Shown here: positions 1-54,810 of the stretch, in pieces
How positions within the stretch are numbered: position 1 is the stretch's first letter
Layout: each line of letters starts with the position of its first letter
Origin: a virus
Virus record (IMG/VR): IMGVR_UViG_3300047318_000266
Coordinates: 1-54,810 of that record
Reading direction: 5' to 3' (one strand)
Length of the DNA stretch: 54,810 nt
Notes under the pieces: generated by a model
Databases searched by the model: none
What the model was told of the DNA's origin: nothing
The model's input: the letters and a program-made list of their open reading frames with translations, nothing else
Program-made: the position numbers and the translations under genes

Positions 1-1962
1 TACGAAGTGCCATTTTCCGTCATTTGGAATCCCGTAATTGGCCGTTGTCACACCGTCATTCATGGCGACACCGAACGTACCGGCATTACTGGCCGGACTC
101 TTCGCCCATACGCCCAAATACAGCGTTTTGTTAGCGTATTTTGCTGCGAGTGCTAAGTATTCGATATCGTTAAACGATTGGTATACTACGCCATAACCGC
201 CGCTGTACGTCACTCTTAGCGCGGGGGCATCGTCTTCAATAACACGAGCCTGCACAGCTCCGCTCACGGTCCAGTTAGCGATGTTACCGATGGTAAAGCG
301 CGGATTAAACAGTATGTTGGTTGCGTTCTTACTGGCCTGTTTTCCCGTAGAGGCTGCGCTAATAAGCTTGTCAATCCCGGATTGGTACAGGATGTTGGTC
401 GCCTTGGATGTCGGGTGGTTAAAGCCATTGCCACCGTACGGCAGCTTGATGCTATAATCACCGGATACAAACGGACCAACAACGTCATCCATCGTAAGTG
501 TCGGATTAATTGCAATCGGCTCGTACTCAGTAAATGCCACCTGATCAATATCGGCGCTGGCTCCCGTTGCGGTATCGTCCACCCCCAGCTTGACCACACC
601 GTTCGCGAAATCGTAGTAACTATCGAGCGAAGCGTGCTGCACTCCATCGACAAATACGTCAAAATGAGAGCCGATTACTTTAACGTCCAGCGTATGAGTG
701 TCGCCGCTGAATCCGCTGATTGCTTTGTGGAAGATATATCCGCCAGCATGATCGTAAACTTCCAGCACACCAGCCACCGTAAGGAACACGGTGCAGTTTG
801 CGGTTGCTCTAAATCGCATCTCCGCAATAGCCCCGCTGCCTGTAAGTTTGTAACGCGCCGATACCCGGAAGTTATAATACGTCTTGATGGTCTGCACATA
901 CTGGCCCTTGGTAACCGTCTGCTTTAGGTTAGTTCCGCTGACAAGTGACCAAAAGCTAGAGTCAAAGTTAATCGTCTGCTTCGGGTTTACGTTTACCTCG
1001 TCTTTACCTTCTACCAGCATCTGGAACGTCCGGCCAACATCAATTAATCCATAGCCCTTATTTTTAGTCCACTCTCGGGTACTACGCATGCAACTCGCAC
1101 GCTCGGTGATGCCAGATGCATTCATGGAATCCGCCATTCTCGGTAAGAAGTTTGTAAGTTGGATAACGCTCGGCTTGATGGCGAAGGTATTCAGGAACGT
1201 CTCAATGCTATTCAGGCTATTGGCGTTTGTTATCGTTGTGCCGCCTACGCCATTCATGCCGAAGCCGATGAAAAGCAGGTCTGGTGCGCTATTTTTAACA
1301 AAATCACGCCATACGCCCGACGTACCTTCGCTCGGAAAGTAAGCCGTGTACGCTGGATCAGCAGCTTCGGACACCTTACTGCCCCCGATACCGAAATTCT
1401 TGAACCGGAATATGACACCCGGGAATGCCGTCCGCAACGCATCGGAATATAAGTCCGCAAACTTGCGTGAAGTATCGATCTGATCACCAGTTGCCGTGAT
1501 GCTATCTCCCCAGAATGTTACGTTAACAAATCCGTTAGCCAGCGCAGTGATAAATCGGCTTAGCGCTTCTAGTGGCATGCTGTGGAGCAACGGGGATAAT
1601 ACGGAGTTGTACGAGAGCTTCGTGCTTTCCGCAGTATCCGCCAACTGCGCACTATGCTCCGCCACATTTCCCCGCAGCGCATCCGCATCATACGCCGTAA
1701 AGTACCGCGCCACTCCTACGCCGACCGCCCATGCCTTCGCCGTTGTACCGCTGAATCCGCGCGTAACTCCCGTTAAGTCATTTCCGCTTTTGCCCGTATA
1801 TTTAATCGTCTCCGCGCTCTCATCTACGCCAATCGTCGCAATATTCGGAGCGTCCGGTAGCTTAGACGCGTCGAGTACGGGTACGGTCGTCTGCACGTCC
1901 GTAATTGCTGCGGTTAATTCCGTTGCTGGCGAATTAGGCGCTGCAGGAAACATTTGCATCAT
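1..1962 (-). CDS. Tail fibre / receptor-binding protein with SGNH hydrolase domain (3' end cut by window)
   Basis: 654 codons are open to the left edge with no stop, so the C-terminus is missing. Residues 15-110 resemble the N-terminal adaptor common in Bacillota phage tail proteins (KYTG, RGFSGTTAKAW). An SGNH/GDSL esterase-like domain follows: block I FWGDSITATG (Ser154), GIGG at 191, GFGMNG at 233 (Asn237), and a late NGFNHP block with His516. Between about 332 and 480 a beta-rich, lectin-like segment appears to be inserted in the hydrolase. A second carbohydrate-binding-like segment starts near 551. It probably binds and trims a surface glycan during adsorption (inference). The start is the first ATG of ATGATG, 7 bases after GGAGGT. 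It overlaps the end of the GIY-YIG gene by 29 bases. Confidence 0.82.
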   Translation of the reverse strand, partial: MMQMFPAAPNSPATELTAAITDVQTTVPVLDASKLPDAPNIATIGVDESAETIKYTGKSGNDLTGVTRGFSGTTAKAWAVGVGVARYFTAYDADALRGNVAEHSAQLADTAESTKLSYNSVLSPLLHSMPLEALSRFITALANGFVNVTFWGDSITATGDQIDTSRKFADLYSDALRTAFPGVIFRFKNFGIGGSKVSEAADPAYTAYFPSEGTSGVWRDFVKNSAPDLLFIGFGMNGVGGTTITNANSLNSIETFLNTFAIKPSVIQLTNFLPRMADSMNASGITERASCMRSTREWTKNKGYGLIDVGRTFQMLVEGKDEVNVNPKQTINFDSSFWSLVSGTNLKQTVTKGQYVQTIKTYYNFRVSARYKLTGSGAIAEMRFRATANCTVFLTVAGVLEVYDHAGGYIFHKAISGFSGDTHTLDVKVIGSHFDVFVDGVQHASLDSYYDFANGVVKLGVDDTATGASADIDQVAFTEYEPIAINPTLTMDDVVGPFVSGDYSIKLPYGGNGFNHPTSKATNILYQSGIDKLISAASTGKQASKNATNILFNPRFTIGNIANWTVSGAVQARVIEDDAPALRVTYSGGYGVVYQSFNDIEYLALAAKYANKTLYLGVWAKSPASNAGTFGVAMNDGVTTANYGIPNDGKWHFV

Positions 1963-2749
1963 TACTACCACCTCCCACTTCTAGTTCTGCAAATCTATGT
2001 TTTAACCTTTTGATATCCCTTATTGTCTGTACATGCAACCCATACTCTTTAGCCAAGTCCGATGTCCCTTCCCCGCTTGTTGCCTTATAGTAAATTTCAA
2101 GAGCCGTCTCGTTGGTTATTTTCCGTATCTTCTCTTTACGTTCCAAAGACAATGGCTTGCCTCGGGTAGCTTCCCAGGCTGCGCGCATGTGCTCAATTGG
2201 TCTAGGTTTACCCCTGCGAGCGTCCCCGCTTTTCCGTCTAGCTTCCTCTGTGGGTACCTTCCCCTTCCCTGCTTCTGATAGTTTTTTGCGGGTTTCCTCG
2301 GAGACAGGCGGCCTATTTCTTTGGGCCTCTCTCATACGAGCTCTCGACTCTTCTGAATGCTTCTTTCCCTTCATCGTGCTTGTTCTACCCTTTTTAGCAG
2401 CACTCATCTTCTGCCGAGACTCTAAGGAAAAGACATAGCCACGGCATTGGGCTCCGCCTGTATTACAGTTGTATCCGTTTAAAAATGAGTCAAAATCTCC
2501 AACATGGAATTGCTCCCGCTCATCTAACATCTCAACGCTGCACTCTTCGATGAGGGCGAAATCGAACGCGGCCGATCCGTACTTTGACCAAGCACGCTGT
2601 AGCGCTGGGTTTTCGTGTTTTCCTGCGTTCAGTAAGCGCACATGCACCTTCCAACGCGTACCCACATGAGCGCTCTGTCCGACGTATACCTTACCGCTAA
2701 CCGTATTTGTTATCGTATAAATTCCGACTGTGTACTTATCGACCGCCAT
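1934..2749 (-). CDS. GIY-YIG homing endonuclease with NUMOD3-type repeats
   Basis: 271 aa. The N-terminal 90 residues are a GIY-YIG nuclease: VGIYTITN, then KVYVGQS with Arg (TRW), and Glu in the EREQFHVG stretch. Residues about 120-215 hold several short basic NUMOD3-like DNA-binding repeats (KGKKHSEESRARMREAQ, GKGKVPTEEARRKSG, RGKPLSLERKEKIRK). The C-terminus (ALEIYYKATSGEGTSDLAKEYGL) looks like a helix-turn-helix. Such genes are mobile and cut DNA at the allele lacking them. It sits between two tail genes and overlaps the fibre start, as expected for a free-standing endonuclease inserted in a structural operon. Ribosome site GGAGAGGGG precedes the ATG. Confidence 0.93.
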   Translation of the reverse strand: MAVDKYTVGIYTITNTVSGKVYVGQSAHVGTRWKVHVRLLNAGKHENPALQRAWSKYGSAAFDFALIEECSVEMLDEREQFHVGDFDSFLNGYNCNTGGAQCRGYVFSLESRQKMSAAKKGRTSTMKGKKHSEESRARMREAQRNRPPVSEETRKKLSEAGKGKVPTEEARRKSGDARRGKPRPIEHMRAAWEATRGKPLSLERKEKIRKITNETALEIYYKATSGEGTSDLAKEYGLHVQTIRDIKRLKHRFAELEVGGGSNDANVSCSA

Positions 2750-2771
2750 CTATTCGTTCCCCTCTCCGCTA

Positions 2772-3176
2772 TTATTGCGTGAATTTAACCGACGTGCTGC
2801 TTACCGCGAAGCGCGGACGGTCGCCGACGAGTAGTGTGCGCGGATTATCGAGCGCCTTCGTCCACAAGAGATTTCCGCCGGTTGCTGCGCTTTTTAATCC
2901 GATATGCGTCACGAGGCCCCAATCCGCTGTTGCAACCGGAAATACGACCTCTGCGGTATTGCTCACCGTTTGCTGTCCGCTAACAAGCGTCGGCGCTCCG
3001 AATGCCACCGCCTGACGCGCGTATGAGCCTCCGCTTACTTCCGTCCCGGTATCCGCCGCTGTTGGGTCGGACGTGTAAAGCGCGATATAGACGGTAGCCG
3101 GACCGGTAAACGCCGTGTTACGCAGAGCCGCGTTCAGTAGGATAGCGCTGAGATAATTCGAAATTTGCATCGCCAT
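2772..3176 (-). CDS. Small virion protein, tail-fibre-like family
   Basis: 134 aa. It resembles a family of small structural proteins in Gram-positive phages with the pattern YIALYTSDPTAADTGTEVSG near residue 30, followed by YARQAV and a late THIGLKSA motif. The members are often labelled tail fibre or decoration proteins; the exact role is not established. It is beta-rich without membrane segments. It lies between the distal tail gene and the fibre gene, which favours a tail-tip location. The start ATG follows GGAGAACGAATAA. An intrinsic terminator lies just upstream, so it may have its own transcript or rely on read-through. Confidence 0.7.
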   Translation of the reverse strand: MAMQISNYLSAILLNAALRNTAFTGPATVYIALYTSDPTAADTGTEVSGGSYARQAVAFGAPTLVSGQQTVSNTAEVVFPVATADWGLVTHIGLKSAATGGNLLWTKALDNPRTLLVGDRPRFAVSSTSVKFTQ

Positions 3177-3205
3177 TTATTCGTTCTCCTCCGTTAGATC
3201 AACGC

Positions 3206-3235
3206 AAAAAGGCTCCGGCCATAGTGACCGAAACC
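3206..3235 (-). terminator. Intrinsic terminator after the distal tail gene
   Basis: On the minus strand a 10-bp stem (GGTTTCGGTC / GGCCGGAGCC, with a few G-T pairs) closes a 5-base loop and is followed by TTTTTG. It lies 17 bases after the stop of the distal tail gene and 30 bases before the next start. Confidence 0.85.
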
Positions 3236-3251
3236 TCCGCGCTGTCTTCGT

Positions 3252-3800
3252 TTATTGGTATTCGTATTCGTTCGTTATCGTAAATCCGTTAACCGTCGTT
3301 ACTCCGTTGTTTGACATCGTAATCACTGGCCGTGCGCGTACGTCCGCTTCCGATTCGATCTCGACCGCTGTTGGGCTCGCGGTAATCGTAAACTCCGTTA
3401 TGACTTCCGGACCTACCGGCCACGGATCGTTCATGCGCAGGTTCACGTCGATTAAGCGGCTGCCTGTCGCGCCGAGTTCGAGCGTTCCCGCGTATATCGC
3501 AACATAGTATTTGCCGGGCATATCCGCAAACTCTAGCGTAATCTCGCCGCGCTTTGCGTTGAATGTCCGCGCTAAATACGCCAGTGTCCGGTGATACTCC
3601 GCCGCGCTCGACGTAATCTCGAACGTCAGGCCAATCGGGCGCGCTCCGTAAGATGCGCCGAAATCAACGACGCCGTCCGTATTCGCGAGCTTAACGGTGT
3701 TATCGTCCGTCTCCGGCAGGACCGGTATTCTGCGATCGTGTAATGATGCCCCATGTTCCGATAGCCAAACGCCATTAACCGCAACATCATACGTACTCAT
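3252..3800 (-). CDS. Distal tail protein (Dit-like)
   Basis: 182 aa. The sequence fits the N-terminal part of siphovirus distal tail proteins (Sipho_tail family): a start like TYDVAVNGVWLSEHGASL, a middle GLTFEITSSAAEYHRTLAYLAR, and RLIDVNLRMNDPWPVGPE near residue 125. Dit hexamers form the hub between tail tube and tip. At 182 aa it lacks the long C-terminal galectin-like domain of SPP1-type Dit. Its ATG overlaps the tape-measure stop by four bases (ATGA), and the gene order tape measure then Dit is the usual one. Confidence 0.83.
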   Translation of the reverse strand: MSTYDVAVNGVWLSEHGASLHDRRIPVLPETDDNTVKLANTDGVVDFGASYGARPIGLTFEITSSAAEYHRTLAYLARTFNAKRGEITLEFADMPGKYYVAIYAGTLELGATGSRLIDVNLRMNDPWPVGPEVITEFTITASPTAVEIESEADVRARPVITMSNNGVTTVNGFTITNEYEYQ

Positions 3801-6800
3801 AACGTCTTCACCCCCATCGCCTGTAACCGCTGAGCCGCGCGGGTCTTCTCATCGTAATAACTAACGATGTCCGCTTTATCCGTGAGTACGACTTCCTTCG
3901 CGCCCATATCGATATAATTCGTAGTCTGCGTAACGGTAGCCGGTGATTTAACGACCGAGCTCGGCACAGTGAGCACGCCTCTTAGCGCGGATTGCTGCGC
4001 TGAGCTTAACGTAATCCCACTCGATTTCGACGCAGCCGTTACGCTGGTCGACGATATCGCCGCCATCTTCGCGTTGTAGGCCGCGATGAACGTATCGAGC
4101 TCCGTGAGGATCGCGCTGTTTGCGGTAGCGCTGGAACTTACGCGATACGCTGCGATTCCGTCCTCGACCGTTTTGATATCGCCGCTATACGCTTCGAACG
4201 AACTAAGCAACGCATCATATTGCGCTTCGGCTGCGGTCTTCTCGGCGTCGTACGCGGCTGACTTCGCGGCCTTCTCGCCGGATAACGCGTCCTGCTGCGC
4301 TTCGAGCGTCCGGTCCGTGAGTTCGTGGTCGTGTTCGAGTTGCATGCGCTCTATTTCCTTGAGCAGCGCGTCACGTTCCTCGATACCGGCCGGACCGACT
4401 GCGCTCTGTAATTCCGCTAACCGTGCGCGTTTCTCACGTAGCTGCGTCTCGTAATCCGCGTCAGAGTTGAGCGTTTTATTCGCGTCGCGCAGCTTCTGGA
4501 TCGCGTCAATCCGCGCATCATAATCGTCAAGCGCCGCCTTCTTCCGCGCATCGATTGCGTCGAGGTCCGCGTCCTTCGCTTCCTTAATCGCGGCCTTCTC
4601 CGCTTTGACGAGGTCTTCCGCGAGGGCGACCGTCTGCTTCGTAAGGTCTTTGCGCGATTGGTACAGCGCCTCGTCCGCCTTCGCGTAATATTCGCTGTCC
4701 TTCGTATAACGGCTGCGCACGCGAGTCCATGCGTCAATCTTCATCTGCGCGATCTCTGACTCCGACTTGCCGGCGTCTTCCATACGGCGTTCTTCCGCGT
4801 CTATCCACTTCGAGGACGCTTCGTATTGGTCACGCGCTGCTTGCTCCGTTTCGGTCGCGACGTCCTTGCGTGATTGGCGGACCTGCGCGTCTGCAGCTTT
4901 ATACTGTTCGGAGTCCTTCGCGTATCGATCGCGTAACCGCGTCCAGCTTGCAAGCTTCATCTCCGCGATGGAGAGCTCCGTTTTACCGCTGTCTTCCATG
5001 CGCTTCTCTTCCGCATCGATCCACGTAGCCGAGAAGTCGTAGCGTGACTGAACGGAATCCTCCGAGAGTTGCTTAAGCTGCAGCGTGAGTGTGCGCGCAT
5101 CATCTACGGACTCCTTCAAAAAGGCCGCGTGCTTCTTCCGCAGTTCTTCGTATTTAGCGATCTGTTTATCCGCAGTCAATTCGTAAAAGTCCGCTTGGAA
5201 CTGCACGGTCTTGAGGTCCGCATCGTACGCGGCTTTACGTGCTTCGGCCGCCAGTTCCGCCGCAGTCTTTCCGGTCTTACCCTTCGCCGGCTTATCCGGG
5301 TCCGGCGCGATAATATCCTTCGTAAAGTCCTGCACGCCCGTTTCGACTTCGGACGCGAGCTTTTCCATATCGCGCGCGGCATTTGCGTACTTCTGCTGCT
5401 GCTTGAGCGCTTCCTCACGTTGAGCATCGATTTCCGCTTTCGCTCCGGACGTCACTGCCTGCGTGATGATCCCGTTCGTTACGATATCGCCGACGAGCCC
5501 GCTAGTTCTACGCGTATTCTGCTCCTCGCGTGCGGCCATGTCGCCAGCGAACGAACTCGCTTTAGCTCCGGAAGCTACCGCCAACGCATCGCTAAGCCGC
5601 GTCAAGTTGTCTATCTGCGTTTGTACCGACTGCGCCTGCGCTGCGGCTTCTTTCCCGAAGTTGCGGATACGCGTAGTCACGTTTGCAGCCGCTTGATCTG
5701 TAAACCGCTTATCCGTGCTGATCTGCGAGATGATCACGTCAATGTTATCTGCGCGGATACGGCCGTCTTCGCCCTGGCGCGCGTTCAGCTCCGGATACTG
5801 ATCGATTAGTTTTTCCGTGATGTCAACGAGGCGGTTTTTCTGCGCCGCGTCCAGCGTTTGAGCGGAGTTAAGCGTCTTAAACTCGTTAGCCAGCGCGCTC
5901 ATTTGTACGAGCGTCTGTTTCTTCGTAGCTAACGCTGCCGCTTCCGATTTATCCTGCTCGGTCAGCGCAATCGTTCCGCGTTTAACAACCGCATTCATAT
6001 CGGCCAGCTTAGCGGTCGCTTGCTCAACGCTGGTGTAACCGAGTCCTTCGAGCTTTTCGTCGAGTTCGCCGAGCGCATCGTTAACGTCCATGGCTTCCGC
6101 GAACATTTCCGGCAGCGCTGTCCCCGCTTCGCCCGCCGCCTGAATCTCGTTTAGGCGCTCCTGTAGACGCGCACGTTCTTCGAGGACTGGCGTAAGCTCA
6201 TCCGTCTTCGATTTCAGCGTGTCGATATCCGCAGCCGTACGGTCGATAGGCGCTTTCGCGAGCAGTTCGTTGAGCTCTTTCTGCGCGCTGAGCATCGCCT
6301 CTGTTGCCGCTTTGTCGCGTGCTTTTGCCGCTGTCAGTGCGCCGAATGCGCCGGCCAACGCCCCGACCGCTACGAGCGCTATTCCGATTGGTCCCGCCGC
6401 TAGTCCGAGGCCAGCCGCCGCAGTTTTAATAGCGATGACCAACGCGGGTATCGTCTTAAGTAACAGGGACAGTCCGGTCAACCCTACGACAAACGTGAGT
6501 ACACCGGCGGTGCCTGTAGCAAGTCCAGATACAAGTTCGGCGTTGGCTGATGTAAAATCCGCGAGCTCGATGATCATCGGTGTAAGTGTGTCGAGTGCCT
6601 TCTGTACTACCGGAGTAAATGCTTCACCCATTGCTACGGTCGCTTCGTTAGTGGCTTGAGTAAATCGCGCTTGGCTACCGATTATGCCTTGCATCGCTTG
6701 GTCCGCGTTACCGACGTAATAGGCACCTTCACGGATAAATCCCGTGTAAGCTGCCTGTATCTTTTGAGCGTCAGTTAGCTTACCTACCGTTGTGCCTATT

Positions 6801-7384
6801 GAGGCTGCGTACTCTTTTTGTAGCACCGATAAGTTCTTGGTGATACCAACTGCATCCGCGAGCACGGAGTTACCGTTCTTGATACCGTCGAGTGACGCCT
6901 GTATCGCGCCGCCCATCGTATAAAACGACTGCCGACCGTATGCCGCCGAGTCTGCCAGCGAGTTAATCAGCTTCGTCGCCTCTTCGAGACTTAGGCCGGT
7001 TGATAGCGCCGTCTTAAACGCCTGTGCCGATTCAGTCAACGATAAGAACCCGCGCGAAGACAGCTCTTGTACGGCCGCCTGCGCATCCTTCGTTTGGACG
7101 CCGAATCCCTTCGCGACCGCGTTCAGTCCCGCGAACGCCGAGTGCAGCTTCGTAGCCGCTTCGACTGCGCGCATCATTTCGTTGACGAGCTTCGATAATC
7201 CCGCGCCAGCCGCGAGCCCTGCAATCGCGCTCCCCATATCGCGGAATCCGTCAGCACCGCGCCGTGTATCGCCTTCAAGCTCGCGTATTCTGCGCCGAGC
7301 TTCGTCCATTTGACGCCGGAACTCCGCCATCTCAAGCGTTATCCGCGCCTGTATTTCGCCGACGTTCGTGCCGCCTGCCGTCAT
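3797..7384 (-). CDS. Tail tape measure protein
   Basis: 1195 aa, the longest gene in the window. It sets tail length and takes part in DNA ejection. The N-terminal 50 residues are a charged coiled coil (FRRQMDEARRRIRELEGD). Residues about 280-355 form a strongly hydrophobic, Gly/Ala-rich stretch with several possible membrane segments. Long Ala/Lys/Glu coiled coils fill about 640-1090. A 72-residue unit is tandemly duplicated near 780-925 (WIDAEEKRMEDSGKTE then WIDAEERRMEDAGKSE). The predicted tail would be roughly 180 nm by the usual 0.15 nm per residue. The ends overlap both neighbours by four bases, indicating coupled translation. Confidence 0.96.
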   Translation of the reverse strand: MTAGGTNVGEIQARITLEMAEFRRQMDEARRRIRELEGDTRRGADGFRDMGSAIAGLAAGAGLSKLVNEMMRAVEAATKLHSAFAGLNAVAKGFGVQTKDAQAAVQELSSRGFLSLTESAQAFKTALSTGLSLEEATKLINSLADSAAYGRQSFYTMGGAIQASLDGIKNGNSVLADAVGITKNLSVLQKEYAASIGTTVGKLTDAQKIQAAYTGFIREGAYYVGNADQAMQGIIGSQARFTQATNEATVAMGEAFTPVVQKALDTLTPMIIELADFTSANAELVSGLATGTAGVLTFVVGLTGLSLLLKTIPALVIAIKTAAAGLGLAAGPIGIALVAVGALAGAFGALTAAKARDKAATEAMLSAQKELNELLAKAPIDRTAADIDTLKSKTDELTPVLEERARLQERLNEIQAAGEAGTALPEMFAEAMDVNDALGELDEKLEGLGYTSVEQATAKLADMNAVVKRGTIALTEQDKSEAAALATKKQTLVQMSALANEFKTLNSAQTLDAAQKNRLVDITEKLIDQYPELNARQGEDGRIRADNIDVIISQISTDKRFTDQAAANVTTRIRNFGKEAAAQAQSVQTQIDNLTRLSDALAVASGAKASSFAGDMAAREEQNTRRTSGLVGDIVTNGIITQAVTSGAKAEIDAQREEALKQQQKYANAARDMEKLASEVETGVQDFTKDIIAPDPDKPAKGKTGKTAAELAAEARKAAYDADLKTVQFQADFYELTADKQIAKYEELRKKHAAFLKESVDDARTLTLQLKQLSEDSVQSRYDFSATWIDAEEKRMEDSGKTELSIAEMKLASWTRLRDRYAKDSEQYKAADAQVRQSRKDVATETEQAARDQYEASSKWIDAEERRMEDAGKSESEIAQMKIDAWTRVRSRYTKDSEYYAKADEALYQSRKDLTKQTVALAEDLVKAEKAAIKEAKDADLDAIDARKKAALDDYDARIDAIQKLRDANKTLNSDADYETQLREKRARLAELQSAVGPAGIEERDALLKEIERMQLEHDHELTDRTLEAQQDALSGEKAAKSAAYDAEKTAAEAQYDALLSSFEAYSGDIKTVEDGIAAYRVSSSATANSAILTELDTFIAAYNAKMAAISSTSVTAASKSSGITLSSAQQSALRGVLTVPSSVVKSPATVTQTTNYIDMGAKEVVLTDKADIVSYYDEKTRAAQRLQAMGVKTL

Positions 7385-7779
7385 CTTAGCGCCCTCCTTA
7401 TCGCGTCATTTACAAAACGTTGATATAGCCGCTCGTTCGTACGCAGCGGCCGCGATAGGAACTTCGGACGCGTGCCGGGCGTAGTCGGATTCTTGTATTC
7501 GCCCATTTCGTGAACGCGCAACGCGTAGTTAAAGCGAACGCCGCCCGCCTCTTCTGTCGCGGAATAAAACACCTCTCCGTAAATATGGCCGTTCTCGTTC
7601 TTGACGCGCTTGCCCGCCGTCATCCGCAGCGTGCCGGTCTTTAACGGCGCTTCGTTCCGGGAGTCCGCGAGCAGGCGGTCTGTAGCGTCGTGTAATCCGG
7701 ACATAGCTCCGGCGATTACTTTCGCTTCTTGCTGCGCTAGGAAACGGTAAAGCCCCGCTACATCTGCGCTAAACGTCAT
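7381..7779 (-). CDS. HK97 gp10-like tail completion / minor structural protein
   Basis: 132 aa. It has the pattern of the HK97 gp10 or minor-capsid family: an N-terminal amphipathic helix, then RNEAPLKTGTLRMTAGKRV near residue 40, YALRVHEMG near 85 and RPKFLSRPL near 105. Such proteins normally act at the head-tail joint or complete the tail. The usual place is before the tail tube gene; here it lies between the chaperones and the tape measure. It overlaps the tape-measure start by four bases and starts after GAGGTGACCGGAT. Confidence 0.7.
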   Translation of the reverse strand: MTFSADVAGLYRFLAQQEAKVIAGAMSGLHDATDRLLADSRNEAPLKTGTLRMTAGKRVKNENGHIYGEVFYSATEEAGGVRFNYALRVHEMGEYKNPTTPGTRPKFLSRPLRTNERLYQRFVNDAIRRALR

Positions 7780-7785
7780 ATCCGG

Positions 7786-8519
7786 TCACCTCGCTCCCAT
7801 CCGCATCTGATCGCGGAGTAATTTAATCGCAGCCTCGTCGTATTTCGGCGCGCTGCTTTGCTTGAATCCGGCCGCATTACGTAGGCCATCCGTATACGCA
7901 CGGAAGTCCTCTACGCTAGTCGAATGCGACATCACGTTAACGTTAAGCGCGTCCAGCGTTTCGCCAGCCTTGCGCCGCGTCTCCGCTTCGAGTACGTCGA
8001 GTAAATCCATAACGTAGTAGCCACGCTCGAACTCAACTTGCGTTTTGCCTAGACGGACAGCCGCGTCAATGAAAAATTGATCCAGCGTTATACCGCGCTC
8101 ATCACTGCGTCCGCTGCTTTGTCCAGCGTTTGCGTCAGGTTTAGAGCGCCTTGCACGTTTTTTAGGAGTCCGCCGAAATCGTTCACGCGCGCAACGGCGA
8201 CAAAGTACGCCATTAATTCGTCCGGAGATACGTTCTCGTTGATCCACGCGGGCTCTAGTCCGGTCAGCACCGCAACCACGTTAACTACGTCGTCGATTGC
8301 GCTCTCTACAACCGCGAGCAGGTACGGTATCCGGCTGTCCGCAGGCGCGGTTACAACGCTGATTAACAATTGCGGTAAGTTGCCGACTACGCTGTAGAGC
8401 TCGCGCCATTGGCCGATCGTTACCTTGCGCACCTTAACCGCCTGGCCGCCGAGGATGATTGCGGACGGGTCTACTGCGGGAATTTCCGCTTTATCTGAAC
8501 GCTTAAATAGCTGCATCAT
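7786..8519 (-). CDS. Tail assembly chaperone, -1 frameshift product (gpGT-like)
   Basis: About 244 aa if ribosomes shift -1 at 8157-8163. Residues 1-121 equal gpG; the T part then starts KRARRSKPD and continues with GITLDQFFIDAAVRLG and YYVMDLLDVLEAETRRK. The T frame has no plausible start or ribosome site of its own and overlaps the G frame, which is the classic sign of programmed frameshifting. The T part binds tail tube subunits in related phages. The upstream ORF portion of this frame before the heptamer is probably not translated. Confidence 0.85.
8088..8519 (-). CDS. Tail assembly chaperone, short form (gpG-like)
   Basis: 143 aa, reading frame 0. It contains a receptor-type helix-rich fold seen in G-like chaperones (VKVRKVTIGQWRELYSVVG, then AVVESAIDDVVNVVAVLTG). 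The chaperones coat the tape measure protein before the tube assembles and are absent from the mature virion. It lies directly after the tail tube gene and before the tape measure, as in lambda G/T. A slippery heptamer at 8157-8163 allows part of the ribosomes to enter the T frame. Confidence 0.85.
   Translation of the reverse strand: MMQLFKRSDKAEIPAVDPSAIILGGQAVKVRKVTIGQWRELYSVVGNLPQLLISVVTAPADSRIPYLLAVVESAIDDVVNVVAVLTGLEPAWINENVSPDELMAYFVAVARVNDFGGLLKNVQGALNLTQTLDKAADAVMSAV
8157..8163 (-). promoter_or_regulatory. Slippery heptamer A AAA AAC for -1 frameshift
   Basis: In the G frame the codons read CTA AAA AAC GTG. The heptamer A AAA AAC is a canonical -1 slip site. After the shift the codons are AAA AAA CGT GCA, entering the open T frame 23 codons before the G stop. 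I did not identify a downstream pseudoknot by eye. Confidence 0.88.
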
Positions 8520-8540
8520 TTTCGCTCCTTATAAATAAAA

Positions 8541-8562
8541 TAGAGGCGCAGTTAAGCGCCCC
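8541..8562 (-). terminator. Intrinsic terminator after the tail tube gene
   Basis: The minus strand reads GGGGCGC-TTAAC-TGCGCCTC followed by TATTTTATTTAT. A 7-bp stem plus U-rich tail lies between the tail tube gene and gpG, so it would lower chaperone transcription relative to the abundant tube protein. Confidence 0.72.
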
Positions 8563-8580
8563 TTTCGTGTCCTGCGTTAC

Positions 8581-9111
8581 TTACGGAGTTGCGGTAATTG
8601 TGTCGTCGCCGAGGATGAGGATGACGCCGTCTTCGTCCGGTGTCGAACGGAGTGTTACGTTGGTGATGCGCTCGTTTTCGTTGTTGAACGAATACGACAG
8701 GTCCGTTTCCGAGTATGCTAGTGGCAACGTAAGCCAGAAATCCGGGTCCGTTTTATGCGCGAGTGGTTTGATAATGGCGATCTTAGCGGTATCCAGCAGA
8801 CTCACGCCTACTCCGGTCTTAAGCAGGACTTTCGATCCGCCTGTTCCGGTAACCACCTCTGCGCCCGCCATGATCTTCGGGATGACGTCGATCTCATATT
8901 CCGCGAACGGAACGGTGACGCTGACATTGCGGCCGGTAATGCGCTTATCGACGATGGTTTCGCCGGTCTGATCCGTCTTTTGCTCGCGATACGTAGTTTC
9001 CGTATTGAGTACAACGCCGCCGATCGTAGTCTCGAACGTAACCATTGTCCCGCCCGAACCGTACTCAACGATTGCCGGGCCGATCTCGATTTTGCTAAAG
9101 TCTTGAGCCAT
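8581..9111 (-). CDS. Major tail tube protein
   Basis: 176 aa. The beta-rich sequence and position right before the chaperones fit a tail tube subunit. It starts MAQDFSKIEIGPAIVEYGSG and contains VVLNTETTYREQKTDQTGE and RITGRNVSVTVPFAEYE. Hexameric rings of this protein stack into the tail tube. Terminators on both sides (8541-8562 and 9141-9172) suggest separately tuned expression for a high-copy protein. The ATG follows AGGGGGAAATAACGA. Confidence 0.88.
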   Translation of the reverse strand: MAQDFSKIEIGPAIVEYGSGGTMVTFETTIGGVVLNTETTYREQKTDQTGETIVDKRITGRNVSVTVPFAEYEIDVIPKIMAGAEVVTGTGGSKVLLKTGVGVSLLDTAKIAIIKPLAHKTDPDFWLTLPLAYSETDLSYSFNNENERITNVTLRSTPDEDGVILILGDDTITATP

Positions 9112-9140
9112 TCGTTATTTCCCCCTTTAATGTGCATAAC

Positions 9141-9172
9141 AAAAAGAGCCGCCCGATTACGGACAGCCCTCG
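9141..9172 (-). terminator. Probable intrinsic terminator before the tail tube gene
   Basis: The minus strand reads GAG-GGCT-GTCCG-TAAT-CGGGC-GG-CTC-TTTTTG: an interrupted stem (5 bp inner, 3 bp outer) and a run of five T. It is weaker than the site at 3206. Confidence 0.6.
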
Positions 9173-9188
9173 TATTTATAGCGATGTA

Positions 9189-9566
9189 TCAAAGTGATGT
9201 GGTTAGCGTAAAATTGACGGAGTATAGTGCGCGGCCGCCCTCGTCCGGACCGAGATACCACGGCGCTGATTGATCCGCCAGGCACTTAACCACGCGGGTA
9301 CTTCCGAGCATAAATTCCGCCTTACCGTGTAGCGCCGCAATCAGCGCATTACCTTTCACTTCCGCGTTCGCCGCCAGCTTGGCGCGTATGATGACCTGGA
9401 ACGACGGATACGCAACGGACGACCACTCGCGAGGTGGAGGTCCGCCGGTTATCCGCACGTATGCGCAATCGTCCGGGTTAGCCGCGATAAAGTCGTTGCC
9501 GACTACGATGATGCCCGGCATTGCAATCCGGACCGCTGCGTTGATATCCGCTAGAGTAAGCGACAT
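9189..9566 (-). CDS. Tail terminator / minor capsid protein
   Basis: 125 aa. The pattern MSLTLADINAAVRIAMPGIIVVGNDF at the start, then an SYPSFQVIIRA-like strand and a late FTLT strand, resembles the small minor capsid or tail terminator family of Gram-positive siphophages. These proteins cap the tail tube and join it to the head. It is the last of three connector genes between the major capsid and tail tube genes. Its ATG meets the stop of the upstream gene at 9566. Confidence 0.68.
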   Translation of the reverse strand: MSLTLADINAAVRIAMPGIIVVGNDFIAANPDDCAYVRITGGPPPREWSSVAYPSFQVIIRAKLAANAEVKGNALIAALHGKAEFMLGSTRVVKCLADQSAPWYLGPDEGGRALYSVNFTLTTSL

Positions 9567-9886
9567 TATACGTTCACCTCCGTTAGAATCGGCCGACCGC
9601 TCAGCATCCGTTTTACACCGATGGTTAATGGATCGTAGGTCACCGCGTCTCCTAATTCGTTGGTATACGTAAGTGTAGCGTCTAGGCCGATATCCGCGAG
9701 CTTATCGAAGTAAAACGTACCGACGCTGACGACTTCGGCTCCGTATTGATTGCGCACAAGCTTAACGCCTTCTTGAAAACGGCATTTCAGCGTATAAGGG
9801 ACGCCGGGTATCGGCGTATTATAGTCCGGATCGAAACCGCCCGCCGGCGTAATTGTGACCGTTTGTTTCAGCGGTATAAGCGCCAT
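9566..9886 (-). CDS. Head-tail joining protein (minor capsid type)
   Basis: 106 aa from the ATG at 9886, which forms a TAATG overlap with the upstream stop and has GGTGA 8 bases before it; an alternative GTG at 9901 lacks a ribosome site. The sequence is beta-rich (KQTVTITPAGGFDPDY, KCRFQEGVKLVRN, YDPLTIGVKRML) and resembles the small joining proteins that sit on the adaptor ring under the portal. Its place between two other connector genes supports this. Confidence 0.66.
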   Translation of the reverse strand: MALIPLKQTVTITPAGGFDPDYNTPIPGVPYTLKCRFQEGVKLVRNQYGAEVVSVGTFYFDKLADIGLDATLTYTNELGDAVTYDPLTIGVKRMLSGRPILTEVNV

Positions 9887-10272
9887 TACATCGTCACCCA
9901 CTTAACCGCGCGCTTGCTGAGCTTAACGCCGTTCGCCGCGCCAATCAGCGTATAAACGACGTCGGGGATTACCGCATCGAGCCCCGTTTTCACTCCGTCC
10001 TTAAACGTAAAATTAGCGACGCCAGTCAGTCCGAAGCTCGCTACGCCTTGCTGCTGCAGTGCATTCGTATCGTTAAACGCGATCGCCAGCGCGTTCGCAT
10101 ACTCGTAAACCGCCGCGTCCGGTATCGTATATTGAGCGTATTTGTCCGTCAGCGTCCGTCCTGCCACGTTAACTATCCGTAGTTTTTTGGCGTCGTCTGC
10201 GTCTGTCCAATCGTCAATACTGATACAGTTCGCGTTGATATACGTTGTTGCGTCATTTACCGTAATTGCCAC
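9886..10272 (-). CDS. Head-tail connector / adaptor protein
   Basis: 128 aa. The N-terminal half is helical with a DDAKKLRIVNVAGRTLTDKYAQY segment typical of gp6/gp15-type adaptors that dock on the portal. The C-terminal half (TGLDAVIPDVVYTLIG) is hydrophobic. It directly follows the capsid genes. The ribosome site GGAGG of this gene is inside a 7-bp hairpin at 10279-10302. Confidence 0.68.
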   Translation of the reverse strand: MAITVNDATTYINANCISIDDWTDADDAKKLRIVNVAGRTLTDKYAQYTIPDAAVYEYANALAIAFNDTNALQQQGVASFGLTGVANFTFKDGVKTGLDAVIPDVVYTLIGAANGVKLSKRAVKWVTM

Positions 10273-10278
10273 GTAAAC

Positions 10279-10302
10279 ACCTCCGTTTTATTTGGCGGAG
10301 GT
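10279..10302 (-). promoter_or_regulatory. Hairpin covering the connector ribosome site
   Basis: The minus strand reads ACCTCCG-CCAAATAAAA-CGGAGGT. The right arm is the GGAGG ribosome site of the next gene, and the left arm is the 3' end of the preceding gene. Passage of ribosomes over the left arm would open it, giving translational coupling (inference). Confidence 0.5.
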
Positions 10303-10521
10303 CTTACGCGGTTTAGGCGCGGGCTTGATGGCGGGAATTGCTTCCGCCGGTTCGTCCGCGACTGCTTGCGGTTCCTCCGTAATCCGTACGGCGTCAACTA
10401 ACGCGTCGAGTACGGCTATTACCGCCGGATCATCCGTATGATAAAGGCCCCCGCTAAATCTGCGGAAGCCTCCGTCTACGTAAAATCCGAGTTGCTGATA
10501 GCGCGATTCGTAAGTCGCCAT
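10288..10521 (-). CDS. Small hypothetical protein downstream of the major capsid gene
   Basis: 77 aa. I do not recognise a family with certainty. Residues 1-30 (YESRYQQLGFYVDGGFRRFSGG) look like a short folded domain; the rest is Pro/Ala/Lys-rich and probably disordered (KPAPKPRKTSAK). Similar short proteins follow capsid genes in other phages and may be minor head or decoration proteins (inference). The start ATG follows GGAGGTGTACG, 17 bases after the capsid stop. Confidence 0.7.
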   Translation of the reverse strand: MATYESRYQQLGFYVDGGFRRFSGGLYHTDDPAVIAVLDALVDAVRITEEPQAVADEPAEAIPAIKPAPKPRKTSAK

Positions 10522-10538
10522 CGTACACCTCCGTTATA

Positions 10539-11627
10539 TTACGACAAGCCTTTCAGGCGGCCGTGAGCTTTTTCTTGTTCGAGCATGAGCGTGTACTCGC
10601 CGACGATCTGGCCTTTCATCGAGTCACCGACAACACCGAGGTAAGTGTGGCCGAACTCACGGGTAGCCATCGGGTGGATTTTCAGACGGTTCATATCCGT
10701 CAGGAACAACTCGTCAGACGCAAGGTTTTGGTTAAGAACAATCTCGAACTCACCGAAGTCAGTTACGATCTTGTCTACGACTTGGCCGCGCGCATTCTCC
10801 CCGCGAGTCAATACGATCTTGTTCGCGTCAGTACCGGAAAGGGCAACCTTCTGCTTAGCGGCAACTTGAATCTTGTAATCACCGCCGGAAGCGAATCCGC
10901 CAGCGTCATAAACGGTCTGAGCCAGCGTATTGATTGCCGCCAAGGTTACCGCGCCGCCGACGTTGGTAACATTAGTCTGAATAAACTGACGGATACCCTT
11001 CATCTGACGGACCTGACCGTTTTCATACGAAACACCGTTAATCAGCGCTTTTTCCAACTGCAGCGCGAGCTCAAGCTGTTTCTTTTGCTTTTCGTACTCG
11101 TAGAGGTCATTTACGCCATGCTGCGCTACCGCCTGCGCTGTGCCAGAGATGTCAACGGAATCGGTGAAAATTTGCGTAAGGTTGGATTTCCGTACGCGAG
11201 CCTTATAGCGGGCGTCACGAGCAGCCGCGCCCTCAACGCCTTCGTCAAACAGGAACTCAACCTTCGCCCCGGAAGCAACCGCCGCAGCCGTAGTCGAAGC
11301 GTAGCCGCGCGTAACAGTCAGCGTTTTGGTTCCGGAGTTGATTGCGGACACGTACAGTAGCTCATCGACGATTTTGATTACGGAGCCTACGCGGAAAGGT
11401 GTTACATCCGCTACAACAACGTCCGTAGCGCCTACGAGTGCAGATGCGGTAGTTACGGTTTCGTCCGGGAACATTTCGTCTTCGAACCAAACGTGTTCAA
11501 CCGCTGTGATCGGCGTAGAGAATCCGATTGCGTTCAAGAGTGGCGTCTGATGCGGATTCAGCAGAAGCAGTTCGTCTACGATGGACTCGCGTTTACCTAC
11601 GATAGAAGCGTTATAAATTTTACCCAT
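10539..11627 (-). CDS. Major capsid protein (SU10-type, HK97 fold)
   Basis: 362 aa. The sequence fits the SU10/DUF5309 major head protein family: KRESIVDELLLLNPHQTPLLNAIG at the start, an inserted beta domain near residues 65-125 (TPFRVGSVIKIVDELLYVS), a long helix around 175-200 and a C-terminal RLKIHPMATREFGHTYLGVVGD. It forms the icosahedral shell. The scaffold gene lies upstream and the connector genes downstream, the usual order. There is no sign of a fused protease. Ribosome site AGGGGGAAATACACACA. Confidence 0.92.
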   Translation of the reverse strand: MGKIYNASIVGKRESIVDELLLLNPHQTPLLNAIGFSTPITAVEHVWFEDEMFPDETVTTASALVGATDVVVADVTPFRVGSVIKIVDELLYVSAINSGTKTLTVTRGYASTTAAAVASGAKVEFLFDEGVEGAAARDARYKARVRKSNLTQIFTDSVDISGTAQAVAQHGVNDLYEYEKQKKQLELALQLEKALINGVSYENGQVRQMKGIRQFIQTNVTNVGGAVTLAAINTLAQTVYDAGGFASGGDYKIQVAAKQKVALSGTDANKIVLTRGENARGQVVDKIVTDFGEFEIVLNQNLASDELFLTDMNRLKIHPMATREFGHTYLGVVGDSMKGQIVGEYTLMLEQEKAHGRLKGLS

Positions 11628-11639
11628 TGTGTGTATTTC

Positions 11640-11715
11640 CCCCTGTAAATTGAGTGCTACGGATAAATCCGCGCAATAAAATAAGCCGCCAATTTCCCAC
11701 GACTTTATTTCCGTT
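11640..11715 (-). other. Scaffold-capsid intergenic stretch with weak terminator-like hairpin
   Basis: The minus strand holds AAGTCG-11 bases-CGGCTT followed by ATTTTATT, then a second small stem CGGAT-TT-ATCCG. The structure is weak but could attenuate read-through between scaffold and capsid genes. Confidence 0.35.
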
Positions 11716-11721
11716 ATTCAG

Positions 11722-12426
11722 TTACTTAGTCAGTTCGTCCTTAAGCGCCGCGTAAGCCATGCGGTCCTCAATGCGCCCGGTCTTGCGCGCCTTGTCTGCG
11801 GCTTCTTTGAGCAGCTGTTCCTTCGTCTTATCCGGCGGGTCGGCCTTACCGCCACTTGCGCCGCCCAACGTTTTAGCCTGCGTTTTCTCAACGAGATAGC
11901 CGTGTGCGGCAACTAACGCCTCGACCGCTTCCTTCACGCCGACCGCGTTACCTTCGTCATCAACCGTTACCCCGCTTAAGTCCGCCAGTTTAACCGCAGC
12001 CGCTAAACGGTCAGCTGGCACATTAGCCTCGCGTGCCAGTGTGCGGAATTCAGCGTTAATAATGCGTTGATTAGCGGCTGTCTCGCGTGCTGTGCTGCGG
12101 TCTTCCGCTTCCTGCGCCTTCTTAAGCGCTTCGGCCTTCTCCGCTTCCAGACGCTCGGTATCGGACAGTTTCGCTTTCTCGCGGTCAGCCTCCGCTTGTT
12201 CAAGTGCAGTCAGCTTCGTTTTGATATCGTCATAATCTTCGCGGCCTTTACGGTCACGCGCTAGGCGTTCGGCAACAATGCGGTCTAGATCCGCTTGGCT
12301 GAACGTCTTATCGGGCGCGGGCGGCGTTGGGTCTGGCTTCGGATCAGCCGGATCGGGGTCGCCTTCCGCAAATAGCTGCAGATTCATCGGATATCTACTT
12401 ACGTGCTCATCAATTACGTTAGTCAT
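11722..12426 (-). CDS. Scaffolding protein
   Basis: 234 aa. It contains the MNLQLFAEGD motif at residue 14 that is typical of Gram-positive phage scaffolds, then a Pro-rich linker, then a long charged coiled coil (residues about 45-125) and a C-terminal basic helical region (EQLLKEAADKARKTGRIEDR). Scaffolds guide procapsid assembly and are removed before packaging. It lies immediately upstream of the major capsid gene. The ATG follows GGAGGAGACACT. Confidence 0.88.
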   Translation of the reverse strand: MTNVIDEHVSRYPMNLQLFAEGDPDPADPKPDPTPPAPDKTFSQADLDRIVAERLARDRKGREDYDDIKTKLTALEQAEADREKAKLSDTERLEAEKAEALKKAQEAEDRSTARETAANQRIINAEFRTLAREANVPADRLAAAVKLADLSGVTVDDEGNAVGVKEAVEALVAAHGYLVEKTQAKTLGGASGGKADPPDKTKEQLLKEAADKARKTGRIEDRMAYAALKDELTK

Positions 12427-12511
12427 AGTGTCTCCTCCGGTTAAGGTCCGTCGACCATCGGTTGTCTGACCGTAAAGTTTATCGCGTCAATTCACGTCTG
12501 GACGCGGAGCC

Positions 12512-13351
12512 TTATTGCTCCAGTAGTTTCGGATCGCGTATCGCCGTTACCAAATGTTTACAGCATGGGTGGAAGATTTCGTTACGCGGTAAATCGCCAA
12601 TGAACCGGTATTCCCCCGGCGCATCCTGCGTTAACTTAACGATCATTCCTTCATACCCCCGACACTTATCAATCGCATTGTGCCGCGAGATCACGCCATA
12701 ATAAGCACCGCGTCCCACAGCTTCGTTTATCGTAGACTCGCGTTGGGTCGCCGCCATCTTTGTCCGCGTCAGCATCTTTACGTAATTTTCAGGTGACCAG
12801 CGGCGGCCTGCGCTATCAATAATTCCGGTGTCAATCGCGCTACCTAGCGTTTTCTTCATGCGCGCCAGAATATCAGTATTAAGCGTCCGGTTGCCGTTAA
12901 CTCCACGCGTAAGATTAGCACGCATTGAATCGGCGGTCGCTTGGCGTACGGCTGTCTTTACACGGCGGTCTACGTTTTGTGTGACGGCCAAAAGGTCCGC
13001 CTGTGTATCCGCTACCGCCGACGCCACAAATTCGCGGTTAATCCGGTTAAACTTAACGATCTTTTCCGCTGCGGGCAGCGTATCCGCAGCGCCAAGCGCT
13101 ACGATGGTCCGCGCGATTCCGTCCGTCGCAGCCTTCGGGATGTGGCGCTCAACCCAGGTAGCGGACTCGTCGTTTAGAGAACGCAAAGTAGCCGCAACTT
13201 CGGCGAGTGCGGCGCGTGAGTTAGCGCGGGACATTGCGGTTAAATCTAAGCGTAGGAGCCCCGCGCTTATAGAGAGCATCGCGTTTTTATACGCGCGGAC
13301 GAGTATCTCGATATCGTAGTCGTAGATGGGCTCCGGGATGACTGGTATCAT
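12512..13351 (-). CDS. Minor capsid protein (MuF / Minor_capsid_2-like)
   Basis: 279 aa. Its C-terminal half matches phage minor head proteins: NYVKMLTRTKMAATQRESTINEA near residue 190, then CRGYEGMIVKLT and FHPCCKHLVTAI, with the conserved C/H cluster near 255-270. The N-terminal half is helical. Such proteins sit inside the head near the portal. It follows the portal gene, with an HNH gene inserted between them; the overlap with that HNH stop is four bases. Confidence 0.82.
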   Translation of the reverse strand: MIPVIPEPIYDYDIEILVRAYKNAMLSISAGLLRLDLTAMSRANSRAALAEVAATLRSLNDESATWVERHIPKAATDGIARTIVALGAADTLPAAEKIVKFNRINREFVASAVADTQADLLAVTQNVDRRVKTAVRQATADSMRANLTRGVNGNRTLNTDILARMKKTLGSAIDTGIIDSAGRRWSPENYVKMLTRTKMAATQRESTINEAVGRGAYYGVISRHNAIDKCRGYEGMIVKLTQDAPGEYRFIGDLPRNEIFHPCCKHLVTAIRDPKLLEQ

Positions 13352-14256
13352 GCCGCTACCACCTCACGTGCGAATTCCTCAAACTGCCCTGCGTTTGTGT
13401 TGCGGTATCCGTATGTCATGTGAAAGGTGCCATGACAACCTTCACACAGAGTGACTCCGTTATCCAAGGACGTACGAACTTCTGGATTGTCCGCATAGTT
13501 TCGAATGTGGTGCGCGTTGATCTTTCCGCCCCGCTCTCCGCAGCATTGACATGTGTAGTCGTCGCGCTCATACACCGCTGACCTCCACGCCGTATACTCC
13601 GGATAGTGACGCTTAGTAATACGCTCCTCATCTGTGATGTTGGGGTCTCGAAGCGCCTCGCTTATTTTGGAGCCTCGGCAATTCCAACAGTCTTTACCCC
13701 GTAAGAAATTGTTAAGAGTAATGTGAGACTCATGCCCGCAGGAGCACAGATACCTCAAGGGAGTAACTGAGTTCTTGAACGGCTCCAACGAGAGGAGTGT
13801 TTTTCCCGATTCAGCGAAGAGCCTCGATACCTCCGCAATAGTATACTTCCTGCGTGAGGCGGCAACCTTAAGCGTGCGACAGTTTTGACACCTATGCCCT
13901 GCGTGAAACTTGTACCACGTCATGCTCGCAATCTCTCCACAGACACACCGGTATTTAAGCTTCTCTGTCGAAGCAGGTACAAAAGTATCAAGTAGTTCGC
14001 ACCCCTGCTCCCGATAATAGTCGGATACAAAGTTTGCAGTATAAACTTGCTTGGCGGCGCTCAGCTTATTTCTGCCACACTCTTTGCAGTTACGCCCTTT
14101 TCTAGCGTTCTTTAGACTCATCAAAGATTCTTGTCCGCAGGTACAAATGTAACGCATAGGGGTCTCAGAGCTTACGTAGCTTTCGTCTATCAAGGTAAAC
14201 CCACGCACGTTCTCGAAATAATGCTTAGCGTCTGCGTATGTTAAACTAGCGCCCAT
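13348..14256 (-). CDS. HNH homing endonuclease with three zinc-ribbon repeats
   Basis: 302 aa from the ATG at 14256, six bases after GAGGAGG. Residues 1-195 contain three similar units, each a CxC...CxxC ribbon (YICTCGQES...NCKECG, YRCVCGEIA...RCQNC, YLCSCGHES...DCWNCRG), which are likely DNA-binding modules. The nuclease domain follows: CQCCGERGG, NAHHIRNY and CEGCHGTFH. It is inserted between portal and minor capsid genes, the usual place for phage free-standing endonucleases. A terminator lies just upstream, so it may use read-through or its own promoter. Confidence 0.9.
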   Translation of the reverse strand: MGASLTYADAKHYFENVRGFTLIDESYVSSETPMRYICTCGQESLMSLKNARKGRNCKECGRNKLSAAKQVYTANFVSDYYREQGCELLDTFVPASTEKLKYRCVCGEIASMTWYKFHAGHRCQNCRTLKVAASRRKYTIAEVSRLFAESGKTLLSLEPFKNSVTPLRYLCSCGHESHITLNNFLRGKDCWNCRGSKISEALRDPNITDEERITKRHYPEYTAWRSAVYERDDYTCQCCGERGGKINAHHIRNYADNPEVRTSLDNGVTLCEGCHGTFHMTYGYRNTNAGQFEEFAREVVAA

Positions 14257-14274
14257 GAGCAGCCTCCTCAATTG

Positions 14275-14304
14275 AAAAGACCGCCCTTTGTTTCTCAGGC
14301 GGCC
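14275..14304 (-). terminator. Intrinsic terminator overlapping the portal stop
   Basis: The minus strand reads GGCCGCCT-10 bases-GGGCGGTC followed by TTTTC. The left arm lies within the last codons of the portal gene. It separates portal from the HNH gene and the rest of the head genes and may have come with the HNH insertion. Confidence 0.7.
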
Positions 14305-15848
14305 GGGTCATTAAATATAGTCGAGTCAACAACGCCACTAACTCGCGTCTCGTCCTCGTCAATTTGCGTTATAATCTGCGCTGCCTGTGCGTCGCTGATT
14401 GCGTCCATGCGTTTGATCGCGGTTGCGACATCGAGCGTAGCCTTTCCGCCTGTACGGATGTTCATCGTTTCGGCCTCTGCCTTCGCGTCCTTCGGAAGTC
14501 CATCGCGCCATTCGATCGTCGGGTAAACGGGTTCGTACGGAATGAATCCAGCCACGCCATCATTCGCGAAGTTTTCGAGTTGCATCGCCGTCCAGATAGC
14601 GTCGCGGATAGCGCGGTCCATGTGTGCGCGAATACGCTCGACTTTCTTGAGGATCGGCATCATCCGCATACCTATGGAAGCGCCGTCCGTATGGGACGTC
14701 CCTGTTCCGCCCTTATCCGCTGTGATGGTTGTGCCAAACAGCCATTGCGGAGTTTCGGCCATCAAGAATACTAGCCCTAACAGATAGTCTAGTTCCTTAA
14801 ATGCGCCCTCAAGCTGCGAGTTCCACACCATGTATCCAGGAATTGCATCCTCTTTGTCTATAGGGATGTACTTGCCTCCGAATCGCATTGTCTGATCCCC
14901 ATCGATGTCTGGACCGTAAGCCGTAGGGTCCGAATGTCTAAAAAGGATATAATCAACCTGGACTAACCGGTCATTAATCGCAGCCAGAACGCTCTCCATT
15001 TTCGTTACTGCGCTCTCCCCGCGCCAGGAGTCATCCGTCGTTTTATATGGCGCGTGATGTACGAGTAACTGCGGTGTTCCCGTCTCAGTAACGTCGTCCT
15101 CGCGCCCTGTAGCGACTGCATCTCCGATTGTATACGTGGATATAGGAACGCCCCAATCCGCGTTAACACCCTTATCGTGTAGTTCATAGCGTTCGTACAC
15201 GATGTACCCAGGTACATGGCGCTCAACTACGAGATAAGGAACGTATGATACCGGATTTCCGGTTATCCAGCGTACAATTTTTCCGCCGGGTTCCTCAACC
15301 CAATCGATCCAAGCGATGTTAATCGCCTTAAACTTCTTGCGTGATCCCGTAGAAAGCTCCGGAAATACAAGATTGGCCGGGACGTTTTCGATAATTGGCT
15401 CAGGGGGCGCAACTGGCGCAGATAGTCCAAGCTCCTCCGTCTCAGAAAAGTCTGCTCTCTGTGCGTAGTAGGACTTGAACCATGCATCCCCACGATAGCC
15501 CGCGCCGATGGTTGCTTCGTAGATCAAACGGTTAACGTCATTCTCCTCAATGATAGAGTCAAGACGTTCCTGCTCGCGCGAGTCTTTACCCTTGCCGCTG
15601 TCATACGTCGGTGGCTCGCCAATAAGTAAGTCGGCCGGCTTCGTCATGAGAACGTCAACCACGTTAACCGCAATGAACAACGTCTTAAGCTGCGGGGCAA
15701 ATGGCGTATCCTTTAAGAGCGATGAGGCCCGGTCGTATATCTCTGCGTGGCGTCCTTCGTAAATACGGCGTCCGCGCTTGTATTCAGCCAGCCTCGGGAT
15801 GTCCCTTTCCGGTGGAAACTGCTCGCCGGTATAGAATAACTTAGTCAA
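14295..15848 (-). CDS. Portal protein (SPP1 gp6-type)
   Basis: 517 aa, a normal portal length. Recognisable parts are AEYKRGRRIYEGRHAEIYDRA, FIAVNVVDVLMTKPADLLIGEPP near residue 65, GAGYRGDAWFKSYYA near 115, and a long C-terminal helical part with MVWNSQLEGAFKELDYLLG near 345. Twelve copies form the ring through which DNA enters the head; it contacts the terminase and the head completion proteins. Translation starts at TTG at 15848, seven bases after AAGGAGG. It directly follows terL. Confidence 0.92.
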   Translation of the reverse strand: MTKLFYTGEQFPPERDIPRLAEYKRGRRIYEGRHAEIYDRASSLLKDTPFAPQLKTLFIAVNVVDVLMTKPADLLIGEPPTYDSGKGKDSREQERLDSIIEENDVNRLIYEATIGAGYRGDAWFKSYYAQRADFSETEELGLSAPVAPPEPIIENVPANLVFPELSTGSRKKFKAINIAWIDWVEEPGGKIVRWITGNPVSYVPYLVVERHVPGYIVYERYELHDKGVNADWGVPISTYTIGDAVATGREDDVTETGTPQLLVHHAPYKTTDDSWRGESAVTKMESVLAAINDRLVQVDYILFRHSDPTAYGPDIDGDQTMRFGGKYIPIDKEDAIPGYMVWNSQLEGAFKELDYLLGLVFLMAETPQWLFGTTITADKGGTGTSHTDGASIGMRMMPILKKVERIRAHMDRAIRDAIWTAMQLENFANDGVAGFIPYEPVYPTIEWRDGLPKDAKAEAETMNIRTGGKATLDVATAIKRMDAISDAQAAQIITQIDEDETRVSGVVDSTIFNDPAA

Positions 15849-15865
15849 CTAACGTCCTCCTTTCG

Positions 15866-17647
15866 CTACATCCATGCTGGTTTATTTCGAAGCTTCTTTC
15901 CGCTTGTCTTCGCGATGCTTACGGCCATTTCGAGCGCATCCGGTAAGTCGTCGTGAGTGCCGGACGGGTACATTTCGAATTGTTCGAGTAATAGCGCGTG
16001 CTTGCGGCTGAACTGTATCTCTCCGCTTTCGATCGCCGGCATCATCGCTTCTATACGCAGCCCCTTGCGCGACCTCTGGTGAATCTCCTTAACGCGCGTA
16101 TGCGACGGATAGCCTGCCGCCTTTAACGCGTCCTTAAGCTGCATAACGAAGAACTCCTGCGCCGCCTGCGCTTCGGCCGCGATTGCATTCGGTTGATAAC
16201 GCAGCGCCTTCTCGACGATTACACGCAAAAAAGCGTCCGGCTTTATTCGTTCGGCGAACGCATCGATAACGTATTTTGTTCCGGTCTTTTTGTGGCGTGC
16301 GATAACGGCGATCGCCGAGTAGTCGCCACGCGTCTTACCCATCGCGAAGTCGACGCCCGTGTATACGTCAAACTCAGCGTCAGCCGGACGCGGATATTTC
16401 GACAGCGACTCTTTTAGATGACCGCCGTCCCAGTACGTAAATGACTCCGGGTTGAAGATCATCGATTCCTCGTCGATCGGGTTATTCATATACTCCGTAT
16501 TGAACGCTTTACTACCGTTATCCCACTTCCACGTCATCAGCTTCCATACCGGCTGTGCTTCCGGCCACAGTACGACGCAGCCGCGATCCATTTCCGCGCG
16601 GTTCAATTCGTACAAGGCCAGCGCTTCCTTGACGCGATCCTCTTTCGGTCGATCCGGGTCTTTGTATACGAGTCGACACGCTTCCCATAAGTCCATGCGT
16701 TCCGGCCATTCGATAACCGCGCGATAAACGCGGCTCTTGAAGTCCGACCGGTTGTACAGCACGTCAACGAGTAAAGCTTCGTGATGGACCGTTGTCCCCA
16801 TGTAAACGAAGGCTGTCTTTTTCCCGCGTGGGTCTCCGAGTGGTACAACCGTCTGCGCGAACCAGTCTTTAAGCTTGCGCCGCAGTTCCGGAGTGGCCGC
16901 GTTACTCTTTATATCTTCGAGGTCATCGCAGATAATAAGGTCCGGCCGCACACCGTTCCAGTTACGTCCGCGTAGCGCCTGGCCGGTTGATGCCGCTTCG
17001 ACTTTCGTGAGTAACTTCTTCGTTCCGTCTTCGCGCGGTTCCCATGCGATAAACTCCGACGAATTATCCTTCGGATTCTCCTGCTGCTTCACGCTCATCA
17101 ACGGACCGAAGTCCGCCCGTAGCTTTGCGTTCCCTTTAAGCTGCAGCGATATCCAATCGAGGTTAGCGCTAGATACCGCCGGCGTCTCCGATATGATAAT
17201 CTCGTATTTGCGCTTGCGGTACACGATCTCGCGTATCGGGAACGCCTTCGATAAATACGTTGATTTAGCGTGAGAACGCGGCGCTGCTTCGGCGACCTTA
17301 TCGTTTGTGTGTACGTTGCTTACATCGTCCATTAGCGCGGCGATTTCACGGTGAAACTCCGGAGCTTCCGATATGTCTACGATATCGAATCCGTCCCAAT
17401 TACCGTCATTGCCGGGATTGCGCGCTTCCGAGAAGTATTCGATGGAAAATTCGAGTAGCGACGTCTCACAGCGCTGTATCCGTTCTAAGCGCTCAAGCTC
17501 CGCCATTTGTGCGTCTGCTTCGCGCAAGTCTTCCGCTGAAAGAGACGCGATATCTACGCTGGATAGTGCGCTCCTGAGTCCGTCTAAGCTGCGTATATGT
17601 TCGTCGCGTTCAGCCCGCGCGACCCATTTACCGTCGATCCATGCGAT
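15866..17647 (-). CDS. terL: Terminase large subunit, probable ATC start
   Basis: ATPase plus nuclease that cuts concatemers and pumps DNA into the head. Using the ATC at 17647 the protein is 593 aa. Walker A is EAAPRSHAKST near residue 125, Walker B LIICDDLED near 225. The RNase H-like nuclease has GVDFAMGKTRGDYSA near 440 and HDDLPDALEMA near 575. No ATG, GTG or TTG gives a good start: the first TTG (17527) lacks a ribosome site and would drop 40 coding-like residues (AWIDGKWVARAERDEH). Instead GGAAGGGAGG at 17656-17665 is followed after eight bases by ATC GCA TGG in frame. An ATG at 17642 is out of frame and stops after four codons. Confidence 0.93.
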   Translation of the reverse strand: MAWIDGKWVARAERDEHIRSLDGLRSALSSVDIASLSAEDLREADAQMAELERLERIQRCETSLLEFSIEYFSEARNPGNDGNWDGFDIVDISEAPEFHREIAALMDDVSNVHTNDKVAEAAPRSHAKSTYLSKAFPIREIVYRKRKYEIIISETPAVSSANLDWISLQLKGNAKLRADFGPLMSVKQQENPKDNSSEFIAWEPREDGTKKLLTKVEAASTGQALRGRNWNGVRPDLIICDDLEDIKSNAATPELRRKLKDWFAQTVVPLGDPRGKKTAFVYMGTTVHHEALLVDVLYNRSDFKSRVYRAVIEWPERMDLWEACRLVYKDPDRPKEDRVKEALALYELNRAEMDRGCVVLWPEAQPVWKLMTWKWDNGSKAFNTEYMNNPIDEESMIFNPESFTYWDGGHLKESLSKYPRPADAEFDVYTGVDFAMGKTRGDYSAIAVIARHKKTGTKYVIDAFAERIKPDAFLRVIVEKALRYQPNAIAAEAQAAQEFFVMQLKDALKAAGYPSHTRVKEIHQRSRKGLRIEAMMPAIESGEIQFSRKHALLLEQFEMYPSGTHDDLPDALEMAVSIAKTSGKKLRNKPAWM

Positions 17648-17697
17648 AGATATCGCCTCCCTTCCGTTTAAGCGCGGAATGACTGCGCTTTGAGTTA

Positions 17698-17793
17698 CCG
17701 TTGATTTACCGTCAAATTAGCGCTTGTACCGCATGACCCTTCCGCTTATACTCGGAAGAGCATAGGCGCGCTAATTCGACGGTGATTTAACGG
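17698..17793. repeat. 26-bp imperfect inverted repeat with inner hairpin upstream of terL
   Basis: Arms at 17698-17723 and 17768-17793 match at about 22 of 26 positions (core GCGCTAATT-GACGGT). The 44-bp spacer contains a second hairpin, CTTCCG-8 bases-CGGAAG (17739-17758). A five-codon leader ORF (MRYKR) with its own GGAAGGG site lies inside on the minus strand. The structure could be a packaging site, an operator or an attenuator for terL. Confidence 0.7.
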
Positions 17794-18375
17794 GGAAATT
17801 ACGTGATACTGCGTTCGGATACCGAAGTCCAAACGTTATTTTTGATGCGCGGATTCTAATACCACCTAAACTCACTTACTTTAAGTAACCCCTTGGGGTC
17901 ACCGCTTCACCGCACTAATGCTTTAACGTATTAAAGTAAATTCACAGATTATAATAATTATAATATACACGTTTTATACAAGACTACTGCACAAAATACG
18001 CATATGGTGTGGTAGTACTCGTCAACAAACCGCATACCTACGCCATTCTTACGCGCCTGCATAAACGCGCCTTATGCAACGTATATACATTTACCAGTAC
18101 CTACGCGCTATAAACGCTGTAACCACGCGGCTTCCCGGCTATATACGCCTATTCGCGCTTCCAGTTTATGCAGCGCTAACTCGACGCTAATACATACGTT
18201 TATGCATCGCTTATACAACGATCAAACGTTCTCATTGCGCATGATTAACGCTGTATTACGGTGAAGCGTGAAAAGTTTACGGAGGGTACGCGCCAGGCGA
18301 CCCGTGCAGACAATACGCAGCCACTCGAACGTATCCGAAACGTAGCCACACGCGTTCCTTCATCTAATAGCGCAA
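17794..18375. other. Gene-free terS-terL gap with AT-rich stretch and iteron-like repeats
   Basis: No convincing gene is seen in 580 bases. An AT-rich stretch (17926-17985) with TATAAT-like boxes on both strands could hold the terL promoter or a melting region. From 18058 to 18220 the motif TTATGCA(N)CG occurs four to five times on both strands. Terminases usually lie side by side, so the spacing itself is unusual. It may be the packaging initiation site or an origin. Confidence 0.6.
18058..18220. repeat. Iteron-like cluster, core (G/C)(T)TTATGCANCG
   Basis: Copies: 18058-18068 (minus strand, GCGTTTATGCA), 18071-18081 (CTTATGCAACG), 18164-18175 (GTTTATGCAGCG), 18198-18210 (GTTTATGCATCGC) and a variant 18210-18220 (CTTATACAACG). 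The first two form an inverted pair separated by seven bases. Confidence 0.65.
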
Positions 18376-18777
18376 TTACTCGCCGCTTTCGGATTCGTTA
18401 TCCTTACGCTGCTTCAACGCCTCGATCCGCTGTCTAAGCGCCTCTACGTCCGTACCTCCGCTGTCCTTCGTCTCCACTTCGATCTTATCCGTGAGTAACC
18501 CGCTTATCTGCAGCGCTAGCTTCGCCATTGCTGCGTTGCCATCACGTATAGCAATCGTAGATAACGAATCGACTAACTCCGGTAGCTTAGCGCTGTTATC
18601 ACGTATGATCGCACGCTTAAACTCCGCATCGAATGTCGCATCCTTACGCCAGTTCTCAAGCGTACGCGCTGTTACTCCGCACAATGACGCGATCTCTTCG
18701 TATGTCCTACCACCTTTACGTGGCTTCGCTAACCATTCGATCGCTAGCGTCTGTTCTGACGTTAATTGCTTCGCCAT
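18376..18777 (-). CDS. terS: Terminase small subunit (phBC6A51-type)
   Basis: 133 aa. Residues 1-60 form a helix-turn-helix DNA-binding domain (SEQTLAIEWLAKPRKGGRTYEEIASLCGVTARTLENWRKD) typical of the phBC6A51 family; the middle (NSAKLPELVDSLSTIAIRDGNAAMAKLALQISGLL) is the oligomerisation region, and the acidic/basic tail probably contacts TerL. It recognises the packaging site. The ATG follows GGAAGGAGGGCGACTAT. Its stop is followed by the long repeat-containing gap that may be its binding site. Confidence 0.88.
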   Translation of the reverse strand: MAKQLTSEQTLAIEWLAKPRKGGRTYEEIASLCGVTARTLENWRKDATFDAEFKRAIIRDNSAKLPELVDSLSTIAIRDGNAAMAKLALQISGLLTDKIEVETKDSGGTDVEALRQRIEALKQRKDNESESGE

Positions 18778-18866
18778 ATAGTCGCCCTCCTTCCGTGTAT
18801 TTAGCGCTTATGTGCGCTACCCTTACGTTTATACTCCTGCGCTGTTAGAACGCCTATATAACGCTA

Positions 18867-18893
18867 TTCCTACGCTCGGGCAAAGCGTAGGAA
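18867..18893. terminator. Perfect 10-bp inverted repeat upstream of terS
   Basis: TTCCTACGCT-CGGGCAA-AGCGTAGGAA lies seven bases after the stop of the small gene at 18900 on the minus strand. There is no T run, so it may be an RNA 3' stabiliser or a protein site instead of a terminator. Confidence 0.5.
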
Positions 18894-18899
18894 CGTGCG

Positions 18900-19124
18900 C
18901 TACTCCAACGTACTAAGTACACGGTCTTGCGCATTGATAGCCGCTGCTATATCGTCTACTCGCGCTACATCTACGCCATCCTTGCGTATGATAAAGATAC
19001 GGTATCCTGCGAATCTGAGTTCGTTAATTATCGCATCTACTTCGTCCACATCAACGCATTCAAGCGAGTCTGTATCGTCATCATACGTAAACCCTTCGTA
19101 CTTACCGCATATAACCGTATACAT
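18900..19124 (-). CDS. Small acidic hypothetical protein
   Basis: 74 aa from the ATG at 19124, which follows GGAGGGG by eight bases. It has YTVICGKYEGFTYDDDTDSLECVDVDEVDAIINELRF then YRIFIIRKDG. The family is unknown to me. It looks like a compact alpha/beta protein with an acidic middle. It stands alone between terS and a gene-free region, probably at the end of the RepL-like gene transcript or on its own. Confidence 0.72.
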   Translation of the reverse strand: MYTVICGKYEGFTYDDDTDSLECVDVDEVDAIINELRFAGYRIFIIRKDGVDVARVDDIAAAINAQDRVLSTLE

Positions 19125-19141
19125 TAACGTTACCCCTCCGC

Positions 19142-19460
19142 TCAACTGCGTAGCTACTGTACGTTCGCTTACGTAATTGCTACCGCTTAAAGATCGGCGC
19201 TATTCTTTTGCTTTGCCTACATGAGATACTTCTGTGAGTAAGCTTCATGTGTCTATCTGACGAAGGTTTGAGCATTAAGTGCCTTCCGCGTCACTGTGTT
19301 CCTTGGCCTTGTCGCTGCCGCGCCTTCGGGACATGTTATTCAACTGCGCTCAAGCTTTTATCAAAGATCGGCGGTGTTAGATAGGCTACACAAGGCCCGA
19401 TTCTGGCCGAAGTGTAGTCGCAAGTTACGGAGTAACTAAGACTAGATATCTTTCTACACT
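19142..19460. ncRNA. Candidate structured noncoding region
   Basis: About 320 bases without an ORF hold several stems: ACATGA...TCATGT (19220-19251), GAAG...CTTC with an inner stem (19262-19286), a 10-bp split stem CTACAC-GGCC / GGCC-GTGTAG (19386-19417) and AGTTAC-GGA-GTAACT (19423-19437). TCAACTGCG and AAAGATCGGCG each occur twice in the same order (19142, 19189 and 19340, 19363). A terminator follows on the plus strand at 19462. It could be a phage ncRNA, or a replication site; the strand is not settled. Confidence 0.4.
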
Positions 19461-19461
19461 C

Positions 19462-19505
19462 AAAACGCCGAAACCCCATATGTGGCGCGGCTTCCCGGCG
19501 TTTTT
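19462..19505. terminator. Bidirectional terminator
   Basis: AAAACGCCG-25 bases-CGGCGTTTT gives a 9-bp stem with T runs on both strands (TTTTT at 19501-19505 on plus; TTTTGAG on minus). It would end the minus transcript of the RepL-like gene and any plus transcript from the structured region. Confidence 0.75.
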
Positions 19506-19507
19506 CG

Positions 19508-19562
19508 TTGTACGAATAAAGTCACCTTTTTCGCCGTTTTGTACGAATAAATTCACCTTTTT
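19508..19562. repeat. Tandem 24-bp direct repeat
   Basis: TTGTACGAATAAAGTCACCTTTTT-like copies at 19508-19531 and 19539-19562 differ at one base and have a 31-bp period, three helical turns. The second copy overlaps the stop of the RepL-like gene. It could be a protein-binding site or iteron. Confidence 0.7.
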
Positions 19563-20385
19563 AAGCGGCCTCCACGTTAAACAGCGCGGTTACACTATCG
19601 CTCGGAGCCGAATTTCCCCGGTAAAACACACGTGGATTAAACGAAAACTTACGAGCACTACCGAGTGAGTGGCGCATAATCACGTATTCGCCGGCGAACT
19701 TAAGGTGCGGCAGCCTCCGCGATAGCGTCTTCTCGTCAACTCCGATCGCTTCCGCCAGGCTCTTAACGTTAAACCAGCGTATCTTCTTCGGATCGCGTTC
19801 GTTTGGGTTAGCGCAAAGTGCGTTCTCCTTGATGTGTACGAACGGTATCATCCGGTACATAAGCCCGATATCGACCGCCTTTACTTCGCGGTATGCCTGT
19901 TTAATCTTCGCTGTGTATGTGCGTACGACCATACGGTTCTGCGTTGTCCCCCGGAAGTGGTAACGCGGATTAACGTAGTAACTCTCGTGTTCGTCCTTCG
20001 TAATAACGCCGGATTCAAGACACGCACGGAGGAAATCGTAGAACGTCTGGCGCTTCTTACGGAGCTGCAGAACGTCCATCATTTCCGTAGTGGCTAGCGC
20101 GCGGCCTTCGGAATTAACGATCCGGCCACCGTCGTAGTCGACGTAACACTGCAGCACAAGCAGGTAGCCGCACTGGGCCGTTGTGAGGCGCTCAATCACG
20201 TAATGGATATCGTCCATTGACGCGAAGGTAAAGCCGGCATTGCGCCCTTTGAACGCCTCACGTTCGAAGTGTCCTGCAGCCCCGGTGCGCTGTGCCTCCG
20301 TCGTAACACGGTCGCCAATGTTCAATACCGTTGCGTATACGAGTTCTCCCGTTTCCGGGTCAATAAGCTCTCTGCCCACCGCCAT
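19561..20385 (-). CDS. RepL-like winged-helix replication or regulatory protein
   Basis: 274 aa. The middle resembles phage/plasmid RepL-type proteins: VLQLRKKRQTFYDFLRACLESGVI, then YYVNPRYHFRGT near residue 140. A second helix-turn-helix, FNVKSLAEAIGVDEKTLSRRLPHLKFAG, lies near 220. It may bind an origin or act as a transcription regulator; the phage also has a full DnaB/primase/PolA set, so a regulatory role is equally likely. The ATG lies in a TAATG overlap with the upstream gene. It ends VEAA, with a 24-bp direct repeat at its stop. Confidence 0.62.
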   Translation of the reverse strand: MAVGRELIDPETGELVYATVLNIGDRVTTEAQRTGAAGHFEREAFKGRNAGFTFASMDDIHYVIERLTTAQCGYLLVLQCYVDYDGGRIVNSEGRALATTEMMDVLQLRKKRQTFYDFLRACLESGVITKDEHESYYVNPRYHFRGTTQNRMVVRTYTAKIKQAYREVKAVDIGLMYRMIPFVHIKENALCANPNERDPKKIRWFNVKSLAEAIGVDEKTLSRRLPHLKFAGEYVIMRHSLGSARKFSFNPRVFYRGNSAPSDSVTALFNVEAA

Positions 20386-20573
20386 TACGCGGCACCACCC
20401 GTCTTAGCTGCGTCATATGCGTCTAGGCTGCGTTTAACCGCGTCCGTCTTTTCGTACAGCCAAAAGCGTCCGCCAGTCTTTTCGTTGATGCCTACGCAGA
20501 TGTAGCGATGACCGGCAACGCGTAGAAACTGGAACATTGACGGCGAGTAGCAGTATAGGTATGCGTTATTCAT
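20385..20573 (-). CDS. Small conserved-looking hypothetical protein
   Basis: 62 aa from the ATG at 20573 (GGAGG six bases before). Sequence features are MFQFLRVAGHRYICVGIN, KTGGRFWLYEKTDAV and RSLDAYDAAK. I recall similar short phage proteins of unknown function with a central F-L-x(4)-Y-I-x-V-G pattern. It overlaps the GIY-YIG stop by eight bases and the RepL-like start by one, so it is in a tight operon. Confidence 0.72.
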   Translation of the reverse strand: MNNAYLYCYSPSMFQFLRVAGHRYICVGINEKTGGRFWLYEKTDAVKRSLDAYDAAKTGGAA

Positions 20574-21267
20574 TGGCGGCCTCCATTCGTTCAGTTCTGT
20601 GTGCCCACATCCAAGGTCTTGCGTCTCCGTGAATATCCGCGCGTAGTTGTGCAGCCTTCTTCCCCGCCTCAACCTTACCTACAGGTGATAGTTCTACACT
20701 TGACGCAAAGTCCGTTGCGCCCCGTCTGCGCATTCTCGCACGTGTTGCCAATACTGACTGTCTTCTGCGGAGCAGTCTCGCGTGTTCGTCAAGAAGCTCT
20801 GCTTCCCGGAATAGTTTTGCCGGGTCGTCCTCATCTTCAAAGTCATCGCATAACCCCAAAGCTACGGATATCCCGTCAAGATCCTCCCTAATGTCCCGAA
20901 GTGCTATGTCACACTCCGTTAGGCGCTCCGAAGCATCTTCAATAAACGTTTCATGTGTGGCCTTATCTATATTGAGCGTCGGCTCTAACGTGTTAATTAA
21001 ATGTGTTTCAAGCATATCCGCCGCAGCGGTGTCTACAGTAAAGTAAGTAGTGCAAAAGTATGCATCGTGCAAATCCACATGGCTACCGAGTTGATGCTCG
21101 CAAAGTCTTCGCCATAGGTTCTTAGATTTCCCTACGTAGAGACACTCTCCTTGAAAACTCCTGAATACGTACACCCCGGGCTGGTTGGCATGTAATGCCC
21201 TCTCTTTTCGCACGTCACGCCACTTAAAATTGTGTTCGTCTGCGGTTAGCGAAAAATTAAACTGCAT
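20566..21267 (-). CDS. GIY-YIG endonuclease
   Basis: 233 aa. The N-terminal 100 residues are a GIY-YIG nuclease: PGVYVFRSFQGECLYVGKS, then KNLWRRLCEHQ, and ETHLINTLEPTLN with the catalytic Glu. Residues 105-160 form a coiled coil (RLTECDIALRDIREDLDG), followed by a basic, Arg-rich stretch and a short C-terminal domain. It is probably another free-standing homing endonuclease. No NUMOD repeats are visible, unlike the one at 1934-2749. It starts ATG after GGAGGAGTTAAC and lies at the head of the RepL-like operon, next to a promoter that points away from it. Confidence 0.87.
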   Translation of the reverse strand: MQFNFSLTADEHNFKWRDVRKERALHANQPGVYVFRSFQGECLYVGKSKNLWRRLCEHQLGSHVDLHDAYFCTTYFTVDTAAADMLETHLINTLEPTLNIDKATHETFIEDASERLTECDIALRDIREDLDGISVALGLCDDFEDEDDPAKLFREAELLDEHARLLRRRQSVLATRARMRRRGATDFASSVELSPVGKVEAGKKAAQLRADIHGDARPWMWAHRTERMEAANE

Positions 21268-21380
21268 GTTAACTCCTCCAGTAGCTTAGTTTTTAGGACC
21301 TTGTGGGCCCTCTACCTTAATGGTCCGCAATCCCCACGTAATACAACCCGTAGCTCCCCGCCCACACCGTTATTTACCGT

Positions 21381-21409
21381 TTTACAACCCCGCCGCTAAC
21401 GTTTATAAT
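21381..21409 (+). promoter_or_regulatory. Consensus sigma-A-type promoter for the plus-strand gene
   Basis: TTTACA (21381-21386), 17-base spacer, TATAAT (21404-21409). It is placed 37 bases before the ATG of the plus-strand gene at 21446. Confidence 0.85.
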
Positions 21410-21445
21410 ACGTACATACGTTCCCACTAACGGAGGCTCAACGCT

Positions 21446-21811
21446 ATGAACAACGAATTATTACGCAATTACGTGATTTACCCGCAGTTAACCGCGTCCG
21501 TACAGCGCGGCCTTGACGAACTCAGCGCGGCCCACAACGTACTCAACCGCGCTTATTCCGCATCCGGTACGTACATCCTACGCAGGATCACGGACGACCT
21601 ACGCGACAACCGCCTAGCGATCAACCGCGCGGGCCTGCGTGTATTAAGAAGCGCGGAGCTTAACGGTATGATTCACGTAGAGTTCACGCGTAAAGGTAGC
21701 GCAGGCCAGCCGGAGACGTATGCGATTGCCCGCGAGGTTATTCGTAAGGAAATGGGCGCGATGATGGCGCAGTATATTGCGGAGTTTGGTGAAGCGGTCG
21801 GACACGTTTAG
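21446..21811 (+). CDS. Plus-strand hypothetical protein, probably early-expressed
   Basis: 121 aa, one of four plus-strand genes. The sequence is mainly helical (LTASVQRGLDELSAAHNVLNRAY, RITDDLRDNRLAINRAGLRVLR) and then a short strand region HVEFTRKG. No family is recognised. It has a near-perfect sigma-A promoter (21381-21409) and GGAGG ten bases before the ATG, so it should be expressed by host polymerase soon after entry. A host-takeover or regulatory role is possible (inference). Confidence 0.85.
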   Translation: MNNELLRNYVIYPQLTASVQRGLDELSAAHNVLNRAYSASGTYILRRITDDLRDNRLAINRAGLRVLRSAELNGMIHVEFTRKGSAGQPETYAIAREVIRKEMGAMMAQYIAEFGEAVGHV

Positions 21812-21814
21812 ACG

Positions 21815-21852
21815 CAAAAAAGACGCCGGCCCCTTTCGGAGTCTAGCGTCTT
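21815..21852 (-). terminator. Intrinsic terminator for the minus-strand small-gene operon
   Basis: The minus strand reads AAGACGC-...CTCC-GAAA-GGGG...-GCGTCTT followed by TTTT. A 7-bp outer stem and a GAAA-capped inner stem end in six T in total. It stops transcripts from the small-gene cluster and can also slow the converging plus transcript. Confidence 0.82.
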
Positions 21853-21876
21853 CCTTACGTTATATCTACGCTTCCC

Positions 21877-22026
21877 TTACGTTATCTTCCGCCACACACC
21901 CGCCACGAACACCGCCGCCAGTCCTCCGAATATTGCGATTCCAGCCGCTTGGAAATCGAGTAGTTGCGCAAATGCGAACGCAATAACTGCGCAGCCAGCG
22001 GCGAGTATTAATTTACGTTTCCACAC
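21877..22026 (-). CDS. Small two-helix membrane protein
   Basis: 49 aa with a GTG start. A short basic N-terminus (WKRKL) is followed by two hydrophobic segments (ILAAGCAVIAFAFAQLL and AAGIAIFGGLAAVFVAGVW) and a basic end. GGGAG lies 11 bases upstream. No function can be assigned. It is the last gene before the terminator at 21815-21852. Holin-like topology is possible, but the context is not a lysis cassette. Confidence 0.65.
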   Translation of the reverse strand: MWKRKLILAAGCAVIAFAFAQLLDFQAAGIAIFGGLAAVFVAGVWRKIT

Positions 22027-22055
22027 GTTAGATCACGCTCCCTTATACGCTTATT

Positions 22056-22187
22056 CTAACCGCCGCGATACGCGATTTCAACGTACGGCTCCGCTTCCTG
22101 CACCGTTTCCAACCCGTAATAACCATCTGCCACAACGCGCCGCCCATCCCGCCTAGCCTCCGCGTATTCATCGTAATCCGTCGTTAA
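22056..22187 (-). pseudogene. Small ORF lacking a standard start codon
   Basis: A 43-codon frame (TTDYDEYAEARRDGRRVVADG, then LETVQEAEPYVEIAY) looks coding by amino-acid pattern, but it follows an in-frame stop at 22188-22190 and begins TTA ACG ACG with no ATG, GTG or TTG before an internal GTG. It has no clear ribosome site. It may be a decayed gene or use an unusual start. Confidence 0.45.
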
Positions 22188-22317
22188 TTACGCGTCATGG
22201 TCCGCGTGATCCTTACGCCAGGACGCGAACGCAGCCTCTGCCAGCTTCACGCGTGTACTTACCAATCATCGTCGTCACGCGGCACGTATGGCAGTCCGCG
22301 ATATAATAAGCGCCCAT
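22188..22317 (-). pseudogene. Small zinc-finger gene apparently split by a frameshift
   Basis: The ATG at 22317 has a perfect AAGGAGG seven bases upstream. The first frame encodes YYIADCHTCRVTTMIGKYT and then runs to a stop at 22213. The +1 frame continues with LAEAAFASWRKDHADHDA to a stop at 22188. Joined, the parts give CxxC plus HxxH, a plausible zinc finger. A single-base indel, a sequencing error or a programmed shift would each explain this. Confidence 0.55.
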
Positions 22318-22434
22318 CTAGCGACCTCCTTCCGCGAGGAGAAGCGCAATTTCCACGTAATTCCCGCCCGCTGTCCTCACGTAAAGCCGCCCGTTCATGT
22401 AGCGCCCGGTTGCGAATCTACTTCGTTTATTCAT
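22318..22434 (-). CDS. Small hypothetical protein in a coupled operon
   Basis: 38 aa: MNKRSRFATGRYMNGRLYV then GGNYVEIALLLAEGGR. It looks like a short beta-rich peptide. Its ATG overlaps the stop of the upstream gene by eight bases and its TAG is followed at once by the ATG of the next gene, so it is part of a translationally coupled string. Its last codons contain the next gene's AAGGAGG site. Confidence 0.6.
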   Translation of the reverse strand: MNKRSRFATGRYMNGRLYVRTAGGNYVEIALLLAEGGR

Positions 22435-22648
22435 TCCGCTCACCCTTTCCGTATTTCTTACGTGAGGCTGCGCTCAACTCGCGGTTAAGCGCCTTAAATA
22501 CGTGGTTACGATACGATAGCAACCGCGTCCGCCGCGTGTACCAGCGGTCATACTCCGGATCAGCGCGAAGCCTAGCGCCGTATTCGTCGAGCTTACGGTC
22601 GAGGAAGGCGCTGCGGTCGGCGGAGGTTTTAGGATGGCAATTGTTCAT
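22427..22648 (-). CDS. Small basic helical hypothetical protein
   Basis: 73 aa from the ATG at 22648 (GGGGAAGG upstream). It is rich in Arg/Lys/Glu and helical (FLDRKLDEYGARLRADPEYDRWYTRR, HVFKALNRELSAASRKK). It overlaps the YopX-like stop by 20 bases. No family is recognised. Confidence 0.68.
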   Translation of the reverse strand: MNNCHPKTSADRSAFLDRKLDEYGARLRADPEYDRWYTRRTRLLSYRNHVFKALNRELSAASRKKYGKGERNE

Positions 22649-22994
22649 CTGTACCTTCCCCAATTACTCTAACGCCGTGTGCACGAATTAAAACGTCGAG
22701 GTAAGTGTACTTACATGTCTTCAATTCACTAAACCCGCAAAACGCACCGTCTTTGAACATTACTAGCTGTGATTGGTATCTTTTGTCAGTGTCTTCAACG
22801 TGGAGTTGCATTCCCTCGAATATCTCAGTTCCGATTGTATCTGTCATTTCCGTATACTGGCCGATAGTTTCCGGTAAGACTAAGTGCGTTCCACTTTTAT
22901 TCGATATAGCTGGACCACCTACTGAGTCAACGATTAAACTGCCATAATGCCACGCACCATGAATGTCCTTTCCGCGAAACTTGACTTTTCTCAT
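22629..22994 (-). CDS. YopX-like protein
   Basis: 121 aa. The pattern matches the YopX family: KVKFRGKDIHGAWHYGSLIV at the start, LPETIGQYTEMTDTIGTEIFEGM in the middle (residues 40-62). YopX proteins are common in Bacillota phages and their function is unknown. It overlaps the upstream small gene by four bases. Confidence 0.88.
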   Translation of the reverse strand: MRKVKFRGKDIHGAWHYGSLIVDSVGGPAISNKSGTHLVLPETIGQYTEMTDTIGTEIFEGMQLHVEDTDKRYQSQLVMFKDGAFCGFSELKTCKYTYLDVLIRAHGVRVIGEGTDEQLPS

Positions 22995-23164
22995 GCCGCA
23001 ACCTCCTTATACGCCTCGATAATCTGTTTCAATGCCTTTTTAAAAGTAATACCACTCGCATACGCGTACATTCTTACCTCAAGCTCTCCCTTTGCTTGAG
23101 TGACAGAGTTACGATTACTTGCCAGTGCTTTTCCGTATTTATCCACGATTTGGTGTTTAGTCAT
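22991..23164 (-). CDS. Small helical hypothetical protein, first gene of the operon
   Basis: 57 aa from the ATG at 23164, seven bases after GGAGG. Sequence: HQIVDKYGKALASNRNSVTQ, then KALKQIIEAYKEVAA; all helical. It is the first gene after the minus-strand promoter at 23201-23230 and so likely under control of the divergent XRE regulator. Codon and base use here are slightly more AT-rich than elsewhere. Confidence 0.72.
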   Translation of the reverse strand: MTKHQIVDKYGKALASNRNSVTQAKGELEVRMYAYASGITFKKALKQIIEAYKEVAA

Positions 23165-23200
23165 TATGATTACCTCCGTTTTGTTGTTCTCTATGCCTTT

Positions 23201-23230
23201 ATTATACATTAGTGAATAATCATTAGTCAA
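23201..23230 (-). promoter_or_regulatory. Sigma-A-type promoter for the small-gene operon
   Basis: On the minus strand TTGACT (23225-23230), 18-base spacer, TATAAT (23201-23206). It directs the operon 23164 down to 21877. Confidence 0.85.
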
Positions 23231-23255
23231 TATTATTTGCTGAAATATATTCACT
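23211..23255. promoter_or_regulatory. Inverted repeat, probable operator of the XRE regulator
   Basis: AGTGAATA (23211-23218) and TATTCACT (23248-23255) are inverted copies lying in the spacers of the two divergent promoters; a related AATCATTAGT lies between them. The placement fits a Cro/CI-like switch. Confidence 0.6.
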
Positions 23256-23265
23256 TGTGTATAAT
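23237..23265 (+). promoter_or_regulatory. Sigma-A-type promoter for the XRE regulator
   Basis: TTGCTG (23237-23242), 17-base spacer, TATAAT (23260-23265), 22 bases before the ATG at 23288. Its -35 box lies six bases from the -35 box of the opposite promoter. Confidence 0.8.
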
Positions 23266-23287
23266 TAATGTCGGAGGTGACTCATAG

Positions 23288-23503
23288 ATGACCACGATAA
23301 AAGTAACGCCTAATCTCGAACGCGCACGCAAAGACGCCGGCCTCACGCAAGTTGAACTCGCAGCGAAATCCGGCGTTCCCCAGGCGGCTATATCGCGCTT
23401 TGACAAGTCTGCGCAGGGCTCATACGCTAATCTTATCGCGCTGGCCCGTGCGCTAAATGTGCCGGTCGAGGCGCTGTTCTCGATCGAAGTAGAAACGGAA
23501 TAA
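23288..23503 (+). CDS. XRE-family (Cro/CI-like) transcription regulator
   Basis: 71 aa. One helix-turn-helix domain: LERARKDAGLTQVELAAKSGVPQAAISRFD, then YANLIALARALNVPVEALFS. No oligomerisation domain. It is divergent from the small-gene operon and sits directly beside its operator-like repeat. Its stop is adjacent to the stop of the converging gene at 23504. A regulator without integrase nearby suggests control of lytic timing, not lysogeny (inference). Confidence 0.92.
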   Translation: MTTIKVTPNLERARKDAGLTQVELAAKSGVPQAAISRFDKSAQGSYANLIALARALNVPVEALFSIEVETE

Positions 23504-24286
23504 CTACGCAGCTGACGGCAATTCAGCGGCTACTTGCGTTTCTACCATAATCTCATTCACCGCGCTCATATCCGCCAGCCATCGCGCACCGATCCCGCGT
23601 CGCTGCGTAAACGGCTCCGTGAGCTCCCCGCCTGTCTCCCGCAGATTATACGTCACGACCGCGCCCGCCGCTGTATCGCGCTTATAACGGACAGCCCGCG
23701 CCTTATTTCGTATCTTCGCGCCGGCATCGACCGCGCTGTTCTCGCCCGGTGTACGTTTCCTCCGCCCGGCTCCCGTACGACTATTGCGCCCGTCAGCCGC
23801 TAATACAACGCCGGCCCCTTGCGGATCATCGTCGCGTATCGGAGTCTCACCGCGCATATTCGTGGCTTCGCTACCGCGCCGACCCTCGCGCCTACGTTCG
23901 AGCTGCGTGTCCGAGTAGATCGGATATTCGCTGTGCTGCGCCTTATGCGCGTCTTCGTCCGCGAGCTCATCGTAGAGCACAACGTTAGTCAGGCGGTCCA
24001 TTAGCGCGGTACTCGCGGATACCGGAGACGGCCGCTGACCGGGCGCTCTCTTCGCGTACCATGCGTCGAGCGCGTATTGGTTAAACTCGCCGTGATCGCG
24101 GTAATATGCGTCCTGAATCGCAGCGACAACGAGCATACGCGTTTCACGGTCGCGGATATCGTAAGTCGCGCCGTTATATACGTAAGGGATCGGCGGTGCG
24201 CCCTCCGCTTTGAACAACGCTCTCATCACGGATTCTAGCGCTTCAATAGCGGCGGTCGTGCGTTCGATGTACGTTTGTTCCGTCAT
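23504..24286 (-). CDS. Hypothetical protein with disordered basic C-terminal half
   Basis: 260 aa. Residues 1-125 look folded (TYIERTTAAIEALESVMRALF, TRMLVVAAIQDAYYRDHG, LTNVVLYDELADEDAHKAQH); residues 130-200 are Arg/Gly-rich and probably disordered (RRREGRRGSEATN, GRNSRTGAGRRKR). The end is folded again. I do not recognise the family. It follows the sigma-region-4-like gene by two bases, suggesting a shared regulatory role. Confidence 0.75.
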   Translation of the reverse strand: MTEQTYIERTTAAIEALESVMRALFKAEGAPPIPYVYNGATYDIRDRETRMLVVAAIQDAYYRDHGEFNQYALDAWYAKRAPGQRPSPVSASTALMDRLTNVVLYDELADEDAHKAQHSEYPIYSDTQLERRREGRRGSEATNMRGETPIRDDDPQGAGVVLAADGRNSRTGAGRRKRTPGENSAVDAGAKIRNKARAVRYKRDTAAGAVVTYNLRETGGELTEPFTQRRGIGARWLADMSAVNEIMVETQVAAELPSAA

Positions 24287-24288
24287 AA

Positions 24289-24696
24289 TTACGCCGCCTC
24301 CTCTTCCGTAGTTTCTTTGTCCAGATCGTAGCTAACCGTAATCTCGCCGTATTCCCACCGCTTATACACCGCCGCTATTTTATCCGCTGCCTCACCGTAG
24401 AGCTTAGCGGCTGCCTGCTGCGTGATGCCCATAATTCCCGCCGCGTCTTTCTGCGTCATATCCGCGCCGCTGATCCACGCGAGTGCTTCCGTTTGGCGCT
24501 CTGTTAAGCCAGCGGAGAGGATAGCGCTGTGCAGGTCGAGTAGTATACAGCTCGCGTCTGTGTCTCCGTTAAAGCGTGCGGAGTTAACGTGGTGACGATC
24601 ACGGAGAAGCTTACGTACGCCCTCTGCGTCATTCAAAACGTATTTAACTTCGTATGTGCGTGCGCCTTTGTCGACGTCGATCTTGACTGATCCGAT
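24289..24696 (-). CDS. Sigma-70 region 4-like regulator, probable ATC start
   Basis: 135 aa if translation starts at ATC 24696, nine bases after AAAGGGG (24706-24712). The C-terminal half is a region-4-like helix-turn-helix: AGLTERQTEALAWISGADMTQKDAAGIMGITQQAAAKLYGEA. The N-terminal part (GSVKIDVDKGARTYEVKYVL) looks coding but precedes the only standard start, a TTG at 24636 with no ribosome site. The open frame goes up to 24770, so a longer form from another non-AUG codon is possible. It may act as an ArpU-like late regulator. Confidence 0.72.
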   Translation of the reverse strand: MGSVKIDVDKGARTYEVKYVLNDAEGVRKLLRDRHHVNSARFNGDTDASCILLDLHSAILSAGLTERQTEALAWISGADMTQKDAAGIMGITQQAAAKLYGEAADKIAAVYKRWEYGEITVSYDLDKETTEEEAA

Positions 24697-24827
24697 AGTA
24701 ATCCGCCCCTTTATCCGTTGTTTTGAGAAAACCGGCGCAGCCTCACCGTAGCCCCGCGCCAGTGATTCCGCTTATTGTGAATTTGTCTAACGTTGAAATT
24801 TGCGAATCCTATAGCGCAGTCCAGCGC

Positions 24828-25025
24828 TTAATCCGCAATCGTTCGCTCTAATCCCGTTTCCGCCCGCACATACTCGTCCTCGCAGAGTCCTTCGTGCGTC
24901 TTGTCTCCGTTCGTGTACGTTGTGACCGCATCGCCTACGTAAATCTCGCCGCCGCACCATGCGCAGTAAGCGGAGACACGTGGCTCACTCGGCGGTTGGA
25001 AGCGTTCGTCCAGCGGGCTCCACAT
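24828..25025 (-). CDS. Small Cys-containing hypothetical protein
   Basis: 65 aa. A CAWCGGEIYVGD motif with a later C suggests a small zinc-binding fold. The ATG overlaps the stop of the methyltransferase gene by one base (TAATG) and has GGGAGG upstream. A 130-base gap with no clear gene follows before the regulator at 24696. Confidence 0.75.
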   Translation of the reverse strand: MWSPLDERFQPPSEPRVSAYCAWCGGEIYVGDAVTTYTNGDKTHEGLCEDEYVRAETGLERTIAD

Positions 25026-26362
25026 TACGCCGCCTCCCGCAGATCGACCGCTAAAGCTGCGTTAAGTTGCTCCGCCAGCGCGACTCCGATCACGTAGGAG
25101 ACGCGCGATGCGACTCCGTTGCCGACGATACGGTATTGCGCGGAAAGCGAGATTGTGTCAGGCAGCACATACGTATCGGGTACGGATTGGATACGGAGGC
25201 ATTCGCGAACGGTGAAGCGACGGGGCTGCGGCGCAGGGTGTACGCCTTCATTTCGCGCATGACTCCTTACCGTCAGAGACGGCGATTCCCAGGAAGTGAC
25301 TCGATTAGCTTTCTCGTATGTCCAATCGGGATTAATATTGTCAAATAAATGGCCGTGATGATTATCGGTGTACGACGGGTGTACGAACGCCTTCCCTTCG
25401 TTAAATATCCGCCCCATTATCGTAGGGCTTGGTTCCTCCCATGGATTGACGCGGAACCCAAACGCCCCACCTGCGTTCCTTCTAGCGTAACCCTCAAGAG
25501 CCTTCTCCGTGATTATTTTCTCTTCGTTGTTCGCGATTGGTTCCGGTAAATCTCCTATGACATCCCGCAACACCTGCGTCCGATAATCAACAGCGCTCGG
25601 CTCCGGAAACTCAAACGTAAATCCGAGGTCTTTGCGGACACCGACGATAAACACGCGCTCTCTCTTCTGCGCTACTCCGTAATCCCATGCGTTGATTAGG
25701 CGCCAGGACACTGCATAACCGATCCGGCCGAACTCCGCGAGAAGCGCGTCAAAAGTCGGGCGGTGCTTCTTCATGATCAAACCCTTTACGTTCTCAAATA
25801 CGAAGGCTTTCGGCTGCCTATCCGCTATGGTCTGCAGGTACGTCCATACGAGTTTACCGCGCTCACCCTCTTCGCCTGCACCTTCGCCAGCGACCGAATA
25901 GTCTTGGCACGGCGGACCGCCTGCGATGACGTCAGTGTCGGGTATCCGCGCCTGCAACGCCTCATCCGTAATGTCTCCGCAGATAACGTGGTCGCCGATG
26001 TTATATGCGTACGCTTCTACTGCGCGCTTATCGAAGTCGTTAGCGAAGGTGATGTCGTAGCCTGCCGCCTGCAGTCCGACGGCCATCAATCCACCGCCAC
26101 AAAACAACTCAGCTACCGTCAGTCCGTTCGCGGGTAATTGTGGTGTTACGTTATAATTGCGTATGAATACCGTCTCCTCTCGTCTTCCTTCCAGCGATAC
26201 GAGTCCGTTCGGAGCGCCCTTCGCCCACTGCGTTAAGACGGCGGATGACGGCGCGTCCATTTGTGCAATCGGATGCTTGCGAATGTATTCCGCATAGCCT
26301 CCGTCTGCCATTTTCTGCGCTACCGCTGCGCTAAGTGGCTCCGGATCGTGATTCGCTATCAC
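25025..26362 (-). CDS. DNA (cytosine-5) methyltransferase
   Basis: 445 aa. The C5-MTase motifs appear in order: I VAELFCGGGLMAVGLQ near residue 82, IV GGPPCQDYS near 147 (catalytic Cys), VI AFVFENVKGL near 190, VIII QKRERVFIVGVR near 235, IX FTVRECLRIQSVPDTY near 390 and X QYRIVGNGV near 420. The target recognition region is about 260-380. It probably protects phage DNA from host restriction; no cognate endonuclease is seen. The first 75 residues are an extra N-terminal helix region. GTG start after GGAGGTGAGCGCCA. Confidence 0.95.
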   Translation of the reverse strand: MIANHDPEPLSAAVAQKMADGGYAEYIRKHPIAQMDAPSSAVLTQWAKGAPNGLVSLEGRREETVFIRNYNVTPQLPANGLTVAELFCGGGLMAVGLQAAGYDITFANDFDKRAVEAYAYNIGDHVICGDITDEALQARIPDTDVIAGGPPCQDYSVAGEGAGEEGERGKLVWTYLQTIADRQPKAFVFENVKGLIMKKHRPTFDALLAEFGRIGYAVSWRLINAWDYGVAQKRERVFIVGVRKDLGFTFEFPEPSAVDYRTQVLRDVIGDLPEPIANNEEKIITEKALEGYARRNAGGAFGFRVNPWEEPSPTIMGRIFNEGKAFVHPSYTDNHHGHLFDNINPDWTYEKANRVTSWESPSLTVRSHARNEGVHPAPQPRRFTVRECLRIQSVPDTYVLPDTISLSAQYRIVGNGVASRVSYVIGVALAEQLNAALAVDLREAA

Positions 26363-26492
26363 TGGCGCTCACCTCCGAGTCATCGCGTCTTTGTAACGGC
26401 GTCCGCTCGTCGTAAGACTCCGATTTAATCGCGTCAATCCGTCCGTACATGTAACCGGCCTCGTAACCTGCGCGGTAATCATTAACGCTCAT
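26331..26492 (-). CDS. Small hypothetical protein
   Basis: 53 aa from the ATG at 26492, nine bases after AAGGAGG. Sequence starts SVNDYRAGYEAGYMYGRIDAI and ends in a Ser/Asp/Glu-rich, probably disordered tail. It overlaps the methyltransferase start by 32 bases. Confidence 0.65.
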   Translation of the reverse strand: MSVNDYRAGYEAGYMYGRIDAIKSESYDERTPLQRRDDSEVSASDSESRSGAT

Positions 26493-26493
26493 A

Positions 26494-27195
26494 TTAAGCC
26501 GCCTCCTTCGCGCCCAAATACGCCATAATCTCGTCAATCTGCGCATACAACTCCGCGAGGCTCCTATCGTTCACTACGGTAAAATCCGCTGCGTATCCGT
26601 CGAGCGCTGTTTCCGTTCCGTGCGCCAGGTCTGCGTAGTTGAACGTATCGCCCGATTCGACTGCGCGCTGGATGCGGAGGCCGTCTGGGGCATCAACGCG
26701 GATTAGGACGTACGAGCGGGTGGCGAGCGCTTCATACTCCGATTCCTGACGCACATCCGTTATTACTACGGGACCGTCCGTACCACTTACCGGACAATTA
26801 CGCGAGTACTCGATGTTCTCGAAACAAGCGTCAACCCATACGTTTTCTCCGTAGTGTTCGCGCATAAATTGACCGTGAAACTGATAACCGGCGCGAGGTT
26901 TAGGATCACGCGGTATCTCCGGATAACGGCGGTGAAAGTCACGCTTGAGTTCGTCGCCGAACGCGTAACGTGTGTATCCGTATTTGTCCGCGAGATAGGC
27001 GGCAACAACGTCCTTGCCTGCGCGGAGCTTTCCGATGAGACCAACGTTAGGTAACGTCGATGTTCGGGAAACTCGCGCCAGTTTACGGACCATCGGTGCG
27101 CCCATACAGCGCTTATGCCCAGAGTACCGTACGCCCGCGTGAGTGAACGAGTATACCGATGCAACGTCCTCTCCGCAGCAATCACACGTCGCCAT
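26494..27195 (-). CDS. Deoxynucleoside monophosphate kinase-like, with N-terminal zinc finger
   Basis: 233 aa. The kinase part begins near residue 48: VGLIGKLRAGKDVVAAYLAD (P-loop), YAFGDELKRDFHRR, VVITDVRQESEYEAL and LIRVDAPDGLRIQRA. This resembles phage dNMP kinases that supply dNDPs. The first 35 residues add CDCC...H...HKRC, a zinc-finger-like module uncommon in this family. The ATG follows GGAGGCGAGCG. It belongs to the same operon as dUTPase. Confidence 0.8.
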   Translation of the reverse strand: MATCDCCGEDVASVYSFTHAGVRYSGHKRCMGAPMVRKLARVSRTSTLPNVGLIGKLRAGKDVVAAYLADKYGYTRYAFGDELKRDFHRRYPEIPRDPKPRAGYQFHGQFMREHYGENVWVDACFENIEYSRNCPVSGTDGPVVITDVRQESEYEALATRSYVLIRVDAPDGLRIQRAVESGDTFNYADLAHGTETALDGYAADFTVVNDRSLAELYAQIDEIMAYLGAKEAA

Positions 27196-27349
27196 CAGCG
27201 CTCGCCTCCTCGTCTGATACCGTCGTTACGTCCCACTCCTGCGCATACTCTTCGTTAAATAGCCACGCGCTTACGCGGTCGGCCGGGGAGTAACCCGCAG
27301 CCTCTTCGTCGTCATACGTAAGCTCAACGGTGAATACTATGCGTTTCAT
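27182..27349 (-). CDS. Small acidic hypothetical protein
   Basis: 55 aa: KRIVFTVELTYDDEEAAG, then DRVSAWLFNEEYAQEWDV and an acidic tail. It overlaps its upstream neighbour by four bases and the kinase start by 14. No family is recognised. Confidence 0.68.
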   Translation of the reverse strand: MKRIVFTVELTYDDEEAAGYSPADRVSAWLFNEEYAQEWDVTTVSDEEASADGDV

Positions 27350-27573
27350 TCGGCGGACACCTCCGTTTTCTCAACGTTGATCCACTTTCCGTCTGCGTCC
27401 GTATCCCATACCGGAGTAACCGCGCCACCAATGCGGATGATTCGGTAATTTCCGATGGACGATCCGAAACCGCGCATTGAAATCTTAGCGCGTGTCGCTG
27501 TCAGATACAGCGCTCGGCCATACGCAGGCTTTCCGTCAGACTTACGTACGATTGCGAATACTTCCGTCAGCAT
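27346..27573 (-). CDS. Small beta-rich hypothetical protein
   Basis: 75 aa. It begins LTEVFAIVRKSDGKPAYGRALYL and has YRIIRIGGAVTPVWDTDADGKW. It looks like a single beta-barrel. It lies one base after the large SH3-repeat gene and starts after AAGGGGCTGCG, so it is co-translated. Confidence 0.7.
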   Translation of the reverse strand: MLTEVFAIVRKSDGKPAYGRALYLTATRAKISMRGFGSSIGNYRIIRIGGAVTPVWDTDADGKWINVEKTEVSAE

Positions 27574-27574
27574 A

Positions 27575-29104
27575 TTACGCAGCCCCTTTCAGCGCGGAGG
27601 ACGGCGCGGATTGGCCGCCGTCCTCATCTCGTGAGTCATCCGTAATACGCAAGGTACCGCCGAGTAGTGAGTTAGCGAATTTTAGCGAAAGTTTATCGCG
27701 GTCACTTACGATATCATTCACAATCGTAAATGACGTGGACTTACCGGTCACGACGTCACCAACGCGGACCTCCGTTGGCCCCGGCGCGTCCAGATACTCC
27801 GCAGGAACCGTCAGGCCGAGCGCTCGGCGAACAGCGATAGCCTTCCCGATATGGACGTTAAACGTCTCACCCGGTGTGCAGCGCGCTTTACCGCGATAGA
27901 ATACGATATGACTACGGACGCTTCGTATCAACGCTACGACCGTTCCCTTCTCGCGATTAACGATAAACTCGCAAGCGTCCGTAATGACTACGCCGCCTTC
28001 TTCCGTAAACCATACACTTGGCGAGTAACCCTCGCGGCTCGGGTAATTGCGGCTGAGCACCGCCTCAACGTCAGCCTTCGCACGCTCAACGATCTCGTCA
28101 CGTATCTCCTGCGCGGATTTCATAACGCCGAGACTCGCGAACGACGGCAGCGCACTGTCAACGGGACCGGACGCGACTTTACGCTCGGCGATTACGGACT
28201 CTAACGCAGTGATTTTCGCTTCGGCCTGCGTGAGTCGGAGCGCAAGGTTGGCGATGTTGGCGGCCGCTTGGGACTCCGCAGGTTGGGCGGAGAGGAGGGC
28301 AGAGGCAGCGGATTCTACCGGTTCGAGTACGCGGCGTGCATCCGGATTCACCGACCATTTTCCGTTAGGGTAAACGTAGTCATTGCCTTGTCCGCTGAAA
28401 TCTACGTCATTACCTCCGCAATAAACTCCGACATTACCTACTCGGAAGAACTCACCGTCCGACCCACCGGAGCCGCAACGGTCGTTTACGATAATCACGC
28501 GATCGCCCACCGCAGCCTTACGGTCGACTAGACGGAGCCGTTCGCCGTCGATGCGCAGGATTTCCGTAGGCTCCAAAACGGAATATTCGCGGTGATAAAA
28601 CAGCTTACCGCTGGTGCTGCCCGCGAGTCCTCCGCTAATATGGTCAATAACGAAAATTTCTCCGTTACGATAATCCGGCACTTCCCGTCCGCCCTCCGTT
28701 CTCACTCCGGTAGCTTCCGTCATAATTACCGTTTCCCCTACGGCCGCCTTCCGCTTAACCTCGCGATATTCACGTGAGATACCGCCGATCGATTCGTCGG
28801 GGAGGAGCGTAACACCGGAAAGCTCAGCGGGTTGAATACGCAAGCCACTTTCGTTAATGATGTGACGTTCTCCGTTCGCGGCCTGTACGATCCATAGCGT
28901 TGATCCGGGGTAGCCCGTAAGATGTGGACCATAGGTTAACAGCGTTACGGTATCGCCATTTTCAGGCTTCTTGCGTGTATCCGTTGAATCACTTTCAGCA
29001 GACGCGTCCGGATATCCGTGTGCTACAGCGAAAGCGTTGTAAGTGGAGAATATCCGTCCCTTTTCAGTAATCTCCGCTTTCCTACCGTCAATAATCTTCG
29101 TCAT
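27575..29104 (-). CDS. Multidomain protein with SH3-like repeats, paralogue A
   Basis: 509 aa. Three SH3/KOW-like units can be seen: GDTVTLLTYGPHLTGYPGSTLWIVQ near residue 50, YREVKRKAAVGETVIMTEATG near 112 and LVDRKAAVGDRVIIVNDRCG near 190. A coiled coil lies near 262-305. The C-terminal domain (about 320-455) has FNVHIGKAIAVRRALGLTVPAEYLDAP, shared with the protein at 31879-32814. The function is unknown; proteins with this pattern are common in Bacillota phages. It starts ATG in a TAATG overlap after GGGAG. Confidence 0.78.
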   Translation of the reverse strand: MTKIIDGRKAEITEKGRIFSTYNAFAVAHGYPDASAESDSTDTRKKPENGDTVTLLTYGPHLTGYPGSTLWIVQAANGERHIINESGLRIQPAELSGVTLLPDESIGGISREYREVKRKAAVGETVIMTEATGVRTEGGREVPDYRNGEIFVIDHISGGLAGSTSGKLFYHREYSVLEPTEILRIDGERLRLVDRKAAVGDRVIIVNDRCGSGGSDGEFFRVGNVGVYCGGNDVDFSGQGNDYVYPNGKWSVNPDARRVLEPVESAASALLSAQPAESQAAANIANLALRLTQAEAKITALESVIAERKVASGPVDSALPSFASLGVMKSAQEIRDEIVERAKADVEAVLSRNYPSREGYSPSVWFTEEGGVVITDACEFIVNREKGTVVALIRSVRSHIVFYRGKARCTPGETFNVHIGKAIAVRRALGLTVPAEYLDAPGPTEVRVGDVVTGKSTSFTIVNDIVSDRDKLSLKFANSLLGGTLRITDDSRDEDGGQSAPSSALKGAA

Positions 29105-29208
29105 TAATAACCGTCTCCCTTATCGTAGATTACCGCCGTTGGCGCGGCGGTTTGTTGCGTCAGGAAAGGCGTTTGCCCGTTACGTCTGTCCCCGTCTCTT
29201 GCGTCCAT
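29104..29208 (-). CDS. Very small hypothetical protein with TAATG overlaps on both sides
   Basis: 34 aa (MDARDGDRRNGQTPFLTQQ, then AVIYDKGDGY). Start and stop both share one base with neighbouring genes (TAATG), and its last codons contain the GGGAG site of the next gene. The sequence is polar and probably disordered. The tight packing is the main support. Confidence 0.5.
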   Translation of the reverse strand: MDARDGDRRNGQTPFLTQQTAAPTAVIYDKGDGY

Positions 29209-29447
29209 TACACGCTAATCAACGCGTGTATTCTCGCGTCGTTCAATTCCGTGATTAGCAGCGCGAGTTCTCGTTCGCTTACGCCGACGTGTTCGAGCAG
29301 CGGTTCGGCGGCGAGTCCATGCGGGGTTAATGCCGCGATGACAACGCCTGTTACGTGACCGGCCCGCGCTAAATTCGCGTAGTGTTCGAGCGTCTCCGCG
29401 ACTGCGTTTGGAAACGGGATTATTTCTGCGGATTGTTGCGTAGTCAT
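29208..29447 (-). CDS. Small hypothetical protein, helical
   Basis: 79 aa from the ATG at 29447 (GGGGGG seven bases before). Contains EIIPFPNAVAETLEHYANLARAG, then SERELALLITELNDARIHALI. The EIIPFP start resembles small phage proteins of unknown role. No domain is assigned. Confidence 0.68.
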   Translation of the reverse strand: MTTQQSAEIIPFPNAVAETLEHYANLARAGHVTGVVIAALTPHGLAAEPLLEHVGVSERELALLITELNDARIHALISV

Positions 29448-29461
29448 TAGCGGACCCCCCT

Positions 29462-29557
29462 TTACGTTAATATTGCAAACAGCGTGTACCAAAACGCTAA
29501 GCATACGATAATCACGACGGCCCATACGATGATAAATTCGTAGTTGAGGCGTTTCAT
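29462..29557 (-). CDS. Small single-pass membrane protein
   Basis: 31 aa: a short basic start (MKRLNYE) and one hydrophobic helix (FIIVWAVVIIVCLAFWYTLF). The ATG overlaps the dUTPase stop by four bases. It is too short for a family call. Confidence 0.6.
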   Translation of the reverse strand: MKRLNYEFIIVWAVVIIVCLAFWYTLFAILT

Positions 29558-30201
29558 ACGCTGACTCCCGACGAGCCGAAACCGTTGTTCCCGCGTTCGC
29601 TCTCCGCTAATTCCGTGACGACTTCGAAGTTAACTCGCGGATACGGGATAATAAACGCTTGGCATACGCGATCTCCCTTGCGGATAATGTATGACGAGTT
29701 AATCTCGTCTGAACGCGCCATCCGACAGTTGCCGTTCACGTAGAATACTAAGTCGTCCGTAACCGGTACATCGTGACCGACCGCAATATTATCGAACATC
29801 ATCGCAACTTCACCGCGATAATCCGCATCTATAACGCCTATTCCGTTCGGCTGCCGGAGGGCCGTCTTAAGCGCGATTCCTGATCGCATACATACGAGCA
29901 TTACGTAGCCGGGCGGTATTTCGAACGCCAGGCCTAGCGGAATCTTCTGCGTCTCGCCGGGCGCAATCACTGCGTCTTCCACCGAGACGAGATCGAAGCC
30001 AGCCGCTAAGTCCGTTGCATACTGCGGTATTACTGCGTCCGGATGTAGACGCTTAATCTTAACGTTAATTCCGTTTTCCACACGCTCACCTCTCCGTAAT
30101 TTATCGAGTAACTCCGCCCGATGCCGCCCGCGCTCCGCCATGATAGCGGCCTGACTGCGGTCGGCTACGAGCCTTACGCCTCCAAGCGCCTCCTTCGTCA
30201 T
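29554..30201 (-). CDS. dut: dUTPase
   Basis: 215 aa from the ATG at 30201, which overlaps the previous stop by four bases. It hydrolyses dUTP to dUMP and keeps uracil out of DNA. All five trimeric dUTPase motifs are present: AAGFDLVSVED (1), VCMRSGIALK (2), GVIDADYRGEVAM (3), RKGDRVCQAFI (4) and ERGNNGFGSSG (5). The first 65 residues are a helical extension (RSQAAIMAERGRHRAELLDKLRRGE) not found in the core enzyme. Confidence 0.94.
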   Translation of the reverse strand: MTKEALGGVRLVADRSQAAIMAERGRHRAELLDKLRRGERVENGINVKIKRLHPDAVIPQYATDLAAGFDLVSVEDAVIAPGETQKIPLGLAFEIPPGYVMLVCMRSGIALKTALRQPNGIGVIDADYRGEVAMMFDNIAVGHDVPVTDDLVFYVNGNCRMARSDEINSSYIIRKGDRVCQAFIIPYPRVNFEVVTELAESERGNNGFGSSGVSV

Positions 30202-30359
30202 AACAGCGCCACGACTAACGCCCGCACCGCAATGGCCCCGGCGATGACTACGAATAATGCCGCCCAATCACGCGCTGACTCTTCCGCCGCTGCGCGACGT
30301 TCATCGACCGGCTTAACGCGGTAGCCGCGCGGCGTGCGTTCGATATCGTACGTTGTCAT
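30198..30359 (-). CDS. Small single-pass membrane protein
   Basis: 53 aa. A charged N-terminal half (YDIERTPRGYRVKPVDERRAAAEE) is followed by one transmembrane helix (DWAALFVVIAGAIAVRALVVALL). AAGGAGG lies eight bases before the ATG. Overlaps the dUTPase start by four bases. Confidence 0.68.
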   Translation of the reverse strand: MTTYDIERTPRGYRVKPVDERRAAAEESARDWAALFVVIAGAIAVRALVVALL

Positions 30360-30363
30360 AGCG

Positions 30364-30732
30364 TCAGCCTCCTTGATATGCGCGCCAGCACGACGGACAC
30401 ATATCGTTGTCCTCCGCGTAGGTTCCGATTTCTACCGTTACCCACTCGTCGCAGCTGTCGCAGAAGTACGCGCGGCAATCTTCGGCCGCCTCCGCTGGTT
30501 CTTCCGCCGGTTCTTTAGCGTGGAGAATATCCGCTACAGTATCGTAGAATAGCGCCTCAAGGCTCGCGCGTTTCTCCGCGTCTGTACGCACGGGCGCTGC
30601 CTCGAACAGCGGACCTACCGCAAGCGCAATTCTCGGCGTGGTTAAATCGTCAAGGTTACCGCCGAGCTTTTCGTACGTCTGCGAGATCATCTGAAGCGTC
30701 ATCAAACGCTTAATCATCGCGTCATCTAGCAT
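30364..30732 (-). CDS. Hypothetical protein with C-terminal zinc ribbon
   Basis: 122 aa. Residues 1-75 are helical; residues 85-120 contain CRAYFCDSCDEWVTVEIG and CPSCWRAYQ, a CxxC...CxxC zinc ribbon. It lies just downstream of the PhoH-like gene. Possibly nucleic-acid binding (inference). Confidence 0.75.
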   Translation of the reverse strand: MLDDAMIKRLMTLQMISQTYEKLGGNLDDLTTPRIALAVGPLFEAAPVRTDAEKRASLEALFYDTVADILHAKEPAEEPAEAAEDCRAYFCDSCDEWVTVEIGTYAEDNDMCPSCWRAYQGG

Positions 30733-30760
30733 TACGCTACCCCCTTCGTTGTACCTGCGT

Positions 30761-31414
30761 TTACCATTCGAGTGTGTCCGCGTGTTGCGCCAGTTGGCCC
30801 CGGAAGTTAACGGTCAATTCGCAAACCTGTGCGTACGGCTCATTGCGGAAGTGTTCGATATACGGTGCGAATCCGGATTTGCTAACGTTCTGCAGATCGC
30901 ATTGTTCCGTATGCCCCTCTAAAATGACGGAGCAATCGTCGTGGATTCTAGTAAGAAGTTTTTTCAACTCTCCGCGAGTAAAGTTCTGCGATTCTCCGAT
31001 GATGACCGTTTTCCCTTTGATATTCGTACCGCGAGCGAAGATGTGGCTCATCGGGTATACCCACGCCGTTCCGCGCTTCAATGCCTCCGCGTTCTCCGGA
31101 TCGTATATCACCTTCGCCGGGTCTTCGCCGATCTCGTACAGCGCGTCGCTCAGCGGAGTGATGTACGCAGCTTCCTTCTCGCGCTGATTACCCGGCCGGA
31201 ATCCCATGCGGCCTTCTTCGACCGGACTGAATACGTAGACTAGCGGTTTCCCGAGCAACTTGGCGGCCGCTACAGCGAGCGTAGTCTTTCCGGTGCCTGA
31301 CCGCGCATTAACTAGCGTGAGTTGGCGGTCAAATATCGAGTTTACGTAAATGCGCTGCTCGTCCGTTAGCTTATCGGCGAATCCGAAGAACATCGAATCT
31401 TTCGGTAGTGGCAT
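30761..31414 (-). CDS. PhoH-like ATPase
   Basis: 217 aa. P-loop ATPase of the PhoH family: VNARSGTGKTTLAVAAAKLL near residue 35 (Walker A), VFSPVEEGRMGFRPGNQREK near 61, and KTVIIGESQNFTRGELKKLLTR near 135 (Walker B region), then VNFRGQLAQH. PhoH is common in virulent phages and linked to RNA or phosphate metabolism, but its phage role is not settled. The ATG follows GAAGGAGGCCAACGT. Confidence 0.92.
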   Translation of the reverse strand: MPLPKDSMFFGFADKLTDEQRIYVNSIFDRQLTLVNARSGTGKTTLAVAAAKLLGKPLVYVFSPVEEGRMGFRPGNQREKEAAYITPLSDALYEIGEDPAKVIYDPENAEALKRGTAWVYPMSHIFARGTNIKGKTVIIGESQNFTRGELKKLLTRIHDDCSVILEGHTEQCDLQNVSKSGFAPYIEHFRNEPYAQVCELTVNFRGQLAQHADTLEW

Positions 31415-31432
31415 ACGTTGGCCTCCTTCGTA

Positions 31433-31582
31433 TTATTCCGTTTCGATATAAACGCGGGTTGAGCCTTCGGTGCTCGTTACGCGGAAGAACTCGAACGTCG
31501 CATCCGCATCATAGTCGTAGAGGATTACGGTAGCCTCTGGTGGATATTTCGCCAATTCCGCGATTAATGCCGCTACATTCAT
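31433..31582 (-). CDS. Small hypothetical protein
   Basis: 49 aa: NVAALIAELAKYPPEATVIL, then YDADATFEFFRVTS and VYIETE. The pattern with a helix followed by V-x-L-Y-D-Y-D resembles short phage alpha/beta proteins. GGAGGTGGCGG precedes the ATG; it overlaps the next upstream gene by four bases. Confidence 0.68.
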   Translation of the reverse strand: MNVAALIAELAKYPPEATVILYDYDADATFEFFRVTSTEGSTRVYIETE

Positions 31583-31878
31583 TCCGCCACCTCCCGTTCT
31601 TCGATTACGAATATTGCTCCGCGCTGCTCCACGATCTCGTATTTCTGCGCATCGATAACGCTACCCGGGCGGAGTGTGACTTCGTGGCGGACCGGAGTGT
31701 GTACGCTGTTTACCGCCGCCAGAACGAGGAGGGCGCACACTACGGTTACTAACAGCAGTCCGTATTCCCGCGTAATAATCGCTCCGCCTACGAAAAGCAG
31801 CGCAATTACTCCGAAGAATACTATCGCAGCGACCGCGCCTGAGTCTGTTCCGCCGCCATACGTATTCAGTACGTCCAT
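31579..31878 (-). CDS. Membrane protein with soluble C-terminal domain
   Basis: 99 aa. Two hydrophobic segments (GAVAAIVFFGVIALLFVGGA and YGLLLVTVVCALLVLAAVN) are followed by a beta-rich tail (HEVTLRPGSVIDAQKYEIVEQ, GAIFVIEE). Its topology suggests a hairpin in the membrane. The role is unknown. It starts directly after the stop of the SH3-repeat gene. Confidence 0.75.
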   Translation of the reverse strand: MDVLNTYGGGTDSGAVAAIVFFGVIALLFVGGAIITREYGLLLVTVVCALLVLAAVNSVHTPVRHEVTLRPGSVIDAQKYEIVEQRGAIFVIEEREVAE

Positions 31879-32814
31879 TTACGCGACTCCCTTCGGACGC
31901 AGCGAGTGATTGCCCGCGCCGCCTGCCGCGATAAGTTCGCCATAGTCAACGTCGGTGTCGTCGATGATCTTGCCTTCGCGAGCAACCGGTGATCCCGGAG
32001 CCGCCTCGTCCGTGCCGTGCGTGCCTTCTTTTATGGAGCCCGGCGTGATAGTGTAGCGCTTATTTGCGTATGTTACTTTCGCATAATCGTACGCCTTCTC
32101 CGGCTGCGGCGCGTCCATATACTCGCCCGGCACCGTCAGACCCAGCGCCTTACGCAGCGCGATCGCCTTGCCGATTTCTGCGTGGAATACGTCGGCTGGC
32201 GAACACTTTGCGGTGAACTTGGCGTAGACGGCGTTACCGCGCTTAACTAACGCCGTAACAACGCGCTTATCACGGTTAACGTGGAACTCAGCGGTGTAAA
32301 AGCGACCGTGCAGCGGAGACACTTTCGGAAGGTCCGCGAACGTACTTTTGCCAATCCGCAGCAACTCCGTAACGTCAGCGGTTGCCTTCGCGATAACCTG
32401 TGCGCGGGTCAGCTTACGCGGAACGTCCGGCTTACTAACACTTACGCCCGTCGCCTTAACGCTGCCTGCGCTGTCTACCGCAAGCCCAGACGCTGTAATT
32501 CCGCTTTCCAACTCCGGCAGGATCGCGCGAATGGCGTCCGCGTTGGCGAGAATGAACTGGCGGAAGGCTGCGGTCAGTGCGTCGGGTTCCTGCGGGGAGG
32601 TCGCGTCATTGATCGGATCAAGAACGATGTACTCGCGATGGAAAAGGCCGCGTCTTCCTACAGGCAACTCCGCGAAGGCACCGCTGTCCCCGGAAACCTC
32701 CACAACCACGCCTTCGTCTCCTACGCCGTAACCAATCGCCAACTCCGGCTTTACGATCTTAATCCGTTCCCCCACCGCTGCCTTACGTTTAACTTCGCGA
32801 TAATTTACGTTCAT
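31879..32814 (-). CDS. Multidomain protein with SH3-like unit, paralogue B
   Basis: 311 aa. It has one SH3-like unit at the start (YREVKRKAAVGERIKIVKPE, ending FHREYIVLDP) that is nearly the same as in the 27575 gene, and the same C-terminal domain (FHAEIGKAIALRKALGLTVPGEYMDAP). The middle is helical. First gene downstream of the repeated promoter-like element at 32874-32908 and so likely the head of a long operon reaching toward 24.3 kb. Confidence 0.78.
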   Translation of the reverse strand: MNVNYREVKRKAAVGERIKIVKPELAIGYGVGDEGVVVEVSGDSGAFAELPVGRRGLFHREYIVLDPINDATSPQEPDALTAAFRQFILANADAIRAILPELESGITASGLAVDSAGSVKATGVSVSKPDVPRKLTRAQVIAKATADVTELLRIGKSTFADLPKVSPLHGRFYTAEFHVNRDKRVVTALVKRGNAVYAKFTAKCSPADVFHAEIGKAIALRKALGLTVPGEYMDAPQPEKAYDYAKVTYANKRYTITPGSIKEGTHGTDEAAPGSPVAREGKIIDDTDVDYGELIAAGGAGNHSLRPKGVA

Positions 32815-32873
32815 TTATCGTTGCCTCCTTCGTAGTTGAGCGCTAGGTTAACGCGTCTCTCGCGCCCTATACC

Positions 32874-32908
32874 GTATTAATCGTAGTCGTCCGGAGCTCC
32901 CGCACCTT
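32874..32908 (-). promoter_or_regulatory. Repeated 35-bp promoter-like element, copy A
   Basis: On the minus strand: AAGGTGCGGGAG, nine variable bases, ACTACGATTAATAC, then TATA-like GGTATAGG. The same 12 and 14 bases with the same nine-base gap occur at 46392-46426. Copy A is 60 bases before the ATG at 32814 and just after a terminator. No good sigma-A -35/-10 pair overlaps it. Confidence 0.68.
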
Positions 32909-32925
32909 CAAACGGAACTTTATAT

Positions 32926-32980
32926 AAAAAAAACGGAGAGTCGGCGAAATTAATCGCTAACTGCTCCGCTTTGTCTCCGT
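32926..32980 (-). terminator. Strong intrinsic terminator after nrdG
   Basis: The minus strand has ACGGAGA-33 bases-TCTCCGT followed by TTTTTTT; a small inner stem GCGA-TTAAT-TTCGC lies in the loop. The left arm is inside the last nrdG codons. Ends the replication/nucleotide operon. Confidence 0.8.
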
Positions 32981-33429
32981 ATAATGCGTTGGTTCCGACT
33001 GCCCCGGTACTTAAGCGTAAGGTCACGCTCGGCCTCTACGTAGCGCCCGTCAACGATAACGTCACACAGTTCCGCTAATTCGCGTAGGTCCGGCCGCCTA
33101 AGTAACGCCTCATACGTATATCCCGTATACGCCCATACGTTGAGGACCGGACATGCGGCGCGGAATCTACGTACAAACTCCGCACAGGACCCCGCCGAGA
33201 AGAACGGATCGCCTCCGCATAGCGTTATTCCGTCGAGCAGCGGATTAGCGGCAACCTCTGCGATTAGCGCGTCCTGTAGCGCCGGCGTAAACGGACGGCC
33301 ATACGTGAAGTCCTGCGCCGCTACGTTTTGGCAGCCGGGGCAAGCGTGGCGGCATCCGCTGATATAGAATACCGCGCGCATACCGTCGCCCTCCGTTATT
33401 GACTCCGCGCAGTAGCCGGCGAGATTCAT
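32950..33429 (-). CDS. nrdG: Anaerobic ribonucleotide reductase activating protein
   Basis: 159 aa. A radical SAM enzyme that makes the glycyl radical on NrdD. The cluster motif CRHACPGC is at residues 27-34 (CxxxCxxC), followed by DGITLCGGDPFFSAGSC and NVWAYTGYTYEAL; DVIVDGRYVEAERDLTLKYRGSRNQR is the typical end. It overlaps the nrdD stop by four bases, the standard pairing. Confidence 0.95.
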   Translation of the reverse strand: MNLAGYCAESITEGDGMRAVFYISGCRHACPGCQNVAAQDFTYGRPFTPALQDALIAEVAANPLLDGITLCGGDPFFSAGSCAEFVRRFRAACPVLNVWAYTGYTYEALLRRPDLRELAELCDVIVDGRYVEAERDLTLKYRGSRNQRIIRRQSGAVSD

Positions 33430-35357
33430 ACGTGGCGTACGCGGTCTTCTACCTCCGCCTGCTTCGCCGGATTAAAGCGCGTTTTATAATCGCCGGTTAA
33501 GTAGCCGGTTACGCGGCGGATACGCGACATCGGGACAACGTGGTCCTCTACGCCGCACGACGGACACTCTGCGCCGATAATCCCTTCGTAGCCACACGCA
33601 GGGCAGCGGTCAATCGGATGGTTAACGCTGAAATATCCGATATCCTGCGAAAGTGCGTACTGTACCGTCCGCATAAAGGCGCGTGGATTATTGCGTGCGT
33701 TACCGTCGAGCTCTACATATGAGATTGCGCCGGCATTACATAGCGCATGGAATGGCGCTTCGAGTTCGATTTTACGAGCGGCTGTGATCGGATAGTATAC
33801 GGGAATATGAAACGAGTTCGTATAGTAATCGCGGTCGGTTACGCCGGGGATAACGCTGAACTCTGCGCGGTCAATCTTCGTAAACTTACCGGAAAGTCCT
33901 TCGGCCGGCGTAGCGAATAGCGTAATATTCAAGCCGTACACTTCCGAAGCGTCATCGCAGAACTCGCGCATCCTGGCGATAATTTCGGTCGCTTTAGCGT
34001 AGACTTCCGCGTCCTCTCCGTGATGCTTCCCGTAAAGCGCCGTCATACATTCCGCTAATCCGATAAAGCCGAGCGCGAGCGTTCCGTGCTTAATGAGATC
34101 GCGTACGTTATCATCAGCTCCGAGCGCTTCTCCGCCCTCCCACACGCCCTCGCGCATCATGAAGTCGGAGGCTCGCGCCGGCTGCTGCGCTTGGATTCCG
34201 TAGCGGTGAATAAGTCCGCTAACGGCCGCGTCCATGTAGTAATCGAGGTCGCCGTAGAATCCGCCGATGTCCGGTTCCTCGCGCCGGTTCGTTGCGACTC
34301 CGTATTCGAGCCCGAGGCGTACGAGGTTTAGCGTGTTGAACGAGAGATTACCCTTGCCGGATTGATGATTGCGGCCGAAGCGATCGGCTATCGTACGCGT
34401 CCGGCAGCCCATCGTCGCGATAATCGTATTCGGGTCCGCCGGATCGTAATACTGCAGATTATACGGAGCGTCCACGTTAACAAAGTTCGGATACATCCGC
34501 CGTGAGCTACATTCGACCGCGCGTACGAATATATCGTAGTTCGGATCGCCGGGCTCCTGGTTAACGCCGCGCTTACACTGGAATATCTGCTGCGGGAAGA
34601 TTGGCGTCTCCCCCGCGCCGAGTCCCGCAATTGCCGCGTCCAGCAGCGCGAATGAAACCATGCGCCCCTCCGTTGACGTACACATTCCGTAGTTAAGCGA
34701 AGTAAACGGAATCTGGCCGCCGGCCCGCGAGCTCATCGTATTCAAATTATGAATTAGCGATTCGGCCGCCTGCTGCGTCTCGTGGCGCGTCTCTTCGGTC
34801 GCATAGCGGAATGACTGCGGGAACATGGCGGCGAGGTCCACGTTATCCGCGAACAACTCTGCGTCAGCTACGTGTGCGCCTTCGCTGAAATAGCGCTGCC
34901 CCTTGCGGAAGTGTTTAGCAAATGACTTGCGGACATATGGCGCGAGGTCCCAATCAATTTTATTTCCGCTGACGCCGCCGTACTGCGCGTTCTGCTGCGA
35001 TTGGAATATGATCGCTACGAGCGCCATCGCGGTCATAATCGAATTAGGCTGGCGGACCGAGCCGCTGCCCGTATTGAATCCGTTAGCGAGTAGGCGGTCG
35101 AACGGGATGAATATACAATTCGTTGTGCCGAGCGCATATTGATCGAGGTCGTGTACGTAAACGTGTCCGTTATCAATCGCGCTGACCAGTTCGGCTGGCA
35201 TTACGGATTCACGCGCGTACCATTTCGAATACTCCGACCCAAACTTCGACATCTTACCGCTGAATGAATCCCCGTTAAGGTTAGCGTTTTCCTTGAGGAT
35301 TTCCGCATCCTGTGTGTGGATAATACGTTCGCCGATTTCGTGTAAATGCGTAGTCAA
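33426..35357 (-). CDS. nrdD: Anaerobic ribonucleoside-triphosphate reductase
   Basis: 643 aa. Reduces NTPs to dNTPs under anoxic conditions using a glycyl radical. It begins HTQDAEILKENANLNGDSFSG without an N-terminal ATP-cone. YVHDLDQYALGTTNCIF lies near residue 70, and CRTRTIADRFG near 320. The C-terminus has the zinc site CPACGYEGIIGAECPSC and the radical loop RRVTGYLTG. TTG start eight bases after GGAGG. Its presence suggests replication in an anaerobic or facultative host. Confidence 0.96.
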   Translation of the reverse strand: MTTHLHEIGERIIHTQDAEILKENANLNGDSFSGKMSKFGSEYSKWYARESVMPAELVSAIDNGHVYVHDLDQYALGTTNCIFIPFDRLLANGFNTGSGSVRQPNSIMTAMALVAIIFQSQQNAQYGGVSGNKIDWDLAPYVRKSFAKHFRKGQRYFSEGAHVADAELFADNVDLAAMFPQSFRYATEETRHETQQAAESLIHNLNTMSSRAGGQIPFTSLNYGMCTSTEGRMVSFALLDAAIAGLGAGETPIFPQQIFQCKRGVNQEPGDPNYDIFVRAVECSSRRMYPNFVNVDAPYNLQYYDPADPNTIIATMGCRTRTIADRFGRNHQSGKGNLSFNTLNLVRLGLEYGVATNRREEPDIGGFYGDLDYYMDAAVSGLIHRYGIQAQQPARASDFMMREGVWEGGEALGADDNVRDLIKHGTLALGFIGLAECMTALYGKHHGEDAEVYAKATEIIARMREFCDDASEVYGLNITLFATPAEGLSGKFTKIDRAEFSVIPGVTDRDYYTNSFHIPVYYPITAARKIELEAPFHALCNAGAISYVELDGNARNNPRAFMRTVQYALSQDIGYFSVNHPIDRCPACGYEGIIGAECPSCGVEDHVVPMSRIRRVTGYLTGDYKTRFNPAKQAEVEDRVRHV

Positions 35358-35369
35358 ATATGAGGCCTC

Positions 35370-35540
35370 CTATTCGTTTAAATGCGCGGCCGTCTCGTTA
35401 TGCCTACGCCGCGCATCCGTTAATTTACGTTGTAAATCCGTTAAAAGCGCGCCGTAAACCGCGAGGCTACGTTCGAGCTCCGCGATTTCGGCGAGTTGTG
35501 CCTGCGCTAGTTGTAACGTGAGGCGGTCCGGCTGCGTCAT
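35370..35540 (-). CDS. Small coiled-coil protein
   Basis: 56 aa: LTLQLAQAQLAEIAELERSL, then LLTDLQRKLTDARRRH; a two-helix coiled coil. Overlaps the upstream gene by four bases. Its stop lies near the GGAGG site of nrdD. Confidence 0.65.
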   Translation of the reverse strand: MTQPDRLTLQLAQAQLAEIAELERSLAVYGALLTDLQRKLTDARRRHNETAAHLNE

Positions 35541-35752
35541 GTCTGCGTGTCCTCAGCGTCTAGCGCAACGTCTAACTCGGCATAGATAGCGTACCCGCCG
35601 TCCGATGCGAGTGTTTCTCCGGGGCAGCCCTCCGCGATTTCGTCTAGCTTTTCAATACTTAACCACCCAAACACTGCGCGGAGCGTGCGCACTTCCTCCT
35701 CCGTGGCGATGATTTCGAAAAACTCCCGGTTGTCCATTCGCTCAATTCTCAT
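35537..35752 (-). CDS. Small acidic hypothetical protein
   Basis: 71 aa with IEKLDEIAEGCPGETLASDGG in the middle and an acidic end. It starts after GGAGGGATTGCGGC and overlaps the RuvC-like stop by four bases. Unknown family. Confidence 0.68.
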   Translation of the reverse strand: MRIERMDNREFFEIIATEEEVRTLRAVFGWLSIEKLDEIAEGCPGETLASDGGYAIYAELDVALDAEDTQT

Positions 35753-36306
35753 GCCGCAATCCCTCCGATTTCATCGATCATATTTTCGCGTAGTAAATAC
35801 GATAAGGCCACGGCACACGCATCGCTGTCATCGTAACCGGTCCGCCATTTGTATCCGTCGGAAAGCCGCAGATACTTCCGCACGCCTTCCGCTACTTCCG
35901 GCTTCTCCGCCTTGCCCGATCCGGCTACGTATTTCTTAACCGACGTCGGGCTCAGCGCAGGCTTCAAGTCCTCCGCCTGATATCCGTACGCTGCGAGCGC
36001 CTTGTCTGCGGCTGCCCACGCGCTGAATATCGTTTGAGTCGCGCGCTTATTCCGGCCGGACGTAAAGTCCTCGCGGACGACGATATCAAACGGGCGATGT
36101 TCGCGAAGGAAAGCAGCGACAAACGTTTCGACCGTATAATTCCGCACAGCATCCGTATCGGCCGTCGAAGTCGCTACGGAGTCACACGCGATTAAGTGCG
36201 GCGTGCGGCCCCGGACTTCCAGCGCTGCGATGCCGGGACTCAGCGATAGGTCAAGCGCGAGGATGCGGAAGTTAAACTCCGCTGGTTTCTTCGCTGGCTT
36301 CGCGAT
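35749..36306 (-). CDS. RuvC-like Holliday junction resolvase/nuclease, probable ATC start
   Basis: 185 aa when started at ATC 36306, eight bases after AAGGAGG (36315-36321). The first strand of the RNase H fold, RILALDLSLSPGIAALEV (catalytic Asp), lies near residue 16 and would be lost if translation began at the first standard codon, GTG 36147. Other acidic sites are IVVREDFTSG near 90 and GYDDSDACAVALSYL near 160. It may resolve recombination or packaging junctions. Its start lies inside the end of the preceding gene (35 bases overlap). Confidence 0.85.
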   Translation of the reverse strand: MAKPAKKPAEFNFRILALDLSLSPGIAALEVRGRTPHLIACDSVATSTADTDAVRNYTVETFVAAFLREHRPFDIVVREDFTSGRNKRATQTIFSAWAAADKALAAYGYQAEDLKPALSPTSVKKYVAGSGKAEKPEVAEGVRKYLRLSDGYKWRTGYDDSDACAVALSYLLRENMIDEIGGIAA

Positions 36307-36544
36307 CGCCTCCGCCTCCTTCCGCAGCTAACGCAAGTATCCGCGCAGCCGATTCGTCAAGTAGCATTAGGAGCTCCGCCGTTGACGTCAGGCGGTCGAA
36401 CGGCTCATTCGCGGTCATAAACGCGTCAATCTGCGCATACGTCTCCGCGCTTAACAGTTCCTCCGCCGGCTTATCCGTAAGCTCCTCCGCGAGAGAGCCG
36501 AGCGCTCCGAACGTGATTAGTTCGCGTAGTAATTGCGTTGTCAT
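36272..36544 (-). CDS. Small helical hypothetical protein
   Basis: 90 aa: LLRELITFGALGSLAEELTDKPAEELL, then STAELLMLLDESAARILAL and a Gly/Glu-rich tail. Helical bundle likely. It follows the Cas4-like gene after a stop-start contact and contains the ribosome site for the RuvC-like gene in its last third. Confidence 0.7.
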   Translation of the reverse strand: MTTQLLRELITFGALGSLAEELTDKPAEELLSAETYAQIDAFMTANEPFDRLTSTAELLMLLDESAARILALAAEGGGGDREASEETSGV

Positions 36545-37603
36545 TTACGCCGCCTCCCCTTCGCTAATTTCCGTTACTCCCGCCAGGTAATTCCGCAGAC
36601 TCTTATGCGCAGCCTTCCCCGCCATCGATCCGCCAGCCATCGCCGCTTCCGCACGTTGCAACCGCGCTAGGTTCTCCACGCTCAGCGTTGCCGCGCAATG
36701 GCTACGGAAGGCGCAGAATCCGCATTTATCCGTCATTTCAACGGAGACGTCCGGCACCTCTCCGGCGTATACGAGCGCAGCCTGACGCGCCAAGTCGTTG
36801 AGAATCTGCGCCTTCATTGCGTCAGTGATCCGTACATAGAACGCGCGCATGTCCGTAAGGGGAGCGCCCTCTTTCCACGTTTTCTGCCCCTTCGTAACGG
36901 ATGACGACTCCTCATCGCTAAACCACGACGGCTTATGGGTAGATTCGTATACGATTAGCGCCTCGTCAATTCCGAATACGAGTGACTCCGCTACGACCTG
37001 CCGCTTATGGTCGTCCTGCGCGCCTTTATAGTCGAGCTTGCCGTTCATCGGACGCAGACCGCTCGCCTTCGTTTTATACTCGAAGATAATGCGCGATCCG
37101 TCCGCTGCGTAATCGAACTTACCGTCGGGCTTAGCGGTAATGGCAAACGAGATGAGCTCGCCGGTTTCCGGATGCGGATGTGTAAATACCGTCCTTTCCT
37201 GCGCCGCGTCTTCGAAGTCCCACTCGCCGTTATCGCGGACGGCCATCGTAAACGGCGCGGACTTACCGAGTCGCTTCGGCATGTGGAGGATATCGAGCTG
37301 TACGTAATCGACAACCGCTGTACCCTGGCGGCGTTGACGTCCTCTGAACGGGATGTCGGCGGACTTTTCTGCGCGGGTTCCTTTATCGTTTTTAAAGTAG
37401 AGTTGGCGGTCACACATATTCGTGCCGGACGCGCCGAACGTAATGAGACCGTCGTTAGGATACGGCTTGTATCCGATATGGCGGAGTTTCTGTTCGTAGA
37501 ATTTCCGCTCAAGCGTGCTGTCATAAAATGACGTATCCGGTGATGCGTAATAGGCGTCCATCTGCGTTAGGAAATCGTTAACTAGCGTTTCTGCTCGTGT
37601 AAT
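36545..37603 (-). CDS. Cas4/RecB-like PD-(D/E)XK nuclease, probable ATT start
   Basis: 352 aa from ATT 37603. The nuclease core is in TAKPDGKFDYAADGSRIIFEYKTKA (D...ExK) near residue 160. One Cys near residue 64 (MCDRQLYF) and CGFCAFRSHC near 305 can hold an Fe-S cluster as in Cas4/AddB. The start context AAGGAGGCGGCTTAATAT is identical to that of the gene at 26492, but the next base makes ATT instead of ATG. The first ATG, 37561, has no ribosome site and would drop TRAETLVNDFLTQ. Confidence 0.88.
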   Translation of the reverse strand: MTRAETLVNDFLTQMDAYYASPDTSFYDSTLERKFYEQKLRHIGYKPYPNDGLITFGASGTNMCDRQLYFKNDKGTRAEKSADIPFRGRQRRQGTAVVDYVQLDILHMPKRLGKSAPFTMAVRDNGEWDFEDAAQERTVFTHPHPETGELISFAITAKPDGKFDYAADGSRIIFEYKTKASGLRPMNGKLDYKGAQDDHKRQVVAESLVFGIDEALIVYESTHKPSWFSDEESSSVTKGQKTWKEGAPLTDMRAFYVRITDAMKAQILNDLARQAALVYAGEVPDVSVEMTDKCGFCAFRSHCAATLSVENLARLQRAEAAMAGGSMAGKAAHKSLRNYLAGVTEISEGEAA

Positions 37604-37604
37604 A

Positions 37605-38096
37605 TTAAGCCGCCTCCTTCATAATTACGTTCAAACTCGCAAACACTCCGAACAGCTCTACTGCCTTCCGATTGTACGCCTCCGCAGCCTCGTGTTTGTC
37701 TGTGAAAAGACCGAGGTAAAATTCCTCTCCGCAATGCCGAATATTAGCCTGCCATTTACCTCTGGCTGCGTGCCAGTAAACACCCTTATACCCACTCTTA
37801 TTATTAGAGCGCAGGGGCATGTTCCTGTTGTTCTCATGTCTCGTGCATGTGCGCAGGTTCTCTCTGCGGTTGTCTAACTTGTCGTGGTTGATGTGGTCCG
37901 TTATAAGGCCCTTTGGAGTATCATGTACGAGGCGATGCATGAGCAGTACCTCCTTCACACCGTCTACCCTACGGCGGCTCACCGCGTATCCATTAGATGA
38001 CGAGTAGCACCATTTATAAGGGCCGACTTTCACATAATCCTCCTCGTCTATAAGTGCGTGCTTACCTTGAGTCAACTCGATTGACCTAAGCGCCAT
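37605..38096 (-). CDS. HNH homing endonuclease with AP2 DNA-binding domain
   Basis: 163 aa. HNH core: HRLVHDTPKGLITDHINHDKLDNRRENLRTC near residues 54-85, then an AP2-like domain SGYKGVYWHAARGKWQANIRHCGEEFYLGLF. It lies between the DnaQ-like and Cas4-like genes. It ends KEAA, and its last codons supply the ribosome site of the next gene. A close relative, now split, lies at 41271-41784. Confidence 0.93.
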   Translation of the reverse strand: MALRSIELTQGKHALIDEEDYVKVGPYKWCYSSSNGYAVSRRRVDGVKEVLLMHRLVHDTPKGLITDHINHDKLDNRRENLRTCTRHENNRNMPLRSNNKSGYKGVYWHAARGKWQANIRHCGEEFYLGLFTDKHEAAEAYNRKAVELFGVFASLNVIMKEAA

Positions 38097-38098
38097 CC

Positions 38099-38722
38099 TT
38101 ACGCAGCCCCTTCCGTTTTCTTAATCGTCCGCACAATCGCGCCCGGCGGCACGTATTCAAGCGGTCTTTCCTCCGAATCAATCACGACGTTCCTATACGT
38201 AATCCCGTTAACCTCCGCCTTCTCACGCAGGATCGCGTAAACCTGCAGCGTAGCCTCAACGTCATTAATCGCGCGGTGGTGTCCGTTGAGATCGACGCCA
38301 TATCTAGCGCAAACATCCGCAAGCCTGGCGCTTTCGTCCGGATCGACTAGGCGGGAGAGTGCGCGAGTACAGGCGAACCCGTCCGGAAGCGTTCCAAACA
38401 TTAAGAACGCTAAGTCAAACGGAGCATTGTGCGCTACTAACGCTGAGCTCAGCGAGAACCTGCGCAGCGCCAGAGCCGCGCGATAGGCAACGGGAGCACC
38501 GCGCAAGTCGTCCGCGCTAATCCCGGTCAACTCTGTTATGAACTCCGGAATCTCAGCGCCGGGTGGCAGCGCGACGTACGTTTGAAACCGCCCGATCTCG
38601 CGGATTGACCCGTCCGCTGAGACCTCCGCTCGGATAGCGGCGATCTCCGTAATGTGACCCGTCGTGTGATCGAGGCCGGTCGTTTCAACGTCGATAACCG
38701 TGATGATTTCGGGCGGGGTCAT
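38099..38722 (-). CDS. DnaQ-like 3'-5' exonuclease
   Basis: 207 aa from the ATG at 38722 (GGGAGG nine bases before). DEDDh motifs: TVIDVETTGLDHTTGHITEIAA (Exo I), VAHNAPFDLAFL (Exo II) and HHRAINDVEATLQVY (Exo III). It could act as a proofreading or processing exonuclease alongside the polymerase, whose own exonuclease domain also looks intact. TAATG overlap with the upstream gene. Confidence 0.92.
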   Translation of the reverse strand: MTPPEIITVIDVETTGLDHTTGHITEIAAIRAEVSADGSIREIGRFQTYVALPPGAEIPEFITELTGISADDLRGAPVAYRAALALRRFSLSSALVAHNAPFDLAFLMFGTLPDGFACTRALSRLVDPDESARLADVCARYGVDLNGHHRAINDVEATLQVYAILREKAEVNGITYRNVVIDSEERPLEYVPPGAIVRTIKKTEGAA

Positions 38723-39003
38723 TAGGCGGCCTCCCATTGCGTAATTTCTACGGTACGCGTGCGCTTCACCACTTCGTCGATATCCGCGTTACCGTAGTCA
38801 TCGTAATTCCAATCGCTGAAATACGATCCCGAGCGCGTCATATAGCCGCGATAGAAGCGAGTGCCGTCCGTAAAGATAACTTCGAGCGTTTGATACTTTT
38901 CGCCGGCTCCGTCCCAATCGCCCGTTTCAACTACGGAGTATAAACCGTCACCATCCTCGCGCCACAGCTCAATTAACTCACGGTTAGTCATTTTAACGCT
39001 CAT
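38722..39003 (-). CDS. Hypothetical protein next to the polymerase
   Basis: 93 aa: MTNRELIELWREDGDGLYSVVETGDW, YQTLEVIFTDGTRFYRGYMTR, and an acidic FSDWNYDDYGNADIDEVV. Beta-rich; unknown family. It lies two bases after polA and overlaps the DnaQ-like gene by one base. Confidence 0.72.
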   Translation of the reverse strand: MSVKMTNRELIELWREDGDGLYSVVETGDWDGAGEKYQTLEVIFTDGTRFYRGYMTRSGSYFSDWNYDDYGNADIDEVVKRTRTVEITQWEAA

Positions 39004-39005
39004 AT

Positions 39006-41270
39006 TTACGCAGCCTCCTTATTTTTGAACCATTCGTCCGGAGTAACGCCTTTACCCCAGCGCAGCATAATCGCAATATCCGTACCGTTAGCGACGTTGC
39101 CCCACGAATACGACTGCGTCATAATGCGCTCAATAACGGCGATATCTTCCCGCGTAAAATCCTCCGGAATCTCGAAGACCAATTCGTCGTGAATCGTCCC
39201 CCATAGCGCCCAGCCTTCGCGTTCCTTACACGCTTCGTGCGCTTTAATCATCGTAACTTTCGTTTGGACGGCGGAACTTCCCTGAACGCGGGCATTTGTA
39301 CCCTGGCGCATGGCCCGGTTAATCTTACCGTTGTGCTTGCGCCACTCTTCGTACTTCGGATCGTTCCACTTACCATACGGGATTTCCTTGCGCTTAAGTG
39401 TTCCGTCGGGCAAGCGCCGTTTCCGCTGCTGCTTATCCGCCCATACGAAACCGTATTTGGCGACGTGCTCCTCGTTAGCTTTAAGCCACGCGGATAGCTT
39501 CGGCATGCTACCGAACAGCTCTTCCTTAAACGCGGTCGCCTCCGGTTTCTTTAACTTGAGCATCTCCGCGAGTGAAAAGTCGCTCATCCCGTATAGGGTC
39601 GCCAGCCATACGACTTTCATCGCTTTACGTTCGGGCGTATCCTCTCCGTTCGGCAGCTTGTAAACTTCGTGATAAGGGCGCTTATAGTACATGCTCGCCA
39701 TGTTAGCGTACGGATCGATACCCTTCTCGAACGCTTCGATTAGGACCGGTTCACCGGACATGTACGCGGTACAACGTATCTCCTGCGCCTTAAAGTCCGC
39801 CGATACTAAGACCTTTCCCGACGGCGCTAGGAACATCTTCCGCGCTTCCTCCGGCTGGTTTTGAACGTTGAACTGGTTGGAATCCGCAGCATCCTCGTCT
39901 TTGCCGGAGCTGAACCGCCCGGTCACGGTCCCCATCGGATTAAACCGCGAGTGCCAGCGCTTAGTCGTCGGATTCTGTTTCGTTGGCAGCGCGTCGATGT
40001 ACGTTCCGCTGAGCTTAGTTATCTTGCGATACTCAAGCAGGTTCGCGATTACTTCGAATTCACGGCCCAGCGGTTTGAGCGTCTTCTTAGCGTCCATATT
40101 CGGAATGTCGCGGCCGATTTCTTTCGAGAGAACCGCCTTCATCTGCGGCGTAGAATTAAGGTTTAGCTCGCTGTCCCCTTCGTGATGTTTCGCTAGGACT
40201 CCGATAAGCTTCGTATGCAGCTCTTTGGCGCGAGCGCTCAGTTGCTCACCGTACTCTTTCGCGAAATCTAAGTCGAGGACGTAGCCGTTCGCCTCCAAGT
40301 CCACGATTACGTAAAGCAGCGGCACCTCAACCGTTTCGTAATATTCGAGCACGGTCGGAATGGCTGCGAAATGCTTGCGCTGGAATTGGTAAAGTCGCCA
40401 GGTCAAGTCGGTATCCTTTGCCGCGTATGCCAGCGCAATATCCAGCGTAATCTCGTTGAACGGTGTCTTACCGAAGAGTTCCGCGAACGTATCCGACTCT
40501 ACTCCGAGGTACTTCGGCGCTAAGTCTTTGAGGCGGAACGACGGTTCATTCTCGTTTAGCAAGTGCATCGCGACCATCGTATCCCACGTTACTCCGCGTA
40601 AATCGGACCCATGTCGCCTAAACATCGCGATATCGAATATGGCGTTATGGAGGACCTTACCGATATCCGCGTTATAAAGGAACCAGTGCAATTCCTGCAG
40701 TACGTAATCTCGCGATAATTGCTCGCCTTCATCGTGCGCAACCGGAATGTATACGTGCATCCCCTTTTCGGCCAGCGGCGGAATACTTACGGAAGGCAAC
40801 GTTAGCGATATGCCGACAATCACGTCAGTATAAACGTCAACTCCCGTAGTTTCCGTATCGACAGCTACCTCCGTTTCCTTGCGCAGCCTATCGTTAAGTC
40901 GTGCAAGCAGCCGTTCGTTATCGATGAGAAAGTAGTTATGCGGAGTCTTCGCGACCATACTGCGTAATCTCTCTTCGCGGATCGACACGCGTAAGTCCTC
41001 GTAAATCCGCATAGCCTCCGCTTTGCTGAACCGTTTGCCGACGCTGGACGGGTGTCTGCCCGTCACACCCGTATCCATTGCGTCTTTTACCGCGATTAGT
41101 TTCTCGCGATCGGCATCCGTATTCTTAAGCGCTAGTATCCGCGTCCAGGCTTCCGCTATTGTTTCCTCGGCGGCCTTCCTCCGTTTGGTCGCGTCCTTTA
41201 TGCGCTCCGCTACGTCTTCCGGTTCCTCAGCGGTCGGACTGCGTAGGTTAAGCGTTAGTTTAACGTCCAC
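39006..41270 (-). CDS. polA: DNA polymerase I (family A) with 3'-5' exonuclease
   Basis: 754 aa. Replicative phage DNA polymerase. An N-terminal helical part (1-120) is followed by a DEDD exonuclease: VAVDTETTGVDVY near residue 136, LHNAIFDIAMF near 205, YAAKDTDLTWRLY near 290. The polymerase palm has LVSADFKAQEIR (motif A, near 493), RKAMKVVWLATLYG (motif B, near 552) and TIHDELVFEI (motif C, near 706). No 5'-3' exonuclease domain. GTG start after GAGAGGTCGCTTAA. The HNH-AP2 remnant is inserted directly upstream. Confidence 0.96.
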   Translation of the reverse strand: MDVKLTLNLRSPTAEEPEDVAERIKDATKRRKAAEETIAEAWTRILALKNTDADREKLIAVKDAMDTGVTGRHPSSVGKRFSKAEAMRIYEDLRVSIREERLRSMVAKTPHNYFLIDNERLLARLNDRLRKETEVAVDTETTGVDVYTDVIVGISLTLPSVSIPPLAEKGMHVYIPVAHDEGEQLSRDYVLQELHWFLYNADIGKVLHNAIFDIAMFRRHGSDLRGVTWDTMVAMHLLNENEPSFRLKDLAPKYLGVESDTFAELFGKTPFNEITLDIALAYAAKDTDLTWRLYQFQRKHFAAIPTVLEYYETVEVPLLYVIVDLEANGYVLDLDFAKEYGEQLSARAKELHTKLIGVLAKHHEGDSELNLNSTPQMKAVLSKEIGRDIPNMDAKKTLKPLGREFEVIANLLEYRKITKLSGTYIDALPTKQNPTTKRWHSRFNPMGTVTGRFSSGKDEDAADSNQFNVQNQPEEARKMFLAPSGKVLVSADFKAQEIRCTAYMSGEPVLIEAFEKGIDPYANMASMYYKRPYHEVYKLPNGEDTPERKAMKVVWLATLYGMSDFSLAEMLKLKKPEATAFKEELFGSMPKLSAWLKANEEHVAKYGFVWADKQQRKRRLPDGTLKRKEIPYGKWNDPKYEEWRKHNGKINRAMRQGTNARVQGSSAVQTKVTMIKAHEACKEREGWALWGTIHDELVFEIPEDFTREDIAVIERIMTQSYSWGNVANGTDIAIMLRWGKGVTPDEWFKNKEAA

Positions 41271-41784
41271 TTAAGCGACCTCTCCCCTCTCGCTCAGTAA
41301 TGCTTGCCTGGCTTCGACTACCGCTGTGTATGCCTCCTCCGGACTTTCGTAAAAACCTACGTCAATACGCGCGTTATCGTATCTGAACCGAGCTCGATAT
41401 TTGCCTAAATGCTTCTCGTAGTAAACCCACTTAAATCCCGAGGAGCCTTTGCCTACATCTCCGGTGTTCCTATTGTTCACACCCCCGCGTAACTACCCGA
41501 AGATTGCATTTTCGATTGTCCGTTGGCTGTCGATTAATATGGTCCACTACAAGTCCGTAAATTGGCCGGCAGATGACGCGGTGCAGATACTTATGTCCGC
41601 CTGACGTTAGCCACGTCTTTGCGTAGAACTTCCCGTTAAAGCTATCTACAGACACAGTGCTGCAGATTAGAGATAGCCGTTCTACATCCTCCGTGTCCAC
41701 TAAGACATGAACCACCTCCCCGTCCTTTCTCTTTACAACGATAGTCGAGGAGCCGTCTGCGTTATCTATGATAGTATTTTTCAC
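41271..41784 (-). pseudogene. HNH-AP2 homing endonuclease split by one extra G
   Basis: Frame 1 (41784 to 41470) encodes an HNH part: HKYLHRVICRPIYGLVVDHIN, DNRKCNLRVVTR, then stops after GCEQ. A second frame (to 41271) encodes NNRNTGDVGKGSSGFKWVYY...LGKYRARFRYDN, an AP2 domain. Removing one G from the GGGGG run (41482-41486) joins them as TRGVNNRN, aligning with TRHENNRN in the intact gene at 37605. Loss of function, an assembly error, or slippage at the G run would explain it. Confidence 0.85.
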
Positions 41785-43046
41785 GCTACCAGCGCCTTAA
41801 TTATCTCCATAACAGGAATACCGGATTCTTGTACGTTGCGTACGATGCTAGTAAGCTTATCTTGTTTCGCGGTTTCCTGCGCTTCCTTCTCGATGGCGGC
41901 CGCTTCCTCTACGGTCAGCTTTTCGAGATCGCCTACGCAAAACCAGTCGTAATCACTTCCGTCCACCTTCTCTGCACGGTACGGAATATCGGACGAATCA
42001 ACTTCCGCTCTAGCGCGAGCTATCTTAGCTAGGTCTCCGGCTTCCAACTCCGCAGGCTTCTGCGCCTCAAACCCGGCCTCATCCGCAGGCTCCACGTCAT
42101 CCGTTACGAGCCAGTTGCCGACTTCCCCGTCCGCCTTCTCTGCGCGGAACTGCTGGCCGCCGTGTCGAGCGTTGTCCTTCGTTTCCGCGATTTTAACTAC
42201 GCTGCCATCCGCGTACCCGTGACCGACAGAGTTGCCCGTTACCTTTACGTAATCACAGGCGGCGTAGCGTTTAGGTTGCGCGGGAGCCTGCGCTGCTGTA
42301 GGTTCGAGGACTACGTATTCGCTCAGCACTACGAGTTTCCGATCGCTATCGCCCAATGTTACACGCACATCCCCGTCGCCATCTACGCTGTTGACGACGA
42401 ACTCCGCGCCTTGCTCGTATCTGTGTTCGTTTGGGTGACGGTTAACAATCCGAATGCGCTCGCCCTTCTCCGCCCAGCGTATAACTTCGCGATACTCAAC
42501 GGGCGGCATATCGGGAGCTTGCGCAGGAGGCTGCGCAACTTTTTCGTATACATCGAACGTGTCGCCGCTGGTATCGTAATCCCGTCCGTTGTTATCCGCG
42601 ATCTGTGCGTCACCGGCGTCATCAACTTCCGTCACCATATACGCGTTCCCAACGGTCACGCGCTGTTCATACCGCGGATGGACGACCTTCGTAATTACGA
42701 TAACGTCACCTTCGCAGGCCGGACGGTCGACTTTACGGTAGGTTGCGCCTCCGAACGTGAGCTCATCGGATGGGGCTACGGGAGGATCGACGGATAGCGG
42801 CGCATAGACTTCGAAGCTGTCCCCGGCTGTGTCATATCCGTCTCCGTCATTATCCGTAATGTGAGCGTCCCCCGCGCCGTCAACACGGTCGACAGCGTAG
42901 AATGCCCCGTCAGTTACGAATGAGGGCAGCGCTCCATCCGTAAATTTAACGATATCGCCCGCCTGCGCCTTACGGTCAACTTTACGGTAAGCCTGACCGT
43001 TAACCATTGCGTCTACTGCCGGGATTGTTACGTTCAATTTCGCCAT
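41781..43046 (-). CDS. Multidomain protein with SH3-like repeats, paralogue C
   Basis: 421 aa. At least five related units of 60-80 residues: YRKVDRKAQAGDIVKFTDG, YRKVDRPACEGDVIVITKV, YREVIRWAEKGERIRIVNR, YVKVTGNSVGHGYADGSVVK and a shorter one near 330. Each has VD-GDA/GDV then a Tyr/Asp-rich strand. A coiled coil ends the protein. It lacks the C-terminal domain shared by paralogues A and B. It lies upstream of the HNH-AP2 remnant and polymerase. Unknown function. Confidence 0.78.
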   Translation of the reverse strand: MAKLNVTIPAVDAMVNGQAYRKVDRKAQAGDIVKFTDGALPSFVTDGAFYAVDRVDGAGDAHITDNDGDGYDTAGDSFEVYAPLSVDPPVAPSDELTFGGATYRKVDRPACEGDVIVITKVVHPRYEQRVTVGNAYMVTEVDDAGDAQIADNNGRDYDTSGDTFDVYEKVAQPPAQAPDMPPVEYREVIRWAEKGERIRIVNRHPNEHRYEQGAEFVVNSVDGDGDVRVTLGDSDRKLVVLSEYVVLEPTAAQAPAQPKRYAACDYVKVTGNSVGHGYADGSVVKIAETKDNARHGGQQFRAEKADGEVGNWLVTDDVEPADEAGFEAQKPAELEAGDLAKIARARAEVDSSDIPYRAEKVDGSDYDWFCVGDLEKLTVEEAAAIEKEAQETAKQDKLTSIVRNVQESGIPVMEIIKALVA

Positions 43047-43128
43047 TTAAGCGTATCTCCTTTTCGTTAGGCTTGCGCCTTTAGGCTGCGCGGGTCTCCG
43101 CGATATCAGCCGTAATGCTTGCGTATGT

Positions 43129-43578
43129 CTAGGCTGCGAGAGCAATAACGTTAGGCTCGCGGTCGAGTGCGATCGATAATTCGCGCCACCCATTGAGATG
43201 CGCACGGTCTTCCTTCGTCCAGTACTCCGTTTGACAGACGTTCTCCAGGATGAACACGCGAGGCGTTTCGCCGTTATCTGCGAGCACTCCGATTATCCAA
43301 TCCGCATCGGCGAGGTCATACGTAGTCGCATCGCCTTTCCGCGCATAGATTACGAAGTCGCCGCCGCGATCCGTCCGCCTGCGAATCGTCTTTACCTGCA
43401 CCTTCTCCGCGCGTCCTGTTTCCGGATTTGTCGCGAGAATATCGTACGCCTCTTTCGTGCGGCTTTCGTGCGGAATCCATCCGTTAGCCAAGAGCGCTAC
43501 CTGCGCAATCATCTCCGAGTAGCGCCCCGTTATTTCCGTTTGGTGGGCCGTTTTAACCACGCTCCTCTGCGTCTTCAT
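43129..43578 (-). CDS. PD-(D/E)XK nuclease, intron-endonuclease-like
   Basis: 149 aa from the ATG at 43578. The core is EITGRYSEMIAQVALLANGWIPHESRTKEAYDILA, then KVQVKTIRRRTDRGGDFVIYARK, i.e. E...D...QxK of the group I-intron-associated PDDEXK family. DADWIIGVLADNGETPRVFIL follows. It may be a mobile or recombination nuclease. No ribosome site precedes the ATG; it overlaps the upstream gene by 26 bases and probably relies on coupling. The start is uncertain. Confidence 0.75.
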   Translation of the reverse strand: MKTQRSVVKTAHQTEITGRYSEMIAQVALLANGWIPHESRTKEAYDILATNPETGRAEKVQVKTIRRRTDRGGDFVIYARKGDATTYDLADADWIIGVLADNGETPRVFILENVCQTEYWTKEDRAHLNGWRELSIALDREPNVIALAA

Positions 43579-43858
43579 ATTCGTCTGTCTGCGTCGGCAC
43601 AACGAATCCGACAACCGCTGTTCCGTCGCTATTGCGTCCGCTTTCCGTAGCCGGACCGATCTGTACGCGGACGTCTAGCGCATACTCTTCGCCGGTCAGA
43701 TCGCGGATCGTGTTGATAAACGTAGCGACATCGTGCGCCGCCGTAGACAATTCCGCCGTCTTTTTGAGCGCGAGGGCGACGGTTAGCGAAGACTTTACGT
43801 CAACGATTTCAGCGTCGGAATCGGCGTTTACCCCCGTTGTTACCGGTACTTCTGACAT
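43553..43858 (-). CDS. Hypothetical protein downstream of SSB
   Basis: 101 aa: IVDVKSSLTVALALKKTAELSTAAHDVATFINTIRDLTG, then YALDVRVQIGPATESGRN. The alpha/beta pattern is unknown to me. Position after SSB suggests replication or recombination use. ATG after GAAGGAGGCGAACGCGC. Confidence 0.7.
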   Translation of the reverse strand: MSEVPVTTGVNADSDAEIVDVKSSLTVALALKKTAELSTAAHDVATFINTIRDLTGEEYALDVRVQIGPATESGRNSDGTAVVGFVVPTQTDEYEDAEERG

Positions 43859-43910
43859 GCGCGTTCGCCTCCTTCGTTATAGTTGCGTTGGTGCGCGAGA
43901 CCTCCGTCCG

Positions 43911-44741
43911 TTAGAACGGAAGAGATTCCTCATCGATATCTAGCGGTGCGTCAGCGTCTGCAGGCGGAGGAGTCTGTGCGGAGTTACCTGCGCTAGAACC
44001 GGCGGAGGCACCGATGGACAATCCGAGGCGTCCGATATCAAAGCCCGCGATGACCAAATTCTTCGTTTGTTCCTCTTCGTCCGCTACGTACAAGCACGTT
44101 TCGAACGATTCCATATCGAACGGAGTTTCGCCGAGCTTATCGAAGTTAGCGCGTTCTTCTGGCGTGAGGTCGCGTTCCTGCTTAACGATGGCCGAGAGCG
44201 ATACGACTGCGTCCTTTCCTGCGCCTTTCTTGGCGAGTTTGAATGCGATTACGTCGAGGTCATCTTTGTTGTCGTCGATTGCGGATTTAATCGTAGCCTC
44301 CTGTTTCGGGCTCAAGTCGACTACTACGTCCTTACCCGTCGTCAGGTCGAAGAATGCGCGCAGATAACGCTTCTTGCCTTTGAACAGATACGCCTCGTTA
44401 GTCAGCGCCTTAACTTCGTCCTCACTCGCGCCGGCTTCTTTGGCTGCGTTGGCCTCGGCGTAGAACAGGTCGGACGCCTTATCCCATAGCGTAGGGTTCT
44501 TGTCTACGTAGCCTCTCGCGTTACGTGTCGCGGGATTCTTCGGAACGAACGTCTTAACCGCGCCGTGCGTTTTGTCCCCGAACATCCCGTAGCCGTAATA
44601 CTCCGCAACGTCGTTGATCGACTTGACGCCTACGTTCAACTTAGTACCGGACTTAAACGAAGTAATCGGACTCTCCTTCGCGCCCCCTTCGTTGTTACCT
44701 GCCGCCGCTGCTTCTGCGCCTACCTTCGTAAACATGCTCAT
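43911..44741 (-). CDS. Single-stranded DNA-binding protein
   Basis: 276 aa. The acidic C-terminal tip DIDEESLPF is the hallmark of SSB proteins, following a Ser/Pro-rich linker. The central part contains LRAFFDLTTGKDVVVDLSPKQEATI and FDMESFETCLYV. The N-terminus is Lys-containing and flexible. The size is larger than bacterial SSB and more like phage gp32-type proteins. Co-located with helicase and primase genes. Confidence 0.83.
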   Translation of the reverse strand: MSMFTKVGAEAAAAGNNEGGAKESPITSFKSGTKLNVGVKSINDVAEYYGYGMFGDKTHGAVKTFVPKNPATRNARGYVDKNPTLWDKASDLFYAEANAAKEAGASEDEVKALTNEAYLFKGKKRYLRAFFDLTTGKDVVVDLSPKQEATIKSAIDDNKDDLDVIAFKLAKKGAGKDAVVSLSAIVKQERDLTPEERANFDKLGETPFDMESFETCLYVADEEEQTKNLVIAGFDIGRLGLSIGASAGSSAGNSAQTPPPADADAPLDIDEESLPF

Positions 44742-44816
44742 TCGATCACGCTTCCTCTTCGTTTAATGTACGGTTAGGCACCGCCTGACCTCGGACTATT
44801 TCCCGTGTCCGCAGCG

Positions 44817-44846
44817 CGGCTCAAGCGCGTTACTTCGCTCAAACCG
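44817..44846. other. 11-bp hairpin between the coiled-coil gene and SSB
   Basis: CGGCTCAAGCG-CGTTACTT-CGCTCAAACCG can form an 11-bp stem with a few G-T pairs on the minus transcript. There is no T run, so it may be an RNA processing or stability element in the 143-base gap before ssb. The rest of the gap shows nothing clear. Confidence 0.45.
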
Positions 44847-44884
44847 TGCGGCTGAAACGCGAAAGCTTGACGCGGGAATCACGC

Positions 44885-45406
44885 CTATGACGTCATTGAT
44901 ACGTAGCCCTCCGCGAAACTCGTTAACTCCCGCTTAGCGCGCTTGACGGCCGCTAACACTTCGCACAGTTCCGTTTCAACCACGCCGAGCTCAGCGGTCA
45001 ATACGGCGGTCCGCGCTTCCGAACGTGTCCGTAATAACGCGATGTTAAGATCGATGCGGTGCGCTTCTAACTCCGCTTTCTTGGCCGCGCAGCCCCGTTC
45101 GGCCTCAAGTGCGCGGACCTGACGCTTACGGAGCTCTTTCTCCGCGAGCTCGGCGATACACTCCGCTGCAGCCTGCGTGCGGGATGCGTAGCGTACAGAC
45201 ATTACGACGTCGGCGAATAGGTCCGCGAAGAACATGATTTTACCGTTAACGAAAAGCCGCGCCTCATTTCCATCCTCCGCAACGGTATTGCATACGTAAC
45301 GGGCCGCGCTGAGCTTATCGTCAAACCACGCAGATACGTTATCGGCCGTAGCGCCAAACCGTTCGGCGGCGCGTTTAGTTGCGTGAGCACTAGCGGTCCA
45401 GCTCAT
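44885..45406 (-). CDS. Coiled-coil hypothetical protein
   Basis: 173 aa. The first 70 residues look folded (ATKRAAERFGATADNVSAWFDDKLSAA, RLFVNGKIMFFAD). Residues 80-165 form a long helix pair (ELAEKELRKRQVRALEAERGC, AVLTAELGVVETELCEVLAAVKRAKRE). No family is recognised. It overlaps the upstream gene by four bases. Confidence 0.74.
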   Translation of the reverse strand: MSWTASAHATKRAAERFGATADNVSAWFDDKLSAARYVCNTVAEDGNEARLFVNGKIMFFADLFADVVMSVRYASRTQAAAECIAELAEKELRKRQVRALEAERGCAAKKAELEAHRIDLNIALLRTRSEARTAVLTAELGVVETELCEVLAAVKRAKRELTSFAEGYVSMTS

Positions 45407-45567
45407 GCGATCACGCGTCCTTTCAATACGTAGGGCCAGCCGCGCAGCACGTCGATGTAATCCGCAGCGTCTTCGTATTCTTCGTAGCTTCCGTTATAAA
45501 TGCGGTCGACATAGCGGTCGGATTGGCGGGTGATTTCCGCGTCCTTTTTACGTTTATTTGCGTTCAT
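45403..45567 (-). CDS. Small charged hypothetical protein, first gene of the ssb operon
   Basis: 54 aa: NANKRKKDAEITRQSDRYVDRIYNG, then EYEDAADYIDVLRGWPYVL. Helical. GGAGGT lies nine bases before the ATG. It overlaps the coiled-coil gene by four bases. Confidence 0.68.
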   Translation of the reverse strand: MNANKRKKDAEITRQSDRYVDRIYNGSYEEYEDAADYIDVLRGWPYVLKGRVIA

Positions 45568-45614
45568 ATATCGTGTACCTCCGTATAATTTAAGTGGGCG
45601 CGGTTAAATAAGCG

Positions 45615-45643
45615 TTGACAACCGCAAATTTTTTGCGTAATAT
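45615..45643 (+). promoter_or_regulatory. Consensus sigma-A promoter with palindromic spacer, plus strand
   Basis: TTGACA (45615-45620), 17-base spacer, TAATAT (45638-45643). The spacer contains CGCAAA-TTT-TTTGCG (45623-45637), a likely operator. It faces the sigma-like gene in antisense; no plus ORF follows. Confidence 0.75.
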
Positions 45644-45700
45644 TGAAAACGTTAAAGGTTTCATTTGGAATTATTTAGGGTAACCTATACATAAGTAATA

Positions 45701-45729
45701 AATATAATGAGATTATGATATACTTTTAA
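45701..45729 (-). promoter_or_regulatory. Possible sigma-A promoter for the ssb operon
   Basis: On the minus strand TTAAAA (45724-45729), 17-base spacer, TATATT (45701-45706) in an AT-rich patch, after the hairpin at 45732-45762 and before the operon that starts at 45567. Confidence 0.45.
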
Positions 45730-45731
45730 CT

Positions 45732-45762
45732 GGAACGGACTTTCTGCCCGATTGCCCGTTCC
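45732..45762. terminator. Hairpin after the sigma-like gene
   Basis: GGAACGG-17 bases-CCGTTCC, 11 bases after the stop of the sigma-like gene on the minus strand. T-rich tail is weak (AGTTAAAAG), so termination is uncertain. Confidence 0.5.
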
Positions 45763-45772
45763 GTAGTAAATG

Positions 45773-46348
45773 CTAAACGGCTAAGTATTCGTGAATTTCG
45801 CCGAAACGATTGGCGTCGAATCTGCGAGACAATTTACGGAGCTTGTCGTCAGCAACTTTATGGTGGAGGCCGACAGATTTGGCGATCTGCGTTCTCCTGG
45901 CGTCTTGGTTGGCGCTATCTAGGTAAGCTTCGACGAGTGACATCGTCGGGGAATCAGTTTCATCAACGAGGGAGCGTATCAGTTCGAGCTGATGCGCTTT
46001 CCTTGCGTTTGGTCCGGTAAATAGCATGTAGTCCACGGTTTCGATGTCGGCGGGTTCGGACCTTAGCGTGTCTTCATCCGCCGGCTTGTCGAGTATGGCG
46101 AATACCCTTCGTGCGTGGCCGCCTTGCTTTCCGCGTATTACGTCAATTGTGGCGTTGCGTAGGGCCGTCCGCAAGTACGTCTGCAGCGTTGCCCTTCCGT
46201 CATCGACGTATCTTTCGTGGGCTTTCCAAAGCGCTACGTTCATTGCGCTTATGAAATCAGCCTCCGCGATACGCGTCTTGCGGCTGTTTAGCCGGGCGAT
46301 TGAGGTGACTTCGGACTTAAATGCAGCGATTACTTCATAAAGTTCCAT
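45773..46348 (-). CDS. Sigma-70 family RNA polymerase sigma factor-like protein
   Basis: 191 aa. A region-2-like domain lies at about 28-75 (EADFISAMNVALWKAHERYVDDG, then LQTYLRTALRNATIDVIRG) and a region-4-like helix-turn-helix near 150-180 (RRTQIAKSVGLHHKVADDKLRKLS). This is the layout of a small sigma factor. It could direct host polymerase to phage promoters. One copy of the repeated 35-bp element lies 44 bases upstream, suggesting autoregulation. The ATG follows GAGAGGACGTAGTAT. Confidence 0.78.
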   Translation of the reverse strand: MELYEVIAAFKSEVTSIARLNSRKTRIAEADFISAMNVALWKAHERYVDDGRATLQTYLRTALRNATIDVIRGKQGGHARRVFAILDKPADEDTLRSEPADIETVDYMLFTGPNARKAHQLELIRSLVDETDSPTMSLVEAYLDSANQDARRTQIAKSVGLHHKVADDKLRKLSRRFDANRFGEIHEYLAV

Positions 46349-46391
46349 ATACTACGTCCTCTCTATTCAGTTGTTGTTTTTGGCTTATATT

Positions 46392-46426
46392 GTATTAATC
46401 GTAGTGACTGGTAACTCCCGCACCTT
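46392..46426 (-). promoter_or_regulatory. Repeated 35-bp promoter-like element, copy B
   Basis: Minus strand: AAGGTGCGGGAG, nine variable bases, ACTACGATTAATAC, then AATATAAG. It matches copy A at 32874-32908 in all 26 fixed positions and keeps the spacing. It is 44 bases before the sigma-like gene. Confidence 0.68.
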
Positions 46427-46465
46427 TTTGCGGATAATAATTAAATAATCTTTACGGAGGCATTT

Positions 46466-46678
46466 ATGGCTTATAAAGTCACTAAATGCCTGCTAGGTGT
46501 ATTGCTTGATGAAGCAAGGATGTCTAAGGCTGAACTGTCGCGAATCACCGGCATCAGCGAAGGACAGATATACGATTACATCGCTAATCGTGTCGGCGTA
46601 ATGGGACTCGCAAACGCCCGTTCAATTGCGGAAGCATTGCGCTTAGAGTCCCCGTACGATTTATACGAGTGGTCGTAG
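46466..46678 (+). CDS. XRE-type helix-turn-helix regulator
   Basis: 70 aa. LLDEARMSKAELSRITGISEGQIYDYIANR then GLANARSIAEALRLESPYDLYEW, a single Cro-like domain. Divergent from the sigma-like gene; the region between includes copy B of the repeated element, so it could regulate that promoter. GGAGG lies seven bases before the ATG. Confidence 0.87.
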   Translation: MAYKVTKCLLGVLLDEARMSKAELSRITGISEGQIYDYIANRVGVMGLANARSIAEALRLESPYDLYEWS

Positions 46679-46695
46679 TCACCGAGTAGGCGCGA

Positions 46696-46743
46696 GAAGA
46701 GTTTCGTACTCTTCCGTAGCCGAACCCTCGTATATTAACGAGG
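46696..46743. terminator. Two tandem hairpins between converging genes
   Basis: GAAGAG-TTTCGTA-CTCTTC (46696-46714) and CCTCGT-ATATTA-ACGAGG (46726-46743) lie between the plus HTH gene and the primase stop. TATTTTT follows nine bases later on the plus strand. They probably end both transcripts. Confidence 0.55.
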
Positions 46744-46744
46744 A

Positions 46745-47719
46745 TCAACGTATTTTTAAGCGCGGTCGCACCGTATCAATCCGCTTAGCACTTTCGCAAG
46801 CCAATCGCGTACCCTCGATACCTACCGCGTTGAAATCCTTACCTCCGCTAATCTCTACGTTGTACAGGCGCACATAACCGCGCATCTTCCGCGTTATCTC
46901 CCAGCGCAGCTTCTCGCCGGCCTCATCGTTATCGCCCGCAATTAGCAGCTCCTCAATCGGACTCCTACGTAATAACTCCGCTTTCTCATCCGTAAACTCG
47001 CTGCCACCGACCGCCAGGCCAAACGTACCGGCCGACGCCGCCGTCATTGCGTCAATTTCCGCCTCAACGAGAACCGCGCGCTTAATATTTCTTCGGTAGG
47101 CGACGTCGATTCCGTAAATCATCGACTTAACCGGCGCGCCACCTTTCGCGTACCAGAACGCCTTCCCCCACGTTGCCCGCCACTTTGCGTTCATAACGTC
47201 GCCGCTCGGTCCGCCCCACGGCATCACAACCGCGTTCTTTGCGTTATCGTATCCGCATCTGTACAGCCGCTGAATAATTGGCGCTATTCCACGGCCGGTT
47301 AGATACGGCACTCCCGCGCCAGCTACTTCCTGCGCGATATACGCTGTGATGTCGACGGGCCTGCGTTTAGCTGGCGGTCCCGTGCCGCGTAAGTTAATCC
47401 GCAATTCCGGCCGCGCGTATGCGTCAGGGACTTCGTACAAAATTTCACAAGCCTCAGCGTTTGTTATGTTCCGCAAGAATGCGTACAAACGGATAGGACC
47501 GCCGCTCTGCCAGTCCGGATCGATCGCGCCTTTATCTGACCAGCATCCGTAATACTGCGAAGATGGATCGCGGTTGATAAAAAAAGATGGCGCGTTATCG
47601 GACCGCAGGCCGAACGGAGAGCTCGCGATGAGCTTCGTTGCGTGCGGGATGACATTGCGCCAGGGGTAGCGTTCTATTTCAGCGTCGAGGGCGTCTACGT
47701 TAAGTAAATTGCGGTCGAT
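46745..47719 (-). CDS. DnaG-like primase with TOPRIM domain, probable ATC start
   Basis: 324 aa from ATC 47719, seven bases after GAGGGAGGAGG. The N-terminal domain (SSPFGLRSDNAPSFFINRD...YYGCWSDKG) aligns with the DnaG CHC2 zinc domain but lacks most zinc ligands. The TOPRIM core has AVLVEAEIDAMTAASAG near 220 and LLIAGDNDEAGEKLRWEI near 265. Starting at the first standard codon (TTG 47488) would remove 77 coding residues and has no ribosome site. It makes RNA primers for replication with the DnaB-like helicase encoded next to it. Confidence 0.87.
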   Translation of the reverse strand: MDRNLLNVDALDAEIERYPWRNVIPHATKLIASSPFGLRSDNAPSFFINRDPSSQYYGCWSDKGAIDPDWQSGGPIRLYAFLRNITNAEACEILYEVPDAYARPELRINLRGTGPPAKRRPVDITAYIAQEVAGAGVPYLTGRGIAPIIQRLYRCGYDNAKNAVVMPWGGPSGDVMNAKWRATWGKAFWYAKGGAPVKSMIYGIDVAYRRNIKRAVLVEAEIDAMTAASAGTFGLAVGGSEFTDEKAELLRRSPIEELLIAGDNDEAGEKLRWEITRKMRGYVRLYNVEISGGKDFNAVGIEGTRLACESAKRIDTVRPRLKIR

Positions 47720-47814
47720 GGCTTTTCCTCCTCCCTCTTGTGTTATTTGGTAATATGCGGTATTATTTCTTTATGGGGATGCAGTACACGTTTCGTTTAC
47801 CGCCTCCTGAATAC

Positions 47815-47843
47815 ATAATATTCCTATAGATGTCAGATGTCAA
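47815..47843 (-). promoter_or_regulatory. Consensus sigma-A promoter for the primase gene
   Basis: Minus strand TTGACA (47838-47843), 17-base spacer, TATTAT (47815-47820). GATGTCA is directly repeated over the -35 region (GATGTCAGATGTCA), a possible operator for the divergent HTH protein. A short leader ORF with GGAGG follows before the primase. Confidence 0.82.
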
Positions 47844-47855
47844 GGGGTGAAAATA

Positions 47856-48080
47856 GTGCCTTATAGTCAAATCGTCGCAGAGAATATCAAGAAGCTCCGT
47901 GAGGAAAAGGGCCTAGAAGCGCAAGCATTTGCGGAGCAACTAGGACTCACAAAGCAAGCCGTTAACAACTACGATTCTGGCCGCCGTAAATGGCCTATCG
48001 ATATGTTGCCGCGAGTTGCGGACCTCCTCGGCGTATCCATCGAATACATATATGGACGTGAGAATCGTCCTACGGATTAA
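47856..48080 (+). CDS. XRE-family regulator
   Basis: 74 aa from GTG 47856, eight bases after GGGG (an upstream GTG at 47847 is too close to the ribosome site). Helix-turn-helix: NIKKLREEKGLEAQAFAEQLGLTKQAVNNYDSGRRKWPIDML then VADLLGVSIEYIYG. It is divergent from the primase promoter and convergent with the helicase gene, overlapping its end by 11 bases. It likely times primase expression. Confidence 0.9.
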   Translation: MPYSQIVAENIKKLREEKGLEAQAFAEQLGLTKQAVNNYDSGRRKWPIDMLPRVADLLGVSIEYIYGRENRPTD

Positions 48081-49434
48081 ACCCCGTGAACATAGTGGCC
48101 TGCGCTGCCGTATCGACCTCACGCAATACTCCGTAGTCTAAGAGCGCGGTCAGTTCTACGGTGAATCCTTCGCCACCATTACGGCCCTTTTCGATGCCGA
48201 GGCGTCCGATTCCGTTCGATGCGTCAAACGAGAATAGATTCGTCGCGATTTCGAGGACGGCCTTCGTCGTCTTCACCTTGTCGCGCTTCGGCAGGCGGAT
48301 TTCACGCTGCGCCTCATCCTCCGTATCCTGCTTCTCACTATGCGCCTGAATCGTATATATGCCGACGACGTCATGCTCGCCTATGATACGCTCAAAGTTA
48401 CGCGCCGCCTGTTCCGCTGCTCCCCCGGCGGTCTTATTTGCGTTTTTACCGTACACGTCCTCTAGCCCGTAGAATGGGTCGACGACGACTACGTCAATAT
48501 CCGGACGCATAAGGAGCTCACGTTCAAGCGCGTCGAGTGTCCGCGTAAGACTCTTGTCCCCTTTCGCTTGTAAGATCAGCTCGCCCGGATAGTGTTCGTT
48601 AATCTTCGCCAACGTATCGAAGAGATACGCTTCGATTTCGTCCTCCGCCGTTCCCGCTAAGAGTTGCTTATTCGGCAGCCCTACGTCCTTAACTCCGAGC
48701 CCCTCCGCCTGCAGCACGCCATCATCCGCCGTCATAATCGATAGTAACCGCGACAGCCACGGATACCACTTCACCTCGTACGACTTTACGAGTATGCGCG
48801 CGCCTTGGCGTAATAGACATTCGATAATTACCTCGGACAGATACGTCTTCCCGCGCCCGGACTCCGCCATGATCCCGTAGATATCACCGGAGAACAGGCC
48901 GCCGATCTCGTCGTTAAGGCGCTGAAATGGTGTCTTCCATAACGTGAACGACTTTCCGGCCTTCCGCTTCATATATTCCTCGCGGTATTTTGCGGACAGG
49001 TCGTCGAGGCCGGAGCCCATCTGTTCGGGAACGCTTGTTCGTGTTTCCAGTTTAATCCGTTCTAGCTGGCGCGTCAAGCCTGTAATGAACTCGTCCGCCG
49101 TCTTCCCGTCGAAATCGTCCTGTAGTCGCGGATCACTTAGTACTTCCGCTGCAGCCCGTTTGCCCGCCGCGTCCTTAATTTCCCGCGCCAGATATTCGAA
49201 GCTATCCGTTACGCCGGGAATGTACGCGCACACATCGTCCGGAAACTCCGCTACGAACGTCGACAATGATGGTGCTGCTCCGCTATTTTCTGCTGCGTAC
49301 TTCACTACGAAATCGTGGGCGCGGCGCTCCCCGTCCGTTGCGTAGTCTGTACGCTTGACTCCGAGCCGCGTGATCGCTTGGACGTCCCCGGTATCGACGA
49401 TCTTTGACAGTAGTTGTTGTCCGTGCGCTGCCAC
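48070..49434 (-). CDS. DnaB-like replicative helicase
   Basis: 454 aa. N-terminal helical domain (1-150), a linker helix (LDDLSAKYREEYMKRKAGKS), then a RecA-like motor: FSGDIYGIMAESGRGKTYLSE near 190 (Walker A), PDIDVVVVDPFYGLEDVYG near 310 (Walker B), VGIYTIQAHSEKQDTEDE near 360. It unwinds the replication fork. GTG start after GGAGGTGTAGCG. Confidence 0.92.
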   Translation of the reverse strand: MAAHGQQLLSKIVDTGDVQAITRLGVKRTDYATDGERRAHDFVVKYAAENSGAAPSLSTFVAEFPDDVCAYIPGVTDSFEYLAREIKDAAGKRAAAEVLSDPRLQDDFDGKTADEFITGLTRQLERIKLETRTSVPEQMGSGLDDLSAKYREEYMKRKAGKSFTLWKTPFQRLNDEIGGLFSGDIYGIMAESGRGKTYLSEVIIECLLRQGARILVKSYEVKWYPWLSRLLSIMTADDGVLQAEGLGVKDVGLPNKQLLAGTAEDEIEAYLFDTLAKINEHYPGELILQAKGDKSLTRTLDALERELLMRPDIDVVVVDPFYGLEDVYGKNANKTAGGAAEQAARNFERIIGEHDVVGIYTIQAHSEKQDTEDEAQREIRLPKRDKVKTTKAVLEIATNLFSFDASNGIGRLGIEKGRNGGEGFTVELTALLDYGVLREVDTAAQATMFTGFNP

Positions 49435-49659
49435 CGCTACACCTCCTAGTTTACACTCGCTTTACACTTTGTCCAAACGCCAAATTAGGCGATTTTTCCA
49501 TATGCAATTGGGATATTTTATAAGTATTTGGACGGCATTAGGAAAAAGATTAACTACGTTAACTCTTTCTCACTCCGTTATCATAGCGCATTTTGTCGAA
49601 TATACACGTCTAATCTCGCCACCTTGCGCTGCCTCATCATAGCTCTTTATTTCGCTCGT
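49435..49659. other. Helicase-loader intergenic stretch, possible promoter
   Basis: 225 bases with no convincing gene. GTCCAAA (49468) and TTTGGAC (49527) form an inverted repeat about 60 bases apart around an AT-rich patch. The minus strand has TTCCTA-16-TATAAA (near 49512-49540) and CGCC-TAATTT-GGCG, so a promoter for the helicase gene and a weak terminator are possible. TTTACAC is directly repeated at 49448-49465. Confidence 0.45.
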
Positions 49660-50436
49660 TTACGCGCTCTTCCTAATCCCGCGCTTACTCTCGCCTACGA
49701 ACGCCACGTCAACGCACATGTCACGTATTCTATCCGCAAGCCGCCGATCGAATATCGCGGAGAGGTCCGCGAGTGCTACGTTTGACGTATAAACCGTCGG
49801 CAGGCCGTTCGTCACGCGGTGGTTTACGACACCGTGTAAGTCTGCGCGGAATGCCTCGCTCGCTGACCGTACGCCGATATCGTCGAGCACAACGAACGGC
49901 GTCGTTTTCGCACGTTGCTCCATCGCGTAATATTCGCGTGCGATCGGCTCGGCGGTCTCTTGCGGGATGCCGTTACGCGTGAATCCGAGGTATTGCGTCT
50001 GCCACGCGTTCAAGTCGACGAATAGCGCCGGGCGTTCGAGCGGAGTTAATCCGCGCTGGATACTTCCGATATAGTGACGGATGATCCATTCGTTAACCAG
50101 CGCAGCGGCCGACGTTGTTTTCCCAGTGCCTGGCTCATCGCTGTACAGATATAGCGATTTAATACGCTCAGCCTGCGGATCGAATTGGCGCGAGAACGTA
50201 TCGACGTACAACGCCAGTTTCCGGTAAGCCGCCGCCTGGTTATCGCGTGCCGGCGAATTTGCTAACGTAAGCCGCGCGTAATCGTCCGGTAGGCCTGCCG
50301 CTGCTACACGTCCGCCGCGTCCGTTGTGCCCGTGTACGCCAATCCAAGCGCCGCACATCGCGTTGCAGGACGGTCCGCCGGCGTTCTTACAATGCGCAGC
50401 GAGTACGCATTTACTTGCATTCGTATTAGCGGTCAA
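49660..50436 (-). CDS. DnaC/IstB-like helicase loader, with N-terminal Cys-rich segment
   Basis: 258 aa. AAA+ ATPase: LYLYSDEPGTGKTTSAAALVNEW near 95 (Walker A), TPFVVLDDIGVRSASEAF near 180 (Walker B), TNGLPTVYTSNVALADLS and DRRLADRIRDM with the Arg finger. The first 40 residues hold CVLAAHCKNAGGPSCNAMC, possible zinc or Fe-S ligands. It likely loads the DnaB-like helicase. TTG start seven bases after GGAGG. Confidence 0.9.
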   Translation of the reverse strand: MTANTNASKCVLAAHCKNAGGPSCNAMCGAWIGVHGHNGRGGRVAAAGLPDDYARLTLANSPARDNQAAAYRKLALYVDTFSRQFDPQAERIKSLYLYSDEPGTGKTTSAAALVNEWIIRHYIGSIQRGLTPLERPALFVDLNAWQTQYLGFTRNGIPQETAEPIAREYYAMEQRAKTTPFVVLDDIGVRSASEAFRADLHGVVNHRVTNGLPTVYTSNVALADLSAIFDRRLADRIRDMCVDVAFVGESKRGIRKSA

Positions 50437-50453
50437 TTGCGCACCTCCCTCCG

Positions 50454-50690
50454 TTACTTTACTCCGAGGATAACGTAGCCTTCCTTAACGTAGGCGGGAT
50501 CGTCGAGTTTATACGTAACCTCGCGTACGATCTTCGGTCCTACATATTCCTGCGCCGCTGGATCGTATTCGTGCAGCGTTAACGTATCACCTACCGCATA
50601 TGGGCGGTCGTTCTTGCGGACTTCGAACGGCTTGCTTCCGTCGTCTACTGCGTTGTAATGCGGTTGAATGAGTTTCAAATCGTGATTCAT
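50454..50690 (-). CDS. DUF3850 / ASCH-like protein
   Basis: 78 aa. HDLKLIQPHYNAVDDGSKPFEVRKNDRPYAVGDTLTLHEYD followed by GYVILGV fits the DUF3850 family, ASCH/PUA-like beta-barrels thought to bind RNA. It begins after GGGAGGCTGCGCA. Confidence 0.85.
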   Translation of the reverse strand: MNHDLKLIQPHYNAVDDGSKPFEVRKNDRPYAVGDTLTLHEYDPAAQEYVGPKIVREVTYKLDDPAYVKEGYVILGVK

Positions 50691-50707
50691 TGCGCAGCCT
50701 CCCTCCG

Positions 50708-51016
50708 TTATAGCCGCGCGTCAGTCTCGATTACGTGGAGACAGCGCGGACAGTACGTTACATACGTTTTGAAATACGTTGATCCGTCAAGCGTATACGT
50801 ATGTGAGCTCGCTGTATCCGGATGAATCTGGCGCTCGCATGACGGACATTCCGATATTTCTACGATACGTTCGCCAGGACTTCGCTCACGCTCCGCTGTC
50901 TCCCGTTTATCGAAAAGCACCGTATACTCGTCGATCTCAAACGCGTATCCGAGTCCATCCGTCGCGTCTTCGTCTGCACGCACATAGCCGAGTCTTGCGT
51001 TATAAATTGCGTACAT
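50708..51016 (-). CDS. Hypothetical protein with zinc ribbon
   Basis: 102 aa from the ATG at 51016 (GGAGG seven bases before). The first half is beta-rich (AIYNARLGYVRADEDATDG); the second half contains CPSCERQIHPD and CPRCLHVIE, a two-knuckle zinc site. Function unknown. Confidence 0.78.
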   Translation of the reverse strand: MYAIYNARLGYVRADEDATDGLGYAFEIDEYTVLFDKRETAERERSPGERIVEISECPSCERQIHPDTASSHTYTLDGSTYFKTYVTYCPRCLHVIETDARL

Positions 51017-51033
51017 AAGTTGTCCTCCCTCCG

Positions 51034-51459
51034 TTATAAAAAGTCCGCTATCTCTTCGTCCGTCATTCCGCCCGCTGCCGCTTGCTCTACGCGTTCCTTC
51101 CGCTTGACCTCCGCCAGCACCTGCGCCATTATCCTCGGCAGCATATACGTTATTAAAAACCCCGCCGTCAACTGCGGATACTGCGCTGTTACGCGATGTT
51201 CTGCGAAAGCACATTCGATAGTTTCGCGCAGTGCCTCCGCCCCGTATAACGTTAACGCACGTTTGATTACGCCCTGCTCATAGCGCCAACCACCAGCGGC
51301 GGGAATGTACGGATCAACTCCGTAGCGCTCGCGGTTGAGGTCGATAATCTGCGTCATGACGGTCAGCGTGTTCCAATCGTCGAGGGGAAGCGTTCTCCAG
51401 GACTTGCGCTGATCTGCGGTAATCTTCGGTTTAGGCTGCGCTTTCTTGCGGGGTGTCAT
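51034..51459 (-). CDS. Hypothetical protein
   Basis: 141 aa. Basic N-terminus (PRKKAQPKPKITADQRKSW), helical core with GVIKRALTLYGAEALRETIECAFAEHRVTAQYPQLTAG, and an acidic end (MTDEEIADFL). Similar small proteins near replication genes are sometimes replication accessory proteins; this is only a suggestion. ATG after AAGGAGGCGTTAGACT. Confidence 0.72.
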   Translation of the reverse strand: MTPRKKAQPKPKITADQRKSWRTLPLDDWNTLTVMTQIIDLNRERYGVDPYIPAAGGWRYEQGVIKRALTLYGAEALRETIECAFAEHRVTAQYPQLTAGFLITYMLPRIMAQVLAEVKRKERVEQAAAGGMTDEEIADFL

Positions 51460-51604
51460 AGTCTAACGCCTCCTTAACCGCAGGATATTCGCACATACTT
51501 GCGCAATGGTCGCAGATGTCAATGCGCCCTCTTCCCTGCGCGAATACAGCGGTTGTCTTCATCTTGTCCTCGCAGAGTTCGCACCATATATCATTACGCG
51601 CCAT
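51431..51604 (-). CDS. Small zinc-finger protein
   Basis: 57 aa. WCELCEDKMKTTAVFAQGRGRIDICDHC gives CxxC...CxxC, a treble-clef-like pair. Its 3' end overlaps the next gene by 29 bases and holds that gene's AAGGAGG site. Confidence 0.68.
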   Translation of the reverse strand: MARNDIWCELCEDKMKTTAVFAQGRGRIDICDHCASMCEYPAVKEALDYDTPQESAA

Positions 51605-52013
51605 CCGCAATCGCCTCCAATACCTTCCGCAGCTTGGCGCGGATGATCCCGGGCGGATACGTCATGGCGGCCGCGATGCCTGCGCGGAGTTGATCACGCT
51701 CTCGTTCGGCATTTCTTGCCCGCGCTACTGCGGATTCCTGGGACGCGACCAAACGCTCTACCATACGTGTCTCCTCGGCTAACTCAGTCTCCGCGCTAAT
51801 CGCCCGTTCGATCGCGTGAGGCCAACCGGTGCGCGCTTCGGTGATGAACGTTGCGTCCGCTTGCTTATCGTAGTCAATATCGCGAACAATTCGGATATCG
51901 CCTGCGTATACATTCGTTTCTCCGAATTTACCTCCGCCAACTTTCCAAGGACCCGACTGCGCCGCGTTGCAGATCGCTAGGTCAGCGTGTAAATCTCGTT
52001 TAATCTCCGTCAT
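51594..52013 (-). CDS. Ead/Ea22-like hypothetical protein
   Basis: 139 aa. The start DLHADLAICNAAQSGPWKVGGG and the middle TFITEARTGWPHAIERA resemble Ead-type phage proteins of unknown function. A coiled coil (ETELAEETRMVERLVASQESAVARARNAERERDQL) follows. Confidence 0.76.
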   Translation of the reverse strand: MTEIKRDLHADLAICNAAQSGPWKVGGGKFGETNVYAGDIRIVRDIDYDKQADATFITEARTGWPHAIERAISAETELAEETRMVERLVASQESAVARARNAERERDQLRAGIAAAMTYPPGIIRAKLRKVLEAIADGA

Positions 52014-52039
52014 TATTCCGTTCCCCTTTCGTTATTAAT

Positions 52040-52246
52040 TCACGTCAGCATCCCGGACCACGCCATGAACGCCACAAACGCGAGCATCGGCCACACTACG
52101 ACTATTATCGCTGTGCCTACGAAATTCAGCGGCATCCCTTCGTGTGATAACCACGCAGCAGCCGCGAGTCCAATCGCAATGTAAACGAACGCGTCCGTAT
52201 TGACGATGCGCCATATCCACGTCAAGATACGCTTAACCTTCGTCAT
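52040..52246 (-). CDS. Small membrane protein
   Basis: 68 aa from the ATG at 52246 (GGAGG 11 bases before). A basic start (TKVKRILTWIW) and two hydrophobic helices (FVYIAIGLAAAAWL and FVGTAIIVVVWPMLAFVAFMAW). Unknown function. Confidence 0.7.
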   Translation of the reverse strand: MTKVKRILTWIWRIVNTDAFVYIAIGLAAAAWLSHEGMPLNFVGTAIIVVVWPMLAFVAFMAWSGMLT

Positions 52247-52248
52247 AA

Positions 52249-52416
52249 TTACGCCGCCTCCAGCGCCAGGATACATCCGATTACAAGTACGCAGATTGAC
52301 GCAATTATCGCCACATCCGCGCTGAGTAATATCGATATGATTGCCGCGATAAGTCCGAGCGCGGTTAACGCCTTACCCGCGAGATACCGTACAATTCGGT
52401 CGCCTAAGTCAAACAT
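52249..52416 (-). CDS. Small membrane protein
   Basis: 55 aa with two hydrophobic helices (LTALGLIAAIISILL and VAIIASICVLVIGCIL) and the common EAA end. It starts after GAGGAGG and is two bases upstream of the other membrane gene, so the two may work together. Confidence 0.68.
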   Translation of the reverse strand: MFDLGDRIVRYLAGKALTALGLIAAIISILLSADVAIIASICVLVIGCILALEAA

Positions 52417-52496
52417 TCCGCATCCTCCTCGTTATTTTCTGCGGGCTTCTCCCCGCGATAATGCGCTATTATGTCCGCTACACTTTCGAATTTCAC
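52404..52496 (-). CDS. Very small acidic peptide gene
   Basis: 30 aa, GTG start next to the SprT-like stop, with GGGGAGG in its usual place. Sequence KFESVADIIAHYRGEK then acidic. It overlaps the next gene by 13 bases. Supported mainly by start context. Confidence 0.45.
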   Translation of the reverse strand: MKFESVADIIAHYRGEKPAENNEEDAECLT

Positions 52497-52895
52497 TTAC
52501 GCAGCCTCCCCGTTCCTCTTTAAATACCGCTCATACGCCGCCTTCTCACGCGTGCCCCCGGACAATGGCGCACCTACACGCAGGCATTCCGCAATAAACT
52601 CGTCGTTCACGTCATCGAACGGAAGCTTAAGCGTGAACAAGCGCCAATGTACGAGCTCGTGCAGCAAGTTGCTCTCCGTTTCCTCAGCGCCATTCTCCGC
52701 ATTAACCGGCGCTGACATCCGGATTTCCTGCAGACCGGTCTCCGTATTGAATGCGAAGGCCGCGTCCATCCTACGCCAGTAACGCCGAGTCAAGCGCAGC
52801 GTTCCCGTATAATCTACGCCCCAATGACGCCGGGCCATTTCGTTAGCGAGCGCTAGGAGCCGCGCCTGTTCCGCGAGTAGTTCCGTTTTCGTCAT
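52497..52895 (-). CDS. SprT-like zinc metalloprotease
   Basis: 132 aa. The HExxH zinc site is ESNLLHELVHWRLF near residue 80; the upstream ANEMARRHWGVDYTGTLRLTRRYWRRMDAAFAF fits the SprT/Spartan start. The family degrades proteins crosslinked to DNA in eukaryotes; the phage role is not known. It lacks a zinc ribbon after the active site. Confidence 0.84.
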   Translation of the reverse strand: MTKTELLAEQARLLALANEMARRHWGVDYTGTLRLTRRYWRRMDAAFAFNTETGLQEIRMSAPVNAENGAEETESNLLHELVHWRLFTLKLPFDDVNDEFIAECLRVGAPLSGGTREKAAYERYLKRNGEAA

Positions 52896-53197
52896 ACGTC
52901 AACCCTCCCGTTCCACTTACGCAAGGCTACTGCGCCAGGCCTGCGGTCAGCTCCGCGATCATGAGCGAGAAATACGCAATCTCGCGCTAACTTTACGAAG
53001 TTCGGATTAACGTGGTTATAGACGCCGATACCGCTGATAAAGCGCCACTCGTCTACGTGGCTGTATCCGGGAAATTTACGCCGCTTAACGTAGACGTCTA
53101 CGGTCAGCACGTAGCGCAATCCGTATACGTTCGTTTCGTCGAAACACACTTTATAGCGCGTGCCATCGTTTGTCATAACGTTAACCTTCGTTTTCAT
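52892..53197 (-). CDS. Hypothetical protein, tandem paralogue 1
   Basis: 101 aa from the ATG at 53197 (GGAGGTGGGTGCGTA upstream). NVMTNDGTRYKVCFDETNVYG, VDVYVKRRKFPGY, LRKWNGRVDV. Shares the DGTxY, YVxRK and W-x-GR marks with the next upstream gene, so the two arose by duplication. Unknown function. Confidence 0.72.
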   Translation of the reverse strand: MKTKVNVMTNDGTRYKVCFDETNVYGLRYVLTVDVYVKRRKFPGYSHVDEWRFISGIGVYNHVNPNFVKLARDCVFLAHDRGADRRPGAVALRKWNGRVDV

Positions 53198-53565
53198 TAC
53201 GCACCCACCTCCGTTTCGATACGTCCGTCCCACACGTTAAATTTAGCGGCGGCCTCCAGCTTTTGGCGCTCGCTGATCGACAACTCTCGCCGAGTACGTG
53301 CGTCAATGGCGGTGTCACGGCGGTATGAGTAGAAGGCCGCTCCGGTCAGACGTACGTAATCCGGACGGTCAGCGTCATACGGTCCATAGCCGCGCATATT
53401 CTCGATATTAACGCGGTATATCTTACGGAAGCCGAACCGCTTCCGTGGTACATAGATTTTAATGACCGCATGCGATGGCCGGTCGAATTCGTCCGTTACC
53501 TCTCTGATAGTAACGCGATACTCCGTTCCGTCCGGCGCTGTCACCGGAAATTTACGCAGCTCCAT
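53197..53565 (-). CDS. Hypothetical protein, tandem paralogue 2
   Basis: 122 aa. FPVTAPDGTEYRVTIREVTDEF, IKIYVPRKRFGFRKIYRV, and FNVWDGRIETEV near the end; a central helical insertion (RTRRELSISERQKLEAAAKF) is absent from paralogue 1. Begins after GGAGGTGACCGACG. Confidence 0.73.
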   Translation of the reverse strand: MELRKFPVTAPDGTEYRVTIREVTDEFDRPSHAVIKIYVPRKRFGFRKIYRVNIENMRGYGPYDADRPDYVRLTGAAFYSYRRDTAIDARTRRELSISERQKLEAAAKFNVWDGRIETEVGA

Positions 53566-53776
53566 CGTCGGTCACCTCCGTTAATTTAACGTTAAAATAC
53601 TTGCGGAAATGTGCGAAGTCTTCCTCGCGATAGGTGCGCTTTGTTCCGCAGATATTGCACGCTATAACGAAGTACGTATAACGCGCGCATCCTATCGTCT
53701 TTACGAACGTATCGTCCAGCCGCCAATCATGCGTACAGAGGTGCGGAGATGGCTTACGCTTAAACGGCCACATCAT
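53552..53776 (-). CDS. Small zinc-ribbon protein
   Basis: 74 aa. LCTHDWRLDD ... CARYTYFVIACNICGTKRTYR contains C, H and CxxC ligands and resembles small phage zinc-ribbon proteins. GGAGGCGTCCG precedes ATGATG. Confidence 0.74.
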   Translation of the reverse strand: MMWPFKRKPSPHLCTHDWRLDDTFVKTIGCARYTYFVIACNICGTKRTYREEDFAHFRKYFNVKLTEVTDDGAA

Positions 53777-54143
53777 CGGACGCCTCCGTTAACTTTGCGA
53801 TTAGGGCCGCGAGGCATATCGCTTCCGGAGCGCTGTTACTTCCCGCGCTGTGCTCGCCGATTTCCGCTACGTAATTACCTGTCGTGTTTACTTCGCCTGC
53901 GATACGCATAACGCTGATCCAGTGCGTTTCGTTCAACGCTTCGAGCACCGCCCAAGCTGCGGAAATGTCCGCCGAATATTCATCTAGCGCGATCCCAACG
54001 TCTCCGTATCCGACTTCGTAAACTGCTCCGCCAAGCCTACGTTCACGTCCGATCCTCTTACCGAACACAACCTCCGCAACCCACGCATCCCTTTCCCGCG
54101 TGCTAAGCCCCGCCCACTTTGCGATAATCTCCTCGCGTGTCAT
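53760..54143 (-). CDS. BC1872-like phage protein
   Basis: 127 aa from the ATG at 54143 (TAATG overlap with the previous stop). TREEIIAKWAGLSTRERDAWVAEVVFG, EYSADISAAWAVLEALNE and APEAICLAALIAKL match the small phage family sometimes described as an ABA sandwich. Function unknown. Confidence 0.8.
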   Translation of the reverse strand: MTREEIIAKWAGLSTRERDAWVAEVVFGKRIGRERRLGGAVYEVGYGDVGIALDEYSADISAAWAVLEALNETHWISVMRIAGEVNTTGNYVAEIGEHSAGSNSAPEAICLAALIAKLTEASDDVAV

Positions 54144-54810
54144 TACGCCACACCTCCCGTTACATCTACGATTCCCTCCCCGCGACAATGGCGGCATACC
54201 TCGCGCTTACCGTCTTCCATCCGCGATAGGAACGTGTTGATATACGCTTCGAGATTCGTCTGCAGCTCCGCGTAGTCCTTTCCGCGAATGACAGGTGTCA
54301 CTTCCCTACCTTGCGTTCCCTGGCTGTATCCCGGTCCGTAAATCTCGATTATCTTAAGCGTCTTCCAACGAACCTGCAGCGTCTCAGTTCGTGGCTTGCG
54401 TGACCTGGCCGTTGGATAGTATGAGCGCGTGGTCGTTTCGTGGTACGGGATTGCTATCCGCTCACTGACCCGCAGCGCTTGGATGTTCCGGTAGTCGTCC
54501 ATTTCGTATTTACCTTCGCTCTCATCTGCGCGCTCCTTTACACGATCCCATAGTAATTCGAACACGAGCTTTCCCGGGATAAAGCACGGATATTTATGCT
54601 GCGTTTCTCTGTGCCGCGCGATATTATTCGGAAAGTTAATCGTTACGTAGCTCGGTATCGTAACAGGCTCGCAGTTTTTATCGATAATCTCGAACTCCAC
54701 CGCTTCCAAGTACGTCGTTGGCTCGCTATATACGGCGTGATAAAACTCCGCATTCTCTCCGCATAAATCCCCGTCTTCATCCCGCGTAAACGCGTCGGCA
54801 GGCAGTTCGT
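54143..54810 (-). CDS. Hypothetical protein with C-terminal Cys-rich knuckle (5' end cut)
   Basis: 222 codons remain and the frame is open to the right edge, so the start is missing; the TTG at 54709 is only an internal codon. It has FEIIDKNCEPVTIPSYVTINF, FIPGKLVFELLWDRVKERADE, and ends CRHCRGEGIVDVTGG, a DnaJ-like zinc knuckle half. No family is recognised. Confidence 0.75.
   Translation of the reverse strand, partial: ELPADAFTRDEDGDLCGENAEFYHAVYSEPTTYLEAVEFEIIDKNCEPVTIPSYVTINFPNNIARHRETQHKYPCFIPGKLVFELLWDRVKERADESEGKYEMDDYRNIQALRVSERIAIPYHETTTRSYYPTARSRKPRTETLQVRWKTLKIIEIYGPGYSQGTQGREVTPVIRGKDYAELQTNLEAYINTFLSRMEDGKREVCRHCRGEGIVDVTGGVA

Follow-up and report, generated by a model that had tools for sequence, protein, structure and literature searches.

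Phage-encoded sigma factors that switch transcription programmes are known from SPO1 (gp28 and gp33/34) and T4 (gp55). The locus described here resembles these systems in that a phage sigma factor would recruit the host core polymerase to phage-specific, two-part promoters of one temporal class; yet it differs from them in having a small two-domain protein, in belonging to temperate phages, in the predicted control of the factor's own gene and in a -10 half that varies by phage. A further likeness, in part predicted, is to ECF (group IV) sigma factors, which comprise regions 2 and 4 only, measure about 190-210 aa, and have an autogenous promoter, few targets and a strict promoter. Unlike these, however, our protein falls under the curated ECF/sigma-70 cut-off and its -10 half is long and highly invariant; moreover, ECF factors have a cognate anti-sigma factor, whereas no recognisable anti-sigma gene surfaced in the general annotation of the genes adjoining the sigma gene here. 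Satellites, for their part, sense helper phages, as seen in P4 promoters, which respond to P2 Ogr, and in SaPI derepression.

Other phage sigma factors resemble SigF/SigG, act on host sporulation and thereby alter host dormancy (PMC9429907). Those genes, like the ones studied here, are borne by Bacillota phages, but the sites described below lie solely inside the prophage in the two host genomes tested. Arbitrium (AimR-AimP) circuits are known from SPbeta (PMC8270828), and in the Bacillus phages 268TH002 and phi18-2 a homologue of our sigma gene stands directly behind aimR (NF038310, 4e-56), whereas the sigma gene of the present locus adjoins no aimR and has a small HTH gene as its neighbour. 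In the open-licence PMC literature (subscription papers and preprints being outside its scope) we found nothing on this sigma family, on diversification of phage-sigma promoter codes or on promoter arrays of the kind reported below.

The window, i.e. the whole stretch of DNA analysed, is a 54.8-kb IMG/VR virus record. It carries a 35-base element, AAGGTGCGGGAG-N9-ACTACGATTAATAC, at 32908-32874 and 46426-46392, in both cases on the minus strand and with 0 mismatches:

46392..46426, minus strand: promoter copy 1 (autogenous, predicted); a homologous promoter lies upstream of every close sigma homologue
46423-46415, minus strand: -35-like half of copy 1, GTGCGGGAG
46405-46392, minus strand: -10-like half of copy 1, ACTACGATTAATAC
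46389-46384, minus strand: TATAAG of copy 1 (predicted start region)
45773..46348, minus strand: 191-aa phage sigma factor (predicted); Pfam Sigma70_r2 and fold matches to sigma subunits
32874..32908, minus strand: promoter copy 2 (predicted), upstream of gene B; the same place holds the window variant in G019 and the G003 variant in G003
32905-32897, minus strand: -35-like half of copy 2
32887-32874, minus strand: -10-like half of copy 2
32871-32866, minus strand: TATAGG of copy 2
31879..32814, minus strand: gene B (phrog_17910), encoding 311 aa, at the head of the second target operon

An earlier note on this DNA had reported that the two copies agree in all 26 fixed bases, adjoin TATA-like bases, precede minus-strand genes by 44-60 bases and lack sigma-A boxes, and each of these statements was reproduced. 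Exact searching returned the two copies, with no further site in the window at up to 3 mismatches and none in 100 dinucleotide-shuffled versions of it. TATAAG (copy 1) or TATAGG (copy 2) follows two bases past the element. Copy 1 lies 44 bases from the start codon of the 191-aa gene (46348) and copy 2 lies 60 bases from that of the 311-aa gene (32814), and scans of 46200-46700 and 32700-33100 for sigma-A-type promoters found none. The copies have in common only the two fixed blocks and the subsequent TATARG; their N9 spacers and flanks are unlike, and a recent long duplication is thus not their origin. Gene B was likewise correctly described as having paralogues, with stretches paralogous to its 311-aa product at about 27.7-28.5 kb and 42.3-42.5 kb.

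Comparison of sequences makes it very probable that the element serves as a promoter, read by RNA polymerase to which the phage's own 191-aa sigma factor is bound. The C-terminal region 4 of this factor would read the -35-like half GGTGCGGGAG and the N-terminal region 2 the putative -10 half ACTACGATTAATAC, with the two half-sites 17-18 bases apart, and transcription would start near TATARG, just ahead of the ribosome-binding site; that TATAAG is the true -10 is much less probable. That the element instead acts as an RNA leader (riboswitch-like or an RNA-protein site), and not as DNA read by RNA polymerase, is scarcely conceivable. Its location 20-90 bases ahead of start codons would suit such a role, but the window has no Rfam match, tandem arrays of mutually unlike units suit promoters better, and in the C-type and Bacillus sites the conserved part abuts the ribosome-binding site, so that almost no leader is left.

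The 191-aa product is arranged as an N-terminal region 2 (about residues 1-78), a linker, a putative C-terminal region-4-like helix-turn-helix (about 119-176) and a tail, DANRFG..YLAV. That it is sigma-like, as noted earlier, agrees with a match to Pfam Sigma70_r2 just over the cut-off (24.8 bits against 24; 1.9e-5). Sigma70_r2 is found in 12 of the 16 family members (E up to 1) and the generic HTH_50 in the C-terminal part of seven of the 16, with HTH helices also present in the model, while Sigma70_r4 matched none of the family members. NCBIfam TIGR02937 (sigma70-ECF) stays below its cut-off (27.8 against 42.9 bits), a PHROGs search did not recognise the protein, and a profile search against PDB sequences gave a single weak ECF match, SigK (E 0.87). 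The AlphaFold2 model has a pLDDT of 68.5, with 81-90 across most of the N-terminal domain and a low-confidence linker. Among the 50 best PDB matches listed for it, nearly all are sigma factors in RNA polymerase complexes, sigma-32, sigma-S or WhiG, the best with E 3e-3 and probability 1.0 (whole-chain matches to sigma subunits). Altogether, with region 2 at 11-75, a linker, a putative region-4 HTH at about 150-176, and neither 1.1 nor 3, as in the ECF-type layout, the product is best called a putative two-domain, ECF-like phage sigma factor.

The search of relatives that the earlier note had proposed found the motif ahead of sigma homologues as well as other genes. In G001 and G002 it precedes the gene of a 76% identical sigma factor; in G019 it lies before gene B, and in G020 before a third gene, directly between a terminator and a ribosome-binding site. 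G002 has two extra copies, one past a terminator and upstream of a second sigma gene, the other immediately 3' of the stop codon of this second gene, its end overlapping the ribosome-binding site of the gene that follows. In G003, whose sigma factor is 38% identical to that of the window (aligned part only) and whose gene B product is 73% identical, a variant, AGTGTGCG-N16-CGTTGAAG, is common to the sigma gene, gene B and the G020-type third gene. The gene with the window variant in G020 thus has the G003 variant in G003, and three orthologous promoters have therefore switched type. Indeed, that each phage's own variant is common to its sigma gene and its other targets supports a promoter read by the sigma factor, as the earlier note had suggested. 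Across relatives the -35 half is fairly constant (AGTGTGCG; GGTGCGGGAG in the window), while each phage has a -10 half of its own.

These sites also bear on whether the element could be an operator bound by a phage regulator, either a repressor or an activator (the divergent 70-aa HTH protein being one candidate), with a nearby host sigma-A promoter doing the work. A Cro/C1-type HTH gene does adjoin copy 1, and one regulator could bind several operons; still, we judge this very unlikely, as the motif has no dyad symmetry, neither copy has a sigma-A promoter near it, and variation in the half-sites follows that in the two sigma domains (see below). Moreover, the units in G020 and G002/G003 occupy the whole gap from the upstream terminator or stop codon to the ribosome-binding site and therefore leave no room for another promoter. 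Still less likely is recognition of the motif not by the 191-aa protein but by the second phage sigma factor, a 211-aa protein of G002 and G003. It is the clearer sigma factor of the two, and a window-type site stands 3' of its gene in both G002 and G003; that G003 retains this site, though its first sigma factor has another specificity, counts against our preferred assignment. By tblastn, however, the second factor occurs only in G002, G003, G111, G233 and G094, being absent from the window and from most motif-bearing relatives, and the promoter variants follow the domains of the first sigma factor.

The assignment to the 191-aa family is further consistent with prophages of Paenibacillus and Neobacillus: in each, 2-5 sense-strand sites at fixed spacing match the sequence preceding the sigma gene, whereas an antisense scan with an equal threshold gave none. 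The variants are CGGCAACGTAAT (five times in G040), CTGTTAGGTAT (four times in G037), TCTTGTGTATTA (twice in G036), TCCGAATAATAC (twice in G035) and TCGTATTAACA (twice in G034). A two-part scan with free spacing proved too permissive, and fixed spacing was used instead. When the complete host genomes of G040 and G037 (6.4 and 6.0 Mb) were scanned with up to 3 mismatches allowed, they yielded 5 and 4 sites, all within the prophage and on one strand, with 0 sites for the controls. The motif is thus present at the sigma gene and at other phage operons and absent elsewhere in the host, the pattern of an autogenous phage promoter.

A profile search of 396 Paenibacillaceae genomes detected a homologue in 23, and in the 16 genomes new to the analysis the sequence upstream of the sigma gene was tested for further occurrences within the prophage, against random-region controls. 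Recurrence exceeded every control in eight of them (G178, G209, G395 by one base, G328, G404, G228, G205 and G094). It was recognised by eye in G111, where it does not exceed the random-region control; G309, with a close homologue, has the proper unit once only; and in G233 the start of the sigma gene had been mis-called. The five most distant homologues (G258, G292, G110, G310 and G428) showed no recurring motif and were left out of the analysis. Of the 18 homologue-bearing Paenibacillaceae prophages or phage contigs that enter the half-site comparison below, 17 have at least one further copy of the sequence before the sigma gene, on the same strand and ahead of other genes. Bacillus phages carry GTGTCC-N18-GCAGTTAT-like units ahead of the sigma gene and of the dUTPase gene, close to one genome end and within the 3' part of aimR. 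In some genomes of this branch the short core motif alone is barely over chance (six sense and seven antisense sites in G027), and the Bacillus sites hence rest on position and repetition.

We compared half-sites and protein domains by Mantel tests on 18 Paenibacillaceae sigma factors, a small sample with half-site strings delimited by hand. The more alike two N-domains are, the more alike are their -10 halves (r=0.58, p=0.0002), and the same holds for C-domains and -35 halves (r=0.41, p=0.008), while the cross terms are weak or absent (C-domain against -10, r=-0.04; N-domain against -35, r=0.21). A first set of eight had given 0.71 and 0.72 for the matched pairs, and 0.02 (C-domain against -10) and 0.15 (N-domain against -35) for the crossed ones. 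Such a dissociation is predicted for a sigma factor, because region 4 reads the -35 and region 2 the -10. Two N-domain types are found combined with similar C-domains, and the start of the putative recognition helix shifts with the -35 (LHHE with GTGTGCG, LHHK with GGTGCGG, LQRN with GTGTACG). The family would thereby provide a natural set of matched sigma factor-promoter pairs, with -10 and -35 specificities readable from co-variation; few sigma families offer such pairs, testable one by one.

Copy 1 heads the sigma gene and replication genes, and copy 2 heads the gene B-PhoH-dUTPase operon, within the following surroundings:

43911..44741, minus strand: phrog_6883 protein, encoded downstream of the sigma gene within the replication region
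39006..41270, minus strand: DNA polymerase, further downstream of the sigma gene
30761..31414, minus strand: PhoH-like protein, downstream of gene B
29554..30267, minus strand: dUTPase, downstream of gene B
46466..46678, plus strand: 70-aa Cro/C1-type HTH protein (candidate repressor; HTH_26, 7e-9), divergent and adjoining the autogenous promoter
45615..45643, plus strand: sigma-A-type promoter (TTGACA-N17-TAATAT) on the antisense strand of the sigma gene, directed at the HTH gene

The sigma factor would turn on its own gene and hence the replication genes, located as they are behind it, as well as the gene B-PhoH-dUTPase operon, presumably as a positive-feedback step in the early-to-middle programme. 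This circuit, in which the factor activates its own gene and another operon, is the one put forward earlier, and it matches the conserved minimal regulon. The gene of phage 268TH002 at the place matching the phrog_6883 gene, judged homologous by gene order, carries the annotation ssDNA-binding protein, and in Bacillus relatives dUTPase itself is the promoter-proximal gene. A similar sigma-A-type promoter lies 150-255 nt past the sigma stop codon in 15 genomes; this recurrence, and the orientation of the antisense promoter towards the HTH gene, suggest a repressor transcript opposed to the sigma transcript. From this scheme follows a predicted middle regulon for a group of Paenibacillus and Bacillus phages that has received little study; in its Bacillus branch, the gene immediately after that of the arbitrium receptor would encode a sigma factor.

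When Paenibacillaceae were searched with the window motif, it appeared in two places only, both tandem arrays with different -10 halves, and searches with the adjacent gene or array units added six more, giving eight elements. Each array comprises roughly 6-13 units, all on one strand, and the window's -10 half is among those of the arrays; -35 cores number 6-12 on one strand against 0-2 on the other, and up to 13 by eye. In seven arrays, five of 24 phage -10 sequences (those of the window, G003, G328, G005 and G006) have exact 11-base matches on the sense strand and none of the 24 on the antisense strand, compared with a mean of 0.14 for shuffled -10s (maximum 2 of 2000). Orphan types, e.g. 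GTCGTCTTTAT and CATTACGGATATT, also occur among the array -10 halves. A profile search detected no sigma homologue in seven of the eight array genomes or records, some of which are fragmentary, and distant sigma factors could escape the profile; the homologue of G233, on another contig, served as positive control. We read the arrays as receivers without a sender.

On balance, we lean towards a private, rapidly diversified promoter code, with a region 2/-10 specificity for each phage, on which prophages would eavesdrop through arrays; entry or induction of a phage, of any of many types, would then turn on the resident element's antirepressor. As for P4 and SaPI, another phage's transcription signal would trigger the element, but the arrays differ from these in holding different promoters that match different phages' sigma factors, and genes for head, tail and terminase are present in at least one carrier, G432. 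The most likely arrangement, judged from sequence comparison, is a phage sigma factor that activates its own gene together with two operons, one for replication and one for nucleotide functions, as part of such an eavesdropped code. The arrays suggest that a prophage senses other phages through the specificity of their transcription factors, and this eavesdropping parasitism could drive the code's diversification; if true, it would explain in concrete terms an arms race in which promoter sequence is contested, and it could be tested in laboratory Bacillus. The arrays adjoin antirepressor or antirepressor-like genes, and the first genes after them include an ANT-domain-like protein as well as a Bro-N/ANT antirepressor in G233, G432 and probably G434. 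In G432 the terminase, portal, head and tape-measure genes lie on the same strand, and tail genes are also present; in G285 an integrase adjoins spoIVB-spo0A.

Rows of candidate promoter units, each unit built of a -35-like and a -10-like half, occur in eight elements, at the following loci (L) and genomes (G):

Tandem arrays of candidate promoter units
L227:10560-11240, tandem array, genome G285
L226:4900-4300, minus strand, tandem array, genome G233
L239:3440-3960, tandem array
L240:3560-3960, tandem array
L263:4870-5270, tandem array
G201, G287 and G213, tandem arrays in upstream regions

All eight arrays precede antirepressor or antirepressor-like operons, and within them the units keep to a single strand throughout while their -10 halves differ.

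Two tandem units with different -10 types are found upstream of gene B in four loci (L007, L008, L012 and L013), where one of the two appears mismatched to the sigma promoter of the same phage. Two other stretches of the window, 27575-29104 and 41781-43046, hold partial paralogues of its gene B (31879-32814). An additional candidate promoter class, TGTCCCAA-N-TGTCCTTATATA-N-TATGTAAGG, lies upstream of gene B in L016, L018 and L020 and recurs among the array units; in phages with this class no sigma factor of the 191-aa-type family was found, apart from a weak match in the L016 record.

A second phage sigma factor (211 aa, region 2 at 4.5e-10) was identified in two genomes, with relatives in G111, G233 and G094, and in both a window-type promoter stands immediately 3' of its gene:

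Genes for the second phage sigma factor
L033:1651-2286, genome G002
L034:712-1338, minus strand, genome G003

Antisense to the sigma gene of the window runs a near-perfect sigma-A promoter (45615-45643, plus strand), directed through that gene toward the HTH gene, a candidate repressor; its counterparts in 15 genomes lie 150-255 nt past the sigma stop codon. In Bacillus phage 268TH002 (L031:4377-6513), a sigma homologue directly follows the arbitrium receptor gene aimR, from which a GAACAA/TTGTTC inverted repeat separates it, and the 3' part of aimR contains a candidate sigma-type promoter.
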